Shown here: positions 1 to 64,000 of the stretch, piece after piece | How positions within the stretch are numbered: position 1 is the first letter of the stretch | Layout of the letters: the number at the start of each line of letters is the position of its first letter | From: Clostridia bacterium | GTDB taxonomy: Bacteria > Bacillota > Clostridia > Christensenellales > CAG-138 | Assembly: GCA_017514685.1 (NCBI GenBank) | Contig: JAFWJN010000026.1 | Coordinates: 1 to 64,000 of the forward strand | Direction: 5' to 3' | Length of the DNA: 64,000 nucleotides | Translations under genes and position numbers: made by a program | Notes under the pieces: model-generated | What the model saw: only the letters and a program-made list of their open reading frames with translations | What the model was told of the DNA's origin: nothing | The model's database searches: none

Positions 1-108
1 CGATACCATATTGCAGGCATTGGAATAAGCCTTCATGGTATCCAGAAGGATCTGTTTTTGAGAATCACTCACTACGATCTTCAGTTTTGCTGTGACTGTT
101 TGCAGCAT
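1..108 (-). CDS. tnpB: TnpB (RNA-guided nuclease family), N-terminal fragment
   Basis: Reading from ATG at 108, the 36 visible codons begin MLQTVTAKLKIVVSDSQKQI. They align without gaps to the start of the complete TnpB at 17501 (MEQTITAKLQIVVSPSDKQI), including the following MKAYxNACN segment. The frame is open to the window edge. TnpB proteins of this class are RuvC-type nucleases guided by an RNA made from the element's right end. The RuvC residues are outside the window, so activity cannot be judged. Confidence 0.8.
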   Translation of the reverse strand, partial: MLQTVTAKLKIVVSDSQKQILLDTMKAYSNACNMVS

Positions 109-292
109 ACATGGGATCTCCTTTATGAGATAATATTATCATATAATGGGATCAAAAGCAAGAGAAAAGACAGAACTTAGAATAGATAAACAAAAAGCAA
201 AGAAAGGAGCGGCAGGAAGGAGGAGACCGCGAAAGCGGGCATTCCTCCCCGACTTACGGAGTTGAAGTCGGGGTATCCTGCCCGATAACTAG
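1..292 (-). mobile_element. IS200/IS605-type tnpB element, left-end part only
   Basis: The start of a tnpB gene (1-108, minus strand) is preceded by an element end at about 230-292. That end matches, in the same orientation relative to tnpB, the one in front of the complete element at 17341. Both share CATTCCTCCCCGACTTAC, then GTTGAAG, then ATCCTG. By analogy with the complete copy the element should end near 292, followed by ATGAA, which is the complement of a TTCAT target. The rest of the element lies left of the window. Confidence 0.75.
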
Positions 293-405
293 ATGAACAG
301 CTATATCACAGTTTTGTATTGCTTTATGTGAAAAACATGATATAATATGAATTGAAAAGTGTGTTTTATAAGCATAAATTTTGATTGAAAAGTGCGGAGG
401 CTCGT

Positions 406-1728
406 ATGCTGTATCGAAAAATACAATCGTGCATAGAGAATTATTTGCAATCCGACACCAATAAAATTCTGATTATTGACGGTGCGAGACAGATCGGCAA
501 GACCTTTATTATTCGTCATATCGGGCAGCGTCTATTCGAAAACTATATTGAGTTGAACTTTGTTGAGGATATAGACGGCCCCAAACTGTTTGAACAAGTT
601 CGGACGGTTAAGGATTTCTATTTTCGAGTCAGCATGATCGCCGGTGAAAAAATGGGCGACAAAAAGAACACGCTGGTTTTCCTGGATGAAATCCAAGCGT
701 ATCCTCACCTGTTGACTATGTTGAAGTTTCTGAAACAAGACGACAGATTCACTTATATTGCCAGCGGCTCCTTGCTCGGTGTAACCCTTCGAAAGACAAC
801 CTCGATCCCGATGGGAAGCATCGAAATTAAGCGTATGTTCCCATTAGACTTTGAGGAATTTCTGCTGGCGAATGGGTTTAGCCAATTTGCCGTTGACGCC
901 ATGCGCGAGAAATTTCTTGCAAAGGAGAGTTTGGATACGGCGGCGCATGAAAAGGTTTTGGATCTGTTTAAGAAGTATCTGCTGATCGGCGGGCTTCCTG
1001 ATGCCGTAAACTCTTTCATCGCAGAAACCAACATTGTAAATGTGCGAACGATACAAAATACAATTCGTGCGTTCTATGCGGATGATGCGGCAAAATATGA
1101 AGAAGACAACAGCCGTAAACTGAAAATCCGCAGAATCTACGATTTAATCCCATCCAATATGGAGAACAAAAAGAAACGGGTGGTGTTCCAGGAGATCGAG
1201 AATACGCGCGGCAAACGTTTTTCGGACTATCAGGATGAGTTCGAGTATCTGATTTCTGCGGGCATCGCACTGGACGTTAACGCGATCTCCAATCCGGTAT
1301 TTCCATTGTCGCAGTCAGTCGGGAAGAATCTGCTGAAACTCTATCTGAACGATGTGGGGCTCCTGACGGGGGTTCTGTACGGAAATAATATCCGGGCAGT
1401 CTTGGATGATGAAGCAGGGATTAACCTCGGTTCTGTGTATGAAAGCGTGGTAGCGCAGGAACTGATCGCTCATGGCCACAAACTGTTCTACTATGATAAT
1501 CGAATGAAGGGAGAGGTGGATTATCTGATCGACGATTATGACAGCCTTTCCGCAGTCCCGATTGAAGTGAAATCCGGCAAGGATTACACGATCCACAGCG
1601 CGCTCAGTACCTTCGTCAACAACGCAGACTATCACGTGAAGAAAGCGTATGTGCTGTCAAATAAACGGCAGATCAGCGTAAACGACAAGATCACATATTT
1701 GCCAATCTATTACGCAATGTTCTTCTGA
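406..1728 (+). CDS. AAA-family ATPase with DUF4143-type C-terminal domain
   Basis: This 440-residue protein has a P-loop at residues 26-33 (GARQIGKT) and a Walker B segment (TLVFLDEIQ), followed by a long helical region. A C-terminal part ends in EVDYLIDDY and PIEVKSGK, which resembles the PD-(D/E)xK nuclease fold. This is the architecture of the widespread AAA_14/DUF4143 ATPases, whose cellular role is poorly defined; they often sit near mobile elements, as here. I chose ATG 406 over an upstream in-frame TTG at 385 because GGAGG at 396-400 is correctly spaced for it. The gene stands alone, 113 bp from the IS end. Confidence 0.85.
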   Translation: MLYRKIQSCIENYLQSDTNKILIIDGARQIGKTFIIRHIGQRLFENYIELNFVEDIDGPKLFEQVRTVKDFYFRVSMIAGEKMGDKKNTLVFLDEIQAYPHLLTMLKFLKQDDRFTYIASGSLLGVTLRKTTSIPMGSIEIKRMFPLDFEEFLLANGFSQFAVDAMREKFLAKESLDTAAHEKVLDLFKKYLLIGGLPDAVNSFIAETNIVNVRTIQNTIRAFYADDAAKYEEDNSRKLKIRRIYDLIPSNMENKKKRVVFQEIENTRGKRFSDYQDEFEYLISAGIALDVNAISNPVFPLSQSVGKNLLKLYLNDVGLLTGVLYGNNIRAVLDDEAGINLGSVYESVVAQELIAHGHKLFYYDNRMKGEVDYLIDDYDSLSAVPIEVKSGKDYTIHSALSTFVNNADYHVKKAYVLSNKRQISVNDKITYLPIYYAMFF

Positions 1729-1794
1729 ATGCTTGCAAAGAAAAAAGATGCTTCCTATAATAGAATCAGATCAGTTCAAGGAGGGAATCGCAAA

Positions 1795-2556
1795 ATGACC
1801 AGAATCCTGAAGAACCTGATATTTCTGCTGACAGGAGTGATGATGATGACAAGCTTTTCGGGATGCGAAAAAAAACAGTCCTATAAAGTGATCTGTCCCC
1901 GCGGGTTTGAGAACGTGAAGGAGTCCTACGAGCCGGGGGAACAGGTCAGAGTCAACATGCGTTTTTTCGCTACGGATACTAGTTATTATTTCTACAGCAA
2001 CGATGTCGTTTTGAAAGAGGACTATGATCCGCAGGAGGGAGAGATTTTTTCCTTTACCATGCCGGAGCATGACGTGCTGATCTCCATGTATTCCGAAAAC
2101 AGCATGGTGTACGATCCATCCTCCTACGTGCCGAGAACCGAGGAGTATTTTATCGCACAGATCGAAGAATGCGAGCTGGTCTTCGATTATTATGAAGCGA
2201 CCGTGGGAACGGACGGCGGCGACGGCTATGATGAATTTGCAATCTATCGGGAAAAGGACGGAAGACTGTTCATGGCGAAATATTCCCAATGGAGCGGCGG
2301 AGAGAAATCCTGCAGAGCCTGTGAGATAACCGATACGATTTTCAACAACTGCATGGAAGCGGTGGACCGTCATAACATGAGAAAGTGGAAGGACGGAATT
2401 GCAATTACCGGAGAATTATACGTTGTGAAATTCCGGGAAGCCGAGCGGACCATCCGCGTCAGTTCGGATGATATGCCGGAAAACGGCCTTGAGGCCTTCG
2501 GTGAGATCCGGGAAGCACTTTCGAAAGGATGGAAATTTTTCGGACCGAAGGACTGA
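1795..2556 (+). CDS. Predicted lipoprotein, function unknown
   Basis: The start is ATG 1795, preceded by AAGGAGG. An in-frame ATG at 1729 has no ribosome-binding site. The N-terminus has a hydrophobic stretch and a lipobox-like TSFSGC, so the 253-residue protein should be anchored to the outer face of the membrane. An early segment (YEPGEQVRVNMRFFATDTS, then FTMPEHDVLISM) resembles the short beta-rich repeats of many Gram-positive surface proteins. The remainder matches no family I know. It is not related to the CVPTP lipoproteins downstream. Confidence 0.65.
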   Translation: MTRILKNLIFLLTGVMMMTSFSGCEKKQSYKVICPRGFENVKESYEPGEQVRVNMRFFATDTSYYFYSNDVVLKEDYDPQEGEIFSFTMPEHDVLISMYSENSMVYDPSSYVPRTEEYFIAQIEECELVFDYYEATVGTDGGDGYDEFAIYREKDGRLFMAKYSQWSGGEKSCRACEITDTIFNNCMEAVDRHNMRKWKDGIAITGELYVVKFREAERTIRVSSDDMPENGLEAFGEIREALSKGWKFFGPKD

Positions 2557-2590
2557 TGCCATCAGACAAAAAAAGCAAACAGAAATACAG

Positions 2591-2630
2591 GAAACGCTCT
2601 TCCGCCCAGCATGGGCAGTAGGGCGTTTTC
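2591..2630 (+). terminator. Imperfect hairpin after the 1795 lipoprotein gene
   Basis: The arms GAAACGC...CCGCCCA and TGGGC...GGGCGTTTTC can pair with bulges, and a short T-rich tail follows. It lies 35 bp after the stop codon. The bulges make it a modest terminator prediction. Confidence 0.45.
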
Positions 2631-2745
2631 TTCGTACGAAAAATAGCATAGAATCATCAAAAATAGAATGATTACTTGCAAAAGTAAGGATATGATTCCA
2701 TGTTCCTTATTTCTAGCAAGTACGATTCGAACAACAAGAACCACT

Positions 2746-2775
2746 CTTCCTCCGAAAAGGGCGGAAGTTTTTTTT
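2746..2775 (+). terminator. Intrinsic terminator
   Basis: CTTCCTCC and GGGCGGAAG form a stem around a GAAAA loop, and eight T residues follow. It insulates the lipoprotein operon that starts about 100 bp further on. Confidence 0.7.
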
Positions 2776-2833
2776 GAGCGAAATTTTAGAAATAAGTGGG
2801 ATTTGTGATGTTTTTACAAATCGATGATAACTC

Positions 2834-2866
2834 TGTGACATCTTTGTGACATCTCTTTTGTAAGAT
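2834..2866 (+). promoter_or_regulatory. Candidate promoter of the CVPTP lipoprotein/ABC operon with tandem repeat
   Basis: TGTGACATC occurs twice (2834-2842 and 2845-2853), an 11-bp period. A TAAGAT -10-like hexamer follows at 2861-2866. The repeats occupy the place of the -35 box. Direct repeats one helical turn apart over a weak -35 are typical of binding sites for OmpR/PhoB-type response regulators, so activator-dependent transcription is an inference. No regulator gene lies next to the operon. Confidence 0.45.
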
Positions 2867-2965
2867 GGTAATGCAGGGAGGAAGCTGGAATGATTCCGAT
2901 GGAACGGCACACCGGTGACAACTTCCCAAAGAAGATTTGCAAAGATGCAACTGGAGGAGAATCTT

Positions 2966-4399
2966 ATGAAACGAATTTCTGTCCTGCTGGTACTTTTATT
3001 GGTCCTGTGCGCCTGCGTTCCGACACCGGAAACGGAATATGTCGTGAACAAGGCGGACAATACGGTGGAGGAAAAACTGAACGCGGCATCGACGGAGAAC
3101 CGTGATCAGAAAGAAATCTTCCCCGAACACTGGACCGAAGAAAAAACGCCGATCGACGACCATCTGTCGCTTTTTATCGACGCGGATTTAATCACAAAAG
3201 AAGACGGACTGTATCCGGTCTACCGCACGAAGACCGCGGAAATCACATCGGCGGAAGCCGGAAAATGGGCGGGAGAGATCCTTGGAACGCCGGAATCCCG
3301 TACCGGTACGGTGACGACTAAGGAACAGCTGCAAAAGGAAATGCAGCGGTACCTGGATCAGATTGCTGCGCTCCAGGCATGGATCGACGCCGGTCGTCCG
3401 GATGACGGCGTGGACCGGGACGAATACATGCCTTCCCAGGAGGAACAGGAAGAATTCATCAATTCGTACATGGAAATGATCGACAAAGCGCCTGAGAAGA
3501 ATGACAGCACGGAAGTCTCGGATTTTCAGAATATGCCGAAGGGCGGTTTTGTTTATACCATGACGGACGGAAGCTCCGGATATGTATACAGCGCAGAGGA
3601 CTGCGTCATCGTCGCTAAAAGCGATGCAGCCGATCCTTATCTCTATTATTCGTATTACTACGAAGAGGAAAAGGATGATTACGATCCCGATTATCCGTGG
3701 CCGGCGCTGTGGAAGGACGTAACGCTTTCGCGGGAGGATGCCGAAGCGATGCTGAAAAGGGAGATCGAGCGTCTCGGCTTTTCGGACTTTACCGTCACGC
3801 AGGCGACAACGGCCAATTTGCTGTGCAGTTCTCCGACCAAAAAGAGCGATGCGCAGGGATGGGCTTTCAAACTGAAACGCAATCCGGCAGGTTATCCGAA
3901 CGCCGGCGTTCCGTATGAGCCGTCTCAGGCACTGCAGTACGGTTCCGGTGACGATTTCATGGCAAACCCGCATGTGCGGGACGAGGAGGTAGAGATCCTG
4001 ATCGACGAAAGCGGACTCCGGTTCTTCGTTTACAGTGGCAAGCGCGAAGTAATCGGACTGGAGAATCCGAATGTGGAGCTGCTTCCGTTTGAAACGGTCA
4101 AAGAGCGCGTGAAAAATGCGTTCGCATCCTGTTACCCGCGTGATGGATTCAGGGCATACCGGGACGGAGAACAGAGCAATGTGACACTTGAAGTATATGA
4201 AATGCTTCTGACACCGTTCACGATCCGGGTAAAAAATTCGGAAGAACTGTATGAAATGCCGTGCTGGATCGTCTTTTTCGATGAATACGTGAATGACCGG
4301 CGTATGGCCGGACGGCGTGACGATCCGGATATGATGCACGAATGCATGGTGATCAACGCAGTGGACGGTTCGATCGTGCATACCGAATGGAATTGGTAA
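2966..4399 (+). CDS. CVPTP-family lipoprotein, paralogue A
   Basis: ATG 2966 follows GGAGGAGA. The 477-residue product starts MKRISVLLVLLLVLCACVPTPE, with the lipobox LCAC placing the lipid cysteine directly before VPTP. Three landmarks recur in its paralogues: an acidic helix DAEAMLKREIERLGFSDF near residue 255, a hinge NPNVELLPFE near 370, and a C-terminal VINAVDGSIV near 463. The helix plus strand plus DG-turn pattern resembles PepSY/YycI-like folds, but that is inference. With paralogues C and F it forms a close subgroup sharing an AW(I/V)xAG(R/K)P...DRDE segment. I believe such proteins are annotated as DUF6034, recalled and not checked. Function unknown. Confidence 0.8.
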   Translation: MKRISVLLVLLLVLCACVPTPETEYVVNKADNTVEEKLNAASTENRDQKEIFPEHWTEEKTPIDDHLSLFIDADLITKEDGLYPVYRTKTAEITSAEAGKWAGEILGTPESRTGTVTTKEQLQKEMQRYLDQIAALQAWIDAGRPDDGVDRDEYMPSQEEQEEFINSYMEMIDKAPEKNDSTEVSDFQNMPKGGFVYTMTDGSSGYVYSAEDCVIVAKSDAADPYLYYSYYYEEEKDDYDPDYPWPALWKDVTLSREDAEAMLKREIERLGFSDFTVTQATTANLLCSSPTKKSDAQGWAFKLKRNPAGYPNAGVPYEPSQALQYGSGDDFMANPHVRDEEVEILIDESGLRFFVYSGKREVIGLENPNVELLPFETVKERVKNAFASCYPRDGFRAYRDGEQSNVTLEVYEMLLTPFTIRVKNSEELYEMPCWIVFFDEYVNDRRMAGRRDDPDMMHECMVINAVDGSIVHTEWNW

Positions 4400-4405
4400 A
4401 AAGGT

Positions 4406-5899
4406 ATGAAGAGACAGTTTTTAATCATAGCGTGCGCGCTTCTGCTCGCCTGTTCGGCCTGTGTCCCGACGCCGGAAGAAGACGCCGTCAGGGAGAAAAA
4501 TTCCGAAAAGATGATCGAAATGGCAAAGGGAAGCGGACAGATGCCGGAGCTGACGGAGAATGGCAAAGCTGAAGAAACAGGAACAGCTGCAGAAACGGCG
4601 CCCGTTCCCGTAAAGGATCAGATGCCGGAGCGCCTCAGCTGGGATTTCTATACGGACACGAAGAACATCCATGTCACTGCGGATGTGCCGATCCGGATCA
4701 TGACCGAGGGAAGCTTTCCGCTGCTCCGGGTGATGCAGAAAACCGAAAACCCGGAGGAGAATGTGAAAATCGCCCGGTCGCTGCTCGGGACGGAAACAGT
4801 TTACAAAAGCGTTTATCAGTTGACCCGGCAGGATCTGGAAAAAGAGATCAGCGACCTGATGGAAAACCTCAGCGATCCGATGCATAACAAAAATCTTCTG
4901 GAGGATTTTACCGTCGAGGAACTGGAAAACGAACTGATCCCGAGATGGCAGGAGCATCTGGAAGAGCTTCAGGAGCAGTACCGCACGTTTCAGGACGGGG
5001 AGATTCAGCCCAATCCCGTATGGGACGGGCAGCCTGAGGGACAGACGGTACTGGTGGCGGGAGCCTACGATAAGGATGACGCCCGAAAATATGATCATAT
5101 CTACTTCACCGGCTGGGAGGATCCGCCCAACTGGAGCATAGACATGAACAGGAAAGGGGAGTGGGGCTCCGCCTGGGATTACGGCGTTATGGAACTGATC
5201 GATCCGAAGGAATACGGTACGCCCCATGCCGGAACCGCCATGACGCCGAAGGAAGCGGCGCAGAAGGTGCAGGCAGTACTGGATCCGTTTGTTCAGACGG
5301 AGATCGTTGATATCCTATGGGGCAACAACGCAAGCGACACCTATGGCTCCGACGGAACCAGACTGCGCTGGGGATACATCGTCCGCCTGACTCCGGTCTA
5401 TTACGAAACGGCGGCAGGGATCGGATTCGGGCAGTTATTCATGGGCGACCGTGATCCGGTCACGAACGTGAACCGTTTCTGGAATCAGGAGTACATCATG
5501 GGGGCAGTCAATGAAAGCGGCATTCTGACCTGTGAATGGAGAGATCCTCTTCAGGTGACGGAAGTGATTACCGAACATGCGTCCCTTCTGCCTTTTGAGG
5601 AGATCGAGCGGATCGCCAAACGGCAGATGAACCGGATCCTGTCCTACGGAGCGGAGGAAAACAGTACGCTGGAGGTGACAGACGTCCGGCTCGGACTGCT
5701 CTACCTGATGGAACAGTACAGCACCGATTCGGGACTGATGGTTCCCTGCTGGATCTTCCGAAAGACCCAGAATGTCAGCGAAGAGCAAATGAAACTCTGG
5801 AATCGGGAGGTTTCATCCTTCGATTACGACTGGCTGAATCCGCTTGTGATCATCAATGCGGTGGACGGTTCGGTTATCGATCCGTGGGCAGGCCACTAG
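4406..5899 (+). CDS. CVPTP-family lipoprotein, paralogue B
   Basis: The gene starts 6 bp after paralogue A, with a weak AAAAAGG in front. The 497-residue product begins MKRQFLIIACALLLACSACVPTPEE, a clear lipoprotein signal. It lacks the VVNK motif seen after CVPTP in A, C and F, having REKNSEK instead. It keeps the hinge (ASLLPFEEI) and the C-terminal IINAVDGSVI. Overall it is one of the divergent members (B, D and E). The conserved C-terminus with a variable middle suggests duplication followed by specialisation. Function unknown. Confidence 0.78.
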   Translation: MKRQFLIIACALLLACSACVPTPEEDAVREKNSEKMIEMAKGSGQMPELTENGKAEETGTAAETAPVPVKDQMPERLSWDFYTDTKNIHVTADVPIRIMTEGSFPLLRVMQKTENPEENVKIARSLLGTETVYKSVYQLTRQDLEKEISDLMENLSDPMHNKNLLEDFTVEELENELIPRWQEHLEELQEQYRTFQDGEIQPNPVWDGQPEGQTVLVAGAYDKDDARKYDHIYFTGWEDPPNWSIDMNRKGEWGSAWDYGVMELIDPKEYGTPHAGTAMTPKEAAQKVQAVLDPFVQTEIVDILWGNNASDTYGSDGTRLRWGYIVRLTPVYYETAAGIGFGQLFMGDRDPVTNVNRFWNQEYIMGAVNESGILTCEWRDPLQVTEVITEHASLLPFEEIERIAKRQMNRILSYGAEENSTLEVTDVRLGLLYLMEQYSTDSGLMVPCWIFRKTQNVSEEQMKLWNREVSSFDYDWLNPLVIINAVDGSVIDPWAGH

Positions 5900-5909
5900 G
5901 AGAAAGAAT

Positions 5910-7370
5910 ATGAAACGAATTGCAGGATTGATGGTTCTTGTACTGCTCTTATGCGCCTGCGTACCGACGCCGGAGCAGGAGTTTGTGGTAAACAAAAGTG
6001 AGAACGCGGTCGAACAGAAACTGTCTGCTTCTCCAAAGCCGGAACAGAAGGCGGCAATGCTGTTTCCGGACCACTGGAAGGAAGATCCGTATCAGCCGTA
6101 CGACCGGTTCACGATCGAGATCGACGCGGAGATCGTTCAGAAGGCGGACGGTATTTATCCGGTTTACCGCACGCGCGGAAGGGATTTCACCGATGCGGAC
6201 GCGGGCGACTTTGCAGAAAAGGTGCTTGATAAACCTGTTTCCGTCCGTGAGAGCATGATGACCAAAGCCGACTGGACGCGGGAGTTTCAAAGATGGCTGG
6301 AGGAAGTGGAAGCGCACCGCGCCTGGATCGCAGCCGGAAAACCGGAAGATGGCATTGACCGTGACGAAAGCGAGATCAGCCAGAAGGAAATCGACGAGGA
6401 ATCGGAATGGTACCGTGAGCAGATCCGGAACGCTCCGGATGATCTGCCGGAAACACCGGTCAGCGACTACCGGCTCCTTGGTCTCGGGGAAAGCAAGGTA
6501 TTTACGCTGGAGAACGGGCGCACCGCGTATGTAAGCGCGGATTACTGGTCGATACGGATCTGCCTTGATTGCGCTTCGCAGGGTTATCTGTATACGGAAA
6601 GCCGGATTGAACAGGATCAGAAATGGGGCGAACCGGGAGCGGAAGTATGGAGAGAACCGTCCATGACCGAAGAAGAAGCGGCTGCGATGCTGCAGTCCGC
6701 CCTGGAAAAACTCGGAATGACGGACTTTACGGTGCGGCTTTCCCAGAAAGGAAATCTGTATCAGGAACTGGGCGGAAAACCAGTCTCGTCGGCAGCGGGC
6801 TGGGCGTTTTCGCTTGTACGCGACTATGGGGGCTATCCGACTTCGCGCGTGCCGTTCGAGCCGCACCAGAATCTGGCTTACGGGGAGGATGACGGGTTTG
6901 CTGCAAACAAACCGATTGAGAAGGAAACGCTTGAGATCCTGATCGGGCCGGAAGGTCTGCAGATGGTCGAGTACAACTGTCCGAAGACCGTTGCGGGAGT
7001 GGAAAACCCGGATGTCGAGCTGCTGCCCTGGGAGAAAGTGAAAACGCGTATCCAGAGCGCTTTCAAGTTGACGGCGCCGGTAAAATGGGCAGAAGAACAG
7101 GACACGGTCCATACCTATCGCGTTTACCGGCTGCTGCTGACAACGTGGACGGTCCGCGCAAAGGACAGTCAGGATTACTATGAGATGCCGTGCTGGGTCG
7201 TGTTTTTCGATCGCGACATCCGCAGCCGCGGTCACGAAGCGGAATATGAACAATGGTATGGGCCCGATTATTGGGAACGCAACCGGAACAACACGGATCT
7301 GATGCAGGAGACTCTGATCATAAACGCAGTGGATGGAAGCATCGTGTTCAATGATTACGGGGCAAGGTAA
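5910..7370 (+). CDS. CVPTP-family lipoprotein, paralogue C
   Basis: ATG 5910 lies 10 bp after the stop of B and follows TAGGAGAAAGAAT. The product of 486 residues begins MKRIAGLMVLVLLLCACVPTPE, followed by FVVNKSENAVEQKL. It is close to paralogues A and F: shared GIYPVYRTR, AWIAAGKPEDGIDRDE, an acidic helix EEEAAAMLQSALEKLGMTDF, the hinge NPDVELLPWE and the ending LIINAVDGSIV. Each copy keeps an uninterrupted frame, which argues against decay. Confidence 0.78.
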   Translation: MKRIAGLMVLVLLLCACVPTPEQEFVVNKSENAVEQKLSASPKPEQKAAMLFPDHWKEDPYQPYDRFTIEIDAEIVQKADGIYPVYRTRGRDFTDADAGDFAEKVLDKPVSVRESMMTKADWTREFQRWLEEVEAHRAWIAAGKPEDGIDRDESEISQKEIDEESEWYREQIRNAPDDLPETPVSDYRLLGLGESKVFTLENGRTAYVSADYWSIRICLDCASQGYLYTESRIEQDQKWGEPGAEVWREPSMTEEEAAAMLQSALEKLGMTDFTVRLSQKGNLYQELGGKPVSSAAGWAFSLVRDYGGYPTSRVPFEPHQNLAYGEDDGFAANKPIEKETLEILIGPEGLQMVEYNCPKTVAGVENPDVELLPWEKVKTRIQSAFKLTAPVKWAEEQDTVHTYRVYRLLLTTWTVRAKDSQDYYEMPCWVVFFDRDIRSRGHEAEYEQWYGPDYWERNRNNTDLMQETLIINAVDGSIVFNDYGAR

Positions 7371-7418
7371 AAATACAGCCGGCGGATTCCATGCCGCATG
7401 GAAGAAAGGCAATTATTG

Positions 7419-8984
7419 ATGAAACACGCAAAACCGATTTTATTCATTCTGATGATTCTGCTCCTGGCTGGCTGTGTTCCGACACCGGATGTTGAGATCA
7501 TCCCGAACAAGGGGGACCAGAAGGAATGGCAGGCTGAAGCCAGACCCTATCTTCCGGAAGACGATCCTCCGGCGGAAACTCCGGTCGGGGACGGACCGAC
7601 TTTGGAATACGAGCAGCAGGAAAGCCCGCTTTATGATCTGATAGACAGTAAACCTCTCTGGAATATGGATAACCGGGAGTACGGTTTTCTGATCACGGCG
7701 CGGGACTGTCCGGTCTATTTGCCGGATGTTGCCGCCGTGCCCGTGATCGAAGCGCAGAAGCGTTCGTTTACCCAGGAGGACATCGACGCCGTGGCCGAAG
7801 CGATGTTCCCGCCGGACACCGTATGGTATCCGGAGGTGCTCTGGACCAAGGAAGAACTTGCAGTCATCATGCAGGAGACTATGGAGGAAGCAGCGAAAGG
7901 AGATCCCGACGCTGCCGAGAACGGACACAACTCGAAATATTTTGAAGACAAACTGGCCATGTATAAACAGCGGTACGATGAGGCGCCTTTTGAGGCGGAC
8001 ATCGTGCCCATCACGCTGGAGATCAACCCATGCCAGGACGATATCCGTCTGAACGATTCCACAAAGAAATATCTCGGCGTGAAGGCGGAGACTCTAGGAG
8101 AAGGCGTACGCTGGAAACTGAATGCCCGGACGGAGGCGGACGATCCTTTGATGACTTATCTGGAAGCATCCCGCTGCGGGAATATGTGGATCGACCGGGA
8201 ACAGCCCCTGGACGCGCCTTACGGGGTAAAGATGACGCGGGAGGAAGCGATCCGAAAGTCCACGGACTTTGTAAGATCGATCGCCGGGAATGAATACAGT
8301 GTCTGCTACTGCGTTCCGATGGCGGCGCATGCCGAACAGCAGGAGAACGGGGAGAGCTATGCTCTGCCGGAACGCTGGTCGCAGTGGGGACTGGTGTTCA
8401 TGCGCACCTTCAACGGCTGCCCTTCCGCATATGCGGCGGAAGAGGTGGGAGGCGATATGGATTCCACGGTCTCCAGACCCATCCATTACGAGCGGATCAT
8501 CGTGCACATTGACGACCAGGGCGTCAGTTATTTCCGCTGGAATACCCCGATGACCGTTACCGGCGTCGTGAGTTCCAATGCCGATCTCATCCCGTTTGGA
8601 GACGCGGAGAAAACAGCCATGATGGGCATTCAGGCACGGTTTAAGTACGATGTTGAAGACAATCAGGCGCACGGAAAAGAGACCGTCATCTATCTTGCCA
8701 GGGTCACTTTCGGACTTTGGCGGATCTCCAGGAAGAACGGAGGATGGTACTATGTGCCGGTATACCATTTCTTCACCAATGCCTATCAGGGAACCGGAAG
8801 CTGGTCCACGGCGGAAGGATTCTGGGGGGACGGGACCCCGAGGGAACGGTTTCTGAAAGATTACGAACTGGGAAATTACGCGTTCATGGACAATTCGTGC
8901 ATGACGTTCGGCGGCGACTACTGGGGCGCGGTGACGATCAACGCCCTTGACGGAACGATCATCAACAAGGATAAAGGATATTGA
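7419..8984 (+). CDS. CVPTP-family lipoprotein, paralogue D
   Basis: I chose ATG 7419, which has GAAAGG upstream; an in-frame ATG at 7398 has no ribosome-binding site. The product is 521 residues, the longest of the set, starting MKHAKPILFILMILLLAGC with VPTPDVEIIPNK after the lipid cysteine. It is strongly diverged but keeps a helix TREEAIRKSTDFVRSI, the hinge SSNADLIPFG, and an altered ending TINALDGTII. A 48-bp gap separates it from C, the largest inside the operon. Confidence 0.75.
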   Translation: MKHAKPILFILMILLLAGCVPTPDVEIIPNKGDQKEWQAEARPYLPEDDPPAETPVGDGPTLEYEQQESPLYDLIDSKPLWNMDNREYGFLITARDCPVYLPDVAAVPVIEAQKRSFTQEDIDAVAEAMFPPDTVWYPEVLWTKEELAVIMQETMEEAAKGDPDAAENGHNSKYFEDKLAMYKQRYDEAPFEADIVPITLEINPCQDDIRLNDSTKKYLGVKAETLGEGVRWKLNARTEADDPLMTYLEASRCGNMWIDREQPLDAPYGVKMTREEAIRKSTDFVRSIAGNEYSVCYCVPMAAHAEQQENGESYALPERWSQWGLVFMRTFNGCPSAYAAEEVGGDMDSTVSRPIHYERIIVHIDDQGVSYFRWNTPMTVTGVVSSNADLIPFGDAEKTAMMGIQARFKYDVEDNQAHGKETVIYLARVTFGLWRISRKNGGWYYVPVYHFFTNAYQGTGSWSTAEGFWGDGTPRERFLKDYELGNYAFMDNSCMTFGGDYWGAVTINALDGTIINKDKGY

Positions 8985-8989
8985 TAGAA

Positions 8990-10450
8990 ATGAGACGGAT
9001 TCCGATTCTGCTGATTGCTCTTCTCGTTCTGTGCGCCTGCGTGCCGACGCCGGAGGAAGAGGTTGTGATCCATAAGAACGACGGCACGCTGGAACAGCAG
9101 CTTGGAGCGACCCCTGTTCCGGATTATCAGACAGAGGCCGAAGAGGAAATCAAAACGGAAACAGAGGAGATACCCTCTTCTTCCGGCAGCAGCCCGGATG
9201 AACCGGAACAGAATACTCTGCGGCTTGCTCTGAATGCGCCGGAAACCGTACGGGAACGTTTTGACGGGCAGGCGGTCGGCGCGCATCTGTACATCGAAAT
9301 GGATGCCGAGGTTGAGATCCCCGATGTGGACAAAGTTCCTGTGCTTCGCGGCCGGGTAGGCTATGAGCCGGAGAAGACGGCGGAACGGATCGCAAAGCTC
9401 CTGCTCGGAGACGGTCCCTATCTCCGTCCCGGTCACAGCGAACGGGCTTATATCGAACCGACGCTGACCTATTATCAGAAATGGCTGCTAGCGCTGGATC
9501 AGAAACCTTACGGGCCATATGCGGATTACGACGCCATCCGTGAAAACCTTCAGTTCAATCTGAACATGGGCGCGGAGTCATACCGGAACGCGACCGGAGA
9601 AAACGACCGGCCAGACAAGCCATGGACCGGTTCGTTTGAGGAAGCCAAAGAGGCATTCAGCATCAGCAACGGGGAACGAAGTTTCAGCATGCACAACGTC
9701 GGAATCAGCGTTTTTGCCTATGACGCGGGAAATCATCCCTATATCGGCGGCGGCTGGCTCGATAATCCCCGGGGTCCCCGGAACGAAGAGGAACGCCGGT
9801 GGCTGCAGAATGCAGCGGATTTTGCGAACAGCCTGGGATTCGCCCGCGTAATGCCGCAGCAGATCAACGATGCGGACGAAATGACCCGGATGCGTTACTG
9901 CAGCGAGACCGGATTTGACAGCGGATACAAGGACTTTACGCTGCTTCCTGTTTACGAAGGCATCCCGGTTTATCCGTATGTGACCATGTACGGTTCCGAT
10001 ACCGGACGGCAGGCGGCAGGGGTTCCTTTTACCAGAAATCTTGAGCAGGAAGAGATTTTCGGCACTCTGTACAACGGTGAAGTGGTTCAGATGCAATGGA
10101 ACAGTCCCTTTACTGTGACAGGCGTGGAGAATGAGAACGTGCCACTTCTTCCGTTTGAACGAATCATGGAGATCTTCCGCAGGCAGGTGTTTATGAGCGT
10201 CTATCTTGACAAGGGATATGACCTCACTTACTGCGTTACCGGGATCCGGTTTTCCTATATGCGGGTGCAGGTAAAGGATTCCGACGAATACTATCTGCTG
10301 CCCGTATGGGACTTCATGGGTTATACGGCGCATGACTGGGAGCAGACGCCAGGAGAACAGGCGATCAGCCAGGGGTTTGACAGTCATATGTCCATTCTGA
10401 CCGTGAATGCTGTGGACGGAAGCATTATTGACAGGTATCTGGGCAATTAA
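8990..10450 (+). CDS. CVPTP-family lipoprotein, paralogue E
   Basis: The gene starts 5 bp after D. A TTG at 8981 is an alternative start, but it would overlap D and sits too close to the AAAGGA. The 486-residue product begins MRRIPILLIALLVLCACVPTPE with VVIHKNDG after it. The middle is unlike A, C and F, but the hinge NENVPLLPFE and the ending TVNAVDGSII are present. It immediately precedes the ABC permease gene. Confidence 0.76.
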   Translation: MRRIPILLIALLVLCACVPTPEEEVVIHKNDGTLEQQLGATPVPDYQTEAEEEIKTETEEIPSSSGSSPDEPEQNTLRLALNAPETVRERFDGQAVGAHLYIEMDAEVEIPDVDKVPVLRGRVGYEPEKTAERIAKLLLGDGPYLRPGHSERAYIEPTLTYYQKWLLALDQKPYGPYADYDAIRENLQFNLNMGAESYRNATGENDRPDKPWTGSFEEAKEAFSISNGERSFSMHNVGISVFAYDAGNHPYIGGGWLDNPRGPRNEEERRWLQNAADFANSLGFARVMPQQINDADEMTRMRYCSETGFDSGYKDFTLLPVYEGIPVYPYVTMYGSDTGRQAAGVPFTRNLEQEEIFGTLYNGEVVQMQWNSPFTVTGVENENVPLLPFERIMEIFRRQVFMSVYLDKGYDLTYCVTGIRFSYMRVQVKDSDEYYLLPVWDFMGYTAHDWEQTPGEQAISQGFDSHMSILTVNAVDGSIIDRYLGN

Positions 10451-10466
10451 GTTTTTGGAGTAATCA

Positions 10467-12227
10467 ATGAGACAGATCTGGGGAGATATCAGAAGAGCGG
10501 TATTCGGGCGATCGTTTCTGATCGCCTTCGGAGGCATGGTGCTGTGCCTCTGCATCGGGGCGTTTTCGGAAGCGCTCAGCGTGTTCCGGATGGAGGAGAT
10601 CAGCGTGCTGTACGGCTACCATCGCGAACTTCTTCTGGAAACGCTGGGAAGCGATATCATACTGTTCGCCGTGCCGATCCTGGCTGCAATTCCCTACACG
10701 ACCGCGTTCACCGATGATGTGAAGACCGGCTATCTGAAACCGTATCTGACCCGAACCAGCGTGACGCGCTATATTCTCGGCAAAGGGATCGGCGCCGCGT
10801 TTTCCGGAGGCTTGTCGCTTGTGTTCGGAATGCTGACGGCGCTCGGGATCTTTTTTCTCGTCTTTTCTCCGTTTGAGGTCTACGGCGAATACGCAGTGGA
10901 GTCGAAAATACCGGAGATCATTCTCCGGCTGGTTCTGTTCTTCTTTTCCGGCGCAGTCTGGGCAAGCGTCGGTCTGCTATGCTCTTCTCTGACGCAGAAC
11001 GTCTACCTGGCGTATGCCGCGCCGTTCATCTTTTATTATGTACTGATCATTCTGCAGGAACGCTACTTCCGCACCGCCTTCATGCTGAATCCGAAAAACT
11101 ATCTGACGATGGAGGGGGCATGGCCGCTGGAAGGCAGAAGCGCAGCGCTGACGCTGTTAATGCTGGTCGTGATCCTGCAGCTTGTTTTCTACATGACAGC
11201 GCAGACGGAGCTCCGGGATGACAAACGGCAGAAACATCATTATGCAGCACAGGATCTTTCCCAGAGAATCCTTGCAAAACGCATCGGACGCGCAAAGCCG
11301 AAAAAAGAGTACAGGAAGATTCCGCTCCTGTACTCTGTCACGCAGATCGGCGCGGTCGTACGCTACAACTTCCGGATGTGGAAGGGAAATGTCCGCATCG
11401 CGCTGACGTTTGCGCTCGCCTTCATCCTGTGTTTTCTGCTTTCAGACAAGGCAGCTTCCTTCGCCTATGATATGGGGACGTCCATGCAGGCGTTTGAGCC
11501 GTTCGTCTGGACATTCGGAGATGCGAATTCGGTGCTGCTGATTTCGCTGCTGCTGGTTCTGCTGTTCGCGGATATTCCGTTTTTAGGAGCGGGCGTGCCG
11601 TATTATCTGGTGCGTATGAAGCGCTCCACCTGGGCGTGGGGACAGCTCATCTATCTGATCCTGGCTACGCTCATCTATATGCTTTTCATCTTTATTGCAA
11701 CCTCTCTGATCTGTATGCAGAACAGTTTTATCGGCAACATGTGGTCGGAGACCGCGGCAATTCTGGGGTATTCCGGCGCAGGGAAGGCAGTAGCGCTTCC
11801 GACGCTTGTCAAGACCCTCGAAATGTCGCGCCCGTACCAGTGCGCCGCGACCATTTTCCTCCTGATGCTGCTGTACACGCTCGTGCTCGCGCTGCTGATG
11901 CTTCTTATGAAGCTTCTCCGCGGTAAGAGCGCGGGCGTGGTTGCGGCGTTCGGGTTCTCGCTCTACGGGCTGCTGCTGAACCCGGAACTGATCAAGCAGA
12001 TGTTCAACCTCCCGGACGAGCTGATGTATAAGGCAAACGTCGCCGTGGGCTGGCTCTCGCCCTTGAATCAGGCGACGTATCACATGCACAATTTCGGCTA
12101 CGATCTGCTGCCACGGCTCTGGCATACCTATCTGATTTTCGGAGGATTGATTCTTCTTCTGATGGTCGGGACCCTGTTTGCTATCCGCAGATACAACTTC
12201 ATGTTCCTCGGCACGGAACAGTCATAA
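10467..12227 (+). CDS. ABC-2-type transporter permease
   Basis: The 586-residue protein has an amphipathic N-terminus and about a dozen hydrophobic segments in two blocks (roughly residues 15-240 and 300-580), separated by a basic cytoplasmic linker (KRIGRAKPKKEYRK). The length and the duplicated arrangement suggest two ABC-2 permease halves in one chain. It lies 16 bp after lipoprotein E and 11 bp before lipoprotein F. The only ATPase gene nearby, at 13744, is its likely partner. The substrate is unknown. The context suggests export or envelope remodelling rather than uptake, because no classical substrate-binding protein is present. Confidence 0.8.
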   Translation: MRQIWGDIRRAVFGRSFLIAFGGMVLCLCIGAFSEALSVFRMEEISVLYGYHRELLLETLGSDIILFAVPILAAIPYTTAFTDDVKTGYLKPYLTRTSVTRYILGKGIGAAFSGGLSLVFGMLTALGIFFLVFSPFEVYGEYAVESKIPEIILRLVLFFFSGAVWASVGLLCSSLTQNVYLAYAAPFIFYYVLIILQERYFRTAFMLNPKNYLTMEGAWPLEGRSAALTLLMLVVILQLVFYMTAQTELRDDKRQKHHYAAQDLSQRILAKRIGRAKPKKEYRKIPLLYSVTQIGAVVRYNFRMWKGNVRIALTFALAFILCFLLSDKAASFAYDMGTSMQAFEPFVWTFGDANSVLLISLLLVLLFADIPFLGAGVPYYLVRMKRSTWAWGQLIYLILATLIYMLFIFIATSLICMQNSFIGNMWSETAAILGYSGAGKAVALPTLVKTLEMSRPYQCAATIFLLMLLYTLVLALLMLLMKLLRGKSAGVVAAFGFSLYGLLLNPELIKQMFNLPDELMYKANVAVGWLSPLNQATYHMHNFGYDLLPRLWHTYLIFGGLILLLMVGTLFAIRRYNFMFLGTEQS

Positions 12228-12238
12228 AGGAGAAAAAT

Positions 12239-13732
12239 ATGAAACGAATGTTTATTGTTTGTCTAGCCTGCATTATGCTTCTTGCCTGCGTCCCTACTCC
12301 GGAAGAGGAGTTTGTCGTGAACAAGGGCGACAGTACAGCGGAGGATAAGATCAACGCGAAACCAAAGCCTGCAGAAGATGCGGTCGGATTGCTTCCCGAT
12401 ACGCATACAGCGGAAAATTCCGTACAGGCATCGGAAAATGAATCGGAAGCACCGCTGCAGGCGCAGCGATTCCCGGACCGTTGGGATGAGGAGGCAACGA
12501 AGATCGATGAGCACGTTACGATCTCGGTACATGCTAATGTCATTCAGAAGGAGGACGGATTGTATCCTGTATACCGCACCAAGGACGCACCGCTAACAGA
12601 TGCGGAAGTGCAGGCGCTTGCTGCAAAGCTGCTGGATAAGCCTAAGGAAGCCTATACTTCTGAGATGACAAAGGAGGACTACAAAAAGCAGCTTCAGGAT
12701 TATCTCGATATGGTTGCGGAACAGCAGGCGTGGGTCGATGCAGGCAGACCGGATTGGGGCGACCGCGACGAAACGGTATTTACGCCGGAACAGATCGAGG
12801 CGGAAACGAACCGGTACATGGAGCTGATCAAAAATGCACCCGACACGCTGGAAACCAGGCCGGTTTCCGATTACAGCGGACTGCATTTCAATACGGCGAC
12901 AGTCTATACGCTCGAATCGGGTGAAAAGGCGTATGTCGCATTCTACAAATGGGGTTTTCAGGTGTACAAGGGATGCGCGTATTACGGGCATATCTATCAG
13001 GAGGCTATGTACCGGTTGGACAAGGACGAGGGTGAAGCAAACGCAAAGTTCTGGCACGACGTTACGATGGAACGGGAAGCCGCCGAAGCGATCCTGAACA
13101 CGGAGCTTGAGCGCCTTTCGCTGACGGAGTACCGTGTGAGCCGCGCGGAAAAAGCATGCTTGTTGGAGCGGTCGGTCAACGATCGGATGAAGTATAAGTC
13201 TTCCGGCTGGATGTTTACGCTGATTCGCAATCCCGCAGGGTATCCCGTGTCCGACCTGCCGTGGGAACCGTCACAGTATCTGAAGTACGGCAACGATGAC
13301 AGCTTTGTTGCAAACGAGCCGGTACTGGAAGAGCATATCGTTATCTTTATCGATGAGAACGGTCTGCAGTCATTCAGTTTCTACAACCGCCGTGAGGTTA
13401 CCGGCCTGCCGAACGCAAACGTCGAACTGCTGCCGTTTGAAGAGGTGCAGCGGATCGCCAAGAACACGCTCGCAATGTGCATGCCGCACGATATTATCGG
13501 CGAACGAAGCGTGAACGCCGAGGTCTACAAAGCTTTGCTCACAACCTATACGCTGCGTGTCAAGGATTCCGATGAATATTACGAAATGCCATGCTGGGCG
13601 CTGTTTTTCGACGGACTTTGGGGGGACAGGGAATTCCTCCTTCGCGCGCGAGAATCGTATTTTGAACAGCACGACGTACTGCTGCTGAACGCAGTCGACG
13701 GTTCGATCATTCATCCGGATTACGGATACTGA
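12239..13732 (+). CDS. CVPTP-family lipoprotein, paralogue F
   Basis: ATG 12239 follows AAAGGAG. The product of 497 residues begins MKRMFIVCLACIMLLACVPTPE, then EFVVNKGDSTAEDKIN. It is nearest to A and C: GLYPVYRTK, AWVDAGRPDWGDRDE, the helix EAAEAILNTELERLSLTEY, the hinge NANVELLPFEEV and the ending LLNAVDGSII. Its position between the permease and ATPase genes ties the lipoprotein family to the transporter rather than being chance adjacency. Confidence 0.78.
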   Translation: MKRMFIVCLACIMLLACVPTPEEEFVVNKGDSTAEDKINAKPKPAEDAVGLLPDTHTAENSVQASENESEAPLQAQRFPDRWDEEATKIDEHVTISVHANVIQKEDGLYPVYRTKDAPLTDAEVQALAAKLLDKPKEAYTSEMTKEDYKKQLQDYLDMVAEQQAWVDAGRPDWGDRDETVFTPEQIEAETNRYMELIKNAPDTLETRPVSDYSGLHFNTATVYTLESGEKAYVAFYKWGFQVYKGCAYYGHIYQEAMYRLDKDEGEANAKFWHDVTMEREAAEAILNTELERLSLTEYRVSRAEKACLLERSVNDRMKYKSSGWMFTLIRNPAGYPVSDLPWEPSQYLKYGNDDSFVANEPVLEEHIVIFIDENGLQSFSFYNRREVTGLPNANVELLPFEEVQRIAKNTLAMCMPHDIIGERSVNAEVYKALLTTYTLRVKDSDEYYEMPCWALFFDGLWGDREFLLRARESYFEQHDVLLLNAVDGSIIHPDYGY

Positions 13733-13743
13733 GAGGTAGAAGC

Positions 13744-14382
13744 ATGGCAAACGCAATCGAAGTATATGACCTCGTAAAGGTGTTCGGGCAGGACATGGTG
13801 CTGAAGGGCATTAACCGCAATTTCGAAGCGGGGAAAATCCATGGCGTCGTCGGCAACAACGGCTCCGGAAAGACCGTCATGTTCAAATGTATCTGCGGCT
13901 TTCTGCAGCCGACCGGCGGAAAGGTGCTGGTAAACGGAAAACAGATCGGCAGGGATGTAGACTTTCCGGAAGACATCGGGCTGATCATTGAAACACCGGG
14001 CTTTCTGCCACAGCTGTCCGGACTCAAAAATCTTGAGATCCTTGCATCTCTGAAACGAAAAATCAATCTCCGGCAGATCGCCGATACGATCCGCCGTGTC
14101 GGACTGGATCCCATGAGCAGCAAACCGGTCGGTAAGTATTCGCTCGGTATGCGGCAGCGCCTCGGCATTGCGCAGGCGATCATGGAGGAACCGTCGCTGA
14201 TGATCCTCGACGAGCCGATGAACGGACTCGACAAGAACGGCGTTGCCGAGATGCGGGAACTCTTCAAATCCCTTGCCACCGACGGACGGACCATTCTTCT
14301 TGCCAGCCACAATATCGCGGATATCGAAGCGCTATGCGATACGGTCTGCGAGATGGACGCCGGCGTCATGACGATGCTATAA
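13744..14382 (+). CDS. ABC transporter ATP-binding protein
   Basis: This 212-residue ATPase has a Walker A (GNNGSGKT, about residues 35-42), the signature YSLGMRQRL, a Walker B (LMILDEPMNGLD) and a switch histidine in LLASHN. It lies 11 bp after lipoprotein F. The size is at the short end for the family because the C-terminus stops soon after the H-loop. It should energise the permease at 10467. Confidence 0.9.
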   Translation: MANAIEVYDLVKVFGQDMVLKGINRNFEAGKIHGVVGNNGSGKTVMFKCICGFLQPTGGKVLVNGKQIGRDVDFPEDIGLIIETPGFLPQLSGLKNLEILASLKRKINLRQIADTIRRVGLDPMSSKPVGKYSLGMRQRLGIAQAIMEEPSLMILDEPMNGLDKNGVAEMRELFKSLATDGRTILLASHNIADIEALCDTVCEMDAGVMTML

Positions 14383-14404
14383 AACAGGAACAGAGGAAAA
14401 AACA

Positions 14405-16390
14405 ATGAAACTGAGAATAATCGCATGGATTCTGGTATTGATTCTGGCGCTGACACCGATGCTGTCGGTTGCGGAAGGGGACGATACGGAACCTCCTGCC
14501 TCAGCGGATCCTTCCACACCGCCGGAAACGGATCCGCCGGTAACTCCGGACGCAGACCCGACCACCCCGCAGGGAACGGATCCGCCGGCAACGCCCGGCT
14601 CGGATCCTACCACGCCGCCGGAAACGAATCCGCCCGCGTCCCCGACGGAGCAGCCTTCCGCTTCGCCGACGGCAGAGGCGTCTCCGTCGGCAAGTGCAGA
14701 CCCGACTGCCTCGCCCGCAGCGCCGACATCAACGCCGGGACCGGTGACGGAAACGGCTGATCCGCTGAAGATCGATACTTACTGGAAGTATCCCGGAATG
14801 GAAAAGAGCTATGCACAGGGATACATGCCGGTGCAGTCAGGCAAAACGGTCCGATTTCTGATGCCGCTGCTCGGCAAAACGCTCGGAAGTACGATCCGGG
14901 TCGTTCCGGAGTTTCCATCCGACGGTCCTTTCGCGGCATCCAATCTGCAATTTGACGTATCGGAAAAGACCTATGATGTGACACAGGGACAGAACAGCAA
15001 TCAGAAGGAAGCTTATCTCGTCCAGTTCAGCGCGCCGCTGAAAGACACGTATTACAACGGTACCTATACCGTCATGCTGCATGTGAGTTACAAGAATCCG
15101 CAGGGGGAGCCCGCCGAGCAGACTTTCCCGATGCAGATCCAGATCACCGGGGGAAAGACCGTGTCGGCCGGCGGCGGAGGCGGAGGGATGACGGTGGTAA
15201 GAAAACCGGTCATTCTGATCGACAATTATGCGATCGATCCGCTGGAGGTGTCCGGCGGTGAAAAAGTTTCCGTCAAAATCTCGCTGACCAATGTCGGGAA
15301 CTACGACGCAAGGAATATCCGGGTCTCTCTGGTTCCCGAATCGGATACGCTCAAACTGGAAGGAGACCTGAACGCGAGATTCTTCGATGCGCTGCTGGTC
15401 AGGGGCAAACTGGAAGCGGCTTTTGATCTCAGTGTCCAAAAAGGAGCGTCCGAAGGCCCCGCGTTGTTTACTGTTCAGTTGGCGTATGAAGACCGGTTCG
15501 GCGGTTCGTATACGGATGAAGGAAAATATCAGGTCTATATTACCCAGCCGAAGATCGAGATCCTGTCCTGCGAATACAGTGAAGTGGTCAACGGCGGAGA
15601 CGGATTTACCGTCATGCTGACGGTTCAGAATACCGGAACGCGCGACGCGAAGAATGTTTCGGTACAGTATACGGGGTCGGACGATTCGATCCGGAACAAG
15701 GATGCAAAGGACCATCAGGAGATCGGAACGCTGAAGGTGGGAGAGTCCAGGGAGCTGGTTTTCAATCTTCGCGCCATGCCAAACGCAATGGAGGGAAAGC
15801 ACTCGTTCCGGTTCAGCTGCTTCTACCAGGAAGCGGACAGCGGCGGTTCCTATGAAAGCAGCGGGAATTATCCGCTGTCGGTCGTGCAGGAAGCCTCGCT
15901 CGGATATGACCAGATCAAACTTCCCGAGTCGGTCACAAGCGGCGAAAGCTTCACTTTGCCGGTTTGCGTATACAACACGGGCTTTTCGGAAATCTTCAAC
16001 ATCCGGTGTACGCTCGACTGTGACGGGTTGATCTGCTCGTCGGCGTTTTTAGGAAACCTTGCTCCGCAGGAGAGTGCGGACAAGACAATGACTGTCTTCG
16101 TCACGACATTGTCCGGCACGCAGAAATACGGAGATACTTACGGCAGTGTTCAGATCTTCTACGAAGATGTCAACGGGGAACGTCATACGGAATTCCAGAG
16201 CGTAAAAATGACGGTTGCGGAACCGGTTAAGGTTACCGATGAAGAGAAGGCAAAGAAGGAAAAGGAACAGAAGGAGCAGCAGACATTGTCACAGTGGTGG
16301 ATCTCCCTGCTTGTTGCAATCGCCGTGATTATCATATTGATCGCGGTCATCGTGATTGCAAGATTCGTGCGCATGATGCGGTTAAAATGA
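14405..16390 (+). CDS. CARDB-like surface protein with Pro/Thr stalk and C-terminal anchor
   Basis: The 661-residue protein has a signal peptide (residues 1-23, ending SVAEG), a low-complexity linker rich in Pro, Thr, Ser and Ala (about 25-115), and beta-rich repeats with VSGGEKVSVKISLTNVGNYDARN and later VVNGGDGFTVMLTVQNTGTR, typical of CARDB/COG1361 domains. One transmembrane helix follows near the end, after a charged EEKAKKEKEQKEQQ segment, with a short basic tail. It is the last gene of the operon, 22 bp after the ATPase gene. Similar proteins accompany ABC exporters in Clostridia as extracytoplasmic adaptors; that role is inferred. Confidence 0.75.
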   Translation: MKLRIIAWILVLILALTPMLSVAEGDDTEPPASADPSTPPETDPPVTPDADPTTPQGTDPPATPGSDPTTPPETNPPASPTEQPSASPTAEASPSASADPTASPAAPTSTPGPVTETADPLKIDTYWKYPGMEKSYAQGYMPVQSGKTVRFLMPLLGKTLGSTIRVVPEFPSDGPFAASNLQFDVSEKTYDVTQGQNSNQKEAYLVQFSAPLKDTYYNGTYTVMLHVSYKNPQGEPAEQTFPMQIQITGGKTVSAGGGGGGMTVVRKPVILIDNYAIDPLEVSGGEKVSVKISLTNVGNYDARNIRVSLVPESDTLKLEGDLNARFFDALLVRGKLEAAFDLSVQKGASEGPALFTVQLAYEDRFGGSYTDEGKYQVYITQPKIEILSCEYSEVVNGGDGFTVMLTVQNTGTRDAKNVSVQYTGSDDSIRNKDAKDHQEIGTLKVGESRELVFNLRAMPNAMEGKHSFRFSCFYQEADSGGSYESSGNYPLSVVQEASLGYDQIKLPESVTSGESFTLPVCVYNTGFSEIFNIRCTLDCDGLICSSAFLGNLAPQESADKTMTVFVTTLSGTQKYGDTYGSVQIFYEDVNGERHTEFQSVKMTVAEPVKVTDEEKAKKEKEQKEQQTLSQWWISLLVAIAVIIILIAVIVIARFVRMMRLK

Positions 16391-16440
16391 GGTTTTTCGG
16401 AGCATACCGACAGGGATCGCTGCGCCGGAGTTGATCTATA

Positions 16441-16481
16441 TATAAAATAGAAAAGAGGCAGACGAATCAATCGACTGCCTC
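16441..16481 (-). terminator. Terminator repeat R1
   Basis: GAGGCAG-CGA and TCG-CTGCCTC pair around ATCAA. Read on the minus strand the hairpin is followed by TTTTCTATTTTATATA, so it terminates the hipA direction. The stem and about 40 bp beyond it are similar to R2 (19665-19710) and R3 (20749-20777). Confidence 0.7.
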
Positions 16482-16587
16482 CTGTTGTCTGCTGGTCTGC
16501 GTAAATTTAATTACCTAAGGAAATTATCTTAGTCCGGCGGCGGAAGTTTCCGATATAGCTCGGTCTCCCACATTCCTCCAGTTCCTT

Positions 16588-17340
16588 TTAGGTGGTTGAC
16601 AAGTTTCTCTCACTGCCGGCATCCAGTATGGCTGCTTTTAACGCCCCTATTTCTTTCACGCCCTGATGTATCAGCGTCTCAGCCGCGGAATTCAGCGTCG
16701 GGCGGAAGCGTTTAATCATCTCATCCAGCCGGTTTAGCGCCATCCGTTCGCCGAGTCCAGCTTCCTTAGCTGCCATGCGGAAGGAATCGCGCGTCACGTC
16801 TTCGATCTGTGTTGCATTGCCGATTGCAAACGACATCTCATGCGTCATGCCTTTGTAGCCGATCGTATGGATCACGTCATATGCCGGGGCAAGTCGTACC
16901 GTCTTCAGATCCTCGCTGTACAGCAGCGAATAGTTCTTCAGATGGCCGTCGGTGTTCCCAATCAAATAGTTGAACACGATCCTGTCCCATAGTTTCAGTT
17001 GATCTTCGATTGGCTGCGAGGAATGCGTGCGCAGCAGCGCGAACATCTTTGCAAGGTGCCGGTCACCGCTTTCATACTTCCGCGACGCCGCAATGCCCAG
17101 CGCCTGCGCAAAGTCCTCCTGATGCAGCCGCAGCGGCATCGGTAGTTCATTCGCAAATGCAGGCGATTCTGAAAAACGGCGATCGAACCGTTCGGACACA
17201 AGCAGGATGTCCTCATCCTTTCCGGAGCCCATATCGATGATCGTCGTTTCCGGGACGTCGATCCCGCATTGCTTTGCCGTCAGCAGGCAAAGCAGTTCAT
17301 TCGGAATGATCCGCTCCAGTCGGACATGACTTTGCTTCAC
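16588..17340 (-). pseudogene. hipA: hipA, C-terminal part (gene split by insertion sequence)
   Basis: This holds the C-terminal 250 codons of a HipA-type Ser/Thr kinase toxin. It begins VKQSHVRLERIIPNELLCLL, which directly continues the N-terminal piece at 18794. Kinase landmarks are VFNYLIGNTDGHLKNYSLL (catalytic loop, N and D) and LAPAYDVIHT (the D of the metal-binding motif). It has no ribosome-binding site of its own and is not expected to be made alone. Removing bases 17341-18793 restores one uninterrupted 426-codon frame. Confidence 0.88.
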
Positions 17341-17468
17341 CAGCGTCGCAGGACAGGATGCTCCGCCTTCAACGAAGTAAGTCGGGGAGGAATGTCCGGT
17401 TGAGCGACGCCGTTCTCCTTTCGCTTTCTAATTTTGTTTTTCTGCTTTCCTTTTTTGCTGTTTTATGG

Positions 17469-17474
17469 TATAAT
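17469..17474 (+). promoter_or_regulatory. tnpB promoter -10
   Basis: TATAAT lies 26 bp before the tnpB start. The T-rich sequence upstream gives no clear -35 hexamer. Confidence 0.4.
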
Positions 17475-17500
17475 TATTCCGTTAAGAAAGAGAGCTCTGT

Positions 17501-18628
17501 ATGGAACAGACCATAACGGCAAAACTACAGATCGTTGTCAGTCCTTCGGATAAGCAGATCCTTCGTGAGACCATGAAGGCTTATACCAATGCCTGCAATT
17601 ATGTGTCTGAGTACATATACGAAACGCATGATCTGCATCGGTACGGTGTACAGAATCAGACTTACAGGCAGTTGAGAGAGATCTACGGTCTCAAAGCCCA
17701 GATGGCGGTATCCGTTGTGAGAACCGTTATCGGGAAGTACCGGACGATCCTGAAGAATCAGAAGGAATGGATCAGGCCGGTATTCCGGCATCCGCAGCTG
17801 GACCTTGTATGGGGAAGAGATTATTCGCTGAATCAGAAGAGTGATGTCTTCTCCGTGAATACGCTCGGCGGACGGATCAAAACTCCTTTTCATAAGAAGG
17901 GCTTTGAGCGGTACTTCTCCGAAGGGTACCGGTACGGGACCGCGAAGCTTGTCTGCAGACATGGGCTGTTCTTTCTGTATGTACCCGTTACCTGTGAGGT
18001 CTCCGAATTGAAAAGAACGGAGATCACGAACGTTGTCGGTATCGACCGCGGGATCCGGTTTCTCGCTGTAACATATGACAGCAGCGGGAGAACCGTATTC
18101 TATAACGGCAATACCGTAAAGCAGAAACGCGCGCACTATAAGTCGCTTCGGAAAGAGCTTCAGAGGATCGGGACCCCGTCCTCGAGAAGGCGGCTGAAGG
18201 CCATCGGTCAGCGGGAATACCGCTGGATGCAGGATGTGAATCACTGCATCTCCAAGACACTCGCTGAATCAAACCCCGAAGGCACTCTGTTCGTACTCGA
18301 GGATCTGGGCGGTATCCGTTCCGCTGCAGAAAAAGTCAAGGTCAAAGACCGGTATCTCTTCGTATCCTGGCCTTACTATGATCTGGAACAGAAGCTGAAC
18401 TACAAAGCGTTAAGGAACCATCAGCTTGTAGAGAAAGTCAATGCTGCCTATACAAGCCAGACCTGTCCGAAATGCGGTCATACGGAACGGGCGAACCGGA
18501 ACAAGAGGATCCATCTCTTCTGCTGCAAAAGCTGCGGATACCGGTCGAACGATGACCGGATCGGCGCCATGAATCTGCATCGTCTGGGAATCGAGCTGAC
18601 AGTACCGGATGCAGTTGCTGCTGAGTAA
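17501..18628 (+). CDS. tnpB: TnpB RNA-guided endonuclease
   Basis: The 375-residue protein has the RuvC triad D182 (VVGIDRGIRF), E267 (FVLEDLGGI) and D352 (NDDRIGAMN). A four-cysteine zinc ribbon (CPKCGH and CCKSCGY) precedes the last aspartate. All catalytic positions are present, so the nuclease looks intact. TnpB uses an RNA from the element's right end to cut DNA next to a short motif matching the element's insertion target, which favours element retention. Here the predicted motif is TTCAC. The start is ATG 17501 with AAAGAGAG upstream. Confidence 0.9.
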   Translation: MEQTITAKLQIVVSPSDKQILRETMKAYTNACNYVSEYIYETHDLHRYGVQNQTYRQLREIYGLKAQMAVSVVRTVIGKYRTILKNQKEWIRPVFRHPQLDLVWGRDYSLNQKSDVFSVNTLGGRIKTPFHKKGFERYFSEGYRYGTAKLVCRHGLFFLYVPVTCEVSELKRTEITNVVGIDRGIRFLAVTYDSSGRTVFYNGNTVKQKRAHYKSLRKELQRIGTPSSRRRLKAIGQREYRWMQDVNHCISKTLAESNPEGTLFVLEDLGGIRSAAEKVKVKDRYLFVSWPYYDLEQKLNYKALRNHQLVEKVNAAYTSQTCPKCGHTERANRNKRIHLFCCKSCGYRSNDDRIGAMNLHRLGIELTVPDAVAAE

Positions 18629-18793
18629 TACTTAGCAACACGGGTATGGGTCAACGTGCCCACGATGTAACGCCACGTCTGATAAGGATATCAGACGATA
18701 AAATGTGGAAGGAATCAACCATGATCCGTTATACCACAGGGCAGTTACAAGCTCCGGCCTCTAAGGCTTTAGCCGTAGGTCGGGGTAGTTGAC
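18629..18793 (+). ncRNA. Predicted omega (reRNA) guide scaffold at the IS right end
   Basis: The segment between the tnpB stop and the right end contains a strong hairpin (CGTCTGAT and ATATCAGACG, about 18676-18697) and ends GCTCCGGCCTCTAAGGC, TTTAGCCGTAGGTCGGGGTAGTTGAC in the style of IS605-group right ends. In this family the RNA starts inside or after tnpB and runs past the right end, so its guide would be the hipA sequence from 18794 onward (GATATGGGTGCTCGGC). The 5' boundary is unknown. Confidence 0.65.
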
Positions 18794-19321
18794 GATATGG
18801 GTGCTCGGCGCCGTTCCGTGGGGCAGGTACCACTCCCCCGTCTTCGGATCCCGGTATAGACCGACTTTCCCGGTCGCACCGGCAAGCGAAAGTCTGGATT
18901 CGATCACGACCGCTGCGGATTCGGTCGCTCCTTCACGTGCCAATTCGCGGACCTGCTCGCGCGTCAGCTTATCGTATGACGCCTGCGGTGTTTCTCCTTT
19001 TCGATACACGCGCAGCGCACCGATGCATTCGCGGCCGAGCTGATACAGGATCTGCACATAATCATTTTCATCCAGATGAAGATTTGACGCGACCGCGCGA
19101 CGCGTAAAACCTTCCAGCAATAATCCGTCAAAAAAGCATTTGGTTTGTTCTGCAGAGAACGGCTCCGACTGAAGTGGCAGACTGAGAGAGATCGGAACCG
19201 CTTCAGTCGCATGCAGATAATCGGCTGCGTATGTGAACCGTGCGTCCGCACTGCTCTCTCCCGAAATCGAACCGACAGCAACCGGTTTCCCCTTGATATC
19301 GATGCTGACCGTGAATTCCAT
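18794..19321 (-). pseudogene. hipA: hipA, N-terminal part (gene split by insertion sequence)
   Basis: This gives the first 176 codons of HipA. It starts MEFTVSIDIKGKPVAVGSIS and contains the N-lobe, including GATGKVGLYRDPKTGEWYLP, the Gly-rich ATP-contacting segment, and GTAPSTHI. Translation then runs into the insertion sequence for about ten codons and stops near 18761. The catalytic C-lobe is therefore missing and the toxin should be inactive unless the element excises. The start is 3 bp after the hipB stop, so the two are one operon. Confidence 0.88.
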
Positions 19322-19324
19322 GTA

Positions 19325-19534
19325 TTACCTCTCCGTCACCGAGCAATCCATGCCCAGCTGGTTTGCGATGCGGATCGCTTTCTCCAGTTCTATCGTTGGC
19401 TTTCCATTTTCCAGATCGGACAGAAAGCTGACGCTCATTCCGGTAAACTCGGAAAGGTATGCCTGCGTATAGCCCAGCTGCTTCCGCCTTTTGCGGATCG
19501 CCTCTCCGAATGACTTGGCATCTGTTACGATCAT
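19325..19534 (-). CDS. hipB: HipB-type antitoxin, Xre-family repressor
   Basis: The 69-residue protein has a Cro/CI helix-turn-helix (IRKRRKQLGYTQAYLSEFTG, then VSFLSDLENGKPTIELEKAI). I chose ATG 19534, preceded by GAAGGAGGG, over an in-frame TTG at 19567. HipB binds and neutralises HipA and represses its own promoter. Since hipA is split, this is now mainly a self-repressing DNA-binding protein. Confidence 0.88.
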   Translation of the reverse strand: MIVTDAKSFGEAIRKRRKQLGYTQAYLSEFTGMSVSFLSDLENGKPTIELEKAIRIANQLGMDCSVTER

Positions 19535-19546
19535 ATGCCCTCCTTC

Positions 19547-19640
19547 GCCGAACGGCTCATTTGACAATGTTTCGGCGTAATTTAGCCGTACGGCTCATTT
19601 TGATTAATTTCATTATAATTTAGCCGTACGGCGAAGTCAA
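19547..19640 (-). promoter_or_regulatory. hipBA promoter with three operator palindromes
   Basis: On the minus strand TTGACT (19635-19640) and TATAAT (19612-19617) are 17 bp apart. The palindrome GCCGTACGGC lies inside the spacer (19623-19632) and again at 19585-19594. A variant GCCGAACGGC is at 19547-19556, overlapping the hipB leader. The two downstream sites share flanking CTCATTT. Site spacing is 38 bp each time. Repression by HipB is the natural inference. Confidence 0.8.
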
Positions 19641-19664
19641 GTATCCTTTTTTTTTTAATGATCT

Positions 19665-19710
19665 GCACGGAAAAAATAGAAAAGAGGCAGACGAATCAAT
19701 CGTCCGCCTC
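19665..19710 (-). terminator. Terminator repeat R2
   Basis: On the minus strand GAGGCGGACG pairs with CGTCTGCCTC around ATTGATT, followed by TTTTCTATTTTTT. It is attached to the gene fragment at 19736-19874, in the same relative position as R3 to the full gene. Confidence 0.75.
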
Positions 19711-19735
19711 CTTTTGTCAGTTGGTCTGTGGTAAA

Positions 19736-19874
19736 TTATTTCAGCAGGAAGATCTCTGTGTGGTCATATCCCGGCAGATCATAGACGCTGATGCCGAAGT
19801 TTCCTTTGATGGACCGCGCTTCGCCTACGGCAAGACTGCTTTCCCAGTTCTGGGAAGACAGAATAATCTCTCCG
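19736..19874 (-). pseudogene. 3'-end fragment of the 20802 lipoprotein gene (duplicated)
   Basis: In minus-strand frame this reads the last 40 or so codons of the lipoprotein at 20802-22511, including QNWESSLAAGEARSIKGNFG and the ending DHTEIFLLK-stop. Homology to the full gene stops abruptly at about 19874, some 20 bp from the PIN gene's stop codon. With R2 it makes a repeat of about 205 bp that mirrors 20741-20943. Confidence 0.85.
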
Positions 19875-19894
19875 TGCTGGCTGCCCGCCCTTAC

Positions 19895-20296
19895 TTACCG
19901 TTCGAGAAATTCTGCAACGCCGATAATTCGAGGATCAATGATTGAGGATTCCAGAAAATCTTTGTCACCGGTTAAGAATAAATCTGCGTGTGCGTCCAGA
20001 GCTGCACGGAGGATTGGGCGATCTTTGACGTCACGTACCTTATTCTCAGCTGCAATCATTTCTTCCGGCGTTTTGACAACATCAATGAAGGACAGAGCCT
20101 GAAACAAAAACGTTTCCAACTCCGATTGCTTTTCCGGGAACTTTTCATGAAACTTCCGATGCAGCTCATCCACAATGTAGTCGCATACGATCGGTTCATA
20201 CGGCGGAATCATCGCTTTGAAGAACGCTTTTGCCGCTTTTCCATTTGGGAACAACGCCGCTGAGATGATGACGTTGGTATCGATCATGATTTTCAT
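19895..20296 (-). CDS. PIN-domain ribonuclease toxin (VapC-like)
   Basis: The 133-residue protein has the PIN acidic residues in MIDTNVIISA (D6), a central glutamate in VDELHRKF, and VRDVKDRPILRAAL plus LTGDKDFL near the C-terminus. Such proteins cleave RNA when free of their antitoxin. The start overlaps the upstream antitoxin stop by 4 bp (ATGA), so the pair is translationally coupled. All expected acidic residues are present. Confidence 0.88.
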   Translation of the reverse strand: MKIMIDTNVIISAALFPNGKAAKAFFKAMIPPYEPIVCDYIVDELHRKFHEKFPEKQSELETFLFQALSFIDVVKTPEEMIAAENKVRDVKDRPILRAALDAHADLFLTGDKDFLESSIIDPRIIGVAEFLER

Positions 20297-20568
20297 TCGT
20301 CGCTTTCCTCACGGCGCGATTGCGTAATCCATGCGGCAACATCTTCTTCGGTCAACATCCCAACTTGTTTCGCTTGTCCTTTCATCTGTTCCTGAAAACG
20401 CATCATTGCGTAAACAGCGGAATTGACCACGCGCACATTTGCACCATCGACTATAAAGGTCACACGATCACCTGTTTCGATTCCCAACGCAGTACGGACA
20501 TTCTTCGGAATCGTCACCTGCCCTTTTGACATGACCCTTGCGTCATTCACAAATATCGATTCTGCCAT
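20293..20568 (-). CDS. AbrB/MazE-type antitoxin
   Basis: The 91-residue protein contains a SpoVT/AbrB swapped-hairpin DNA-binding domain (VMSKGQVTIPKNVRTALGIE, GDRVTFIVDG). An acidic C-terminal tail (LTEEDVAAWITQSRREESDE) follows and should bind the PIN toxin. It starts with ATG after GGAGG and a 9-bp spacer. Expected to repress its own promoter. Confidence 0.9.
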   Translation of the reverse strand: MAESIFVNDARVMSKGQVTIPKNVRTALGIETGDRVTFIVDGANVRVVNSAVYAMMRFQEQMKGQAKQVGMLTEEDVAAWITQSRREESDE

Positions 20569-20597
20569 CTATGTTCACCTCCATCAAAGATTGGAAA

Positions 20598-20645
20598 GTA
20601 GGAATTTCCTACTTCCATTATATGCGGAGAAACATAAGAAATCAA
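20598..20645 (-). promoter_or_regulatory. AbrB/PIN promoter and operator
   Basis: On the minus strand TTGATT (20640-20645) and TATAAT (20617-20622) are spaced 17 bp. The near-palindrome GTAGGAATTTCCTAC (20598-20612, extendable to 20593-20616) starts just after the -10. A repressor there would block transcription start, which fits autoregulation by the antitoxin. Confidence 0.75.
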
Positions 20646-20748
20646 TGCGAAAACGAAAAACAATCGTGACATTTCTATGAAGTAAGGCTTTTCGAAGCAT
20701 ATTTTTTTGAATCTCTATGCAGAAACAATTTGCTCGGTAATATGGAAA

Positions 20749-20777
20749 GGAGACAGACGATTGACCCGTCTGTCTCC
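20749..20777 (-). terminator. Terminator repeat R3
   Basis: GGAGACAGACG and CGTCTGTCTCC form a perfect 11-bp stem around ATTGACC, 25 bp after the lipoprotein stop. The minus-strand tail is TTTCCATATT, a weak T-tract. Confidence 0.7.
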
Positions 20778-20801
20778 TGTTGTCTGTTGACTTGCGGTAA
20801 A

Positions 20802-22511
20802 TTATTTCAGCAGAAAGATCTCTGTATGGTCATACCCAGGAAGATCAAAAACACTGATGCCGAAGTTTCCTTTAATGGAACGCGCTTCGCCTGCGGCAAG
20901 ACTGCTTTCCCAGTTCTGGGAAGACAGAATGATCTCTCCGTTCGCGTTGTACAGAACGGTCAGGATATAGACCATTTTCGCAGCCTCGGAATCATTGACC
21001 AGGGTTCCAGTGTAACGCGCTTCTCTCCAGTACAGATGCTGCTTGGTGCTGGTATCTCCCGCCTGAAGATCGTAATTGTCCAGACGCAGGTTCTGATTGG
21101 TCAGAACAAGTCTGTTTTCGTCTTTTTCGGTTTTCAGATCGACCTCGTTGAAGGACCTGAACTTGACGTTGGTAATCTTCACATCCGCCACTTTCACGCC
21201 GAAGTCCGTGTATACGTCGATCGGGAAAGGCAGAGTCTCTCTCGGACCCAGGGTGATCCTGCTGCCGAATCCTGTGCTGCTGGTTGTCAGAAGCGAGCCG
21301 TCTTCTCCGTAAGCCTCACATTCGAACCGGAGATTATACAGATAGGTGCGCTCGTTCGGATTGCGGAACATGACGGTAATGATTGACTTGTCGCGGGCAT
21401 TTCCTGAATAGTTGCTTTCCGATCCCTTGCACGCATAGATGCTGGTCTGAGCAACGACGGGATCCTGGACGTTTTCCGCATTGGCTTTCCTTGCTTCCTC
21501 CTGGGCCTGCCGCTGCGCATACTCCTCCTCATATTCGATTCTTTCCAGAACATCTTCCGGATAATAGGCTGCTTCCGCAGAGAACGATTCTCCGTTCAGA
21601 TGGACCGGAATCTGCTCTATCAGCCATCGGATACTGTCAGGGGCGACGGTGATCCCAAAGTCCAGAGAGGAATAGGGTATGGGGTCATAAGTGTCTCTGC
21701 TGATGACACTGACATATACCAGCTGCTTGTAATGCGGCGGGGTCTGTTCGCCGCTCAGCATCACGAACCCGTTCTGCAGAGGGGAGCCATCCAACAAGAT
21801 ATTATCATAGGAAGTATCGAGATAAACGGTTTCCTGGGAATCGTTCGATATCAGAAATCCCTGACGGTTTCCATAGTTCTCGTCCGGGAAGACGCCCAGG
21901 TAGCTGATCACAACGCCGTCGCGGTCATAGATGATATCCGATGAGTGCCGGACAGGATCCGGACCGGCATTGCTCTGATCAGCAATCAGCGTCAGCAGTT
22001 CGGGCTCCGTGATCGGTTCGTACTTCGCCAGCAGGGTCAGATATCCTTTCAGACCACGGAGAGCGGAAATTCCGGCAGGTGCCAGGTCTTCCTGGGAAAT
22101 GAAAAAATAACTGCTGGAGGTTTGTCCTGCGCCTACGGTATCATATGATCCGTCATCCATGACCAGAGTATCGTTAACGATCAGAGGATCGATACGGACC
22201 ATTGTTTCTGACGTCCGGTTGTTGGTAATATCAAAGGTCAGCATATAATAAGAATCTTCGAAGCTGATTTCTTTGAGATCGATCGTAATGCCGTTTTTGT
22301 CATATACTCTCGGTTCTGTGATCTTCGGCAGCGCAGATTCAGCCTGCGCCGGATTCCCTGCTGCATTTCCAGCGCTTTCACCAATGCTTTGCGCGCCTGA
22401 GTTCACGGTATCCGCACTGTTTGCAGCGGGCTTCCCGCCGCAGGCAACCAGTACCGTGACGAGAAACAGGACTGCAAGAATTCTGAAAATAATGCGTGTT
22501 TTTGTGCTCAT
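20802..22511 (-). CDS. Large predicted lipoprotein, function unknown
   Basis: The 569-residue protein has an N-terminal hydrophobic segment and lipobox VLVAC followed by GG, then a Ser/Ala-rich linker. At least two related beta-rich domains follow: one starts YDKNGITIDLKEISFEDSYY, the next YDRDGVVISYLGVFPDENYG, and a third ends SIKGNFGISVFDLPGYDHTE. A Gln/Glu-rich helix (EEYAQRQAQEEARKANAEN) lies between. The repeats resemble immunoglobulin-like beta sandwiches of secreted clostridial lipoproteins. The gene stands alone with its own promoter and terminator, and its 3' end is duplicated at 19736. Confidence 0.75.
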   Translation of the reverse strand: MSTKTRIIFRILAVLFLVTVLVACGGKPAANSADTVNSGAQSIGESAGNAAGNPAQAESALPKITEPRVYDKNGITIDLKEISFEDSYYMLTFDITNNRTSETMVRIDPLIVNDTLVMDDGSYDTVGAGQTSSSYFFISQEDLAPAGISALRGLKGYLTLLAKYEPITEPELLTLIADQSNAGPDPVRHSSDIIYDRDGVVISYLGVFPDENYGNRQGFLISNDSQETVYLDTSYDNILLDGSPLQNGFVMLSGEQTPPHYKQLVYVSVISRDTYDPIPYSSLDFGITVAPDSIRWLIEQIPVHLNGESFSAEAAYYPEDVLERIEYEEEYAQRQAQEEARKANAENVQDPVVAQTSIYACKGSESNYSGNARDKSIITVMFRNPNERTYLYNLRFECEAYGEDGSLLTTSSTGFGSRITLGPRETLPFPIDVYTDFGVKVADVKITNVKFRSFNEVDLKTEKDENRLVLTNQNLRLDNYDLQAGDTSTKQHLYWREARYTGTLVNDSEAAKMVYILTVLYNANGEIILSSQNWESSLAAGEARSIKGNFGISVFDLPGYDHTEIFLLK

Positions 22512-22553
22512 TTAGTACCTCCATGTCTCAGAAAGAACATTGTTGCAACCTCA

Positions 22554-22582
22554 ACGATAAGACTTTTTGACCGTTCTGTCAA
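22554..22582 (-). promoter_or_regulatory. Promoter of the 20802 lipoprotein gene
   Basis: On the minus strand TTGACA (22577-22582) and TATCGT (22554-22559) are 17 bp apart, 43 bp before the start codon. Confidence 0.5.
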
Positions 22583-22918
22583 CGAAAAAGAGAACATCTC
22601 CCGGAAATGAGCGAACTATCATAGAAAAAGCCCGGGATCCGCAAAGACGGATACCAGGCTGACAGCAGAAGGCGGAGCCCTTTTTTGCCGAGACGCAGAT
22701 TGACGGAGCGGATGGTATCGTTGACGTCCGCACGGTCATCGCAGACGCAGCATATTAGTTAGAGCAATCTAACCATTGATTTTTGTCAAGTATTTTTTCG
22801 AAGAATATCGGGATTGATCGCGTGATACGGGCGGGCAAGCAGGCCCAATCTGTCTGCTCCTGAATCCACTATTCCAGGGGTAAACTGTACTTTTTTACAT
22901 GAAAACGCGACAAAAAAC
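22583..22918. other. Intergenic stretch without a recognised gene
   Basis: This divergent intergenic region holds no convincing reading frame. An interrupted inverted repeat (TTAGTTAG-agcaat-CTAACC, 22755-22774) resembles a metal-regulator box, but no gene follows it in a fitting position. Minus-strand codons near 22600-22740 look faintly protein-like and may be an old gene remnant. Confidence 0.3.
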
Positions 22919-22947
22919 TTTACTTGTTTCCGACAGAATGGTAAAAT
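22919..22947 (+). promoter_or_regulatory. Promoter of the fic gene
   Basis: TTTACT (22919-22924) and TAAAAT (22942-22947) are 17 bp apart, 28 bp before the TTG start. Confidence 0.5.
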
Positions 22948-22974
22948 AAGTAAAGGAAATGGAGGGTCAGGAAG

Positions 22975-23889
22975 TTGACATCTTACGAGGGACTCTGTCT
23001 TCAGCTCAAGAAAAAGGGAATTACAAAAACCGACCTGACCAGAGAGATCGGGATATCTTCCCGTACCATTGCAAAAATCGCAAAGGGCGAAAAATTGTCA
23101 CATCTGACGCTGGAGAAAATTGCGGCCTATCTGGACTGTGACGCAGGTGATCTTTGCGAACAGATCAGCGATAATCCGATTCTGCAGATTCTGAGGGAAG
23201 AAAAGGACGCCAAGGTTTCCGGCGGACTCTATCACGAACTGCAGGTCCGGATGACCTACAACTCCAATCATATCGAAGGAAGCAGGCTGACCGAAGATCA
23301 GACAAGACTGATTTTTGAAACCAATACCATCGATGCAGGCGATGGCATCCCGGTAGATGATGTACTGGAAACGGTCCATCATTTCCGTGCGATCGACTAT
23401 GTGATCGATATAGCGGAAGAAGAACTGACAGAGGACATGATCAAACATCTGCACTATCTTCTGAAGCATGATACGCGGGACTCCGCATTAAGCTGGTTTG
23501 CTGTCGGTGATTATAAACGCCGCGCCAATTTGATCGGCGGTCATGAGACAACCAGCCCGAAGGATGTTCCCTCAGCCATGAAAGCCCTGCTTGCCGGTTA
23601 CAATGCAAAGAGCGAAATAACCATTCGGGATGTGATCTCCTTTCACGCCGCTTTTGAGCAGATCCATCCGTTTCAGGATGGAAACGGCAGGGTGGGAAGG
23701 CTGATCGCACTGAAGGAATGTTTGCATCACAATATCATTCCGTTTCTCATAGAAGATTCGAAAAAAGCATATTATTACCGCGGATTGTCCAACTGGGAGA
23801 AGGAAAAAGGCTGGCTGACGGATACCTGTCTGGAGGGACAGGATACCTTTAAAAAACTTCTGGACACGCTGGAGATTCCGCATTCCTGA
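22975..23889 (+). CDS. Fic-domain AMP transferase with N-terminal Xre domain
   Basis: The 304-residue protein starts with TTG after GGAGG. Residues 1-65 form a Cro/CI-type helix-turn-helix (LTREIGISSRTIAKIAKGEK). A Fic N-terminal region follows with SNHIEG, which matches the (S/T)xxxE(G/N) inhibitory motif. The Fic core has HPFQDGNGRVGR starting at H231, all canonical catalytic residues. Fic enzymes transfer AMP from ATP to target proteins, and the inhibitory glutamate blocks ATP until relieved. The fused DNA-binding domain suggests it senses or regulates its own gene. It is a stand-alone gene. Confidence 0.9.
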   Translation: MTSYEGLCLQLKKKGITKTDLTREIGISSRTIAKIAKGEKLSHLTLEKIAAYLDCDAGDLCEQISDNPILQILREEKDAKVSGGLYHELQVRMTYNSNHIEGSRLTEDQTRLIFETNTIDAGDGIPVDDVLETVHHFRAIDYVIDIAEEELTEDMIKHLHYLLKHDTRDSALSWFAVGDYKRRANLIGGHETTSPKDVPSAMKALLAGYNAKSEITIRDVISFHAAFEQIHPFQDGNGRVGRLIALKECLHHNIIPFLIEDSKKAYYYRGLSNWEKEKGWLTDTCLEGQDTFKKLLDTLEIPHS

Positions 23890-23924
23890 CATCAAGAAAA
23901 TACCGAAAACGAGGAGGTACTTAT

Positions 23925-24962
23925 ATGATCAAAGTTGCGTTCTATGACGCGAAAGGCTATGATAAGCCGTCATTTGAAAAATACGGACAGCTGCACGATA
24001 TGCAGTTCCGTTACCTGGAAACAAAACTGAACGAGGATACTGCGGAACTTGCCAGAGGCTGCGACGTTGTTTGCGTATTCGTCAACGATACCGTGAACGC
24101 GAAGGTCATCGACCGGCTCTACGACCTGGGCATCCGGCTGATCGCGCTCCGCTCGGCAGGCTACAACAACGTGGATGTGCACGCCGCTTTCGGCAAGATT
24201 CATGTCGTTCACGTCCCGGCCTATTCGCCGTACGCAGTGGCGGAACACGCCATGGCTCTGCTGCTGACTTCCATCCGCCGGATCCATAAAGCCTACAACC
24301 GTACCCGTGACTTCAACTTCTCGCTGAACGGGCTGACCGGGTTCGATCTGCACGGAAAGACGGCAGGAGTCATCGGGACCGGAAAGATCGGAAGGATCTT
24401 TATCGATATCTGCAAGGGCTTCGGCATGAAGGTGATCGCCTACGATCTTTTCCCCGTGCCGGACAGCGGGATCGAGTATGTTCCCCTGGAGGAACTGTTT
24501 TCCCGCAGCGACGTGATCTCCCTCCATTGTCCGCTGACGGAGGAGACCCGGCATATGATCAACGCAGATTCCATCGCGAAAATGAAAAAAGGCGTCGTGA
24601 TCATCAACACCTCCCGCGGGGGACTGATCGACGCGGAAGCGCTGCTGGAGGGCATCAAGGCGCGCAAGGTCGGCGCGGCCTGCCTGGATGTATATGAGGA
24701 GGAAGCGGACATCTTCTTCGAAGACCGTTCCGGACATATCCTGAACGACGAGCTGCTTTCCCGGCTGATCTCAATGCCCAACGTGATCATCACGTCCCAT
24801 CAGGCGTTTTTAACGGAAGAGGCGCTGAACAACATCGCCGAAACAACGGTAAACAATATCCTGTCGTACTTTAACAACGACGGCGTCTGCGACAACGAGC
24901 TCTGCTACCGCTGCGGACATATCGACCGGTGCAAGAAGGAACGGAAAGAAAGGTGCTTCTGA
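23925..24962 (+). CDS. D-2-hydroxyacid dehydrogenase (D-lactate dehydrogenase-like)
   Basis: The 345-residue NAD-dependent enzyme has GTGKIG in the nucleotide-binding domain, the substrate arginine R76 (LRSAGYNN), a catalytic glutamate region (CLDVYEEE) and catalytic H292 (TSHQAF). It is close to LdhA-type fermentative D-lactate dehydrogenases, which reduce pyruvate to D-lactate. The last 25 residues form an unusual cysteine-rich tail (CDNELCYRCGHIDRC, then ERCF) that may bind a metal. GAGGAGG precedes the ATG. Confidence 0.88.
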   Translation: MIKVAFYDAKGYDKPSFEKYGQLHDMQFRYLETKLNEDTAELARGCDVVCVFVNDTVNAKVIDRLYDLGIRLIALRSAGYNNVDVHAAFGKIHVVHVPAYSPYAVAEHAMALLLTSIRRIHKAYNRTRDFNFSLNGLTGFDLHGKTAGVIGTGKIGRIFIDICKGFGMKVIAYDLFPVPDSGIEYVPLEELFSRSDVISLHCPLTEETRHMINADSIAKMKKGVVIINTSRGGLIDAEALLEGIKARKVGAACLDVYEEEADIFFEDRSGHILNDELLSRLISMPNVIITSHQAFLTEEALNNIAETTVNNILSYFNNDGVCDNELCYRCGHIDRCKKERKERCF

Positions 24963-25030
24963 CCGGAACCGTCTAAACAGTTTCTGAAGATGACTATCAT
25001 GTTGATTTGAACAGAATATATGGCATAACA

Positions 25031-25065
25031 GGAGCATCTGTACGATCACAGGTGCTCCTTTTTTT
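25031..25065 (+). terminator. Intrinsic terminator after the dehydrogenase gene
   Basis: GGAGCA-CTGT and ACAG-TGCTCC pair around ACGATC and are followed by seven T residues. The remaining stretch to 25275 holds no gene; only an AT-rich segment (TATATAAAATAG near 25190) hints at a promoter for the next operon. Confidence 0.85.
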
Positions 25066-25275
25066 GCTACCATCCTCAAAAGAATAACATCTGCAGTATT
25101 TCCTCCAGCCGATTATAAAGGAAGCCACGCTAAGGCTGAGCGTCAGAAAAGCAAACTTGTGCTGTATAAGTAGTTTTCTGTAAAAATCATATATAAAATA
25201 GATTTAGCAAATGCCTTCAGTAATGTGTGACTGTCGCACGAATGCGAACACAGTTAAAAAAAGAGGAGGATTGGT

Positions 25276-26382
25276 ATGAAAAGGATTCTCTGCATTTGTC
25301 TATGCCTGGTGTGCTTATTGTCGGGTTTCACTGCCTGCAAGACCGAGCCGGAGCCGGTTAATCCCGACAACTGTAAGCATGAAAAGCACGATCCCGAAAC
25401 GACGCGCTGCCTTGTCTGCAACAGGCGCATCGATCACCATTATGTAGGCGATACGTGCACGCTCTGCGGAAAGAAGACCGAGTTCCTTTGGGATTGCATC
25501 AAGCGCAACACCGAAGTGATGGACATTTTGAAAAGCGGAGGTCATGAGAACAAGGGCACTGTCGAGCGCATGACCTACGAAACCTTTGCCTTCAATATCC
25601 AATCCCTGACAGGGGAGGAGAAGATGATCGAAAAGGAAGCGTTCGTCTATCTGCCCTATGGTTATGACCCCCAAAAGTCCTATAACGTTCTGTTTCTGCT
25701 GCATGGCTCGACCGATCAGGCGGGTTATTGGCTCGCGCAGGAACCGTATCACGCGGATGATTCGACCTATGTCTCCACCGGCAACTACACCAAAGAGATG
25801 CTCGACTATCTGATCGGCACCGGCAAAGCCGGGCCGTGCATCGTCGTTACGCCGTCTCTGTACAACGATCATGACAACTACAAGGAAGAAAACAAATATG
25901 TCGCCGCGAATTTCGGGCATGAGCTGACTGAGTACCTGCTGCCTGCCGTCGTGGAGCGTTATTCGACCTACGCCAAGACGACGGACGAAGTGATCGCACA
26001 GCGTGAGCACTTTGCCTATGCAGGATTGTCGCTCGGCAGTATGACGAGCTTTACCTCGATTATGACCTATTGCCTGCCGTATTTTGCCTATATCGGCTCG
26101 TTCAGCGGACCTGCGACGGATGTGGACGCGGTCATCGAGGCGCTGAACGGCCCTGAAAAGGACTATTCCATCGCTTACTGGTACTGCGCGATCGGCGATC
26201 AGGACAAGACCGGAGGCGATTTTTACGGAGATGTGCATAAAACCTATAAGAAGCTTGTCGCGGGCGTGGACCGGCTGACCGACGGGCAAAACTGCGACAT
26301 GGTCGATGTCTACGGCGCGAACCATACCTATGAATGCTGGCTGACCTGCCTGTATAACGCGCTGCCGAAGTTCTTCCGGTAA
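25276..26382 (+). CDS. Secreted lipoprotein esterase (feruloyl/acetyl esterase-like)
   Basis: The 368-residue protein has a lipobox (SGFTAC). A cysteine-rich insert of about 50 residues follows (CKHEKHD, CLVCNRR, CTLCGKK), which looks like two zinc-ribbon knuckles. The alpha/beta hydrolase of the putative-esterase family has FVYLPYGYDP, LFLLHGS, nucleophile S252 in GLSLGS and a catalytic histidine in GANHTYECW. Such enzymes remove acyl groups from plant polysaccharides. The zinc-ribbon insert is absent from its paralogues at 40980 and 42069. First gene of a four-gene hydrolase operon. Confidence 0.82.
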   Translation: MKRILCICLCLVCLLSGFTACKTEPEPVNPDNCKHEKHDPETTRCLVCNRRIDHHYVGDTCTLCGKKTEFLWDCIKRNTEVMDILKSGGHENKGTVERMTYETFAFNIQSLTGEEKMIEKEAFVYLPYGYDPQKSYNVLFLLHGSTDQAGYWLAQEPYHADDSTYVSTGNYTKEMLDYLIGTGKAGPCIVVTPSLYNDHDNYKEENKYVAANFGHELTEYLLPAVVERYSTYAKTTDEVIAQREHFAYAGLSLGSMTSFTSIMTYCLPYFAYIGSFSGPATDVDAVIEALNGPEKDYSIAYWYCAIGDQDKTGGDFYGDVHKTYKKLVAGVDRLTDGQNCDMVDVYGANHTYECWLTCLYNALPKFFR

Positions 26383-26396
26383 GAAAGGAGCTTCCC

Positions 26397-27641
26397 GTGA
26401 AACAACGGACAATGGTTCGGATTGCGGGCTTCCTGCTTGCGCTGCTGCTCCTGGCGGCATGTGCGCCGAAGCAGACCGTCACACCCACTCCCTCAGAGGA
26501 ACCGGCACCGGCGACGGTGATCGAACTGATCTCCGAGCACGACGGCGGCATGATCCGGCTGAACGATGAAGTGATCACGACGTACTGGGAGATGGACTTT
26601 GCGGACAGCCTCGCTTATCTGAAAGAAAACTGCTTCAAAGCGACTGTTGAGGCACACGACGGGCAGGACTTGCAGCTGCGCTGGTCCGGCGGCACGGCGC
26701 CGTATACGGTCGAGTACGCAACGGATCCTGATTTTCAAACGGCTGTCAAGCTGTCGACCGAGCGCGACCGCATCCGCCCGGGCGATCTGTATCCCAATAC
26801 CGCATACTGGTACCGCGTGAAGGATGCGGACGGCAACAGCTCCGCCGTGGGTTCGTTTGTCAGCGGCGACGGTCCGCGTATCATTCTGGCGAGGGAGCGT
26901 GTTGATGCGTCCGGCGTGAAAAACGTGCGCGATCTCGGCGGCTATGCTGCGGCTGACGGCAAAACCGTGAAGTACGGCATGCTGTACCGCGGCGGTATGT
27001 TCCTGTATCCGAACGGAACGACCAATCAGACGCACCGGCTCACGGATTACGGCCGCACGGTGATCGGCCGGTGGGGATTAAAAACGGAGATCGACCTGCG
27101 GGATGATACCGATTACGGCGGACAAACCGAAGCTGCGTTTGAAAACTGCAATTATCTTCGTGTGACCTATCGCGGCTATACGTCCATCTTCCCGGCGGAT
27201 ACCGCAACGGATACGGTTTATTTTGACGAACGCTCCCCGGAGGCATTCCGTCAGATCTTTTCATTGCTTGCGGATAAGCAAAACTATCCGGTCTACTTCC
27301 ATTGCCTGATCGGGCAGGACCGTACCGGAACATTAGCGTATCTGATCCTCGGACTGCTGGGCGTGGATTTCGAGGACATCACAAAGGAATATGAGCTGTC
27401 GGCGTTTTCGGCGGTCGGAAATATGAACCGCGAAAAGGACTGGAAATATTCGGGCGACGGTGTACCGGCGGGTACGCATCATGTAGAACGCGTATGGGAG
27501 ACGACCAACGCCATGATGCTGCGGTATTACGGCACGGAATCCGGCTTGCTTTCGGACGCCGTTGCCAACTATCTTATGAGCGAATGCGGCATAACGGCGG
27601 AACAGATCGCTTCCGTTCGTGAAATACTGCTGGAAGACTGA
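26397..27641 (+). CDS. Lipoprotein protein-tyrosine/dual-specificity phosphatase
   Basis: The GTG start follows AAAGGAG, 14 bp after the esterase gene. The 414-residue product has a lipobox (LLLAAC), a fibronectin-like beta domain (about 85-155, LRWSGGTAPYTVEYATD) and a phosphatase domain of the Y_phosphatase3 type: NVRDLGGYAAADG, then HCLIGQDRTG with nucleophile C303 and R309. The family hydrolyses phosphotyrosine or phospholipid head groups. The surface location suggests scavenging or modification of external substrates. Paralogue at 39615. Confidence 0.85.
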   Translation: MKQRTMVRIAGFLLALLLLAACAPKQTVTPTPSEEPAPATVIELISEHDGGMIRLNDEVITTYWEMDFADSLAYLKENCFKATVEAHDGQDLQLRWSGGTAPYTVEYATDPDFQTAVKLSTERDRIRPGDLYPNTAYWYRVKDADGNSSAVGSFVSGDGPRIILARERVDASGVKNVRDLGGYAAADGKTVKYGMLYRGGMFLYPNGTTNQTHRLTDYGRTVIGRWGLKTEIDLRDDTDYGGQTEAAFENCNYLRVTYRGYTSIFPADTATDTVYFDERSPEAFRQIFSLLADKQNYPVYFHCLIGQDRTGTLAYLILGLLGVDFEDITKEYELSAFSAVGNMNREKDWKYSGDGVPAGTHHVERVWETTNAMMLRYYGTESGLLSDAVANYLMSECGITAEQIASVREILLED

Positions 27642-27668
27642 TTTTCTGAAAAACAGGAGGAAAAGAAA

Positions 27669-28727
27669 ATGAGAAAAATCGGTTGTATCGGTTTGCTGAC
27701 GATCCTGCTCGCGCTGCTCGGCTGTACAGCGGCACAGGCGCCGCAGCGCACGGTGACGGGCATCGAAGTTGACGCGTCGCAGGCAAAATACTGGTATCTG
27801 TCCGGACAGGAAATCGATCCGGCCGGCCTGGTCGTTACCGCCGTTTACGACGACGGCAGCCGTGAACCGATTCCCGCAGAGAACTGCGGATATCAAAAGC
27901 CGCCGTTTGCTCCGGCGGGAGAAAAGACTGTTACCGTCACATATGCGGATTGCGAGGCAAACTATCCGATCTATACGCTGCCAAGCAGCATGGAAACGGA
28001 GGAATACAAGACCTATCAGATCCGGATCAACGAAAACAAAAGCCAGGTTTCGCTGACACCGGTTCTCGTCGGGGAAAACAAGCCGTTTGTGCTGGTCTGT
28101 CCCGGCGGCGGATATGAAGCCTGTTCGCCCTACGGCAACGAAGGCTACGCCTATGCCGCCCGCATCAAGGAACTCGGTTACAATGCGATCATTCTGCAAT
28201 ATTCGATCAAGATGGCGCATCCGGCGCCGCTCGACGATGTGAATCTGGCACTTGACATTATTGCTCAGAACAGCGAATATTGGCAGGTTTCCATGGACAA
28301 TTACGCGGTGATCGGCTCGTCGGCAGGCGCACATCTTGTCGGCTGCTGGTCCACGCCGGAGGTCGGCTATGCCAAATACGGCAAAGCGAAGCCTGCCGCT
28401 GTGATTCTTTGCTACCCGCTCATCAGCCTGGAGAACCGCTCGGACTTCGTCCTGCTGCCGGAAAACGCAGACGCGGCTCTGATCGAGAGCCTGTCCGTCG
28501 ATCAGCAGGTTGACAGCACGTTCCCGCCGACCTATATGTGGATCTTTGTGGAGGATGGCTTAAAGCCGCAGGTTGACCGAATGGATGCAGTATTGGAGGA
28601 AAACAACGTGCCGCATATCACCCGGTACTTTACCGGCGGACGGCACGGCATCGGCCTTGCACAGGGCACAGAGGGAGAGGGCTGGATCGACGAAGCGGTC
28701 GCCCTTTGGGTTGAGCACATCCAATAA
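27669..28727 (+). CDS. Lipoprotein alpha/beta hydrolase with Ig-like domain
   Basis: The 352-residue protein has a lipobox (LLGC), then a bacterial Ig-like domain of the group that includes YWYLSGQEIDPAGLVVTAVY and DGS. A hydrolase domain follows with VLVCPGGGYE (oxyanion loop), nucleophile in GSSAGAHL and a histidine in GGRHGIGL. This matches the acetylxylan esterase/BD-FAE-like lipases. GGAGG lies before the ATG and the gene is 27 bp after the phosphatase. Confidence 0.83.
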   Translation: MRKIGCIGLLTILLALLGCTAAQAPQRTVTGIEVDASQAKYWYLSGQEIDPAGLVVTAVYDDGSREPIPAENCGYQKPPFAPAGEKTVTVTYADCEANYPIYTLPSSMETEEYKTYQIRINENKSQVSLTPVLVGENKPFVLVCPGGGYEACSPYGNEGYAYAARIKELGYNAIILQYSIKMAHPAPLDDVNLALDIIAQNSEYWQVSMDNYAVIGSSAGAHLVGCWSTPEVGYAKYGKAKPAAVILCYPLISLENRSDFVLLPENADAALIESLSVDQQVDSTFPPTYMWIFVEDGLKPQVDRMDAVLEENNVPHITRYFTGGRHGIGLAQGTEGEGWIDEAVALWVEHIQ

Positions 28728-28754
28728 CAGAAAGGGCAGTAAGGAACGGTATTT

Positions 28755-30281
28755 TTGAACATGAAGGGGAAACAGATTTGCAATGGCGTCTTCTGCCTTC
28801 TGCTTTGCTTGATGCTTCTGTGCGGCTGTCAGAAGGCTGCTGAGACACAAAGCGCACCTTCTGCTGAGGCTGCTTCAGAGGAAAGCACAGCATCCGAAGC
28901 GCCCGTGCTTGCCGAACCGGATCGAATCCGGACGGTCTATGAGCCGGAAACGGCGTATCTTTGTCCGCCGACGGTGATACAGAAGGTCGAGAACGTATCA
29001 CAGTTTGAGGCGCTTGCGTCAGCGCCGGCACCGCAAGGAGCATGGTTTATGCTGAATAATGCCGGGAATGCGGTATGTTTGCAGGAGAAAGAAATACCGC
29101 TGTGTGAGGTATTCGCAAAGTGCTACGGTACGGTTATCCCCGTGTTTGAGATTCCGAGCGTATCGGCAGCAGAATCGCTGCAGGCCTTTACCAAAGCCTC
29201 GCGGACCATGGACTTTCTTGTGGCGGCCGGGACGGCGGAGATCTTGCAGCCTGTTTCGGCCATCGGCGTCGGTAAAGTGCTGATGGCAGACCGTGTGACC
29301 GAAACGACTTCACAGGAAGTCTGGCGGGCGGGCGCGACTGTTGTTTCCGTCCCGCAGATCACCGCGGACGAAGCCGCCGATTTACAGCTGCATTGGATTG
29401 CCGTCGTGCTGAAACCGGAGGCTGAGGCAGAGGAAGCTGTGCAGGCGGCGCTGCAATGCGGTGCGGACATGGTTGTGACGGCCGACGCACAGGCGGCATA
29501 CCGCGTCTATGCGTCCGCTGCGCCGGAACCGTCCGTCGTCCGGAAAACGTTCATCGTCGCGCATCGGGGCGTACATGATCATGCGCCGGAAAACACACTC
29601 GCTTCTTTTAAGGAAGCGGTCAGGGCCGGTGCGGACGCGGTAGAGTGTGATGTGTATATCACAAAGGACGGCCATGCCGTGATTTGCCATAACGAAACCG
29701 TCGGTATGTATGTAACCGGCGGAACCGATGCAAGAGCGGAGGACCTTACGCGGGCTGAGCTGAAAGCCCTCCCGCTGAAGGTTGAAGAAGCATATGCAGA
29801 CGAGCGGTTTGCCTTCCTGGATGAGCTTATGGATGCCATGCAGGACAATACGGTACATCTTGTAATCGAGATCAAAACGGACAACCCGGGCTGTGCCGGG
29901 CTGATCCGGAAACTGGCGGAAGCACGAAACCTGCTGTCACGCATTTCGATTATCAGTTTTCTGCCGGAGCAGATCGCTGCCGCACGTGAACAAATCCCTG
30001 AAGTGCCTGCTTCTCTTTTGGCCAATGTCGGGATCAGCGAGCCGGATAAGTACCTGAGCTCCTTTTACCGGAACACTACCGGACAGCTTGTAGGCTACAG
30101 TCCGAGCATGAGCTTTACGCCGGAAGGAGTTGCCGCATTCCGTCATCGCGGAATTCTGATCAATCTCTGGACGATAGACGGGGCGGATGCCATGTTCCGG
30201 GCACAGCACGCGGGAGTGACGACGCTGACAACGAATACGGTCGGGGAACGGACAGCGCTCGCCGGCCTGAACAGGCCGTAA
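28755..30281 (+). CDS. Lipoprotein glycerophosphodiester phosphodiesterase
   Basis: The 508-residue protein has a lipobox (MLLCGC). The N-terminal half (about 60-255) is an unfamiliar barrel-like region (EIPSVSAAESLQAFTKAS, DEAADLQLHW) that may be a degenerate second GDPD module. The C-terminal half is a GDPD catalytic domain: AHRGVHDHAPENT starting near H270, GADAVECDVYITKDG, VICHNET and LVIEIKTD. It releases glycerol phosphate from glycerophosphodiesters. TTG 28755 has AAGGA at 9 bp; ATG two codons later is the alternative. Last gene of the hydrolase operon. Confidence 0.82.
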   Translation: MNMKGKQICNGVFCLLLCLMLLCGCQKAAETQSAPSAEAASEESTASEAPVLAEPDRIRTVYEPETAYLCPPTVIQKVENVSQFEALASAPAPQGAWFMLNNAGNAVCLQEKEIPLCEVFAKCYGTVIPVFEIPSVSAAESLQAFTKASRTMDFLVAAGTAEILQPVSAIGVGKVLMADRVTETTSQEVWRAGATVVSVPQITADEAADLQLHWIAVVLKPEAEAEEAVQAALQCGADMVVTADAQAAYRVYASAAPEPSVVRKTFIVAHRGVHDHAPENTLASFKEAVRAGADAVECDVYITKDGHAVICHNETVGMYVTGGTDARAEDLTRAELKALPLKVEEAYADERFAFLDELMDAMQDNTVHLVIEIKTDNPGCAGLIRKLAEARNLLSRISIISFLPEQIAAAREQIPEVPASLLANVGISEPDKYLSSFYRNTTGQLVGYSPSMSFTPEGVAAFRHRGILINLWTIDGADAMFRAQHAGVTTLTTNTVGERTALAGLNRP

Positions 30282-30377
30282 AAGGGATCATTTTTACCTG
30301 AACAGTGCAGGAAGGAATGGGAAGAAAAGAGTTTCTGTCCGAAATGATCTGAATTGATTTTGATGTCGACAATCGTA

Positions 30378-30406
30378 TTGAATTGTGCGGAATATCTGGC
30401 ATAATC
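30378..30406 (+). promoter_or_regulatory. Candidate promoter of the HAD phosphatase gene
   Basis: TTGAAT (30378-30383) is followed after 16-17 bp by CATAATC (30400-30406), about 50 bp before the start codon. Confidence 0.4.
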
Positions 30407-30457
30407 TATATGGAAGAGTGCAGAAACGAAATGCCAAAAGAAAGGGAAATCCGGAAG

Positions 30458-31177
30458 ATGCATCATAATTTTCTGTTCGATCTGGACCAGACGCTGCTCG
30501 ATTTTCACGCGTCCGAAAAAAAGGCGCTGGAGATCGTGATCCGAAAGAGCGGTCTGAAGTATTCAGATGAATGCTATCGGCATTTCAAGGAATACAACAA
30601 ATCGCTCTGGCTGGAACTGGAGAAAGGAACCATTTCGAGAACGGAACTTTTCGTCAGAAGATTTACGGATCTTTTCGGATTCTGCAAAGGAGACGCTTCC
30701 CATCTGGATCCATTAAAGGTCAACGATGAGTTTATCCTTACGATGTCGCAGAACGGGGTGCTCCTGGAAGGCGCTCTGGAATTTCTGAAAAAACTGAAAG
30801 CGAATATTCCGGATTCCAGGTGCTATGTCGTGTCCAACGGCGCAACGGTCAACGCGGAGGGAAGGATCCGTTCGACGGGACTTGCTCCTTATTTCGAAAA
30901 AATCTACGTCAGCGAGTGGATGGGAGTGGACAAACCGGCAAAAGGGTTTTTCGACATCGTGCTGGAGGGCGTCGCGGAACCGAAGGAGAGATGCATCGTC
31001 ATCGGCGACTCGCTGACCTCCGATATGCTCGGCGCAAAGAACGCCTCGCTGACTTCCGTCTGGTTTCAGCCGAAAGGAGATATCGAAGCGGCACGGAAAA
31101 CATATGAGATCGATTACTGCGCTTCCTCCTTCGAAGAACTGTACGAAGTACTCAAAAACTGGGCTTCCGAAGTCTGA
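30458..31177 (+). CDS. HAD-family hydrolase (YjjG-like nucleotidase)
   Basis: The 239-residue protein begins MHHNFLFDLDQTLLDFHASE, whose DLDQT holds the catalytic aspartates. It also has a conserved VVSNG motif and IGDSLTSDMLGAKNA, the acidic metal motif. The pattern matches the YjjG/YfnB group, which dephosphorylates nucleotides and noncanonical dNMPs. The start is uncertain: ATG 30458 places the catalytic motif at the usual distance from the N-terminus, while ATG 30431 would add nine residues. Its last 35 codons and 3' flank are repeated at 33398. Confidence 0.85.
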   Translation: MHHNFLFDLDQTLLDFHASEKKALEIVIRKSGLKYSDECYRHFKEYNKSLWLELEKGTISRTELFVRRFTDLFGFCKGDASHLDPLKVNDEFILTMSQNGVLLEGALEFLKKLKANIPDSRCYVVSNGATVNAEGRIRSTGLAPYFEKIYVSEWMGVDKPAKGFFDIVLEGVAEPKERCIVIGDSLTSDMLGAKNASLTSVWFQPKGDIEAARKTYEIDYCASSFEELYEVLKNWASEV

Positions 31178-31227
31178 TCAAGCCATAGCCTGAAAAAAAC
31201 GAACTGAATTGAAATCGATGAAAAAAT
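31073..31227 (+). repeat. Direct repeat, proximal copy (HAD gene 3' end)
   Basis: This covers the last 35 codons of the HAD gene and 50 bp beyond. It matches 33398-33550 with about six differences, all but one in silent or noncoding positions. The terminator present in the distal copy breaks off here after CGATGAAAAAA. Confidence 0.9.
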
Positions 31228-31359
31228 GACGGCGGATACAGACCTCTTTGCTTTCCTTGGTACAGCTATATCAACTGCATCCGGAATGAACGTCGTCAGA
31301 TGATAATAGCAAGCACAAAAACAAGATTTCAAAGAATTGTCCTAAAGGCAATCAGCCCA

Positions 31360-32118
31360 TTAACTGTAAATGAACATCAGTTGCTCTATAATCTCTTGCT
31401 TTGTCTTTCCACGAATTTGTAGTTGTTTCAGATCAACCTCTTCAGACGAAATTCTATCAAAGAACTCAATCATATCGTTTCTTACAGCATCCGGTAGATA
31501 CGAGAGTTTCCCTTGATTCTGGTCGAGTAGTTCAGACAGACGGAACACATCGTTCTTGTGTTTTCTGATATTCTTGTTATCAACATGTTCGCCAGCGACC
31601 TTTTTGTCTGAAAGGTCAAGCCAGGCTTTCGCTTTGAAAGGGATTAGATAAGGAGCATCCAGAATTGTGACCTCTGATACGCGAATTCGTCCCTGCTTCA
31701 AGAATTCGTAGTAATCATCATTGAGCAATATTGCGGAAAGACTGGATACTTCCTCATCAATTGGAAGTGGGGTCAACACCGCATCGTGCGGAAGGACAAT
31801 TGAATCCGGCTTTCGTGTGAACAGTTCTATCATGGTTGGATAGTCGTGCGATTGCGGATTTGTAAAACGATAGAACTGCGGTTCGCCTGTACTTTTATTC
31901 TTGTTCTCATAACCCGCTGCAACCACATATTTCCAGAACTGTTGCCCAAATGTAGCATCAACTGCTTCGACAATCAGTACAAGGTCAATATCCTTTGTAG
32001 CTCGGAAGGTTAAGCCTTCACCAGCCATCAACAAATCGCAAGCTGTACCGCCAATGATAGCATACTGTTCTTCATATCCCCGAAACCAATCTCTGAAGCT
32101 GTCAATTCCTCTGACCAT
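31360..32118 (-). CDS. AbiEii-like nucleotidyltransferase toxin
   Basis: The 252-residue protein has the minimal nucleotidyltransferase signature: YAIIGGTACDLL followed by TKDIDLVL, with GG and DxD spacing as in AbiEii/AbiGii toxins. These are the toxin half of type IV abortive-infection systems and transfer nucleotides, in known cases to tRNA. The start is ATG 32118, which follows GGAGGG; the in-frame TTG at 32142 lies before that site. It overlaps the upstream gene by 17 bp. The sequence is visibly more AT-rich than its neighbours. Confidence 0.78.
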   Translation of the reverse strand: MVRGIDSFRDWFRGYEEQYAIIGGTACDLLMAGEGLTFRATKDIDLVLIVEAVDATFGQQFWKYVVAAGYENKNKSTGEPQFYRFTNPQSHDYPTMIELFTRKPDSIVLPHDAVLTPLPIDEEVSSLSAILLNDDYYEFLKQGRIRVSEVTILDAPYLIPFKAKAWLDLSDKKVAGEHVDNKNIRKHKNDVFRLSELLDQNQGKLSYLPDAVRNDMIEFFDRISSEEVDLKQLQIRGKTKQEIIEQLMFIYS

Positions 32119-33061
32119 CGATATCCCTCCAAACTTGCTCAAGCATTTCTTCTACCGCTTCCTCCACTCTTTCATCCCGGTCCTTGTCCAGAGCAAGAGC
32201 AAGAGAGAGTCTGTCGATGCTGTTACCAGCAGCCAGCTTTTTCGGATCATACCGCCAGAGTTGAACTTCACATTGATCTTCAGAGTTATGAAGTTTGCCA
32301 GACGCTACCTTCTCCAACGCGGATATGCTATCTGTTGCAAAGCACTCTACTGTGGGAGGATTCATCATCGTGTATTCCGAAAGCGCAGAATAACCACCAA
32401 GCAATAGCTGATCGTTTATTTTTGCTCTTGGAACATAGATGACCCTTTTTACTGGGTTCTCCATTTGATTTTTTGTTGCAGCAAATAGAGCCATTGGAGT
32501 TTTATCAGAGTAGAGAATCTTTTGCACGCCTCTTTTTTCTGCCTGAATCAAACCCATCTCTTCAAGCTGCCTCGACGCTCTCGAGATGGAAGTCGCTGTG
32601 AAACCAAGATCCTGGCAAGCTTCACTGGTTAACAGCTCGCCACACCCATGGTAGATATAGTACAGCAGCAGTAATTGTGCTGATGGAAGCATTGTGGTTG
32701 TCTCCTGTCTCTCGCCATCTCCACGTTCCTGTAAATACACTGCCATAAAGGGAAGATAAATCTGCTTGCCTTCCACGACAAACGGGATGTGATCACGCAG
32801 TAAATACTGCTTCTGCCGATAGGTCAGACGATCAAGTATCAGGACTGCTGGTTCTCCCTCAGCCTTTTGAATTCTTTCCAGATGTTTCTTGACTGCATCT
32901 ACAGAATCAAGTTCTTCCTTGGGATAGACGAAAAGTGCTGCTTTACCATCAAGCGTAACTTTTTGTATTCTATAGCGGGCATCAATGAAATTCGGCATAG
33001 GCTTAAGTGCTCCGTCCTGATACATAACCTTTACTCCAAGCACCTGGTTCAAGTATTCCAT
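32102..33061 (-). CDS. Winged-helix antitoxin partner of the AbiEii-like toxin
   Basis: The 319-residue protein starts at ATG 33061 after AAGGAGGG. Its centre has a MarR-like winged helix (LTSEACQDLGFTATSISRAS, then RQLEEMGLIQAEKRG). An N-terminal region of about 120 residues and a C-terminal domain (LLLGGYSALSEYTMMNPPTV) flank it. The GGYSALSEYTML-type segment is common in transcription-regulator partners of nucleotidyltransferase toxins. It probably represses the operon and counters the toxin. The role is inferred from neighbourhood and HTH. Confidence 0.7.
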   Translation of the reverse strand: MEYLNQVLGVKVMYQDGALKPMPNFIDARYRIQKVTLDGKAALFVYPKEELDSVDAVKKHLERIQKAEGEPAVLILDRLTYRQKQYLLRDHIPFVVEGKQIYLPFMAVYLQERGDGERQETTTMLPSAQLLLLYYIYHGCGELLTSEACQDLGFTATSISRASRQLEEMGLIQAEKRGVQKILYSDKTPMALFAATKNQMENPVKRVIYVPRAKINDQLLLGGYSALSEYTMMNPPTVECFATDSISALEKVASGKLHNSEDQCEVQLWRYDPKKLAAGNSIDRLSLALALDKDRDERVEEAVEEMLEQVWRDIDGQRN

Positions 33062-33093
33062 TGCCTCGCCCTCCTTTCTCAACTATTATCTGT

Positions 33094-33122
33094 ATTTTAA
33101 CTCTTTTTGCGTTATAAGTCAA
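33094..33122 (-). promoter_or_regulatory. Promoter of the AbiE-like operon
   Basis: On the minus strand TTGACT (33117-33122) and TAAAAT (33094-33099) are 17 bp apart, 33 bp before the start codon. The AT-rich sequence from 33123 to 33397 shows no gene. Confidence 0.65.
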
Positions 33123-33397
33123 TAATGGAGTTGTGAATATGGTATAACTTTCGAAAGCTATTTCTGAGCGCCATCCAGGTGAGCTTCTTAGCCAATAATT
33201 TCAATTAAATGTGCCTTTTGTCAATGTGAATATTCCATGCGACGTTGGCTAGCTTGCATTATTATGTGATTTATCGCCATTTCGAGGAAAAAATCAAGTA
33301 ATTTTGCAGAAAAACGATCTGATTCTGTTAATTGTTGCTCATCCAATTGCTCTTGATTGGGCGCAGATTTTTGTCAAATTTTGAACGAAATATTGAT

Positions 33398-33550
33398 AAA
33401 GGAGATATCGAAGCGGCACGGAAAACATATGAGATCGATTACTGCGCTTCCTCCTTCGAAGAGCTGTACGAGGTGCTCAAAAACTGGGCTGCCGAAGTCT
33501 GATCAAGCCATAGCCTAAAAAAAACGAACTGAATTGAGATCGATGAAAAA
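33398..33550 (+). repeat. Direct repeat, distal copy (HAD gene 3' end)
   Basis: This copy starts at GATAAAGGAGATATCG in the middle of the HAD reading frame, has no start of its own, and runs through the stop codon into an intact terminator. It is therefore a gene fragment. See 31073-31227. Confidence 0.9.
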
Positions 33551-33569
33551 TCATCGGTCTTTTTTTATT
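33541..33569 (+). terminator. Intrinsic terminator, probably the original HAD terminator
   Basis: CGATGA and TCATCG form a perfect stem around AAAA, and GTCTTTTTTTATTT follows. The matching position after the full HAD gene has lost the second arm. Confidence 0.85.
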
Positions 33570-33709
33570 TGGGGGCGAAACAGGAAACGATCAGGGCGTA
33601 TTTGTCTGCGAACAGTAATCAGGAAAGAGAACCTGACAGGATGGTTCGCGCTGCAGAAATCGGGAACGGATCGGGGGCTTGCGGCTGATGTCATATTTCT
33701 TAATGCATT

Positions 33710-33779
33710 TACGCTTCCTGCCCGATTTGCTACCGTTCCTGCCACTTTTATGGCAAAACAGGGCGTTTTTTTTTATATT
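33710..33779 (+). promoter_or_regulatory. GH3 gene promoter with LytTR-type direct repeat
   Basis: TACGCTTCCTGCC (33710-33722) and TACCGTTCCTGCC (33731-33743) repeat with a 21-bp period. A TATATT -10 sits at 33774-33779, exactly 30 bp after the second repeat, and no good -35 is present. The same arrangement is found at 43072-43141 in front of the esterase pair. LytTR response regulators bind such two-turn direct repeats just upstream of the -35, and one is encoded at 38758. Confidence 0.75.
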
Positions 33780-33808
33780 GGACGTGATAAAAACAAGGAG
33801 GTTTTCCG

Positions 33809-36769
33809 ATGGAGAAGAAGAAAAAAGGCTCCGGCAAGGTTCTGATCGCGATCGGCGCAGTGCTTGTGGCGCTCGCAGTGGCGATCGTTTCAGTGGGCAT
33901 GTACTTTGAGGGCGTACTGAACACCTATGTCGGCATGGGCGAAGCGAAGGTCGTCGCAAAGCCCGGCAGCGAAAACTGGGATTCCGAGTATTACAAGGCG
34001 GATAAACCCACTGCGGATGAAGTGGATGTAATCGCCAAGGATGTGACCAAGCGGATCGCTGAAGAAGGCATTACCCTGATGAAGAACAACGGCATTCTGC
34101 CGCTTGCGGGTAATGAAAGCGTTTCCCTGTTCGGAAGAAGAAGCGTAGACACCGTTTGGGGCGGTACCGGCTCCGGTGCGGGCGATGCGAGTCAATGCAC
34201 CCCGATCGCGGAAGCGTTCACCGCGCAGGGCTTCAAGGTCAACGATACGCTGACCAAGCTCTACGCCGACAATCTTGACAAGGTTCCGACCGGCTATAAT
34301 GCAATGGATAAACTTCCGGCGCTGACCTTCTACATCGGTGAATTTCCGATGAGCTACTATACGGGCGCGGTCACCGGTTCCTATGCGAGCTACAAGGACG
34401 CAGCGTTCGTGGTAATCGGCCGTTCCGGCGGCGAGGGCATGGACCTTTCGACCGACCTCAAAGGCGCGATCGCTTCCACGGAACTGGCAGCTATGACAGC
34501 CGATCATCCGGAAACAGCCAACTATACAGACGGGCAGCACTCTCTGGAGCTGACGTTTGAAGAAAAGGAACTCTTAAAGCACGTCGAGGAAAACTTCGAC
34601 AAAGTTATCGTCATCGTCAACAGTGCCAACGTTATGGAACTGGGCGAACTGGAAGCGGATGAGAACGTCGACGCGATCGTCTGGCTTGCTTATCCCGGCA
34701 GCCGCGGCAATGTTGCTCTGGCAGAGATCGTTGCGGGTGCGGTCAATCCGTCCGGACATACGGTCGATACCTGGCCGGCGGACCTCACGAAGGATCCGAC
34801 CTTTGCCAACGCAGTCGTATCTACGTACACGAACACGCCATATGAAGCGCATATGGTCGAGTATGAGGAAGGCATCTATGTCGGCTATCGCTATTATGAG
34901 ACCGCGGCAGCGGAAGGCTTTATCGACTATGACAGCGCGGTTGTGTATCCGTTCGGCTATGGCCTTTCCTATACCTCCTTCGAACAGAAGATCGCCGAGG
35001 CAAAGGAAGACAACGGCGAGATCACAGTGACCGTCGAGGTGAAGAATGCCGGTTCGGTGGCAGGAAAGGACGTTGTACAGGTCTATTACCACGCACCGTA
35101 CACCAAGGGCGGTATCGAAAAGGCTGAGGTCGTTCTGGCAAACTATGTCAAGACCGACTTGCTGCAGCCGGGTGAAACGAAGACCTATACGGTTTCCTTC
35201 AAGACCGAGGATATGGCGTCGTTCGATTACAAAGGCGAAGGCTGCTATGTGCTCGAAGCAGGCGATTATGTAATCTCCGTGCGGAAGAACGCACATGAGG
35301 TTTACGGTGAGGACTGCGAGTGGACATACACGGTTCCCGAGACCGTTGTGTACAACGAGAGCAATCCGCGTGCAACCGAAATCGAAGCGCAGACCGGAGA
35401 ATTGGTCAACCTTTCCGATGAATGGAAGCAGAATCACACCGTCGTTGCGGCGACGACGCGCTTCGGCTGGATGAACGAGCACTTTGAAGAAGGCAAGGCG
35501 ACAATCCTGAGCCGTGCGGACTTTGCGGGAACTTTCCCGACCGCGCCTACGGCAGCGGATCTGGTGGCGTCTGATTCACTCGTACAGCAGATGGGTGAAT
35601 ACAAGCCGGACTATTACGACAGCAGCGATACGGCACCGACGACAGGCGCCGACAACAAGATCAACGCGATCGCGCTCCGCGGCGCGGCCTACGACGATCC
35701 GCGGTGGGAGAAGCTCCTCGATCAGCTTTCGGTCAAGGACATGACCAACGTGATCTGCGCCGGCAACCAGGGCACGGTTCCGGTCGGCTCGATCGGGCTG
35801 CCCAAGACGAATGCGACCGACGGTCCTGCGGGACTGAAACAGTACGGCGGCATCGGTTTCTCGGCTTCCGGCAACTTCAACTGCTGCGGAACGCTCGTTG
35901 CGGCAACCTACAACGTGGACCTTGCCGAAGAATACGGCAACGCGGTCGGAAATGAAGCCGTTCTGGGCGGTGTGGACGCCTGGTATGCGCCTGGCAACGA
36001 TTTGCATCGTACCCCGTTCTGCGGCAGAAACTTTGAGTACTATTCCGAAGATCCGGTCGTGGCGGGCAAGACCTGCGCAGGCACGATCCAGGGCGCTGTC
36101 AATAAGGGCTTTGCGTGCTATGTCAAGCACTTTGCGCTGAACGACGTCGAAATGTATCGCGACCACAACGGTCCTGCCGTCTGGTCAAACGAACAGGCGA
36201 TGCGCGAGCTCAATCTCAAGGCGTTTGAGCTCTGCATCAAGAACCCGGTCCTCGATCTGAAGTATCTGGATGAAAACGGCAATGTGCAGCACAAGCTCAT
36301 GAAGGGTTCCATCGCGGTCATGTCGAGTTTCAACCGCCTCGGCGGCGTATGGACCGGCGGCTGCGGCGAACTGCTGAACGATGTACTGCGCGGCGAATGG
36401 GGCTTCCTGGGCTGTGTCATCACGGACTACAACGGCACGGCTTACATGAACTGTGAATGGGGCGTATCGAACGGCAACGACCTGATGCTTGCGAATATCT
36501 CGACGCTCCCGTCGAAGTTTGCCGATACGAGCAATCCTTCCACACAGAAGGCCATGCGGCAGGCGGTCAAGAACATCGCCTACATGACGATCCATTCAAA
36601 TGCGGCTAACGGCCTGTCCGACGGCTCCACGGTCGAATACGGCGTCGCGCCTTGGAAGCTCGCACTGTTCGGCCTCGGCGGCGTGCTGGTCTTAGGCGGA
36701 GCAGCGCTGATCGTGCTCGGCATCCTGAAGGGAAAGAAGAAGTCGGTCGTAAAGATCGAAAAGGCATAA
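33809..36769 (+). CDS. Membrane-anchored GH3 beta-glycosidase with inverted domain order
   Basis: The 986-residue protein has transmembrane helices at both ends (about 10-32 and 948-972). The order of domains is reversed relative to classical GH3: first the C-type alpha/beta domain (about 75-385, EEGITLMKNNGILPL and WLAYPGSRGNVALAEIVAG), then a fibronectin-III-like domain (about 395-500), then the catalytic barrel (about 640-930). The barrel shows ATDGPAGLKQYGG, KHFALNDVEMYRDH and the nucleophile motif CVITDYNG (near D873). Such inverted enzymes are known from rumen Clostridia and cleave beta-glucosides. GGAGG precedes the ATG. Confidence 0.87.
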   Translation: MEKKKKGSGKVLIAIGAVLVALAVAIVSVGMYFEGVLNTYVGMGEAKVVAKPGSENWDSEYYKADKPTADEVDVIAKDVTKRIAEEGITLMKNNGILPLAGNESVSLFGRRSVDTVWGGTGSGAGDASQCTPIAEAFTAQGFKVNDTLTKLYADNLDKVPTGYNAMDKLPALTFYIGEFPMSYYTGAVTGSYASYKDAAFVVIGRSGGEGMDLSTDLKGAIASTELAAMTADHPETANYTDGQHSLELTFEEKELLKHVEENFDKVIVIVNSANVMELGELEADENVDAIVWLAYPGSRGNVALAEIVAGAVNPSGHTVDTWPADLTKDPTFANAVVSTYTNTPYEAHMVEYEEGIYVGYRYYETAAAEGFIDYDSAVVYPFGYGLSYTSFEQKIAEAKEDNGEITVTVEVKNAGSVAGKDVVQVYYHAPYTKGGIEKAEVVLANYVKTDLLQPGETKTYTVSFKTEDMASFDYKGEGCYVLEAGDYVISVRKNAHEVYGEDCEWTYTVPETVVYNESNPRATEIEAQTGELVNLSDEWKQNHTVVAATTRFGWMNEHFEEGKATILSRADFAGTFPTAPTAADLVASDSLVQQMGEYKPDYYDSSDTAPTTGADNKINAIALRGAAYDDPRWEKLLDQLSVKDMTNVICAGNQGTVPVGSIGLPKTNATDGPAGLKQYGGIGFSASGNFNCCGTLVAATYNVDLAEEYGNAVGNEAVLGGVDAWYAPGNDLHRTPFCGRNFEYYSEDPVVAGKTCAGTIQGAVNKGFACYVKHFALNDVEMYRDHNGPAVWSNEQAMRELNLKAFELCIKNPVLDLKYLDENGNVQHKLMKGSIAVMSSFNRLGGVWTGGCGELLNDVLRGEWGFLGCVITDYNGTAYMNCEWGVSNGNDLMLANISTLPSKFADTSNPSTQKAMRQAVKNIAYMTIHSNAANGLSDGSTVEYGVAPWKLALFGLGGVLVLGGAALIVLGILKGKKKSVVKIEKA

Positions 36770-36831
36770 ACCGCAAACTGCGGCTGAAATAAAAACCATC
36801 TAAAAACAAAAATCAAATGGAGGAATTGAAA

Positions 36832-37296
36832 ATGAAAAAGACTCTCGCAATCGTTCTTGCACTCGTTATGATGCTCGCATTTGTCGCCTGCGGCGCAAAG
36901 GCGATCCCCGCAGAAGTGTACACCGCCGAATCTGACTGGGTAGAAGCCGGTTATGAAGGCGACTGCATCATCACCAACCGCCTCGTTCTCGTTCTCAACG
37001 GCGACGGCACCTACAACCTCGAAGACGGTTTCTTCGTAAACCAGGTCTCCGGCGTCATCGTGTTCTACACCAAGACGATGTTTAAGGGCACCTATACTGC
37101 CGGTACCGCAGACGCCGAAGGCAACAAGACCATCACACTGGCTGCTCCGACCGACGGTTATCAGAACATGAACGGCGTTGTTGCGACTGCTGCGGAAGAT
37201 GCAGAGCTGCTCGGCACCTGGAATCCGGCGCTCGGCACCATCACGGTCAACACCGCTATGGGTATTGTCACCAGCGAAGTACCGCATCATTCCTGA
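36832..37296 (+). CDS. Small predicted lipoprotein downstream of the GH3 gene
   Basis: The start is ATG 36832, preceded by GGAGG at 36820-36824; ATG 36817 overlaps the binding site. The 154-residue product begins MKKTLAIVLALVMMLAFVAC (lipobox). A beta-rich domain follows (NRLVLVLNGDGTYNLEDGFF, FKGTYTAGTADAEGNKTITL), similar to the many small secreted lipoproteins that report on or modify carbohydrate binding. No family recognised. It probably shares the GH3 promoter, 62 bp after that gene. Confidence 0.7.
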   Translation: MKKTLAIVLALVMMLAFVACGAKAIPAEVYTAESDWVEAGYEGDCIITNRLVLVLNGDGTYNLEDGFFVNQVSGVIVFYTKTMFKGTYTAGTADAEGNKTITLAAPTDGYQNMNGVVATAAEDAELLGTWNPALGTITVNTAMGIVTSEVPHHS

Positions 37297-37316
37297 TTTA
37301 CCACTCCCAGAACGAC

Positions 37317-37344
37317 GGCAGACCGATCAAAAGATCGGTCTGCC
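37317..37344 (+). terminator. Perfect 12-bp hairpin after the small lipoprotein gene
   Basis: GGCAGACCGATC and GATCGGTCTGCC pair around AAAA. There is no T-tract, so it may slow rather than end transcription, or stabilise the upstream mRNA. Confidence 0.55.
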
Positions 37345-37462
37345 GGTTCCCGCTTTACGGGAAAGCGCAAAATGCCCGTATACGGACACTTTGCCGTTTC
37401 CCGGCTTGCGTTTTAAATTGTGCCGTAGTAAGATGAAAGGAGCACTTGAACGGAGTATGAAT

Positions 37463-38749
37463 ATGCACCTTGTTTCGATCGTTTTCATCATTGCTGTCGA
37501 GTTCGGCGTGCTTGATACGCTGTTCTGTATGCGGATCGAACGAAAATCGTACTTTGGAGTGCGCGTTGCACTGTGCGCCGGATTGATTGTATTGTATGCG
37601 GTTTGCGTTCCATTGGAAAAAATGCGTGTATTCTTCCATCTGCCGATCATTCTGATCTCGTTTTTGTATATCGGCCTCTGTTATCGGAATACTTTCCGCA
37701 CGACGCTGTACCTCGGGATCGCATCTTATTCCGTGCAGCGTATCGCGTCCATGCTGAATTCGTTAGTCACGCTTGTGCTGCCGGATCAGTTCGGACATCT
37801 CAACTCGACTTCTTCGGAGGTTCGTCTTTGGTCGTACGCGATCATCGTGCTTTGTGATGCGGTGGTATTCTTTACGGCCTATTTCGCCATTATCCGCCAT
37901 ATGCAGCATATCAACATCGGTAAGCAGGCGACGGCACAAGTGCTTTTATTAACCGGAATCGTGCTGACGGTCAATCAGATCACAAGTATCACCATTGATT
38001 TGTACGGGGATGTGTATTCTACCACGGTGACAAGCATGATCGAATATATTTGGTCGATCACCAGCTGCGTATTGTGCCTGTTTGTCCAATTCGGCATCCG
38101 TTCTGTCAGTGAAAAAGACAGGGCTTTGGAAGTCACAAAAAAGATCATTGCGGAGAAGGAGCAGCAGTATAAGCTCTCCAAGTCCAACATCGACGCGATC
38201 AACCGCAAGTGCCACGATTTGAAGTATCAGCTTGCCGCTCTGCAGCGGGATGGAGACAAGCAGAAGCATATCGATGAAGCCATGCAGCTTGTAGACAGCT
38301 TTGATTCCGCGATTCATACTGGAAACGATACGCTCGATGTGATCTTCACTGAAAAGAACGACTACTGCAAAAAGCATGATATTACCTTCGTCTGCATGAT
38401 CGACGGGGCGAAGCTGAACTTCATGGAGGTTACCGACCAGTACGTTATGTTCGGCAACATCATCGACAACGCGATCCACGCCGTTCGCAAGATCGAGGAT
38501 CATGCCAAGCGTTCCATCTACATCGATGTGCACGCCGAAAAGAAACTCCTGCTTCTTCGTACAGAGAATCCGTTTGTCGGAGAACTGACGTTTTCGGACG
38601 GCCTGCCGCGCACGACGACCGGCGATGAATTCAACCATGGTTTCGGCATGACGAGCATCCGCCTGATTGCCGAAAAATACGGCGGAAGCGTCAATACGCG
38701 CGCCGAGGACGGTATCTTCTATCTCAATGTTCTGTTTCCGATCAATTAA
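37463..38749 (+). CDS. GHKL sensor histidine kinase (AgrC-like)
   Basis: The 428-residue protein has about six transmembrane segments in residues 1-200, then a helical region with the phosphorylation site H251 in KCHDLKYQL. A GHKL-type ATPase domain follows, with NIIDNAIHAV (N-box) and GFGMTSIRLIAEKYGG. It belongs to the quorum-sensing or peptide-sensing kinases that pair with LytTR regulators. The start is uncertain between ATG 37457 and ATG 37463; GGAG at 37452 favours the second. No peptide precursor gene is visible nearby. Confidence 0.85.
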   Translation: MHLVSIVFIIAVEFGVLDTLFCMRIERKSYFGVRVALCAGLIVLYAVCVPLEKMRVFFHLPIILISFLYIGLCYRNTFRTTLYLGIASYSVQRIASMLNSLVTLVLPDQFGHLNSTSSEVRLWSYAIIVLCDAVVFFTAYFAIIRHMQHINIGKQATAQVLLLTGIVLTVNQITSITIDLYGDVYSTTVTSMIEYIWSITSCVLCLFVQFGIRSVSEKDRALEVTKKIIAEKEQQYKLSKSNIDAINRKCHDLKYQLAALQRDGDKQKHIDEAMQLVDSFDSAIHTGNDTLDVIFTEKNDYCKKHDITFVCMIDGAKLNFMEVTDQYVMFGNIIDNAIHAVRKIEDHAKRSIYIDVHAEKKLLLLRTENPFVGELTFSDGLPRTTTGDEFNHGFGMTSIRLIAEKYGGSVNTRAEDGIFYLNVLFPIN

Positions 38750-38757
38750 GGAGGATT

Positions 38758-39462
38758 ATGAAGCGCATTGCGATCGTGGACGATGATGAGCGCGTCCGTA
38801 ACCGGTTGAAATCCTATGTCGAGCGGTATTCCGAAACGCATACCGAGCCGCTGCAGACGAGCCTGTTTTCGTTTCCGGAACTGTTTCTGACCAATTACAA
38901 GCCTGAGTATGATATTGTCTTAATGGACATCGACATGCCGGGTATGGACGGCATGGAGACCGCGCGCAGACTGCGGGAGCTGGATGAGCGCGTGATACTT
39001 CTGTTTGTCACAAACCTTGCCCAGTACGCGATCCAGGGATATGAGGTCGCCGCGACGGATTTTGTGGTCAAGCCGGTCTCCTATGAGACTTTTTCGTATA
39101 AGCTCACCCGCGCTCTGCGATTTGTGCCGGAAAGCAGGCGTCCGTCGCTGCTTTTACGCACCGAGAACGGCACTGCCACGGTCGAAATGGATGACGTGAA
39201 ATACATCGAGGTACAGGGACATTATGTGTTCTATCATACCCATAAAGATGTTTATCGCGTCCGCGGCAGCTTAAAAGGAACGATCGAGGAACTGAACGAT
39301 CCGACGTTCTTTATCTGCGACAAGGGCTTTATTGTCAACCTTGCCTATATCGACGAGGTCGGACAGAACACCGTCACGGTGGGGGAGGAAACGATCAACG
39401 TTTCCCGTACCAAGCGCAAGGCACTGCTTGATGCGCTGTCTGCATACCATAACAGAAAGTGA
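38758..39462 (+). CDS. LytTR-family response regulator
   Basis: The 234-residue protein has a receiver domain with the phosphoacceptor D57 (VLMDIDMPGMDG), a conserved T (LLFVTN) and K (FVVKPV). The C-terminal LytTR DNA-binding domain contains VKYIEVQGHYVFYHTHK and FFICDKGFIVNLAYIDEV. AAGGAGG lies before the ATG, 8 bp after the kinase stop, so the two are one operon. The repeats at 33710 and 43108 are its likely binding sites. Confidence 0.92.
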   Translation: MKRIAIVDDDERVRNRLKSYVERYSETHTEPLQTSLFSFPELFLTNYKPEYDIVLMDIDMPGMDGMETARRLRELDERVILLFVTNLAQYAIQGYEVAATDFVVKPVSYETFSYKLTRALRFVPESRRPSLLLRTENGTATVEMDDVKYIEVQGHYVFYHTHKDVYRVRGSLKGTIEELNDPTFFICDKGFIVNLAYIDEVGQNTVTVGEETINVSRTKRKALLDALSAYHNRK

Positions 39463-39489
39463 AGATTATACAATTTATCATATCACATA

Positions 39490-39527
39490 AAAAAGTGAGG
39501 CATCAGATTTGAACGGCCTCACTTTTT
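39490..39527. terminator. Terminator between convergent genes
   Basis: AAAAAGTGAGGC and GCCTCACTTTTT form a 12-bp stem that works in both directions, after the response regulator gene and before the convergent phosphatase gene. Confidence 0.8.
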
Positions 39528-39614
39528 GCAGTCTAAAATGGAAATGTTTCAGCGTTGACATTCGCCACGGCAGAAACAGGCGTCTCCGTTTTTTCTGTCA
39601 ATTATGTTTATCGG

Positions 39615-40790
39615 TTATTTTTCCAACATGATTTGGCGGATAGCATTCATCTGGTCTTCTGTAACACCGATCTCAAGAAGGGAAGCAATGATTTTTTCCT
39701 GTAGCGTTTCGCCCGGCTGGTTGAGGATATGCTTCATATAGGGCTGTTCGATCCAGCGATCATAGGAGCGAAAACCGCCAATTTTTGCGAGATTGGAGAA
39801 TACATAATCATGTCCGAGGTCTTCTTCGTCAACGCCTAGCATTCCGTTGATCAACAGCGCAACCATGCCTGTACGGTCCGTGCCGATATCACAGTGGAAG
39901 ATGATCGGGTAATTGCTCTCATCTGACAGAATCTCAAACAAATAGCGGAGCATTTCTGCGTTATAAAGCAACGCATCGCCGTTATTCTCGGAAGGGGCGT
40001 TCTCCATCGGTACAGAGTAATAATGGACCGCATCCCCCAATACGCTGGACTGGATGCCTCCGACTTCTCCGTTATCGGTACGACGAAGGTCGATTTCAGT
40101 ACGAATATGCAATTCATCCAGCATGGTTTTGATTCCGGAATCGGTAATATCAAGCATGACTTCCTGCGTGCGGCTCTTGTTTAGCCTGCCGCAACGGATC
40201 AACATACCCTGCCGGATCGTTTTTCCGTCAATCGTATGGTATCCGCCAAGATCACGCACATTAGCAACACCGTCCACGGATAGGTTTCGGATGATCGTAT
40301 CTACGGTCTGAAAGGTGCTTTTGTCTCCCGTAACCTCACCGGAGGAGGTTTTTGCGGTAACGGTCCAGGTATAAGTGGTGTTCAGCTTCAGATTGGTGAT
40401 TTCCAAGGTGGTCCCGGTTGTTTCAAACCGACGACTCTCAGATGTATCGGTTTGTTCCGTCAGAACAATGACAAAGTCCGCAGGATTCTGCAGCGATTTT
40501 GCCCAATCGGTCCAGTCCAGCGTCAGCGGATAGGGTTGGCTGATCTCCTTGGCACCTTGTGCTTTGTGCAGCTTTTTATACGTGTCTCTGAGAATCTCTG
40601 TCTGCATATCCGTATGGATACGGACAGGTTGGTCTGCAGGACGACCGTATGTGACGAAATTGACACCTTCCGGCTCAGGCGTTGGCTGGACCTGAGAAGC
40701 GGGAGTTTGGCTGGGTTTTGCGCATGCAAGTATCAAAAATGCAACAAGCAATATGGAAAATAAAGCAGGATAAAAACGACGTTTATTCAT
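39615..40790 (-). CDS. Lipoprotein protein-tyrosine/dual-specificity phosphatase, second paralogue
   Basis: The 391-residue protein has a lipobox (FLILAC), a fibronectin-like domain (LTLDWTDWAKSLQ, TTYTWTVTAKTSSG) and a phosphatase domain with NVRDLGGYHTIDGK and the P-loop HCDIGTDRTG. Domain order equals that of the 26397 protein, so both arose from one ancestor. It is separated from the esterase genes by about 190 bp and seems to have its own promoter. Confidence 0.85.
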   Translation of the reverse strand: MNKRRFYPALFSILLVAFLILACAKPSQTPASQVQPTPEPEGVNFVTYGRPADQPVRIHTDMQTEILRDTYKKLHKAQGAKEISQPYPLTLDWTDWAKSLQNPADFVIVLTEQTDTSESRRFETTGTTLEITNLKLNTTYTWTVTAKTSSGEVTGDKSTFQTVDTIIRNLSVDGVANVRDLGGYHTIDGKTIRQGMLIRCGRLNKSRTQEVMLDITDSGIKTMLDELHIRTEIDLRRTDNGEVGGIQSSVLGDAVHYYSVPMENAPSENNGDALLYNAEMLRYLFEILSDESNYPIIFHCDIGTDRTGMVALLINGMLGVDEEDLGHDYVFSNLAKIGGFRSYDRWIEQPYMKHILNQPGETLQEKIIASLLEIGVTEDQMNAIRQIMLEK

Positions 40791-40887
40791 GGAATCTGTT
40801 CCTTTCTTGAACGGTTTTTTCGAAAGAATGAATGATTGCGGATCCGAATGCGTCTGAACCGACTAAACCCTACAGGAGGGAGAATCA

Positions 40888-40919
40888 CAAGCGCCCCGAC
40901 AATGCAGCCGGGACGCTTG
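40888..40919 (-). terminator. Hairpin after the esterase pair
   Basis: CAAGCG-CCCG and CGGG-CGCTTG pair around a ten-base loop, 60 bp after the last esterase stop. The T-tract is poor. Confidence 0.4.
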
Positions 40920-40979
40920 CTTGGGATTTTCGGAAATCCGGAGGAGATGAAGGAATTCCGAAGGAGGGAATGAAGAAGC

Positions 40980-42056
40980 TTATTTGTAGAATACCAGCAG
41001 GCTGTTGTAAAGATCGACGAGCCACGAATAGTACATGTGTCCGCCGTCGCGCAGGATCACATACGCGAAGTTTTCACCGTCTACAAACTTGTCGCCAAGT
41101 TCCGCCTTGACTTTGTCGAGGAACGCGTCGTGATCGGCCTTGGCAAAGTCGGCTTTGCCGTTTCCGTTGTACCAGAACCTGATCGGATAATCTTTGAACG
41201 TGTCGTTCATTGCGGTCTTGAAGGCATCAAACTCCTGCCAGATGCCGGAGAAGTTGCCGAAGTAAGCAATGATATCCGCGTTGTCGCAAAGGCCGGAGCG
41301 CATGACCGTCATCGAACCGCGGGAAAGACCTGCAAAGGCACGATGCTCGCGCGTGGCAATCAGGTTTGTTTCGGAAACATTCTTGCCTGCAAAGGTGCTG
41401 TATTTGGCTTCGGCTGCCGGGATCAGGTTGTTGCGGAGTTCCTTGCCGAAATACACCGGCCAGATGTTCTGCGGGTTGTCAAGCTCGCCGCCGTCCTCTG
41501 CATGGTCGGCATAGATGTAACTGTCATGCAGCTTTTCGCCGAGCGCCTTTGCCTGTTCGTTGCCGAGTTCATAGCCGTCCGCATAGGAATAATAGTTCGG
41601 GCAGACGACGATGACCGGATCGCAAAGTCCCGATTCGATCATGTGATCGAGTACGTTGCGCGTTGTATCGCCCCACTGCTTCAGCCAGAACTCTTCCATC
41701 GGACCGTCCGCTTCGCCTTTGGTGCCGTGCAGCAGATACAGGACGTTGTACTGCTTGCTCTCATCGTAGCCGTAGGGAAGATAGACGGTCGCGGTTTTGG
41801 TCAGCGTCACATCTGCACCGAGCAGATCGTTGACGGCGTAGGCAGGCGTTTCGTAGGTGATCTCCTCGATCGTGCCCTGCTGCGAAGCGGGCGTAGTCTT
41901 GATGTCGTTGACCGCATCGTTCTTCTTGCCGAAATCCCATTTATAGGATGCGGCAGGCGCGGCGGTGGGCTGTGCCGGCGCGGCCTCCTTTGTGCCGCAG
42001 GCGAACAGGGTCAGGGCGAACAGGGTGCAAAGCGCGAATGCAATAATCTTTTTCAT
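40980..42056 (-). CDS. Lipoprotein esterase, paralogue 2
   Basis: The 358-residue protein has a lipobox (TLFAC), followed by GTKEAAPAQPTAAPA, a segment almost identical to that of the neighbouring gene. It is an alpha/beta hydrolase with ATVYLPYGYDESKQ, YLLHGTK, nucleophile in GLSRGSM and a catalytic histidine in RDGGHMYYSW. Recent tandem duplication with 42069 is obvious. Expected substrates are acylated plant polysaccharides. It starts 12 bp after the upstream esterase. Confidence 0.85.
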   Translation of the reverse strand: MKKIIAFALCTLFALTLFACGTKEAAPAQPTAAPAASYKWDFGKKNDAVNDIKTTPASQQGTIEEITYETPAYAVNDLLGADVTLTKTATVYLPYGYDESKQYNVLYLLHGTKGEADGPMEEFWLKQWGDTTRNVLDHMIESGLCDPVIVVCPNYYSYADGYELGNEQAKALGEKLHDSYIYADHAEDGGELDNPQNIWPVYFGKELRNNLIPAAEAKYSTFAGKNVSETNLIATREHRAFAGLSRGSMTVMRSGLCDNADIIAYFGNFSGIWQEFDAFKTAMNDTFKDYPIRFWYNGNGKADFAKADHDAFLDKVKAELGDKFVDGENFAYVILRDGGHMYYSWLVDLYNSLLVFYK

Positions 42057-42068
42057 AGAAACCTCCGA

Positions 42069-43040
42069 TTATTTGAAGAATACGAGCATACAGTTGTAGA
42101 GATCGGCGATCCAGCTCTGATAGGAGTGCGAGCCGTCACGCAGGTCAATCCACGCGAAGTTTTCACCGTCAGTGAACCGCTCCGGCATGGCTTCCAGAAC
42201 ACCGTGGCAGAATTCGTCGTGTTCATCATGTGCAATATCGGCCCTGCCGTTGCCGTTGTACCAGAATTTGACCGGAAGATCCTTGACGCCGTCGGCGTTC
42301 AGGGCGTCCTGAAAATCTTTGACTTCGGTTTTCGCACCGGAGAAAGAGCCGATCCATGCGAACAGATCGAGGTCCTGCATCAGCACGGAGTGGATGCTTG
42401 TCATGGAACCCATCGACAGACCGGCAAAAGCACGGTGATCGCGCGTTGCGGCAAGATTCGCTTCCGAAACATCGCCTGCAGCGTATGTGCTGTACTTCGC
42501 TTCGATAAACGGCACGATATCGTTGCGGAGTTCCTTGGCAAAGACATAGGTCAGATCCTCGGCGCCTTGCGGGTTTTCAAAATCGCCTTCCGGCGGATAG
42601 AACGTCGGCGTTACGACGATGAACGGATCGCAGACACCGGTTTGGATCATATTGTCCAGAACATTCCGCGTCGTTTCTCCCCAGCGTTCATCGGCAAGCC
42701 AGTAAATTTCACTCTCGCCGCCGCCGTGCATCAGATACATTACATTGTATTGTCTGTTCTGATCGTAGCCATAGGGCAGATAGACCCAAAGGTGCTTGGT
42801 CACGATCGTGCTCGGATCGGAAACATACAGAGGCGTTTCATACGCCAGCTCCTCAATCGTGCCTTTTTGCTCACATGCGGCTTTCAGCGAATCCACACCG
42901 CCGTTCCGCTTTACAAAGTCCCACCGGTAGGAAGCGGCGGGTGCTGCCGTGGGCTGTGCAGGCGCTGCCTCTTTTGCACCGCAGGCGAACAGGGACAGAG
43001 AGAAAAGGACACAGAAAACCAGTACTAAAAACTTTTTCAT
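42069..43040 (-). CDS. Lipoprotein esterase, paralogue 1
   Basis: The start is ATG 43040, after AAAGGA and six bases; an in-frame upstream start at 43085 would lie before the promoter's expected leader. The 323-residue product has lipobox LFAC, GAKEAAPAQPTAAPA, VYLPYGYDQNRQ, YLMHGGG, nucleophile in GLSMGSM and histidine in RDGSHSYQSW. It is the first gene of a two-gene operon under a candidate LytTR promoter. Confidence 0.85.
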   Translation of the reverse strand: MKKFLVLVFCVLFSLSLFACGAKEAAPAQPTAAPAASYRWDFVKRNGGVDSLKAACEQKGTIEELAYETPLYVSDPSTIVTKHLWVYLPYGYDQNRQYNVMYLMHGGGESEIYWLADERWGETTRNVLDNMIQTGVCDPFIVVTPTFYPPEGDFENPQGAEDLTYVFAKELRNDIVPFIEAKYSTYAAGDVSEANLAATRDHRAFAGLSMGSMTSIHSVLMQDLDLFAWIGSFSGAKTEVKDFQDALNADGVKDLPVKFWYNGNGRADIAHDEHDEFCHGVLEAMPERFTDGENFAWIDLRDGSHSYQSWIADLYNCMLVFFK

Positions 43041-43071
43041 AATTAATCCTTTCTTTGTTTTTTTCACATTC

Positions 43072-43141
43072 ATCTTACTTCGCACGGCCTTGCTTTACCA
43101 CAGAAACGGCAGGAACGGTAGTAAATCGGGCAGGAAACGTA
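43072..43141 (-). promoter_or_regulatory. Esterase operon promoter with LytTR-type direct repeat
   Basis: On the minus strand TACGTTTCCTGCC (43129-43141) and TACCGTTCCTGCC (43108-43120) repeat with a 21-bp period. TAAGAT (43072-43077) lies exactly 30 bp after the second repeat, as in front of the GH3 gene. The bases between are not conserved, apart from a TGG in the -35 position, so the shared part is the repeat and its spacing. Confidence 0.75.
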
Positions 43142-43259
43142 AGAAAAAGAAACCCGGAAACAGGCCGGAAACTGTTTGGAAGAAGAATCTGTGAAAACAT
43201 CATCCCGGCTTCCGCCCTGGTATAACCGGCAAGAGAAGGACTGTAAAAGAAGCATTTTC

Positions 43260-43289
43260 AAAAAGGCGCCCGTTCACTGCCTTTTTTTT
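43260..43289. terminator. Hairpin with T-tract
   Basis: AAAAAGGC and GCCTTTTT pair, followed by further T residues on the plus strand. No plus-strand gene precedes it here, so it may mark the edge of an older transcript or of the conjugative element. Confidence 0.5.
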
Positions 43290-43589
43290 ATTTTTGGCCC
43301 CAAAACGGCCTCTTTTGTAAAATCTTGATAAAATTTTCTCGTTTTGTGAAAAAACAGGCCTTTCAACTGAGCTAGTTAATAGAGGGACCTTATCGGACCG
43401 GTTCCTCGGCACCTTGAAAACTGAATAACCGGAGGGGCAACACCATCATGATACTTCCGTCCTGAACGCTTCACAGCATTGGACGGCCTGGCGGGATGCG
43501 GGGGTCTGAAAAACGACATGGCTTTCTAAAAAAGCGGCCCGGACGGCAACGAGAAAAAACAACAGAGAAATCAGAAAAGGAATCAGAAA
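43290..43589. other. Gene-free leader in front of the conjugative-element operon
   Basis: No gene is visible. A tRNA-like scrap (minus strand CTAGCTCAGTTGA, about 43363-43375) is followed by GGCACCTTGAAAACTGAATAAC (43409-43430), wording familiar from rRNA-operon spacers and from leaders of Clostridia conjugative elements. An inverted repeat CCGTCC...GGACGG spans 43457-43486. It may be the element's promoter or antitermination leader; function is inferred. Confidence 0.35.
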
Positions 43590-44000
43590 ATGAGAGAAAG
43601 AGGAACCGGGATCTTGGATTACAAAAAGGGGACAAGATATTTAAAGAGCAGCGGGATTCTGCTGAGGGAACAGAGCGTCGATCCTGTCTCGCTCTACGCT
43701 GCGGCGTCGGCGGTGGCGGGCATGTTCGGTCTGTCGAAAAAGGAGGAGCTGGCGGAGCGTTTCTGCCGGGCGGTATATGACGGAGCGTACCGGGAAGCGC
43801 ATCTTCTGATCCTTCTGCTCTACTGGAATATGGAGGAGCGGCTTCCGAAATTTCTGAAAGCGGTCGCGGCGAACGGACCGGTGTTTGAACAGTTCTGCAT
43901 GCTGGTCAGCGAACAGATCGATTCGCTGCAGATCAGGCTGAAGGACCTGGAAAAGGGAACGGATGATTGGAATCTGTCCGGGAAGGAGGCGCGGGCATGA
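43590..44000 (+). CDS. Conjugative-element protein, unknown function
   Basis: The 136-residue, mostly helical protein begins MRERGTGILDYKKGTRYLKS. No transmembrane segment or known motif. AAAGGA precedes the ATG. It is the first gene of the element's operon and overlaps the next start by four bases (ATGA). Confidence 0.6.
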   Translation: MRERGTGILDYKKGTRYLKSSGILLREQSVDPVSLYAAASAVAGMFGLSKKEELAERFCRAVYDGAYREAHLLILLLYWNMEERLPKFLKAVAANGPVFEQFCMLVSEQIDSLQIRLKDLEKGTDDWNLSGKEARA

Positions 44001-44161
44001 TGTTCGCTTACGGAGAGGACGCTGATTTTGAGCGGCTCATGAAACAAAAACCAAATTTTGACAAGAAGGAGGAACGGGAACACAGAAAGAAAAACAGCGC
44101 CGGATGGATACAGAGGTACGGATCCGGCCAAGGGCAGCGCGAACAGAAAGACGCGCGCTGA
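43997..44161 (+). CDS. Small charged conjugative-element protein
   Basis: This 54-codon gene starts with ATG 43997 after GGAGG and overlaps the previous stop (ATGA), which indicates translational coupling. The product (MMFAYGEDADFERLMKQKP, then a Lys/Glu-rich tail) is strongly charged. No family recognised. Confidence 0.45.
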   Translation: MMFAYGEDADFERLMKQKPNFDKKEEREHRKKNSAGWIQRYGSGQGQREQKDAR

Positions 44162-44181
44162 GAGAGGAGAAGAAAAAGAGA

Positions 44182-47100
44182 ATGAGAAAATGGATGAAAT
44201 GGATCACACTGGCGCTTTGCGTCCTGTTTTTAGCGGCGTTGCTGCCGGTACAGGCAGCGTTTGCGGACGAGGAGCCGTTTGAGCAGACCGTCACGATCGA
44301 ATCGGAGAAGAACGGCGCGTTCGACTATCTGGAGTACTATTCGGGAGGGTCGTGGCACGATCTGAACACGCCGAGGCACTGGGTCGAATCGACCGGCCAG
44401 GTATGCTACTGCATCGAACACCGAAAAGGAAATCCCCACGGATCGACCTACACGGCGGCGGCGCCGTCCGCGGTCTTCGGAGCGGAGACGCTCGCGGGAC
44501 TGCAGACGATCCTGATGTTCGGGTATCCCTGCAACACACCGGAGGGATTCACGGAGGACGAGGCGCGGCAGGCAACGGCCAACGCGATCCGGTTCTGGCT
44601 CAGCGAGAACGGGGAGGAAGGCTCCTACAGCTTCACCAACCGGAAAGCGCATCCGACCTATATCCGGGCAAAGCGCGGATATGAGCACGTTCTGACCTGG
44701 GCGGATCAGCTGTTGCAGATGGCGCGTGACAAAAAGACGCTGAGTCACAGCATCACGTTCACGCCGTCGGCGCTGACGCTGACAAAGAGCGGGAACGTGT
44801 TTACCGGATCGACAGCGGTGGAGCTGATTAACATCAACAGCGGATATACGATCGACACGTCCTCCCTGCCGGAGGGCGTTTCCATGACCGGGTATACCGG
44901 AACGAAGAGCGAGACGATCTCCTTTACGGCGCCCCTGTCCAAAGCAGGCCAGACCTTTACGGTCACAGCGGCAGGAAAGGATACCAGATCGCTGGAAAAC
45001 ATCACGGCCTACATCCCGTCGGGAACTTCGCTGCAGAAGATCTTCCTGTGCGCGACGGTCGCGCAGGTGGTCTCAAGAGCGGGCATCGGAATCAACACGC
45101 CGGCACTCGGATCGCTGCTGATCCGGAAGACCGGGGAGGGCGGCAGTCCGATCGAAGGAGTGCACTTCGGGATCTATTCCGACGCGGACTGCAATCATTT
45201 GGCGCTCGAGACGGTCACGGAAGAGGACGGATCCGTTCTGATCGAACAGATGGAGACCGGAACCTGGTATGTCAAAGAACTCTCGACCGTCTTCCCGTAT
45301 GTGCTGGACGGCCTGGTGTATCCGGTGTCCGTCACGGCGGAGGAAACGGCGGTGCTGGAACTGGAAAACGGAACGGCAAAGGGCGTGATCCGGATCGAAA
45401 AGAAAGGGGAAGTCCTGACGGGGACCCGGATGAGCGAAACAGCTTACGGACAGGTCCATACCCCGGTGTATGAGATCGGTGGGATTCCCGGATGCGTTTT
45501 TGAAATCAGAGACGCACAAGGAAATCTGGTCGCTTCGATCGAAACGGATGAAAGCGGAATCGCCGAAACAGGGCTTCTGCCTCTCGGAACGTATACGGTC
45601 CGGGAAACGGAAGCGGCAAGAGGATACAGCCTGGATCCGGCCGTGCATTCGGTCACACTCGCCTATCTGGATCAGAACACGCCGATCGTGACCGAGCAGC
45701 TTTCCGTTGAAAACGAACGGATCGAAACGGGCGTTCTCCTGAAAAAGATGACGGACTTTTTCAATACCGAAGTCATGGAATTCGAGCCGAACCCCCTGGA
45801 AGGCGCGGTGTTCGGGCTGTATACGGGAGAGGACTTCTCCGTGATCCCGAAAAACACGCTGGTGGAGGTTCTGACAACGGATGAGTACGGAAAAGCGCAG
45901 ACCACGGCAAAGCTTCCGTTCGGAAACTACTTTTTGCGGGAGCTCGCGGTCCCGGAAGATACGATCCATCTGCTGACGGAAAACTATCCCCTGAATGTTT
46001 CGGGCGTCAACCGGGACTACTTTGACCGGCCGATCCATAACGAGCGGTTCCGTGGAAGGATCGCGGTCTGGAAGGAGGACGAAACAGAACCGGGAAGGAT
46101 GCTGCAGGGCGCCGTGTATGAAATAAGAGACGCTGCCGGACTTCTCTACTGCAGCATGACGACGGACGAAGACGGATACGCAATTTCCATGGATCTTCCT
46201 GCCGGGACCTATTATGTGCGGGAGATCACGCCTCCGGAGGGATTCCTTCTTTCGGACGAGGTGACGGAGATCGTGCTGTCCACCATGGACAAGGAGACGA
46301 TCGAGATCGAGCGGACGGACATCCCGAACAGGGTGATCCTGACCAAAACCGACCTGACTGACGGAAAGCCGGTGCCGGACGCGATCGTCGAGATCAAAGA
46401 TGAGACCGGAGCGGTGGTCTTTACAGGAGAGACCGATCAGAACGGACAGATCATCTTAACGGAACTGAAAAGCGGAACCTATACCTACACCGAAACATCG
46501 GCGCCCGGCGGCTACGCGCTCAATCCGGAAACCTTCACCTTTACGGTGGATGACTACGGCGTTGTGACGGGAACGACCCACATCACCGACGAACCGACGG
46601 TTCTGATCGTCGAAAAGACCGACACGTTTACCGGTCAGCCGTTTTCCGGCGTGGAATTTAAGCTGACCGACGCAAGCGGGCAGACGGTCCGGACCGTACC
46701 GGTACAGGACGGGTCTTACCGGGTCTTTGCCAGAGACGGGGAGGATACCTTCTTCACGGATGAGAACGGACGGGCGGAGTTCCGTTATCTTCCGATTGGG
46801 GAATACACGCTGATTGAAATCGCGCCGAAAGGGTATATCGCACAAGAAGAGATCCTGTTCTCTCTGACCGAGACCGACGGGATCTCAAGTCCGAAGATCC
46901 TTGCCGTGGAAAACAGTCCGACCGGAGTCGTGATCGAAAAGGTCGACGCTTCCGGCAAGAAGCCGATTGCGGGAGCAGGCTTTTATGTCAAGGTCAAAAG
47001 CGGAGACGGTTTTTCTGCGCTGTCCTTCCGTCCGACGGAGGACGGCGGCTGGTTCGCGGACCCGGCCGGTACGGTCTCGCTCCTGATGACCGGTTCCGAC

Positions 47101-47394
47101 GGGCGGATCCTCCTTTACGGACTGCCTCTCGGAGAAGTCTGGATGGAGGAGTACATCACGCCGGAAGGATATTTTCCGATCCCGGCTCAGAAACTGACCG
47201 TGACAAAGGAAATGACAGCGGCAGAGCCGTACCGGATGACGATCGAAAACAGCCGGTTTGTCAAGCTCGGCCTGGACAATGACTGGTGGGAGCGTCCTGC
47301 CATGCTGCTTGGAATCCTGCTGCTCACAGGAGGCGCGGCGGCTGCTGTGATCCTGATCGCGAAGAAGAAAAGGAGGAAAGTGAAATGCCGCTGA
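44182..47394 (+). CDS. Thioester-domain adhesin with Cna-B/SpaA repeats
   Basis: The 1070-residue surface protein has a signal peptide ending PVQAAFA. A thioester domain (about 50-190) has the cysteine in VCYCIEH (C75 or C77) and the partner glutamine Q130 in ARQATANAIRFW, which can form an internal bond reactive towards host surfaces. At least six SpaA/Cna-B repeats follow, with recurring ETDESGIAETGLLPLGTYTV-like and E-containing GTYYVREI motifs. The end is a hydrophobic helix and a basic tail, with no LPxTG motif before it. ATG 44182 was chosen at the start of the signal peptide. Related to mobile-element Cna-B proteins of Clostridia. Confidence 0.85.
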   Translation: MRKWMKWITLALCVLFLAALLPVQAAFADEEPFEQTVTIESEKNGAFDYLEYYSGGSWHDLNTPRHWVESTGQVCYCIEHRKGNPHGSTYTAAAPSAVFGAETLAGLQTILMFGYPCNTPEGFTEDEARQATANAIRFWLSENGEEGSYSFTNRKAHPTYIRAKRGYEHVLTWADQLLQMARDKKTLSHSITFTPSALTLTKSGNVFTGSTAVELININSGYTIDTSSLPEGVSMTGYTGTKSETISFTAPLSKAGQTFTVTAAGKDTRSLENITAYIPSGTSLQKIFLCATVAQVVSRAGIGINTPALGSLLIRKTGEGGSPIEGVHFGIYSDADCNHLALETVTEEDGSVLIEQMETGTWYVKELSTVFPYVLDGLVYPVSVTAEETAVLELENGTAKGVIRIEKKGEVLTGTRMSETAYGQVHTPVYEIGGIPGCVFEIRDAQGNLVASIETDESGIAETGLLPLGTYTVRETEAARGYSLDPAVHSVTLAYLDQNTPIVTEQLSVENERIETGVLLKKMTDFFNTEVMEFEPNPLEGAVFGLYTGEDFSVIPKNTLVEVLTTDEYGKAQTTAKLPFGNYFLRELAVPEDTIHLLTENYPLNVSGVNRDYFDRPIHNERFRGRIAVWKEDETEPGRMLQGAVYEIRDAAGLLYCSMTTDEDGYAISMDLPAGTYYVREITPPEGFLLSDEVTEIVLSTMDKETIEIERTDIPNRVILTKTDLTDGKPVPDAIVEIKDETGAVVFTGETDQNGQIILTELKSGTYTYTETSAPGGYALNPETFTFTVDDYGVVTGTTHITDEPTVLIVEKTDTFTGQPFSGVEFKLTDASGQTVRTVPVQDGSYRVFARDGEDTFFTDENGRAEFRYLPIGEYTLIEIAPKGYIAQEEILFSLTETDGISSPKILAVENSPTGVVIEKVDASGKKPIAGAGFYVKVKSGDGFSALSFRPTEDGGWFADPAGTVSLLMTGSDGRILLYGLPLGEVWMEEYITPEGYFPIPAQKLTVTKEMTAAEPYRMTIENSRFVKLGLDNDWWERPAMLLGILLLTGGAAAAVILIAKKKRRKVKCR

Positions 47395-47504
47395 AGACGA
47401 TCATCGCGGGAATCCTTCTGCTTCTGATCTTCGGGGGATTCGTGTTTCTGAGGATCCGGAAAAAGAACAGAACCAACGACAGGGAAAAAGGAGAAAGCGA
47501 ATGA
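47385..47504 (+). CDS. Small single-pass membrane protein
   Basis: This 39-codon gene starts with ATG 47385 after AGGAGG and overlaps the adhesin stop by 10 bp and the next start by 4 bp. The product MPLKTIIAGILLLLIFGGFV plus FLRIRKKNR is one helix with a charged cytoplasmic tail. Tight packing on both sides supports a real gene. Confidence 0.6.
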   Translation: MPLKTIIAGILLLLIFGGFVFLRIRKKNRTNDREKGESE

Positions 47505-48199
47505 ATCTGAACTATCGGAAACTTGCTCCGGAAGAGCAGAAATATCTGTATCAGCAGTCCTCACAGATCGCAGGGCAGACCGGATGCGTCGGGCATCTGT
47601 ACGCAAAAGCGGACCCGGACAATGATTCGTTCCATACGCTGTGGGAGGACGAAAAAAGATATCTCAGGACTCCGGAGTTTTTAGATGACTACTCCGAGGC
47701 TATGAGCGCGCTCAAGGCCGGCGAGTACGGACCGCTGAAGAGCAAGGACGCGCTGAAGCGCTTCTGCGCGGCGCATCCGTCCTGGAGAACGGAAAGCGGG
47801 GAGTATGCGCTTAGGACGGACACGTTCCGGTATTCGTACCTGATCCGGATGGATCCCAAAGACGGTCAGGAGGGGTTTACCCTGACCGTCTACCGGAAGG
47901 ATCCCCTGGATAGGCACATCATTAACGCAAGAAAGGGGATTCGGTTTACCGACCTTCAGTACCGGGACCGGTTCCGTCTGCAGGACGGCGGAAAGATCCG
48001 GATCACCTACCCCGGCGGGGCGCAGGCGGTCCGGATGTGCCGGTATGTGGACGAATACCATCTGGAAATCGGAAACAGCATCTATCATATCTGCGAGTTC
48101 GCGGACAAGATGGAGCGGGAACAGTGCAGGGTCGAGCCGGCAGGCAGGGAGCAGCGGATCGGAACAAAGGAGAGAGCATATGCGGGTTCTGGTCGTTGA
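47501..48199 (+). CDS. Conjugative-element protein, unknown function
   Basis: The 232-residue soluble protein begins MNLNYRKLAPEEQKYLYQQS and has a beta-rich centre (RYSYLIRMDPKDGQEGFTLT, IRITYPGGAQAVRMCRYVDE). Its end overlaps the next start by 20 bp. No family recognised. Confidence 0.6.
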   Translation: MNLNYRKLAPEEQKYLYQQSSQIAGQTGCVGHLYAKADPDNDSFHTLWEDEKRYLRTPEFLDDYSEAMSALKAGEYGPLKSKDALKRFCAAHPSWRTESGEYALRTDTFRYSYLIRMDPKDGQEGFTLTVYRKDPLDRHIINARKGIRFTDLQYRDRFRLQDGGKIRITYPGGAQAVRMCRYVDEYHLEIGNSIYHICEFADKMEREQCRVEPAGREQRIGTKERAYAGSGR

Positions 48200-49214
48200 G
48201 CCGAAAAAGGCGCCGTATGTCAAGGAGGTCGGCGAAGAACTGCCCGATCTTCAGAAGGAAGTCGGCGGATTCATCGAGGCCGTCTATCCGTTCGAGGATG
48301 ATGCTGCGATCATCTGCAACGAGGAGGGAAAGCAGAAGAACCTGGAACTGAACCGGGCGCTCTTTGACCGGGACGGGGAGGTCTACGACATCATCGCTGG
48401 GACGTTCCTGATCACGGGCACGCGGGAAGACAGTTTCGGATCGCTTTCTCCCGAGCAGATCGACCGGTACAGCCGCCGGTATGAGACACCGGAAACGTTC
48501 CTGTTTGAGGGAAACCGGATCCGGGTGAAAAAAGAGCTGCCGAAGGCGGAGCGGAACGAACAGCGGTTTTATAAAAACGGTTTTACGCTGTCCGTCCGGG
48601 AGGATCCGGATCCGGTCAGCCCCCGGCGATCGTTTGACAACTTCGGAACGGTCGTGATCTTTGACCGGGAGATTCCGGGAGACAAAACGGAATTTACCGA
48701 TCCGGACGCGTTCTTTTTGGACCGGCTCACGGAGCATTTCGGTTCCGGAAAGCGGGCGGAAGCGTACCTTTCGGCGTCCGGCGCTCTGAATCTTCCCAAA
48801 GGGGTCCAAAACAGGATGATCATGGCGGAGCTTTGCAAGGACCATGTCTTTCTTCCCGTCTACCGGTACCGGCACGGCGGGGACGCGCTTTCCACCGTTC
48901 CGTATTCCGATCCGTGGGATTCGGGACAGATCGGCTGGATCTACGCGACCAGGGAGCAGGTCAAGGAGCGCTTCGGGACCTGGAACGATTTCACGGTGCC
49001 CCTTTGCAAGCAGGTGCTGGAAAACGAGATCCAGACCTACAGCGATTACCTGAAAGGCGAAAACTACGTGTATGATCTGATCAGCGACCGGACGGGAGAG
49101 GTGATCGACGGCGGGCTCTGGACCGGGGACATCGAATCGCTGAAGGCGTTCGCGTTCAACGGGATCGCAGGCCGGCAGGAGCGAAGGAAGGAACGGAACG
49201 GGGAAGAAAAATGA
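48180..49214 (+). CDS. DUF3846-domain conjugative-element protein
   Basis: The 344-residue protein starts at ATG 48180 after AAAGGAG. The first 85 residues (MRVLVVEPKKAPYVKEVGEE, VYPFEDDAAIICNEEGK, DIIAGTFLITG) match the DUF3846 family of phage and conjugative-element proteins. The rest contains DAFFLDRLTEHFGS and GQIGWIYATREQVKERFGTW, also seen in antirestriction-like element proteins. It overlaps the next gene by 4 bp. Role in transfer is unknown. Confidence 0.7.
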   Translation: MRVLVVEPKKAPYVKEVGEELPDLQKEVGGFIEAVYPFEDDAAIICNEEGKQKNLELNRALFDRDGEVYDIIAGTFLITGTREDSFGSLSPEQIDRYSRRYETPETFLFEGNRIRVKKELPKAERNEQRFYKNGFTLSVREDPDPVSPRRSFDNFGTVVIFDREIPGDKTEFTDPDAFFLDRLTEHFGSGKRAEAYLSASGALNLPKGVQNRMIMAELCKDHVFLPVYRYRHGGDALSTVPYSDPWDSGQIGWIYATREQVKERFGTWNDFTVPLCKQVLENEIQTYSDYLKGENYVYDLISDRTGEVIDGGLWTGDIESLKAFAFNGIAGRQERRKERNGEEK

Positions 49215-50185
49215 GCGGTTTTTCCAGAGAACAGATCGAGCAGGCCGACAGCCTGGATCTTGCCGGATATCTGGAATCCAGAGGATACCGGCTGGTCCCG
49301 AAGGGGTCGCAGTACCGGCTCGCGGAACATGACAGCCTGTACATCAAGGGAAACCAGTGGTACTGGTTTTCGCAGAAAAAGGGCGGAAAGACGATCTCGT
49401 TTTTAACGCAGTACGAAGGAAGGACCTTCGAAGAAGCGATGAACGAACTGCTGGGACCCGGCAGGACGCTTACCCGGACGGTGCCGACGGTTCCAAAACC
49501 GGAACCGCAGAAAAAACTGCTGCTGCCAGAGCAGGCTCAAGACAACGAAGCGGTATACGCGTATCTGAAAAAACGGGGCATCAACCCGTGGATCATCAAA
49601 GAGTGCATCGAAAAAGGGATCCTGTATCAGACGGAAATGTACTGGAAAGGCAGCGAAGAGGGAGCGTACGAAAAGGAGGCGTGCGCTCCTTCCGCCGTCT
49701 TTGTGGGAAAAGACAAGGACGGAACGGCGCGCTACGCCTGCATGCGCTCGACGGCGGGAAAAGGCAAGTACGACGCGGCCGGAAGCGACAAAAGCTACGC
49801 GTTTTCGCTTCCGGTATGCGACTGCCCGAAATCGGTCTGGGTGTTTGAAAGCGCGATCGATCTTCTTTCGCACGCGACGATCTGCCGGCTAAGGAAAAGC
49901 AACTATCCCGTGGACCGGATCTCGCTCGGAGGACTGTCCCCGAACGCTCTGTACCGGTATTTGAAGGAACATCCGACGGTCCGGACGGTCCATCTGGGAC
50001 TGGATAGGGACAAGGCGGGACGGGAGGCGGAGCAGAGCATCCGGCGCGAGCTCGGAATCGGATATACGGTCGTACTGCACTTTCCGGAATACGGAAAGGA
50101 CTATAACGAGGACCTGATAAGGCGCAGGGAACTTTATCAGGAACAGCAGAAAACGGAAAAAGGAGAAAAAGCAGCATGTATCTAA
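49211..50185 (+). CDS. DUF3991/Toprim primase-like protein
   Basis: The 324-residue protein has an N-terminal DNA-binding-like region (GSQYRLAEHDSLYIKGNQWY), a DUF3991 segment (YLKKRGINPWIIKECIEKGI) and a Toprim domain with VFESAIDLLS and LGLDRDKAGREA, the conserved Glu and DxD residues. It is common in Clostridia conjugative elements and thought to act in priming or processing transferred DNA. Confidence 0.82.
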   Translation: MSGFSREQIEQADSLDLAGYLESRGYRLVPKGSQYRLAEHDSLYIKGNQWYWFSQKKGGKTISFLTQYEGRTFEEAMNELLGPGRTLTRTVPTVPKPEPQKKLLLPEQAQDNEAVYAYLKKRGINPWIIKECIEKGILYQTEMYWKGSEEGAYEKEACAPSAVFVGKDKDGTARYACMRSTAGKGKYDAAGSDKSYAFSLPVCDCPKSVWVFESAIDLLSHATICRLRKSNYPVDRISLGGLSPNALYRYLKEHPTVRTVHLGLDRDKAGREAEQSIRRELGIGYTVVLHFPEYGKDYNEDLIRRRELYQEQQKTEKGEKAACI

Positions 50186-50793
50186 GCGAGATCAATGCGA
50201 TCAAAAGAAAATATGAGATGGGAACGGTCATCGTTCTGGAGCAGCTGGGAGAGGATCCCCGTCCGGTCGGCCCCGGCTCAAAAGGCGAGGTTCTGTACGT
50301 CGACGATATCGGGACGGTCCATGTCCGGTTTGAGAACGGAAGGCGGATGGGGTTGGTCCCAGGGGAGGACCTTTTTCATATCGAGAACGGGGACCCGGAC
50401 GGCGATGTGTTCCGGGTTTATCCGGAGGACGGGTTTGTTGAACAAGTCTATTACAATCCCGACATTGGAGACGGAGGAAAGTATGTCGTGAACTTTTTTA
50501 CCTTCCGTCAGATCCAAAAGGCGGCTGATCACGCGAAAGGAGACCCGAAGAAATTTTTCCGGTATCTGGAAACGGTATGCCGGCAGTTACGTTTTGAGCG
50601 GTGCGGAAAACAGGATCCGATAGACAAAGCGGCAAAGACATACTGCAGTGAAACGGATCATCTCGGCGCGTCCGGGGAAACCATGCGGGCGCTGCTGGCG
50701 GAAGCGGAAGAATACTATCAAAGCGGAAAAGCGGACAGACAGGAAAAAGGAGGAACAGATGCCGAATCATATTACAAACGTACTGGAGTTTGA
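50176..50793 (+). CDS. DUF4314-domain protein with extra C-terminal region
   Basis: The 205-residue protein has a DUF4314 beta-barrel at residues 15-70 (GTVIVLEQLGEDPRPVGPGS, GTVHVRFENGRRMGLVPGED). The C-terminal half (FFTFRQIQKAADHAKGDPKK) is helical and unfamiliar. It overlaps its neighbours by 10 and 35 bp. Confidence 0.7.
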   Translation: MYLSEINAIKRKYEMGTVIVLEQLGEDPRPVGPGSKGEVLYVDDIGTVHVRFENGRRMGLVPGEDLFHIENGDPDGDVFRVYPEDGFVEQVYYNPDIGDGGKYVVNFFTFRQIQKAADHAKGDPKKFFRYLETVCRQLRFERCGKQDPIDKAAKTYCSETDHLGASGETMRALLAEAEEYYQSGKADRQEKGGTDAESYYKRTGV

Positions 50794-51520
50794 ATGCTCC
50801 GAAAAACGGTTCGTGGAAATCGGAGAGTTTCTTCGCGGAGACAGGGAGAAAAATCCGTTCGGCCATGTGGATTTCAACACCCTGATCCCGATGCCCAAGG
50901 AACTTGATATCGAAGCGGGCTCACGGGGAGAGCACGGTTACTTTGCCTACTCGGAATATATGAAAAAGAGCGAGGGACTGCCCGAGCCTGAAAAACGCGC
51001 GATGGAGAATGAATACCGGGACCGGTTTATCAGGGACCCGGAGATCTGGGAGCTCGGGAAGCAGTACTATGAGAACATTCAGTCATACGGCTCTCCGAAC
51101 TGGTATGAATGGTGCCTTGACAACTGGAATACCAAATGGAACGCGTACGACTGCGCTGCGGTGGATCCGTCGGAAAAGAGGCTGGAATTTCTGACGGCGT
51201 GGGACGGAGTCCCTCCGATCGTCAAGGCGATTTCGGAACGGTTCCCGGACACGAGGATCCGTTACGGATGGGCAGATGAGGATATCGGGTTCAATGTCGG
51301 GGAACTATCGATCAGGGCGGGAAAAGTCCTGGAGGAGAAGATACCCGAAGGCGGATCGAGGGAAGCGTATGAAATGGCGGCAAGGATCATGGACGCAGAC
51401 CTTTCCGACTGGGGACTGACCCTGTCCGAGGACGGAAGCACGTACGAGTATCATGAAGAGCCGATTATGGAGGAACCCCTGACAACACCGCAGAAACCGA
51501 AGGACCGGGGCGGTAGATAA
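50759..51520 (+). CDS. YubB/DUF1281 ferredoxin-like-fold protein
   Basis: The start is ATG 50759 after AAAGGAGG. The 253-residue product begins MPNHITNVLEFECSEKRF and contains VDFNTLIPMPKEL, SPNWYEWCLDNWNTKWNAYD and LTAWDGVPPIVKAISERFPD. The NWYxWxxxNWGTKWNA-type motif is typical of the phage and plasmid YubB family. Function unknown. Confidence 0.78.
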   Translation: MPNHITNVLEFECSEKRFVEIGEFLRGDREKNPFGHVDFNTLIPMPKELDIEAGSRGEHGYFAYSEYMKKSEGLPEPEKRAMENEYRDRFIRDPEIWELGKQYYENIQSYGSPNWYEWCLDNWNTKWNAYDCAAVDPSEKRLEFLTAWDGVPPIVKAISERFPDTRIRYGWADEDIGFNVGELSIRAGKVLEEKIPEGGSREAYEMAARIMDADLSDWGLTLSEDGSTYEYHEEPIMEEPLTTPQKPKDRGGR

Positions 51521-51551
51521 AAAGACCCGTGCCATGGGGCACGGATCTTTG
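51521..51551. terminator. Bidirectional terminator
   Basis: AAAGACCCGTGCC and GGCACGGATCTTT pair around a short loop. It lies between the convergent YubB-like and flavodoxin genes. Confidence 0.75.
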
Positions 51552-51562
51552 GAAAGGAATCC

Positions 51563-52009
51563 TTACAGTGCGGAGAGCTTTTCAAGCTCTTCCGGATGGG
51601 AAAGAGGCGACGTCAGGTGAATGACCGAGGCGTCCGGGAAGGAAGTTTTGAGCTTGCTCTCTGCCTTTGGCGCGGCACCGCTTCCGGAATAGAGGAGAAA
51701 CGTGATCTTTTTTCCGGAGAGATCGGTCCGGTCCAGGACGGTGTTGACGGGACAGGCAAGCTGCCCGTTCCAGATCGGCGAGCCGATGACGATTTCATCG
51801 AAGGCGGAAACATCCGGATCGTAATCTTTCAGAGCGGATTTTGCTCCGATTCCGGCGGAAAAGCCACCCTGCAGGATTTTCAGGACAAAGGACTTCGGAA
51901 GAGGTTTTTTAGGGATGACTTTACGGATGGCAAAGCCTTTTTCTTGAAGACAGGAAGCGACAGCGTCTCCGTTTCCGGAATCGCTGAAATAGATGAAAAT
52001 GCGGCTCAT
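51563..52009 (-). CDS. Flavodoxin-like protein
   Basis: The 148-residue protein begins MSRIFIYFSDSGNGDAVASC, with the FMN phosphate-binding loop SDSGNGDAVA, and has IVIGSPIWNGQLACPV in the second flavin-binding loop. It is a short-chain flavodoxin-fold protein likely to bind FMN and carry electrons. It is oriented against the surrounding transfer genes, so it is cargo rather than transfer machinery. The start is ATG 52009 with only a weak ribosome-binding site. Confidence 0.75.
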   Translation of the reverse strand: MSRIFIYFSDSGNGDAVASCLQEKGFAIRKVIPKKPLPKSFVLKILQGGFSAGIGAKSALKDYDPDVSAFDEIVIGSPIWNGQLACPVNTVLDRTDLSGKKITFLLYSGSGAAPKAESKLKTSFPDASVIHLTSPLSHPEELEKLSAL

Positions 52010-52108
52010 ACTGAATTCTCCCGTTTTTCTTTCATTATATCGGAAAAATGGGGAAGATTCAATCCGGATAGCGACGTTAACGTATTCAAAATGATTCAAA
52101 AGGAGAAA

Positions 52109-52438
52109 ATGGTATCGATGGCGGAAAGCGGAAGAATAAAAAAGCATAAAAAAAATTTTTGGCTGACCGTTGAGGAAATTGAGAAACTGGAGACGATGAG
52201 CAAAGACACAGGGCAGTATCAGACGGTTGTTCTAGGAAAGTTGATCCGAAACGCGGTGATAGAACCGAAACCGAACCCGGAAATTCGGGATCTGGTCCGT
52301 TCTGTGGAGCGGATCGGAAATGAAGTGCATCAGATCATGCATCTGGCCGGGCAGACCGGCCAGATTACAAAGGAGCAGATTGCAAATGCAGAGAAGATGA
52401 TCAGAGAACTGAAGGCGGAAGTGCGGAAATGGCTGTAA
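52109..52438 (+). CDS. mobC: MobC-like relaxosome accessory protein
   Basis: The protein of about 109 residues has a ribbon-helix-helix-type N-terminus (KKHKKNFWLTVEEIEKLETM) and the C-terminal helices of the MobC family (GNEVHQIMHLAGQTGQI). MobC helps the relaxase melt and recognise oriT. AGGAG is close to ATG 52109; ATG 52118 is the alternative. It overlaps the relaxase start by 10 bp. The origin of transfer should lie just upstream (52010-52108), but I could not define it. Confidence 0.8.
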   Translation: MVSMAESGRIKKHKKNFWLTVEEIEKLETMSKDTGQYQTVVLGKLIRNAVIEPKPNPEIRDLVRSVERIGNEVHQIMHLAGQTGQITKEQIANAEKMIRELKAEVRKWL

Positions 52439-53733
52439 TAAGAATCCATGGGTCAAAAGAAACACCGAAGGAAACGATCGAATATGCTCTGGATCCGTCA
52501 AAAACAGAACAGTACGCATATGTATCCGGCATCGGCTGCGATCCGGAGACTGCGGCGGAAACCTTCGTGAGAACAAAAGAGAGGTATGGGAAAAAGGATG
52601 GAATACAGACCCGTCATGTCATCCAGAGTTTCAAACCGGGTGAAATCAGCCCTATGGTGGCGCATGAGATCGGGAACCGGTTTGTGAAAGAACTCTTTGA
52701 TGATTATGAGGTTGTCATCGCGACCCATACCGATAAGCCTCACGTACATAACCATATCGTGTTCAATTCGGTGTCTGACAAAACAGGAATGAAACATTGG
52801 TGTATTGATACTAAAGAAGAATATGAACATGTTTATCATGTTTCTAATCAGATTTGCCGGGAATACAGCCTGTCAGTCATTGAACAAAAGAGCGATCATG
52901 CAGAAAAAAGATGTGAATGGATGGTTCATAAGGATGGGATGAAGACGAGATGGGATCTGCTGTACCGAGATGTCGATGAAACGATCCGGATGGCTCTGGA
53001 CCTGGAAAATTTCTTTGAGCTGATGGAAAAGCGGGGATATCAGGTCATCTGGAGAACCGGCAGATTTCCCCTTTTCCGGCCGAAGGGAAGCCATAAGACC
53101 TACGGAATCCATAAGGACGGGAGGACACTGATGGAAGAGGATCTGCAGAAAAGGATCGAGCTGGGTATCGAGGAGGGGGATTCCTTCCAATGGGAGATCC
53201 CGAAGGAAGAGCAGGGCTCTCCGGTCACCGTGGAAACGGAAAAAGGGCTGCCCGTTCTATACCGGTCCTGGCTTGCCGTGCTGAAAACGGTCGGACTCGG
53301 GGAAGACGTTCCGTATCCATTCGTCAGCTATGAAGAAATCAAACGGTTCCGGCAGTACCGGGAACAGCAGGAGTATCTGGAAAACAACGGGATCGAGACA
53401 ATGGAGCAGCTGAAAGAAAAAATCACAGAGGTCGAACAGGAGACCGGACGGCTGAAAGAGGAGAGAAGCGGTCTTCTGAAAAAAAGAAAACGACTGCCGG
53501 AAGCATACCGGACAGAAACAGAGGAGCAGAAAAAGGAGCGGTTTGAATCAGGAGAAGCGGACAGATATGAGGTGACCATCCGGCTGGATACGGTGGAGGA
53601 GCAGATCAGAGCCCTGAAACATGAACGGTATCTGTGCGGACGGATCGAAAGCGAGGCGTCCATAATCAAAGAGAAACTGAAGGCACCTGAGCGGATAATG
53701 GACAGAGAACGGAACAGAGACAAAAACAAATAA
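52429..53733 (+). CDS. MobP-type conjugative relaxase
   Basis: The 434-residue protein has an N-terminal relaxase domain: tyrosines near residue 19 and at 28-30 (YALDPSKTEQYAYVSG) and the histidine cluster HTDKPHVHNHIVFN (H105, H107, H109) for metal binding. The C-terminal part is a long charged coiled coil (EQLKEKITEVEQETGRLKEE). It would nick oriT and lead the strand out. The size and motif agree with relaxases of Clostridia elements. The gene looks intact. Confidence 0.88.
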   Translation: MAVIRIHGSKETPKETIEYALDPSKTEQYAYVSGIGCDPETAAETFVRTKERYGKKDGIQTRHVIQSFKPGEISPMVAHEIGNRFVKELFDDYEVVIATHTDKPHVHNHIVFNSVSDKTGMKHWCIDTKEEYEHVYHVSNQICREYSLSVIEQKSDHAEKRCEWMVHKDGMKTRWDLLYRDVDETIRMALDLENFFELMEKRGYQVIWRTGRFPLFRPKGSHKTYGIHKDGRTLMEEDLQKRIELGIEEGDSFQWEIPKEEQGSPVTVETEKGLPVLYRSWLAVLKTVGLGEDVPYPFVSYEEIKRFRQYREQQEYLENNGIETMEQLKEKITEVEQETGRLKEERSGLLKKRKRLPEAYRTETEEQKKERFESGEADRYEVTIRLDTVEEQIRALKHERYLCGRIESEASIIKEKLKAPERIMDRERNRDKNK

Positions 53734-53744
53734 AAAAAGTGACA

Positions 53745-53770
53745 AAAGGACCGGGAAACCGGTTTTTTTC
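53745..53770 (+). terminator. Intrinsic terminator after the relaxase gene
   Basis: ACCGG and CCGGT form a stem around GAAA, extended by G-T and A-T pairs, followed by seven T residues. Confidence 0.6.
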
Positions 53771-53793
53771 CATTCAGAAGAAAGGAGAACAGC

Positions 53794-54780
53794 ATGCCGG
53801 ATTATAAGCTGAAAGAGCGGATGAACGGGATCATGAAAAGCCTGGAAAAAGGTATCCGGGACGTGTTCGAATCGGGACGGTATGAAGCGTATCTGGATAC
53901 GATGAGCCGGTTTCACCGGTACAGTGTCAACAATACGCTTCTGATCTATCTGCAAAAACCGGACGCGACGCTGGTCGCGGGATACCGGAGCTGGCAGGAG
54001 CGGTTCGGAAGAAATGTGAAAAAGGGAGAAAAGAGCATTCATATCCTGGCACCGTGTCCGGTGAAACAGGAGATGATCAAAGATGTTTACGATGAAAACT
54101 TAAGCCCGGTGCTGGATTCTGACGGCAATCCCGTGCAGGAGCATAAGGAAGTGATCCTTCCTGCATTCAAGCCGGTTCCCGTCTTTGACGTCAGCCAGAC
54201 GGAAGGGGAACCAATCCCGTCGATCGTGAAGCCCCTTGACGGGAGCGTGGAGGATTTTGAGGAGATGATGGAAACGCTGCGGCGCGTTTCGCCGGTACCG
54301 ATTACGTTTCTGCCCCTTCCGGGAGCGCAGGACGGATACTACAGTCCCGGGGAGCAGAAGATCGTGCTACGGACCGATATGGGAAACGAACAGACCGTAT
54401 GCGCGGCGATCCATGAGATCACGCATGCGCTGCTGCACACGAAAATCGGTGAGAAATCGCCTGCCACGATGGAAGTGGAAGCGGAAAGCGTTGCCTATAC
54501 GGTCTGCAAATACTTCGGGATCGAGACGGGAGAGAACAGCTTCGGTTATATCGCTGCCTGGTCGAAGGACCGGGAGGTTCCCCAGCTGAAGAGCAGTCTG
54601 GAAACGATTACCAGGACATCGTCCGACCTCATTGACCGGATCGAAACAACGAGGGAACTGCTGCTGGAGCGGCAGCCGTATGAAGGGGAATCGGAATGGA
54701 GTGAACAGTACGGCGGCATGGAGGAAGCGACACAGCCCCTGGAGAAGAAGGAGGTGAGCGCTGCATGGAGTGGACGGTAG
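53794..54780 (+). CDS. ArdC-like antirestriction protein with metallopeptidase domain
   Basis: The 328-residue protein has an N-terminal ArdC-type ssDNA-binding domain (FHRYSVNNTLLIYLQKP, TLVAGYRSWQERFGRNVKKG). A zinc-peptidase domain of the M78/ImmA type follows, with H207EITH211. Its relatives protect incoming single-stranded DNA during conjugation. GAAAGGAG precedes the ATG. It overlaps the next gene by 16 bp. Confidence 0.85.
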   Translation: MPDYKLKERMNGIMKSLEKGIRDVFESGRYEAYLDTMSRFHRYSVNNTLLIYLQKPDATLVAGYRSWQERFGRNVKKGEKSIHILAPCPVKQEMIKDVYDENLSPVLDSDGNPVQEHKEVILPAFKPVPVFDVSQTEGEPIPSIVKPLDGSVEDFEEMMETLRRVSPVPITFLPLPGAQDGYYSPGEQKIVLRTDMGNEQTVCAAIHEITHALLHTKIGEKSPATMEVEAESVAYTVCKYFGIETGENSFGYIAAWSKDREVPQLKSSLETITRTSSDLIDRIETTRELLLERQPYEGESEWSEQYGGMEEATQPLEKKEVSAAWSGR

Positions 54781-55031
54781 AGGAAGAAAACATGCTGCAC
54801 CTGTATAACCGGGGTAGCCGGATCTCAACGCTCTGCGCCATTGAGGAGATCATGTGCTATCTGGAAGACGACCCGGATCTCTTGCGAATCGCGGAGCAGA
54901 CGGCGGAGAAACTGAGCAGGATGAGTGATATGGATTATCTGCTGACGATGCTGGAAAGCGCGCCGGCGTGGGAAGAAGAGGAGGAGGTGCCCGTATGGGA
55001 GGAGATGCTGCGGAAGAGACTGTCCGTCTGA
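54765..55031 (+). CDS. Transposon-transfer assisting (TTRAP-like) protein
   Basis: The 88-residue acidic helical protein begins MEWTVEEENMLHLYNRGSRI and has a DMDYLLTMLE segment, as in the small transposon-transfer-assisting family of Tn1549-like elements. A Glu-rich tail is added. It overlaps both neighbouring genes. Confidence 0.7.
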   Translation: MEWTVEEENMLHLYNRGSRISTLCAIEEIMCYLEDDPDLLRIAEQTAEKLSRMSDMDYLLTMLESAPAWEEEEEVPVWEEMLRKRLSV

Positions 55032-55600
55032 TGCTGAACGGAACCGAGATCGCGGTCCGGCTGACCGGTTCTGCCGTGAAGAACCTGGCCTCGCTTCTGA
55101 TCGAGTGGTCGAAAAAAGAGAAGAAGGTCTATGGGAAAACCACCATGATGAAACTGCTCAACTCCGGGGAGACGCTGGAGGTGCTGACGCTTTCGAGGGA
55201 GCAGTATAAGGCGTTTAAGGAAATGGCAAGGAAGAAAGTTCTGTACGCGCCGTTTGTCAACGCGAAGGAGCAGGACGGAAAAGTCGATCTGGTCATTTCA
55301 AAAAGGAGCATTCCGATTGTGAACTATATTCTGGAACGGATCGGGTACGGGACGGTCGGTCAAAAGCAGGAGGAAGAAGAATCTAAAAAAAAAGATTCTC
55401 CGTCGAGGCAAAACTCCGGAGATGCAAAAGCCAGATCGAAGGAGCCGGACGTCACGAAGCCCGGACAGAAAACGGAACCGGAACGTGAGTCCGTCCTCAC
55501 CAGACTGGAAGCGAATCGGAAATACCTGGAATCCCATTCCGGACAGGGAAGAGAGCAGGCAAAAAACAGAGGCAGGAAGACGAAAGGAACAGGCAGATGA
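54995..55600 (+). CDS. PcfB/DUF3801-family protein
   Basis: The start is ATG 54995 after GGAGG. The 201-residue product has LTGSAVKNLASLLIEWSKKE, TTMMKLLNSGETLEVLTLSR and VDLVISKRSIPIVNYILERI, the PcfB/DUF3801 pattern, then a disordered basic tail. PcfB is a relaxosome accessory protein and normally sits before the VirD4 coupling protein, as here apart from three intervening genes. Confidence 0.8.
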   Translation: MGGDAAEETVRLMLNGTEIAVRLTGSAVKNLASLLIEWSKKEKKVYGKTTMMKLLNSGETLEVLTLSREQYKAFKEMARKKVLYAPFVNAKEQDGKVDLVISKRSIPIVNYILERIGYGTVGQKQEEEESKKKDSPSRQNSGDAKARSKEPDVTKPGQKTEPERESVLTRLEANRKYLESHSGQGREQAKNRGRKTKGTGR

Positions 55601-55794
55601 GAGCAGAATATCGGAAAACCGTGCCGTTCGATCCGGTTGCCGACCGGGGACCGATCCGGCTGTTTGATTGGAAAGAGGTGGAACTGGTCAGGCTGGACAG
55701 AGGAATGAGGAAAAACCGGAAAAGAAAAAGGATACAGCCGAAACTGTACCCGTTGTTTGATCCGGATGACGATGCGTTGTTCGAGCGGAATTGA
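55597..55794 (+). CDS. Small basic conjugative-element protein
   Basis: The 65-residue product starts MRAEYRKTVPFDPVADRGP and ends in a basic then acidic stretch. It overlaps pcfB by 4 bp. No family recognised. Confidence 0.5.
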   Translation: MRAEYRKTVPFDPVADRGPIRLFDWKEVELVRLDRGMRKNRKRKRIQPKLYPLFDPDDDALFERN

Positions 55795-55801
55795 GCGGAA
55801 G

Positions 55802-57151
55802 TTATCTGGGATCCGTTTCGTCCAGAATACGGATCCCTTCCACCGTTCCGAACCGGTTCAGAGCGGATTCGCGGGCCAAGGCGATCATTTCCACTTCTTT
55901 AGCGGTCAGAGGCTGAAGAAGATGCAAAATGCGGGAAGGATCCCTGTATGCGGGAACGATTGTATTGCGCGGTCCGTCGGAAATGTTTCTACGGAGTACG
56001 AACAGTGGCAGCACGCCTGCGTCGGTCAGAGAGACTTTCCCGGAGAGAGGATCCTTCTCCAGTGTCAGGCGGGCAAAAATCCCCATCCTTAACCGAAAGC
56101 TTTCGCTTGCGACAAAGTTGCCGAGAGAGTACAGGACCAGGCCGGTATACGGGCCGTCCTCGCGCTCAACGGTCATGTATTCGGCGCTTTTGATCCAGTG
56201 CGGGTGCGATCCGATGATGCAGTCCACACCTGCTTCGAAAAGCTGCTTTGCGAGGGCTTTTGTCGTGTTGGCAGGCCTTTTGTCCGTTTCATAGTCCCAG
56301 TGGGGGAACATAATGATAAACTCGGCGCCGGCCTCTTTGACCTGGGAGATGTCGGTCAGAACTTCAGCGGAGAGCGTTTTGCCGTCATCTGTCAGATGCC
56401 CGATCACGGTATGTTCCTCTGAGGTAAGGATATCCCGGTATGCGCCGTTGAGCACGCGCGTTGACGCGACGAACCCGACGCGGATGCCGTTGATCTCAAC
56501 GATGCACGGGTTCTTCCGGTCTTCGGCTCCAAGGTAGGTCCCGGTCTGATAGAATCCTTTTTCACGCACCTTTTCAATCGTGCGGTACAGGCCTTTGCCT
56601 CCCTTGTCCAGACAATGGTTGTTCGCCGTTGTTAAAAGATCAAACCCGTATTCCTTTAACGTGTCGAGCATGGAATCGGGAGCGTTGAAGACGGTCAGAA
56701 GCGTGTTCGGAGCGGTTACGCCTTCATACCCGACGTCGTCTCCGGCGACAGGGGTCTCCAAATTTCCACACATCAGGTCGACCGACTGGAAGATCTCCTG
56801 AAATGGAGCGAACAGCGTCTCAAACGAATAGGTGCCGTCTTTCTGCAGTGCGTCCGTGACGAAGATGCTGGGCATCATAATATCGCCGACGGCGCCGATC
56901 GTTGCTGTGGCGGGAGAAGGGACGGAAGTAGGCGAAGGGGAAGGCGAAGAGGAAGGAACCTCGGTGGTCTTTACAGTCGGAACCGGAGTACCGGTCTTTG
57001 TGGGAAGATCGGCAGAGGGTTCGACAGGAACGGAGGTGGAAACCGGTTGGGGAGGAACGTCAACAGCTTCCGGATGCCCTGTGCAGGCAAGTACCGAAAG
57101 CAAAACCGATAATACAATGGCCGGAATCAGTTGTCGGATGAATCGTGTCAT
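55802..57151 (-). CDS. CapA-family lipoprotein (metallophosphatase-like)
   Basis: The 449-residue protein has a lipobox (LSVLAC), a Pro/Ser/Thr linker (about 20-80) and a CapA/PgsA domain: IGAVGDIMMPS, DLMCGNLETPVA, LLTTANNHCLDKG, FPHWDYE and IIGSHPHWIKS, all metal-binding residues present. CapA proteins act in poly-gamma-glutamate capsule assembly or as secreted hydrolases. No capBC genes are present. It is placed against the direction of the transfer genes, so probably cargo. ATG 57151 was preferred over an upstream TTG. Confidence 0.85.
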   Translation of the reverse strand: MTRFIRQLIPAIVLSVLLSVLACTGHPEAVDVPPQPVSTSVPVEPSADLPTKTGTPVPTVKTTEVPSSSPSPSPTSVPSPATATIGAVGDIMMPSIFVTDALQKDGTYSFETLFAPFQEIFQSVDLMCGNLETPVAGDDVGYEGVTAPNTLLTVFNAPDSMLDTLKEYGFDLLTTANNHCLDKGGKGLYRTIEKVREKGFYQTGTYLGAEDRKNPCIVEINGIRVGFVASTRVLNGAYRDILTSEEHTVIGHLTDDGKTLSAEVLTDISQVKEAGAEFIIMFPHWDYETDKRPANTTKALAKQLFEAGVDCIIGSHPHWIKSAEYMTVEREDGPYTGLVLYSLGNFVASESFRLRMGIFARLTLEKDPLSGKVSLTDAGVLPLFVLRRNISDGPRNTIVPAYRDPSRILHLLQPLTAKEVEMIALARESALNRFGTVEGIRILDETDPR

Positions 57152-57213
57152 TTGCGTTCCCAAAGATCAAAATGATTACTGAACAATCATATCATAACTT
57201 ATCCGGAGGAAAA

Positions 57214-57540
57214 ATGGAAGCAATCGAGAAGAAAGTTAAAAAACCAAGGCTGGAGGAACGGGAGACGATCATCAATTTCGATGAACGTTATCCGGAAGCA
57301 GACATCTACACCTATAACCAGAGACTGCAGAAGCGTCTGATGCGTTACGCAAAAGAGCATCCCGAATGCTGCAGACTCGTACGGACCGAACCGGAAGGCA
57401 CCATGACCTTTTACGTGGATAAGGCAAGGCTGTCAATCGTGCTTCTTGCGCCTTACTCGGAAGAAAAACGGAAGCGGTATGCGGAGCATGGAAGAAACAG
57501 CCTGCTGATGCAGAAACGAAAAGCAGGGAAGAGCGAATAA
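57214..57540 (+). CDS. Conjugative-element protein, unknown function
   Basis: The 108-residue basic protein starts at ATG 57214 after GGAGG and has INFDERYPEADIYTYNQRLQ and RLVRTEPEGTMTFYVDKARL. Similar small proteins lie next to virD4 in Clostridia elements. No known function. Confidence 0.6.
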   Translation: MEAIEKKVKKPRLEERETIINFDERYPEADIYTYNQRLQKRLMRYAKEHPECCRLVRTEPEGTMTFYVDKARLSIVLLAPYSEEKRKRYAEHGRNSLLMQKRKAGKSE

Positions 57541-57570
57541 GCCTGTTTCGCCTGGAAGGGGGTTGAGAGA

Positions 57571-58083
57571 ATCGGACGGAAACAGAAAGAGTATGAATGG
57601 ATCTACTGGGCAGCATTCGCCGTTCCGGTTATCTGGATCGGGCTGAAGATAGCGCCGTGTCTGGGAGGCAATCTTGTGGAGATTGCCTCCCGTTTAATGC
57701 AATCAGTGAAAAGTCCGTTCCTGATCACCTGGCAGGATAACAGTCTGAAGTGTATCCTGGTCTGTCTTGGAATCTACGGGATGTCAGCATTGGCCGTTTA
57801 CGGGACCAGGCCGAACCTTCGGGAGGGCGAGGAACACGGCTCGGCAAAATGGGGAACTCCGAGGCAGCTGAACAGCGTACTGGAACAGAAAGAGAATTTC
57901 CTCCTGACCAAAAGAGTCCGGCTCGGGATGGATACTCATAAACACAGAAGAAATCTCAATACCCTGGTGCTTGGAGGATCGGGAGCCGGCAAAACGAGAT
58001 TTTTAGCCTTACCGAACATTATGGAGGCGAATTGCTCGTATGTTATCACTGATCCGAACGGTTACAATTATTACGAACATTGA
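57571..58083 (+). pseudogene. virD4/tcpA coupling protein, truncated
   Basis: The frame encodes the N-terminus of a VirD4-type ATPase: two transmembrane segments (IYWAAFAVPVIWIGLKIAP and CILVCLGIYGMSALAVYG) and a Walker A LGGSGAGKTRF. It stops shortly after SYVITDPNG, where homologues continue DPKGE for some 400 residues. The expected initiator codon reads ATC at 57571, well placed after GGAAGGGGG, followed by GGACGGAAACAG (GRKQ). Both the lost start and the truncation indicate a dead gene. Confidence 0.8.
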
Positions 58084-58174
58084 AAGTTCCCTTTCATCAA
58101 GAACAAAACAAAGTTACCAAACAACCAAAAACCCAGTAAAATAGGCATTTTTGAAGATGCAGAAAGGAGGCATC

Positions 58175-58305
58175 ATGGCGATAGCTAACGCAAAAATCAC
58201 TGCTTTGTATGAGCGTTTATCACGCGATGACGAGCAACAAGGCGAATCAAACAGCATTCTTAATCAGAAGAAGTACCTTGAAGATTACGCAAGAAACAGC
58301 GGATT
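58175..58305 (+). pseudogene. Large serine recombinase, N-terminal fragment
   Basis: ATG 58175 follows AAAGGAGG. The frame reads ITALYERLSRDDEQQGESNS and ILNQKKYLEDYARNSGF, the start of a large serine recombinase catalytic domain with its nucleophile-region serine (RLSRDD). It then breaks at about 58305, and about 450 residues of the enzyme are missing. Confidence 0.8.
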
Positions 58306-59733
58306 TATGAACAGGTGGAGAAAGACGGTGATCTGCGGCTTCAAAAGGTTGACATTTACTTCAAGTTCATCGGTCAATTCGGAGTGGATTACACCGAGGC
58401 TGAGATTGAAGCAATGAAAGAGCAGATTCGACAAGCGAAAGCGACGAAGAAGGTTCAAAAAAAGAAGCACCGTGCCGAATACAGCGAAGAATACAGGATC
58501 CAAAAACGCGATGCCAGGCGGGAGCGTCTAGAAGGACATAGCTTTGAGAAGCGAATATGTGAATGGTGTGGCAACGAGTATTATCCAAAGGGAAGCCGAG
58601 CCAAGTTTTGCTGTGAGGAATGCCATAAAGCGTCCGATCAGCAAAAGCGAGAACAGAAACGGCTGGAAGAAAAAGAAGGCCATACCTTCCGACAGAAAAA
58701 CTGCAAGATCTGCGGCAAGCCATTCTGGCCGACTAACGGTCAGCAGGAGATGTGTAAACCGTGCAGTAAAGTCAATACGCGAAACAAGCAACGAACGTAT
58801 TACCACTCTCATATTTCCGAAAAACTGAAGCAGCAGAATCGAGAACACCGTGAGCAGTTGATGGCAGAAAACGAAGGACATCTCATTCCGAAACGAATCT
58901 GTGAATACTGCAGGAAGGAATACTATCCCAACAAGAATCTGCAAAAGTACTGTTCAAAAGAGTGCGGCAAAAAAGGATACGCACAAATGGACAATGACCG
59001 CGATCCAACGAACAAAGAAGGACACAAGTTCTACATGAGGGCTTGTACGGTATGTGGTCAGATGTACTGGCCCGGCGGACCGAACTCGGTGACGGTTACG
59101 ATCTCCGTGTCCAGCATGGACTACCGGCAGGGAGCAAGCTATTACGCGTTTGACCCGGATCAGAAAGAACAGCTGTATGAGATCATGCGTCCGGAGTATT
59201 ATCAAATGTTTGCTCAGCTGACCGGAGATCTGATTGGAAACGGGGGAGAGTACGGATTCGGACTGGATATCAATCCGGATCTGCCCCCGAATGAACAGGG
59301 GTATCAGATTGTTCAGGCGGCCAAGCGGTATATCGGGAGAAGTTACTCCAGTATGGACTGTTCCACGCTTGCGCGTACTGCGTACGCGGACTGCGGCCTG
59401 ACTTCCATGAACGGTTTATCGTCTATGCGGATGGCACAGAAATGCCTGGAAATGGGATGGCTGTTTACGGACGCGTCTCAATTGCAGGCAGGGGATCTGA
59501 TTTTCTTCGCGAGTTTCGATCCGTCACGGGGACCGGATTACTGCAATGACCGGAAACGTTGTGGAGACGGAAAATGTAGGAGGTGGATGCATATTCATCA
59601 TGTGGCGATCTACATCAATGATGAATATCTGATCGACAGTACGGGCGGAGACAACAGCGTTCAGATTCGGAAACACTGGGGAATGGATACAAAAACCACG
59701 AAATGGGTCTGCTACGGAAGACCGACACAATAA
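58306..59733 (+). pseudogene. Chimeric frame: recombinase tail, zinc-ribbon repeats, NlpC/P60 C-terminus
   Basis: One open frame joins three unrelated pieces. First comes a recombinase C-terminal tail (LRLQKVDIYFKFIGQF, near 58330-58450). Next are four Cys4-type repeats with the pattern EGHxF...CxxC...CxxxC (residues near 82-103, 130-150, 196-217, with the fourth cut after CTVCGQMYWPGG). Finally, from about 59080, there is the C-terminal half of an NlpC/P60 peptidase of conjugative elements (GRSYSSMDCSTLART with Cys349, and HHVAIYI). Ribosome-binding sites are lacking. It marks a deletion of the T4SS core; whether any product is made is unknown. Confidence 0.75.
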
Positions 59734-59744
59734 GGAGAGAATGG

Positions 59745-60458
59745 ATGACGAAAAAAGAAAAGATGATTCTTGCGTTCTTGTTCGGGTTTGCGGTTCTGCT
59801 AAACTGCGGATTCGCTTTTTTGATCAGTAACCCGGAAGCAGAAAATCCGGAGATTGAGATAGAAGTACCTGAGCCGATTATCGGCATCACGGTAATGATT
59901 CCGACTGAAAAGCCCGAAGATCCGGTGACTATAGGAAGGGTTGTAACTGTAACCCCGGTTCCGGTGATAGAAGAAAATTTGGTAACGGCGGCTATTATGG
60001 CGCTTGAACCGAGTCCAAGTTCAATTCCCAAGCGACATGCGGAAAACTCAAAACCTAAACAAATCGGGAGTGCATTTCAAATGGAAATCCTGGGAAAAGC
60101 CATATCCATTGCTGATAACGTAGATGAGGCTTCATTGGAAAAGACTCCGGGATGGCTTCCGACTTCTGCAAAGCCGGGAGAGGAAGGAACCTGCGTGATA
60201 TACGGACACAGGAATCGAAATCATTTGCAAATAATAAAAGATATCAGAATCGGTGACGAAATAGTCATTACTGTGACGAGAGGCGCAACTTTCAAATATA
60301 GCGTCTGTGAGATTAAGATTCTCGAACCTGGAGAGGCAATTCGAATGGATACCGTTAATGGAAAACAATTAATGATCGTTACATGTTATCCGTTTTATTA
60401 TAGCGGGCATGCGCCACAAAAAAAGATAATAATTGGAACAATGACAGTGTTTGAATAA
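59745..60458 (+). CDS. Sortase (class D-like)
   Basis: The start is ATG 59745 after AAGGAG. The 237-residue product has an N-terminal membrane helix, a Pro-rich linker and a sortase domain with H155 (IYGHRN) and C214 (IVTCYPF); the expected arginine is less certain. Sortases attach surface proteins to the cell wall. It lies at the end of the conjugative element. The thioester adhesin of the same element lacks a visible LPxTG motif, so its substrate is unclear. Confidence 0.82.
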   Translation: MTKKEKMILAFLFGFAVLLNCGFAFLISNPEAENPEIEIEVPEPIIGITVMIPTEKPEDPVTIGRVVTVTPVPVIEENLVTAAIMALEPSPSSIPKRHAENSKPKQIGSAFQMEILGKAISIADNVDEASLEKTPGWLPTSAKPGEEGTCVIYGHRNRNHLQIIKDIRIGDEIVITVTRGATFKYSVCEIKILEPGEAIRMDTVNGKQLMIVTCYPFYYSGHAPQKKIIIGTMTVFE

Positions 60459-60511
60459 TTATGATAAGGTGTCGTAATAAAGACCCTTTTCGTGAGTTTG
60501 ATGAGTATGCC

Positions 60512-60580
60512 AAAGGACGTTCGCTTTTCAAACAAAAGGGTTTAACCGAAGAATCGGTAACGCTCATGCGAACGTCCTTT
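60512..60580. repeat. Inverted repeat, 13-bp arms
   Basis: AAAGGACGTTCGC (60512-60524) and GCGAACGTCCTTT (60568-60580) are perfect complements 43 bp apart. No gene fits the interior. It could be an old transposon end or a long hairpin. From 60459 to 60900 no convincing reading frame is visible. Confidence 0.6.
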
Positions 60581-60914
60581 AACACATTAGCGATAGTACA
60601 CGTTCTGATATTGTCAAGGCTATTCACTTGAGTGCAGTATCGGAAGCTGCGTTATATCGTTACGGAATTAACAAATGTCTACCAATGGAAAAGAAATAGT
60701 CATTGTTGACATAAATAAAAATGCCACCCGAAATGTTGGTCGTGCACTTCAACGTGAAGCAGGGACTCATCCAACCGACAGCGGCATCTTTATAGACATT
60801 AAATCGCTAAACCAGACTATGTCAATACTTCATATATTCCGTACGGTGAAATCAAATATTCTTTTTACGATACAGAACAATAATGAAAAGGCGGAAGATA
60901 GAGGGAGCCTGAAA

Positions 60915-60980
60915 AAGCGGGCATTTCGTCCCGATTCGCGAAATTGAAGTCGGAGTATTTTGCCCTAAAGATTAGATTTA
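60915..60980 (+). repeat. Solo left-end copy of the tnpB element
   Basis: AAAAAGCGGGCATTTCGTCCCGATTC, then AAATTGAAGTCGGAG, parallels the element end at 230-292 (AAAGCGGGCATTCCTCCCCGAC, GTTGAAGTCGGGG). No tnpB start is found beyond it, so it is a degraded remnant. Confidence 0.6.
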
Positions 60981-61046
60981 ATCATCGGACAGTTTATATC
61001 AGAATGAATAAAGCTACCGACACAAGTATAGAGCTTTGCTTCAGAG

Positions 61047-61078
61047 TTTTTGTTGTCGATTTAAATCGACAACAAAAA
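61047..61078. promoter_or_regulatory. Perfect 32-bp palindrome upstream of cas3
   Basis: Two 16-base arms, TTTTTGTTGTCGATTT and its exact complement, meet without a loop. It lies 188 bp before cas3. It may be a bidirectional terminator (poly-T at one side, poly-A at the other) or an operator for the cas operon; the sequence alone cannot decide. Confidence 0.55.
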
Positions 61079-61265
61079 GTGAAAAGAGCATAAAGCCTTG
61101 AAAATTAGTACAACTTGAGATAAGATTATCTTGGCACAAATCATTGTAATAGCACATAGTATCAGAGGCACACTTTTATAAACGTGCTGATGAAGCACAT
61201 TATTCTATTCATTATTAATAATTTGACAGCAAACAAATATTGCAATCTAAGGAGAAGAGAACCAA

Positions 61266-63821
61266 ATGGAGACCACATGGCTTTGGGCAAAGAGTGAACC
61301 ATATTATTCTTTATCCTGTCATATGCTTGATGTAGGATTTTGTGCACAAGCAATTTTTCTTCACGGTAGTTTTAAATCTACTCTTAGACAATGGGCAGTG
61401 ACAATTGAAACATCTGAAGAGCAAGCATTAGCTTTGATAGGCTATTTTTCAGCACTTCATGATTGGGGTAAAGCACATCCGTTTTTCCAACTTAAGTGGC
61501 GGCAAATGCCCTATAAAGATCAACTAGTACGTTTGGGCTTACTCGGCTCAGTATCGGAAAGCACTTGCGAAAGTTTTCGCCATGAACAGTATTCGAAAGT
61601 TTTACTGCGAAAATTGTTGATGAAAAACGGCATTTCGGGATATATGCTTGATGTTTTGCCTGATATTGTGGGATTGCATCATCAAGGAAAAATGGAAATA
61701 AATATCGATACAACCATTCCGAAACGAATGCATCGAGACTCATGGGAGAAATTGCAAAACGAATTGGAAAAGTATATCCGAGAGACCTATCAACCGGACT
61801 TTTCTGCTTTGAATCACGATTGTAAAGATATTAGTTTTTTTTCTACCATCATGCTAGGAACAATTATATTAGCAGACTGGGTTTGTTCAAGCATGAGAAA
61901 GGAGAAAGAACCACAACCCTCTTTGGATTTAGCCAAGTCATGGTTGGAAGAATGCGGTTTAATTCCGGGCTTACTTATTCCGGAAACAAAACAACTAAAC
62001 AACTTGTTTCACTGGATGGATCAATCAAGTTTGCGCGGGATACAGCGTTGTGCAGAGGAACTGCCCTATGAGGAACTTGCATTGATGATAATCGAAGCTC
62101 CAATGGGCGAAGGAAAAACTGAAACGGCTCTCTTTGCAGCAAACAGCATTTGCCACTACCAGAAGAAGGACGGGTTCTATATTGCTCTTCCGACGACTGC
62201 TACAGGCAACCAAATGTACCATCGAGTCAATGAATTGTTTGCCTCTCATAAGTTGGGTAAGGTCCGATTGCTTCATGGCAACGCTTGGATGGTGGAGATG
62301 GCGCAACAGTGTAAAACTGGTGACGAAGATGAGGATAGAGAGCAACGGAGCCAGTGGCTGTCTCCGCTAAGGAAAGGGCTGTTGAGCCAATTTGCTGTAG
62401 GAACAATCGATCAGGCAATGATGGCTGTTTTAGATGCAAAATACAGCATACTCCGATTGATGGGGTTATTGGACAAAGTTCTGATCATCGATGAGATTCA
62501 TGCTTATGATACCTATATGTATGAAATCATACAACGCCTTTTACTCTGGTGCAAGGCACTGCGTATTCCGGTTATTATGTTATCGGCCACGCTCCCTGAT
62601 GAAAAAAAGATAAGTTTCCTTCAAGGAACAAAAACATCGAGGGAGATCCGTGTTAGAAATGAGTATCCGCTGATTACCACTGTTTCATGGAATGGAGATA
62701 TATGTCAGACAAATGTTTCGGGAAAACCAGCGATACAACGTGATTATCACATCAACATTGAATGCATAGGAAACGATTATTCTGCAATAGCATCATTGGT
62801 GATGCAAAGAGTGCATCATGGTGGATGTATCTGTGTTTTGATGAATACCGTCAATAGGGCACAGCAAGTGTATTTGGAATTAAAAAATCATATCGATCCA
62901 AATACGAAACTGTTACTGTTTCATGCAAGATACCCTGCAGAAACAAGACAAGATATTGAAGATCAATGCACGTTTCTTTTTGGAAAAGAGGCTGGTGCCA
63001 ATAGGCCAAGAAGAGCAATATTGGTATGTACGCAGGTAATGGAACAATCATTAGACGTTGATTTTGACTCTATGATAACGGATCTTGCTCCTATCGATTT
63101 GCTTCTTCAGCGCATGGGACGTGTACATCGGTTTTCAAAGACAATTCGTCCGAGTGATTTATTGAAACCGTTTATTACGATTATTGCAGGAAAGAATGCA
63201 GAGGAAGATTGTGATAACGATTCAATTTATGCGCCACTGTTTTTAAGACGAACGTTGCGTTTGTTGCAACAGAAAGAGAATATCCAAGTTCCTGAGGAGA
63301 TGCGACAGTTGACGAATACCGTATATTCTGGACTTCTTGGAAATCAGGAAGAAATATCACGCTGGACAAAACAAAAATTTATGGATTCGCAGTTTGCAAC
63401 TGCAGCACAAATGGAACTCTGGGGCGAACCGGATACAAGATCAGTTTTTTTCTCTGAACAAGCTGGACATTTTCGCCTGGAGGAAGAGGAACGACCATTC
63501 TGCCAAAGGGCGAAAACTCGGTTGACGGATGATTCCATTAGGATGGTTTTTGTTACAGCAGAAGAGATGGGTCGATTTCGGCAAGATTTTTTAGGCGGTG
63601 TTTATGATAAAACATTTGCACAAAGCGTTTTAAAAAGAGCATTTAGCATTCGGTTACCAGCCAAATGGGATATAGGCAATTTGCCGAAGGGAGTTTATAG
63701 AGGGACAGGATTGCTGTGTGGCGTATTCTTACTTGAATCGGAAAATGAATCATTTGAATGGGATACTTTACGAATATGGAACGATTCAGACCTGGGTATT
63801 AGACAAGAAAGACGGAGGTGA
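61266..63821 (+). CDS. cas3: Cas3 nuclease-helicase, type I-E
   Basis: The 851-residue protein has an N-terminal HD nuclease with LHDWGKAHPFF (H65, D66) and a later GLHHQGK. A superfamily-2 helicase follows: Walker A APMGEGKTE, the DExH box IDEIHAYD (D409), the SAT motif MLSATLPD and LLQRMGRVHRF. Cas3 degrades DNA targeted by Cascade. All motif residues are present. The sequence is AT-richer than most of the window. ATG 61266 follows GGAGAAGAGAACCAA. Confidence 0.93.
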   Translation: METTWLWAKSEPYYSLSCHMLDVGFCAQAIFLHGSFKSTLRQWAVTIETSEEQALALIGYFSALHDWGKAHPFFQLKWRQMPYKDQLVRLGLLGSVSESTCESFRHEQYSKVLLRKLLMKNGISGYMLDVLPDIVGLHHQGKMEINIDTTIPKRMHRDSWEKLQNELEKYIRETYQPDFSALNHDCKDISFFSTIMLGTIILADWVCSSMRKEKEPQPSLDLAKSWLEECGLIPGLLIPETKQLNNLFHWMDQSSLRGIQRCAEELPYEELALMIIEAPMGEGKTETALFAANSICHYQKKDGFYIALPTTATGNQMYHRVNELFASHKLGKVRLLHGNAWMVEMAQQCKTGDEDEDREQRSQWLSPLRKGLLSQFAVGTIDQAMMAVLDAKYSILRLMGLLDKVLIIDEIHAYDTYMYEIIQRLLLWCKALRIPVIMLSATLPDEKKISFLQGTKTSREIRVRNEYPLITTVSWNGDICQTNVSGKPAIQRDYHINIECIGNDYSAIASLVMQRVHHGGCICVLMNTVNRAQQVYLELKNHIDPNTKLLLFHARYPAETRQDIEDQCTFLFGKEAGANRPRRAILVCTQVMEQSLDVDFDSMITDLAPIDLLLQRMGRVHRFSKTIRPSDLLKPFITIIAGKNAEEDCDNDSIYAPLFLRRTLRLLQQKENIQVPEEMRQLTNTVYSGLLGNQEEISRWTKQKFMDSQFATAAQMELWGEPDTRSVFFSEQAGHFRLEEEERPFCQRAKTRLTDDSIRMVFVTAEEMGRFRQDFLGGVYDKTFAQSVLKRAFSIRLPAKWDIGNLPKGVYRGTGLLCGVFLLESENESFEWDTLRIWNDSDLGIRQERRR

Positions 63822-63825
63822 TAAC

Positions 63826-64000
63826 TTGAAAGGATTTGATGTTCTTTATGACCCGTGGATACCGGTAATCAGACAGAACGGTAAAAGGGACTGTCTAGGA
63901 ATCATATCTACACTTGAGCAAGCGCATGAGCTTAAGGAAGTGCTTTGTGATGATTTGTTGGAAACATATGCTGTTCAGCGGTTATTGATCGCTTTTGTCA
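63826..64000 (+). CDS. cas8e: Cas8e/Cse1 large Cascade subunit, N-terminal part
   Basis: TTG 63826 follows GGAGGTGATAAC, 4 bp after the cas3 stop. The 58 visible residues begin MKGFDVLYDPWIPVIRQNGK, the FNLLxEPWIPV-type opening of Cse1, which assigns the system to type I-E. The gene continues beyond the window. Confidence 0.88.
   Translation, partial: MKGFDVLYDPWIPVIRQNGKRDCLGIISTLEQAHELKEVLCDDLLETYAVQRLLIAFV

Follow-up and report, generated by a model that had tools for sequence, protein, structure and literature searches.

Organisation of the operon

The operon lies on the forward (+) strand of the window, the 64,000-nucleotide stretch analysed here, and consists of nine genes in the same orientation: six tandem lipoprotein genes (A to F), a fused permease, an ATPase and a CARDB gene. 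All nine open reading frames (ORFs) were found at the starts given in the preliminary description; longer mechanical starts exist upstream for several of them. The intergenic gaps are, in order, 6, 10, 48, 5, 16, 11, 11 and 22 bp, so the spacing described earlier as mostly 5–22 bp stands, the exception being the 48 bp ahead of lipoprotein D. Upstream, the ORF at 385–1728 encodes an AAA_14/DUF4143 protein and the ORF at 1729–2556 (275 aa) was assessed by eye only. A tandem 11-bp direct repeat, CTCTGTGACAT-CTTTGTGACA (2831–2851, + strand), is the putative operator and matches the genus pattern with 0 mismatches. A candidate −10 box, TAAGAT (2861–2866, + strand), is proposed from its spacing and from the TATAAT that several relatives have at the same position; the sigma-70 scan, which gave 13 sites against 14.1 expected, returned no + strand site at 2831–2866. 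A stem-loop with a weak T run (16455–16481, + strand), located by eye 3' of the last gene, is a possible terminator and is missing from the list of the terminator scan. The preliminary description had neither this stem-loop nor the operator.

The permease (10467–12227, + strand) is a membrane protein of presumed ABC-2 type and has no Pfam match. It is a natural fusion, with halves at residues ~1–270 and 290–586 that are encoded by separate genes in many relatives. The search of solved structures gave no credible relative; the sole match, caveolin (E = 0.09), was rejected as a chance hit. The ATPase (13744–14382, + strand, 212 aa) matches PF00005 (E = 4.5e-29). Its nearest NCBIfam model is TIGR03740 (lantibiotic protection), at 179.5 bits and below the cut-off of 309.75; the top models (galliderm_ABC, GldA, DrrA and PmtC) are all of exporter or protection types, and the best solved relatives are the ABCA lipid exporters and NosF. 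The permease and ATPase are likely to form a membrane exporter. The last gene (14405–16390, + strand) encodes a secreted CARDB protein (PF07705, E = 5.1e-13), in which a signal peptide, a C-terminal membrane helix and a basic tail are seen by eye. Its matches to circumsporozoite protein are confined to a Pro-rich spacer and were discarded.

The lipoprotein family and its C-terminal domain

A Pfam search, which the preliminary description had proposed, places all six lipoproteins in DUF6034 (PF19499), with scores of 93.8–149.6 bits against a cut-off of 27: A (2966–4399, E = 9.1e-27), B (4406–5899, E = 7.6e-40), C (5910–7370, E = 1.5e-26), D (7419–8984, E = 1.8e-43), E (8990–10450, E = 1.5e-37) and F (12239–13732, E = 1.5e-30), all on the + strand. 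The six are thus related, as had been claimed, but the family is not new, being already catalogued. The Pfam entry itself carries no function, and a full-text search of the open-access literature found no mention of DUF6034; the present analysis adds a YycI-type domain, partner genes and an operator. The motifs described earlier are present throughout. Each lipoprotein has the lipobox cysteine followed by VPTP, a single NA(V/L)DG(S/T) and one hinge, which reads (L/I)(L/I)P(F/W)(E/G) over the whole set (LLPWE in C, LIPFG in D). Behind the lipid-anchor motif lies a less conserved middle part, followed by the C-terminal domain defined by the family profile.

Pairwise identity is 41–45% within A, C and F and 19–26% for the other pairs. 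The best match of A in another species reaches 50%, and for C the best match within the operon equals the best outside it (42%). Since only A, C and F are close and A has its 50% match elsewhere, a recent duplication of all six was rejected. An internal repeat relating the middle to the C-terminal part of DUF6034 was likewise unsupported (probability 2.6). The residue after the lipobox cysteine was considered as a marker of partner type: the first DUF6034 protein after a kinase has CV in 1 and CQ in 22 of 36 cases, and exporter-run members have CV in 54 and CQ in 83 of 181. This lean is confounded by lineage and was therefore left out of the argument. Alignment A3 combined the six window lipoproteins with 102 of 106 non-redundant relatives, the 106 being drawn from the 158 of 183 ORFs that have a recognised lipobox.

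Profile comparison shows that the C-terminal ~210 residues of DUF6034 are homologous to YycI (PF09648), which regulates the cell-wall sensor kinase WalK. The family profile gave an HH probability of 96.7 over 151 aligned columns, and a profile of the six window lipoproteins alone gave 92.5. As hhalign E-values for a single pair are uncalibrated, the match was judged by controls: 30 column shuffles gave at most 0.3, the reversed profile 0.1 and four other families, compared with YycI, at most 1.3. The family profile is also homologous to YpeB, more weakly than to YycI; a profile of just the six window lipoproteins gives no YpeB match (probability 1.7). The Pfam YycI model matches 5 of the 51 DUF6034 members scanned (best E = 5.1e-6) and none of lipoproteins A to F at E up to 1. 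The background of this 51-member scan is evident from the 22 further families that it returned besides YycI, several of them in single members at E values as low as 8.4e-4.

Operator and gene neighbourhoods in relatives

The operator pattern has 51 matches, overlapping registers being counted separately, in 16 of 23 genomes of the genus, and the backwards control has 0. In its own genome, the window operator is the only match at up to 2 mismatches. Placement was examined for 24 distinct sites, from 30 fetched loci of the 51 matched positions and with start codons set by a simple rule. Sixteen of the 24, including that of the window, lie 24–150 bp upstream of a DUF6034 or permease gene, and one further site of the 24 precedes a response regulator. 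Pattern matching shows an operator common to the window operon and DUF6034 operons of relatives; the repeat CTCTGTGACAACTCTGTGACA is a candidate DNA target of a neighbouring response regulator in relatives. This operator and the YycI-type domain of DUF6034 are new here.

The association of DUF6034 with the permease is conserved in one direction. DUF6034 is found in each of the 43 family genomes that match the permease, and 72 of 79 named permease loci (up to 10 kb on each side) contain it; in the other seven, the upstream sequence extends at most ~2 kb and DUF6034 is absent downstream too. In 3 of the 10 remote-permease genomes examined, DUF6034-like ORFs adjoin the permease, the likeness being weak in one (L166). 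Together, these three sets of sequence comparisons suggest that DUF6034 and the permease are directly partnered, and the idea of one operon with a conserved partnership is borne out. A lipoprotein specific to the transporter is not: at E = 1e-5, a permease match is missing from 17 of the 60 genomes with DUF6034, and 27 of 80 picked DUF6034 runs contain the permease. The preliminary description had named homologues occurring mostly without the transporter as counter-evidence, and in part this is what is seen.

Among the same 80 runs, 31 contain a response regulator–kinase pair, 5 contain both pair and permease, and 27, some ended by the contig, contain neither. The order regulator–kinase–DUF6034 occurs in 27 runs, and 26 are two-component runs without an exporter. 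The 80 loci were picked, not drawn at random, from the DUF6034 and permease match lists, with most of the second 40 lying away from permeases; regulators and kinases were labelled by sequence match to a small number of seeds. Because some loci are adjoining stretches of the same contig (L049/L050, L051/L052 and L060/L081), an exporter or kinase may fall outside a run: L081, despite its ATPase and CARDB genes, was scored as neither, and in L209 the regulator of the kinase is lost at the cut.

The number of DUF6034 genes near one permease ranges from 1 to ~19 in relatives. The earlier remark that six copies per transporter are unusual is therefore only partly right: six is not a fixed number, and a ring of six per transporter is unsupported as a rule. 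The operons vary in other respects. That of Bacillus niameyensis (L154) has, in this order, a regulator, a kinase, DUF6034, two permeases, an ATPase, a LolD-like ATPase, a CARDB gene and an FtsX-like gene, and other operons begin with sigma and putative anti-sigma genes. Many of the genomes are, by their titles, rumen or gut assemblies.

Possible roles of the lipoproteins and exporter

Among the nearest known parallels is the WalRK–YycH–YycI system, by the YycI-homologous outer-face domain at the C-terminus of DUF6034 and by the regulator–kinase–DUF6034 order of relatives. In walRK loci, the kinase regulators are placed after walR and walK, as described in PMC4801191 and PMC7355866. The differences are an extra N-terminal part, the many paralogues and the link to an exporter. 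YycI has an N-terminal transmembrane helix and no lipid anchor, whereas all six window lipoproteins have a lipobox cysteine instead; and whereas the WalRK locus has an adjacent response regulator and histidine kinase, neither is found among the nine operon genes. In the window's own genome (82.6% complete), the best match to a DUF6034-linked kinase has 35% identity, over residues 128–455. According to PMC7355866, YycI and YycH act on WalK only with their transmembrane domains; the DUF6034 lipoproteins lack domains of this type.

Our best explanation, for which we would put the chances a little short of even, is that the operon encodes an exporter for envelope defence or homeostasis with six outer-face receptor lipoproteins, docking here on the exporter and elsewhere on kinases. 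An OmpR/PhoB-type response regulator would turn the operon on during envelope stress. The variable part of each lipoprotein may capture or sense a different ligand, an antimicrobial peptide or a cell-wall intermediate, and several paralogues would widen the ligand range. The YycI-type domain would dock the lipoprotein on a membrane partner, the permease/CARDB complex here and a histidine kinase elsewhere, and the ATPase would supply the energy to clear the membrane of the ligand. DUF6034 membership of all six, the YycI homology, the regulator–kinase–DUF6034 order, the gene order in B. niameyensis, the sigma and putative anti-sigma genes of other operons, the shared operator and an ATPase nearest to a lantibiotic-protection model argue for this reading. 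Against it stand the operon without regulator or kinase, the 35% best kinase match in the genome, the sub-threshold ATPase score, the missing Pfam YycI match in A to F, the failure of the six alone to match YpeB, the lack of YycI-type transmembrane domains, the sigma-70 scan without a + strand site at 2831–2866, the 27 runs with neither exporter nor two-component pair, and the 8 of 24 operator sites upstream of other or unresolved ORFs. The single envelope machine proposed earlier, perhaps an exporter with lipoprotein partners, keeps its conserved partnership and loses its exclusivity.

Lantibiotic immunity in the narrow sense, with LanI-like (NisI/SpaI) peptide sequestration by the lipoproteins and a LanFEG-like permease and ATPase, is unlikely. 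The nisin system as outlined in PMC4828448 has the same ensemble of lipoprotein, ABC exporter and two-component control, the last seen here in relatives, and TIGR03740 is the nearest model of the ATPase; this ATPase nevertheless reaches 179.5 of the 309.75 bits needed, the sequence relation found for the lipoproteins is to YycI, NisI and SpaI are not named among the 21 solved-structure matches, and a CARDB protein and a paralogue array are added. We rate as equally improbable that DUF6034 proteins act in signalling only, as regulators like YycI/YycH of kinases encoded elsewhere, with the exporter merely a target of the same regulon. The YycI homology and the two-component runs without an exporter fit this, among them the ten DUF6034 genes of L043, in a genome (G030) without a permease match; the permease genomes, permease loci and remote-permease genomes described above speak against it. 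The gene make-up of Bacillus subtilis YtrBCDEF (as given in PMC8060467 and PMC12772383) also resembles that of the window, with two permeases, fused here, and an ATPase, and some relatives (L154) share its LolD-like ATPase and FtsX-like permease. The nine operon genes, unlike YtrBCDEF, include no GntR repressor or LolD/FtsX pair and add DUF6034 and CARDB.

There is only a slim chance of an export or maturation machine, in which a secreted peptide or small protein would be the substrate of the exporter and the lipoproteins and CARDB protein its outer-face chaperones: signal-peptide proteins of ~140–165 aa do lie near the DUF6034 genes of five relatives' loci (L091, L095, L098, L100 and L101), but no + strand ORF of at least 90 aa occupies the stretch from 2556 to lipoprotein A or any of the gaps within the operon, and two-component–DUF6034 runs without an exporter exist. 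Gram-positive importers commonly pair an ABC transporter with lipid-anchored binding proteins, yet a nutrient importer is highly improbable here, as none of the six lipoproteins matches a Pfam solute-binding family, the permease has no Pfam match at all, and the models and structures nearest to the ATPase are those of exporters or protection systems.

Returning to receptors that dock on either an exporter or a kinase, a broader and more doubtful proposal is that DUF6034 proteins are plug-in receptors, with one YycI-type docking domain and interchangeable lipid-anchored sensors for kinases and exporter, multiplied in gut and rumen Clostridia to as many as ~19 near one exporter as a repertoire against many envelope-active compounds, and forming one operator-defined regulon. 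A heavily amplified and so far unexplained lipoprotein family gains a testable identity as relatives of YycI that also travel with an exporter, and its operator, partners and regulon are now named for direct testing. If the receptor–exporter reading is true, a single outer-face domain would serve both signalling and transport. The operon also hints at a way in which surface receptors may come to be multiplied around a single transporter.

Operon layout and transporter genes

The plus strand of the window holds nine ORFs at 2966–16390, separated in order by 6, 10, 48, 5, 16, 11, 11 and 22 bp. The preliminary description, a nine-gene operon with six paralogous lipoproteins carrying LxxC-VPTP, a hinge and a C-terminal NA(V/L)DG(S/T), is confirmed, the motifs being present in all six. 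These lipoproteins (A to F, starting at 2966, 4406, 5910, 7419, 8990 and 12239) all match DUF6034 (PF19499) in the Pfam search it had proposed, with 93.8–149.6 bits (cut-off 27). Pairwise identity is 41–45% among A, C and F and 19–26% for the remaining pairs. Probing the organism's own genome (82.6% complete) with protein F gave nine matched segments, all on the window's contig at 2966–13729. The operon is real and conserved; it varies on types already described, the YycI-type regulator and the defence-type ABC exporter, and is no new kind of operon.

The permease (10467–12227) has no Pfam match and no credible relative among solved structures. It is a fusion, residues ~1–270 and 290–586 being encoded by separate adjacent genes in many relatives. 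The ATPase (13744–14382) is an ABC_tran protein. Among NCBIfam models it scores best with TIGR03740 (lantibiotic-protection ATPase); as its score of 179.5 bits is under the cut-off of 309.75, it is near this family but not a member. The last gene (14405–16390) encodes CARDB domains (Pfam) and, by eye, a signal peptide, a proline-rich spacer and a C-terminal membrane helix.

Beyond the operon lies an interrupted hipBA-like pair (16588–19567), in which an IS605-type TnpB/Cas12f1-like ORF (17501–18628, plus strand) sits between the C-terminal (16588–17340) and N-terminal (18761–19321) parts of HipA, both on the minus strand. A PIN-domain protein and, by eye, a short AbrB-type antitoxin-like neighbour occupy 19895–20568. 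Further on, 44104–47394 encodes a surface protein that combines seven SpaA stretches with a thioester domain; a MobA-type relaxase follows (52429–53733), and 44104–64000 is perhaps a conjugative element.

Homology of DUF6034 to YycI

None of A–F itself matches YycI in Pfam; YycI and YpeB proteins were therefore fetched and profiles compared. DUF6034 aligns to YycI with a probability of 96.7 over DUF6034 columns 251–460 (151 aligned, 15% identity), to YpeB with 88.6 and to a permease decoy with 0.2. The YycI alignment spans a conserved P-x-W and the terminal INA-x-x-G, which is the C-terminal motif of the preliminary description. The probability was at most 0.3 in 30 column shuffles, 0.1 for the reversed profile and at most 1.3 for CARDB, kinase, regulator and ATPase profiles against YycI. 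With the window proteins left out of the DUF6034 profile it is still 96.6; the six window proteins alone give 92.5 with YycI and just 1.7 with YpeB. A CARDB decoy reached 48.4 against DUF6034, confined to 15 signal-peptide residues. At the level of profiles, these comparisons show the C-terminal part of DUF6034 to be homologous to YycI; the N-terminal part (~80–254) matches neither YycI nor YpeB.

When 51 DUF6034 members were scanned singly against Pfam, five matched YycI (best 5.1e-6), three DUF4901 (YcdB/YcdC) and two the YpeB PepSY model, on a background of 20 further families, mostly in single members, with E down to 8.4e-4. Among solved structures, the DUF6034 profile found the uncharacterised 5coz (3.5e-7; no Pfam match for this piece) and YpeB (0.11).

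Gene partners and the operator

DUF6034 occurs in 60 of 103 genomes of the organism's family (E up to 0.001; 58 exceed the cut-off), many with 13–21 matches; since these genomes share ancestry and are in part incomplete, such counts are not independent events. The co-occurrence with the transporter suggested by the preliminary description holds in one direction: all 43 permease-positive family genomes (E up to 1e-5) carry DUF6034, and 17 of the 60 DUF6034 genomes have no permease match at that threshold. In a phylum-wide sample of 348 genomes, DUF6034 passes the cut-off in the own genome only, with weak matches in three others, and the permease has matches in 15 besides the own genome (E up to 0.001). 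Eleven regions fetched from ten of these showed a DUF6034-like ORF adjoining the permease in three (L163, 49 bits; L162, 25 bits; L166, just 10–11 bits). The L162 and L163 ORFs encode lipoproteins of 381–386 aa with a weak DUF6034 profile match and no Pfam match.

A permease-alignment search of genome contigs (best 80 of 200 confirmed stretches, 79 loci) found loci in Clostridium zeae, C. paridis, Christensenella intestinihominis and Bacillus niameyensis, among others. DUF6034 is present at 72; the other seven have none downstream, their upstream sequence covering ~2 kb or less. Among 44 same-strand blocks off contig ends, the number of DUF6034 genes is one in 19, none in 10, two in 7, three in 4, four in 2 and five in 2. 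The largest set seen comprises 19 same-strand genes over ~33 kb with one permease (contig C13 of genome G063; loci L051 and L052 combined, one gene common to both).

Two kinds of partner are found beside DUF6034. In 80 runs from 80 picked family loci, a non-random sample with some runs cut by piece or contig ends, the permease is present in 27, a response regulator–kinase pair in 31, neither in 27 and both in five. The order regulator, kinase, DUF6034 is found in 27 of the 31 (exceptions L219, L232, L243 and L244). Among 73 runs at the permease loci, 11 combine the permease with such a pair and 11 with a sigma/anti-sigma-like pair. At locus L043 a two-component pair is flanked by a total of ten DUF6034 genes and no permease is present; its genome has no permease match either. 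B. niameyensis has the order response regulator, kinase, DUF6034, two permeases, ATPase, LolD-like ATPase, CARDB and FtsX-like protein. At L091, L095, L098, L100 and L101, one or two small signal-peptide proteins (~140–165 aa; no Pfam match for the two of L101) lie near anti-sigma-like and DUF6034 genes, possibly as cargo or signal. In the own genome, the best match to a DUF6034-linked kinase has 35% identity over residues 128–455.

Upstream of lipoprotein A is a candidate operator, CTCTGTGACATCTTTGTGACA (2831–2851), with two copies of an 11-bp unit; 11-bp tandem spacing is typical for OmpR/PhoB-type regulators. Of 23 genus genomes, 16 contain its pattern (up to two mismatches), with 51 matches in all, overlapping registers counted; read backwards, the pattern has none. 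The own genome has only the window's match. At 24 distinct sites (30 fetched loci, window's included), DUF6034 lies downstream of 14 and the permease of two, at 24–150 bp. The other eight precede other or unresolved ORFs, one being a response regulator in G061, a genus member that keeps the operator upstream of a regulator–kinase pair (contig C49; L178, L246) and in which no DUF6034 was found. We regard both the gene partnership and the shared operator pattern as shown.

Several relatives have TATAAT at fixed spacing 3′ of the operator, where the window has TAAGAT. At nine of the 24 sites (L174, L178, L181, L184, L189, L191, L193, L196 and L201) a second conserved block, GGACG(A/C)AT, comes after the repeat in place of TATAAT, perhaps a second promoter type. 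A general sigma-70 scan did not list the operator region and gave no excess of sites (13 vs 14.1 in shuffles).

Envelope defence as a possible role

Open-access searches found no paper on DUF6034 (subscription literature is mostly outside their range, and absence from print is not established), nothing linking YycI/YycH/WalK with PepSY, and nothing on tandem paralogous lipoproteins with an ABC transporter and two-component system in Clostridia. Judged by titles and abstract openings, papers found for CARDB–ABC transporter–lipoprotein operons, and for tandem lipoprotein paralogs with YpeB, histidine kinase and ABC transporter, concern other subjects.

YycI and YycH have a common fold and are regulators anchored in the membrane at its outer face; they inhibit WalK in B. 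subtilis and activate it in S. aureus (PMC7355866). NisI and NisFEG cooperate in nisin immunity (PMC4828448). Inhibitors of the lipid II cycle induce the Ytr operon, which encodes two permeases, two ATPases and an FtsX-like protein; its deletion gives no consistent resistance phenotype (PMC8060467, PMC12772383). From these precedents and the operon anatomy, we infer that the operon may encode an exporter for envelope defence together with several lipoproteins that act as its receptors. The lipoproteins would capture ligand and dock, and transport would be directed outwards.
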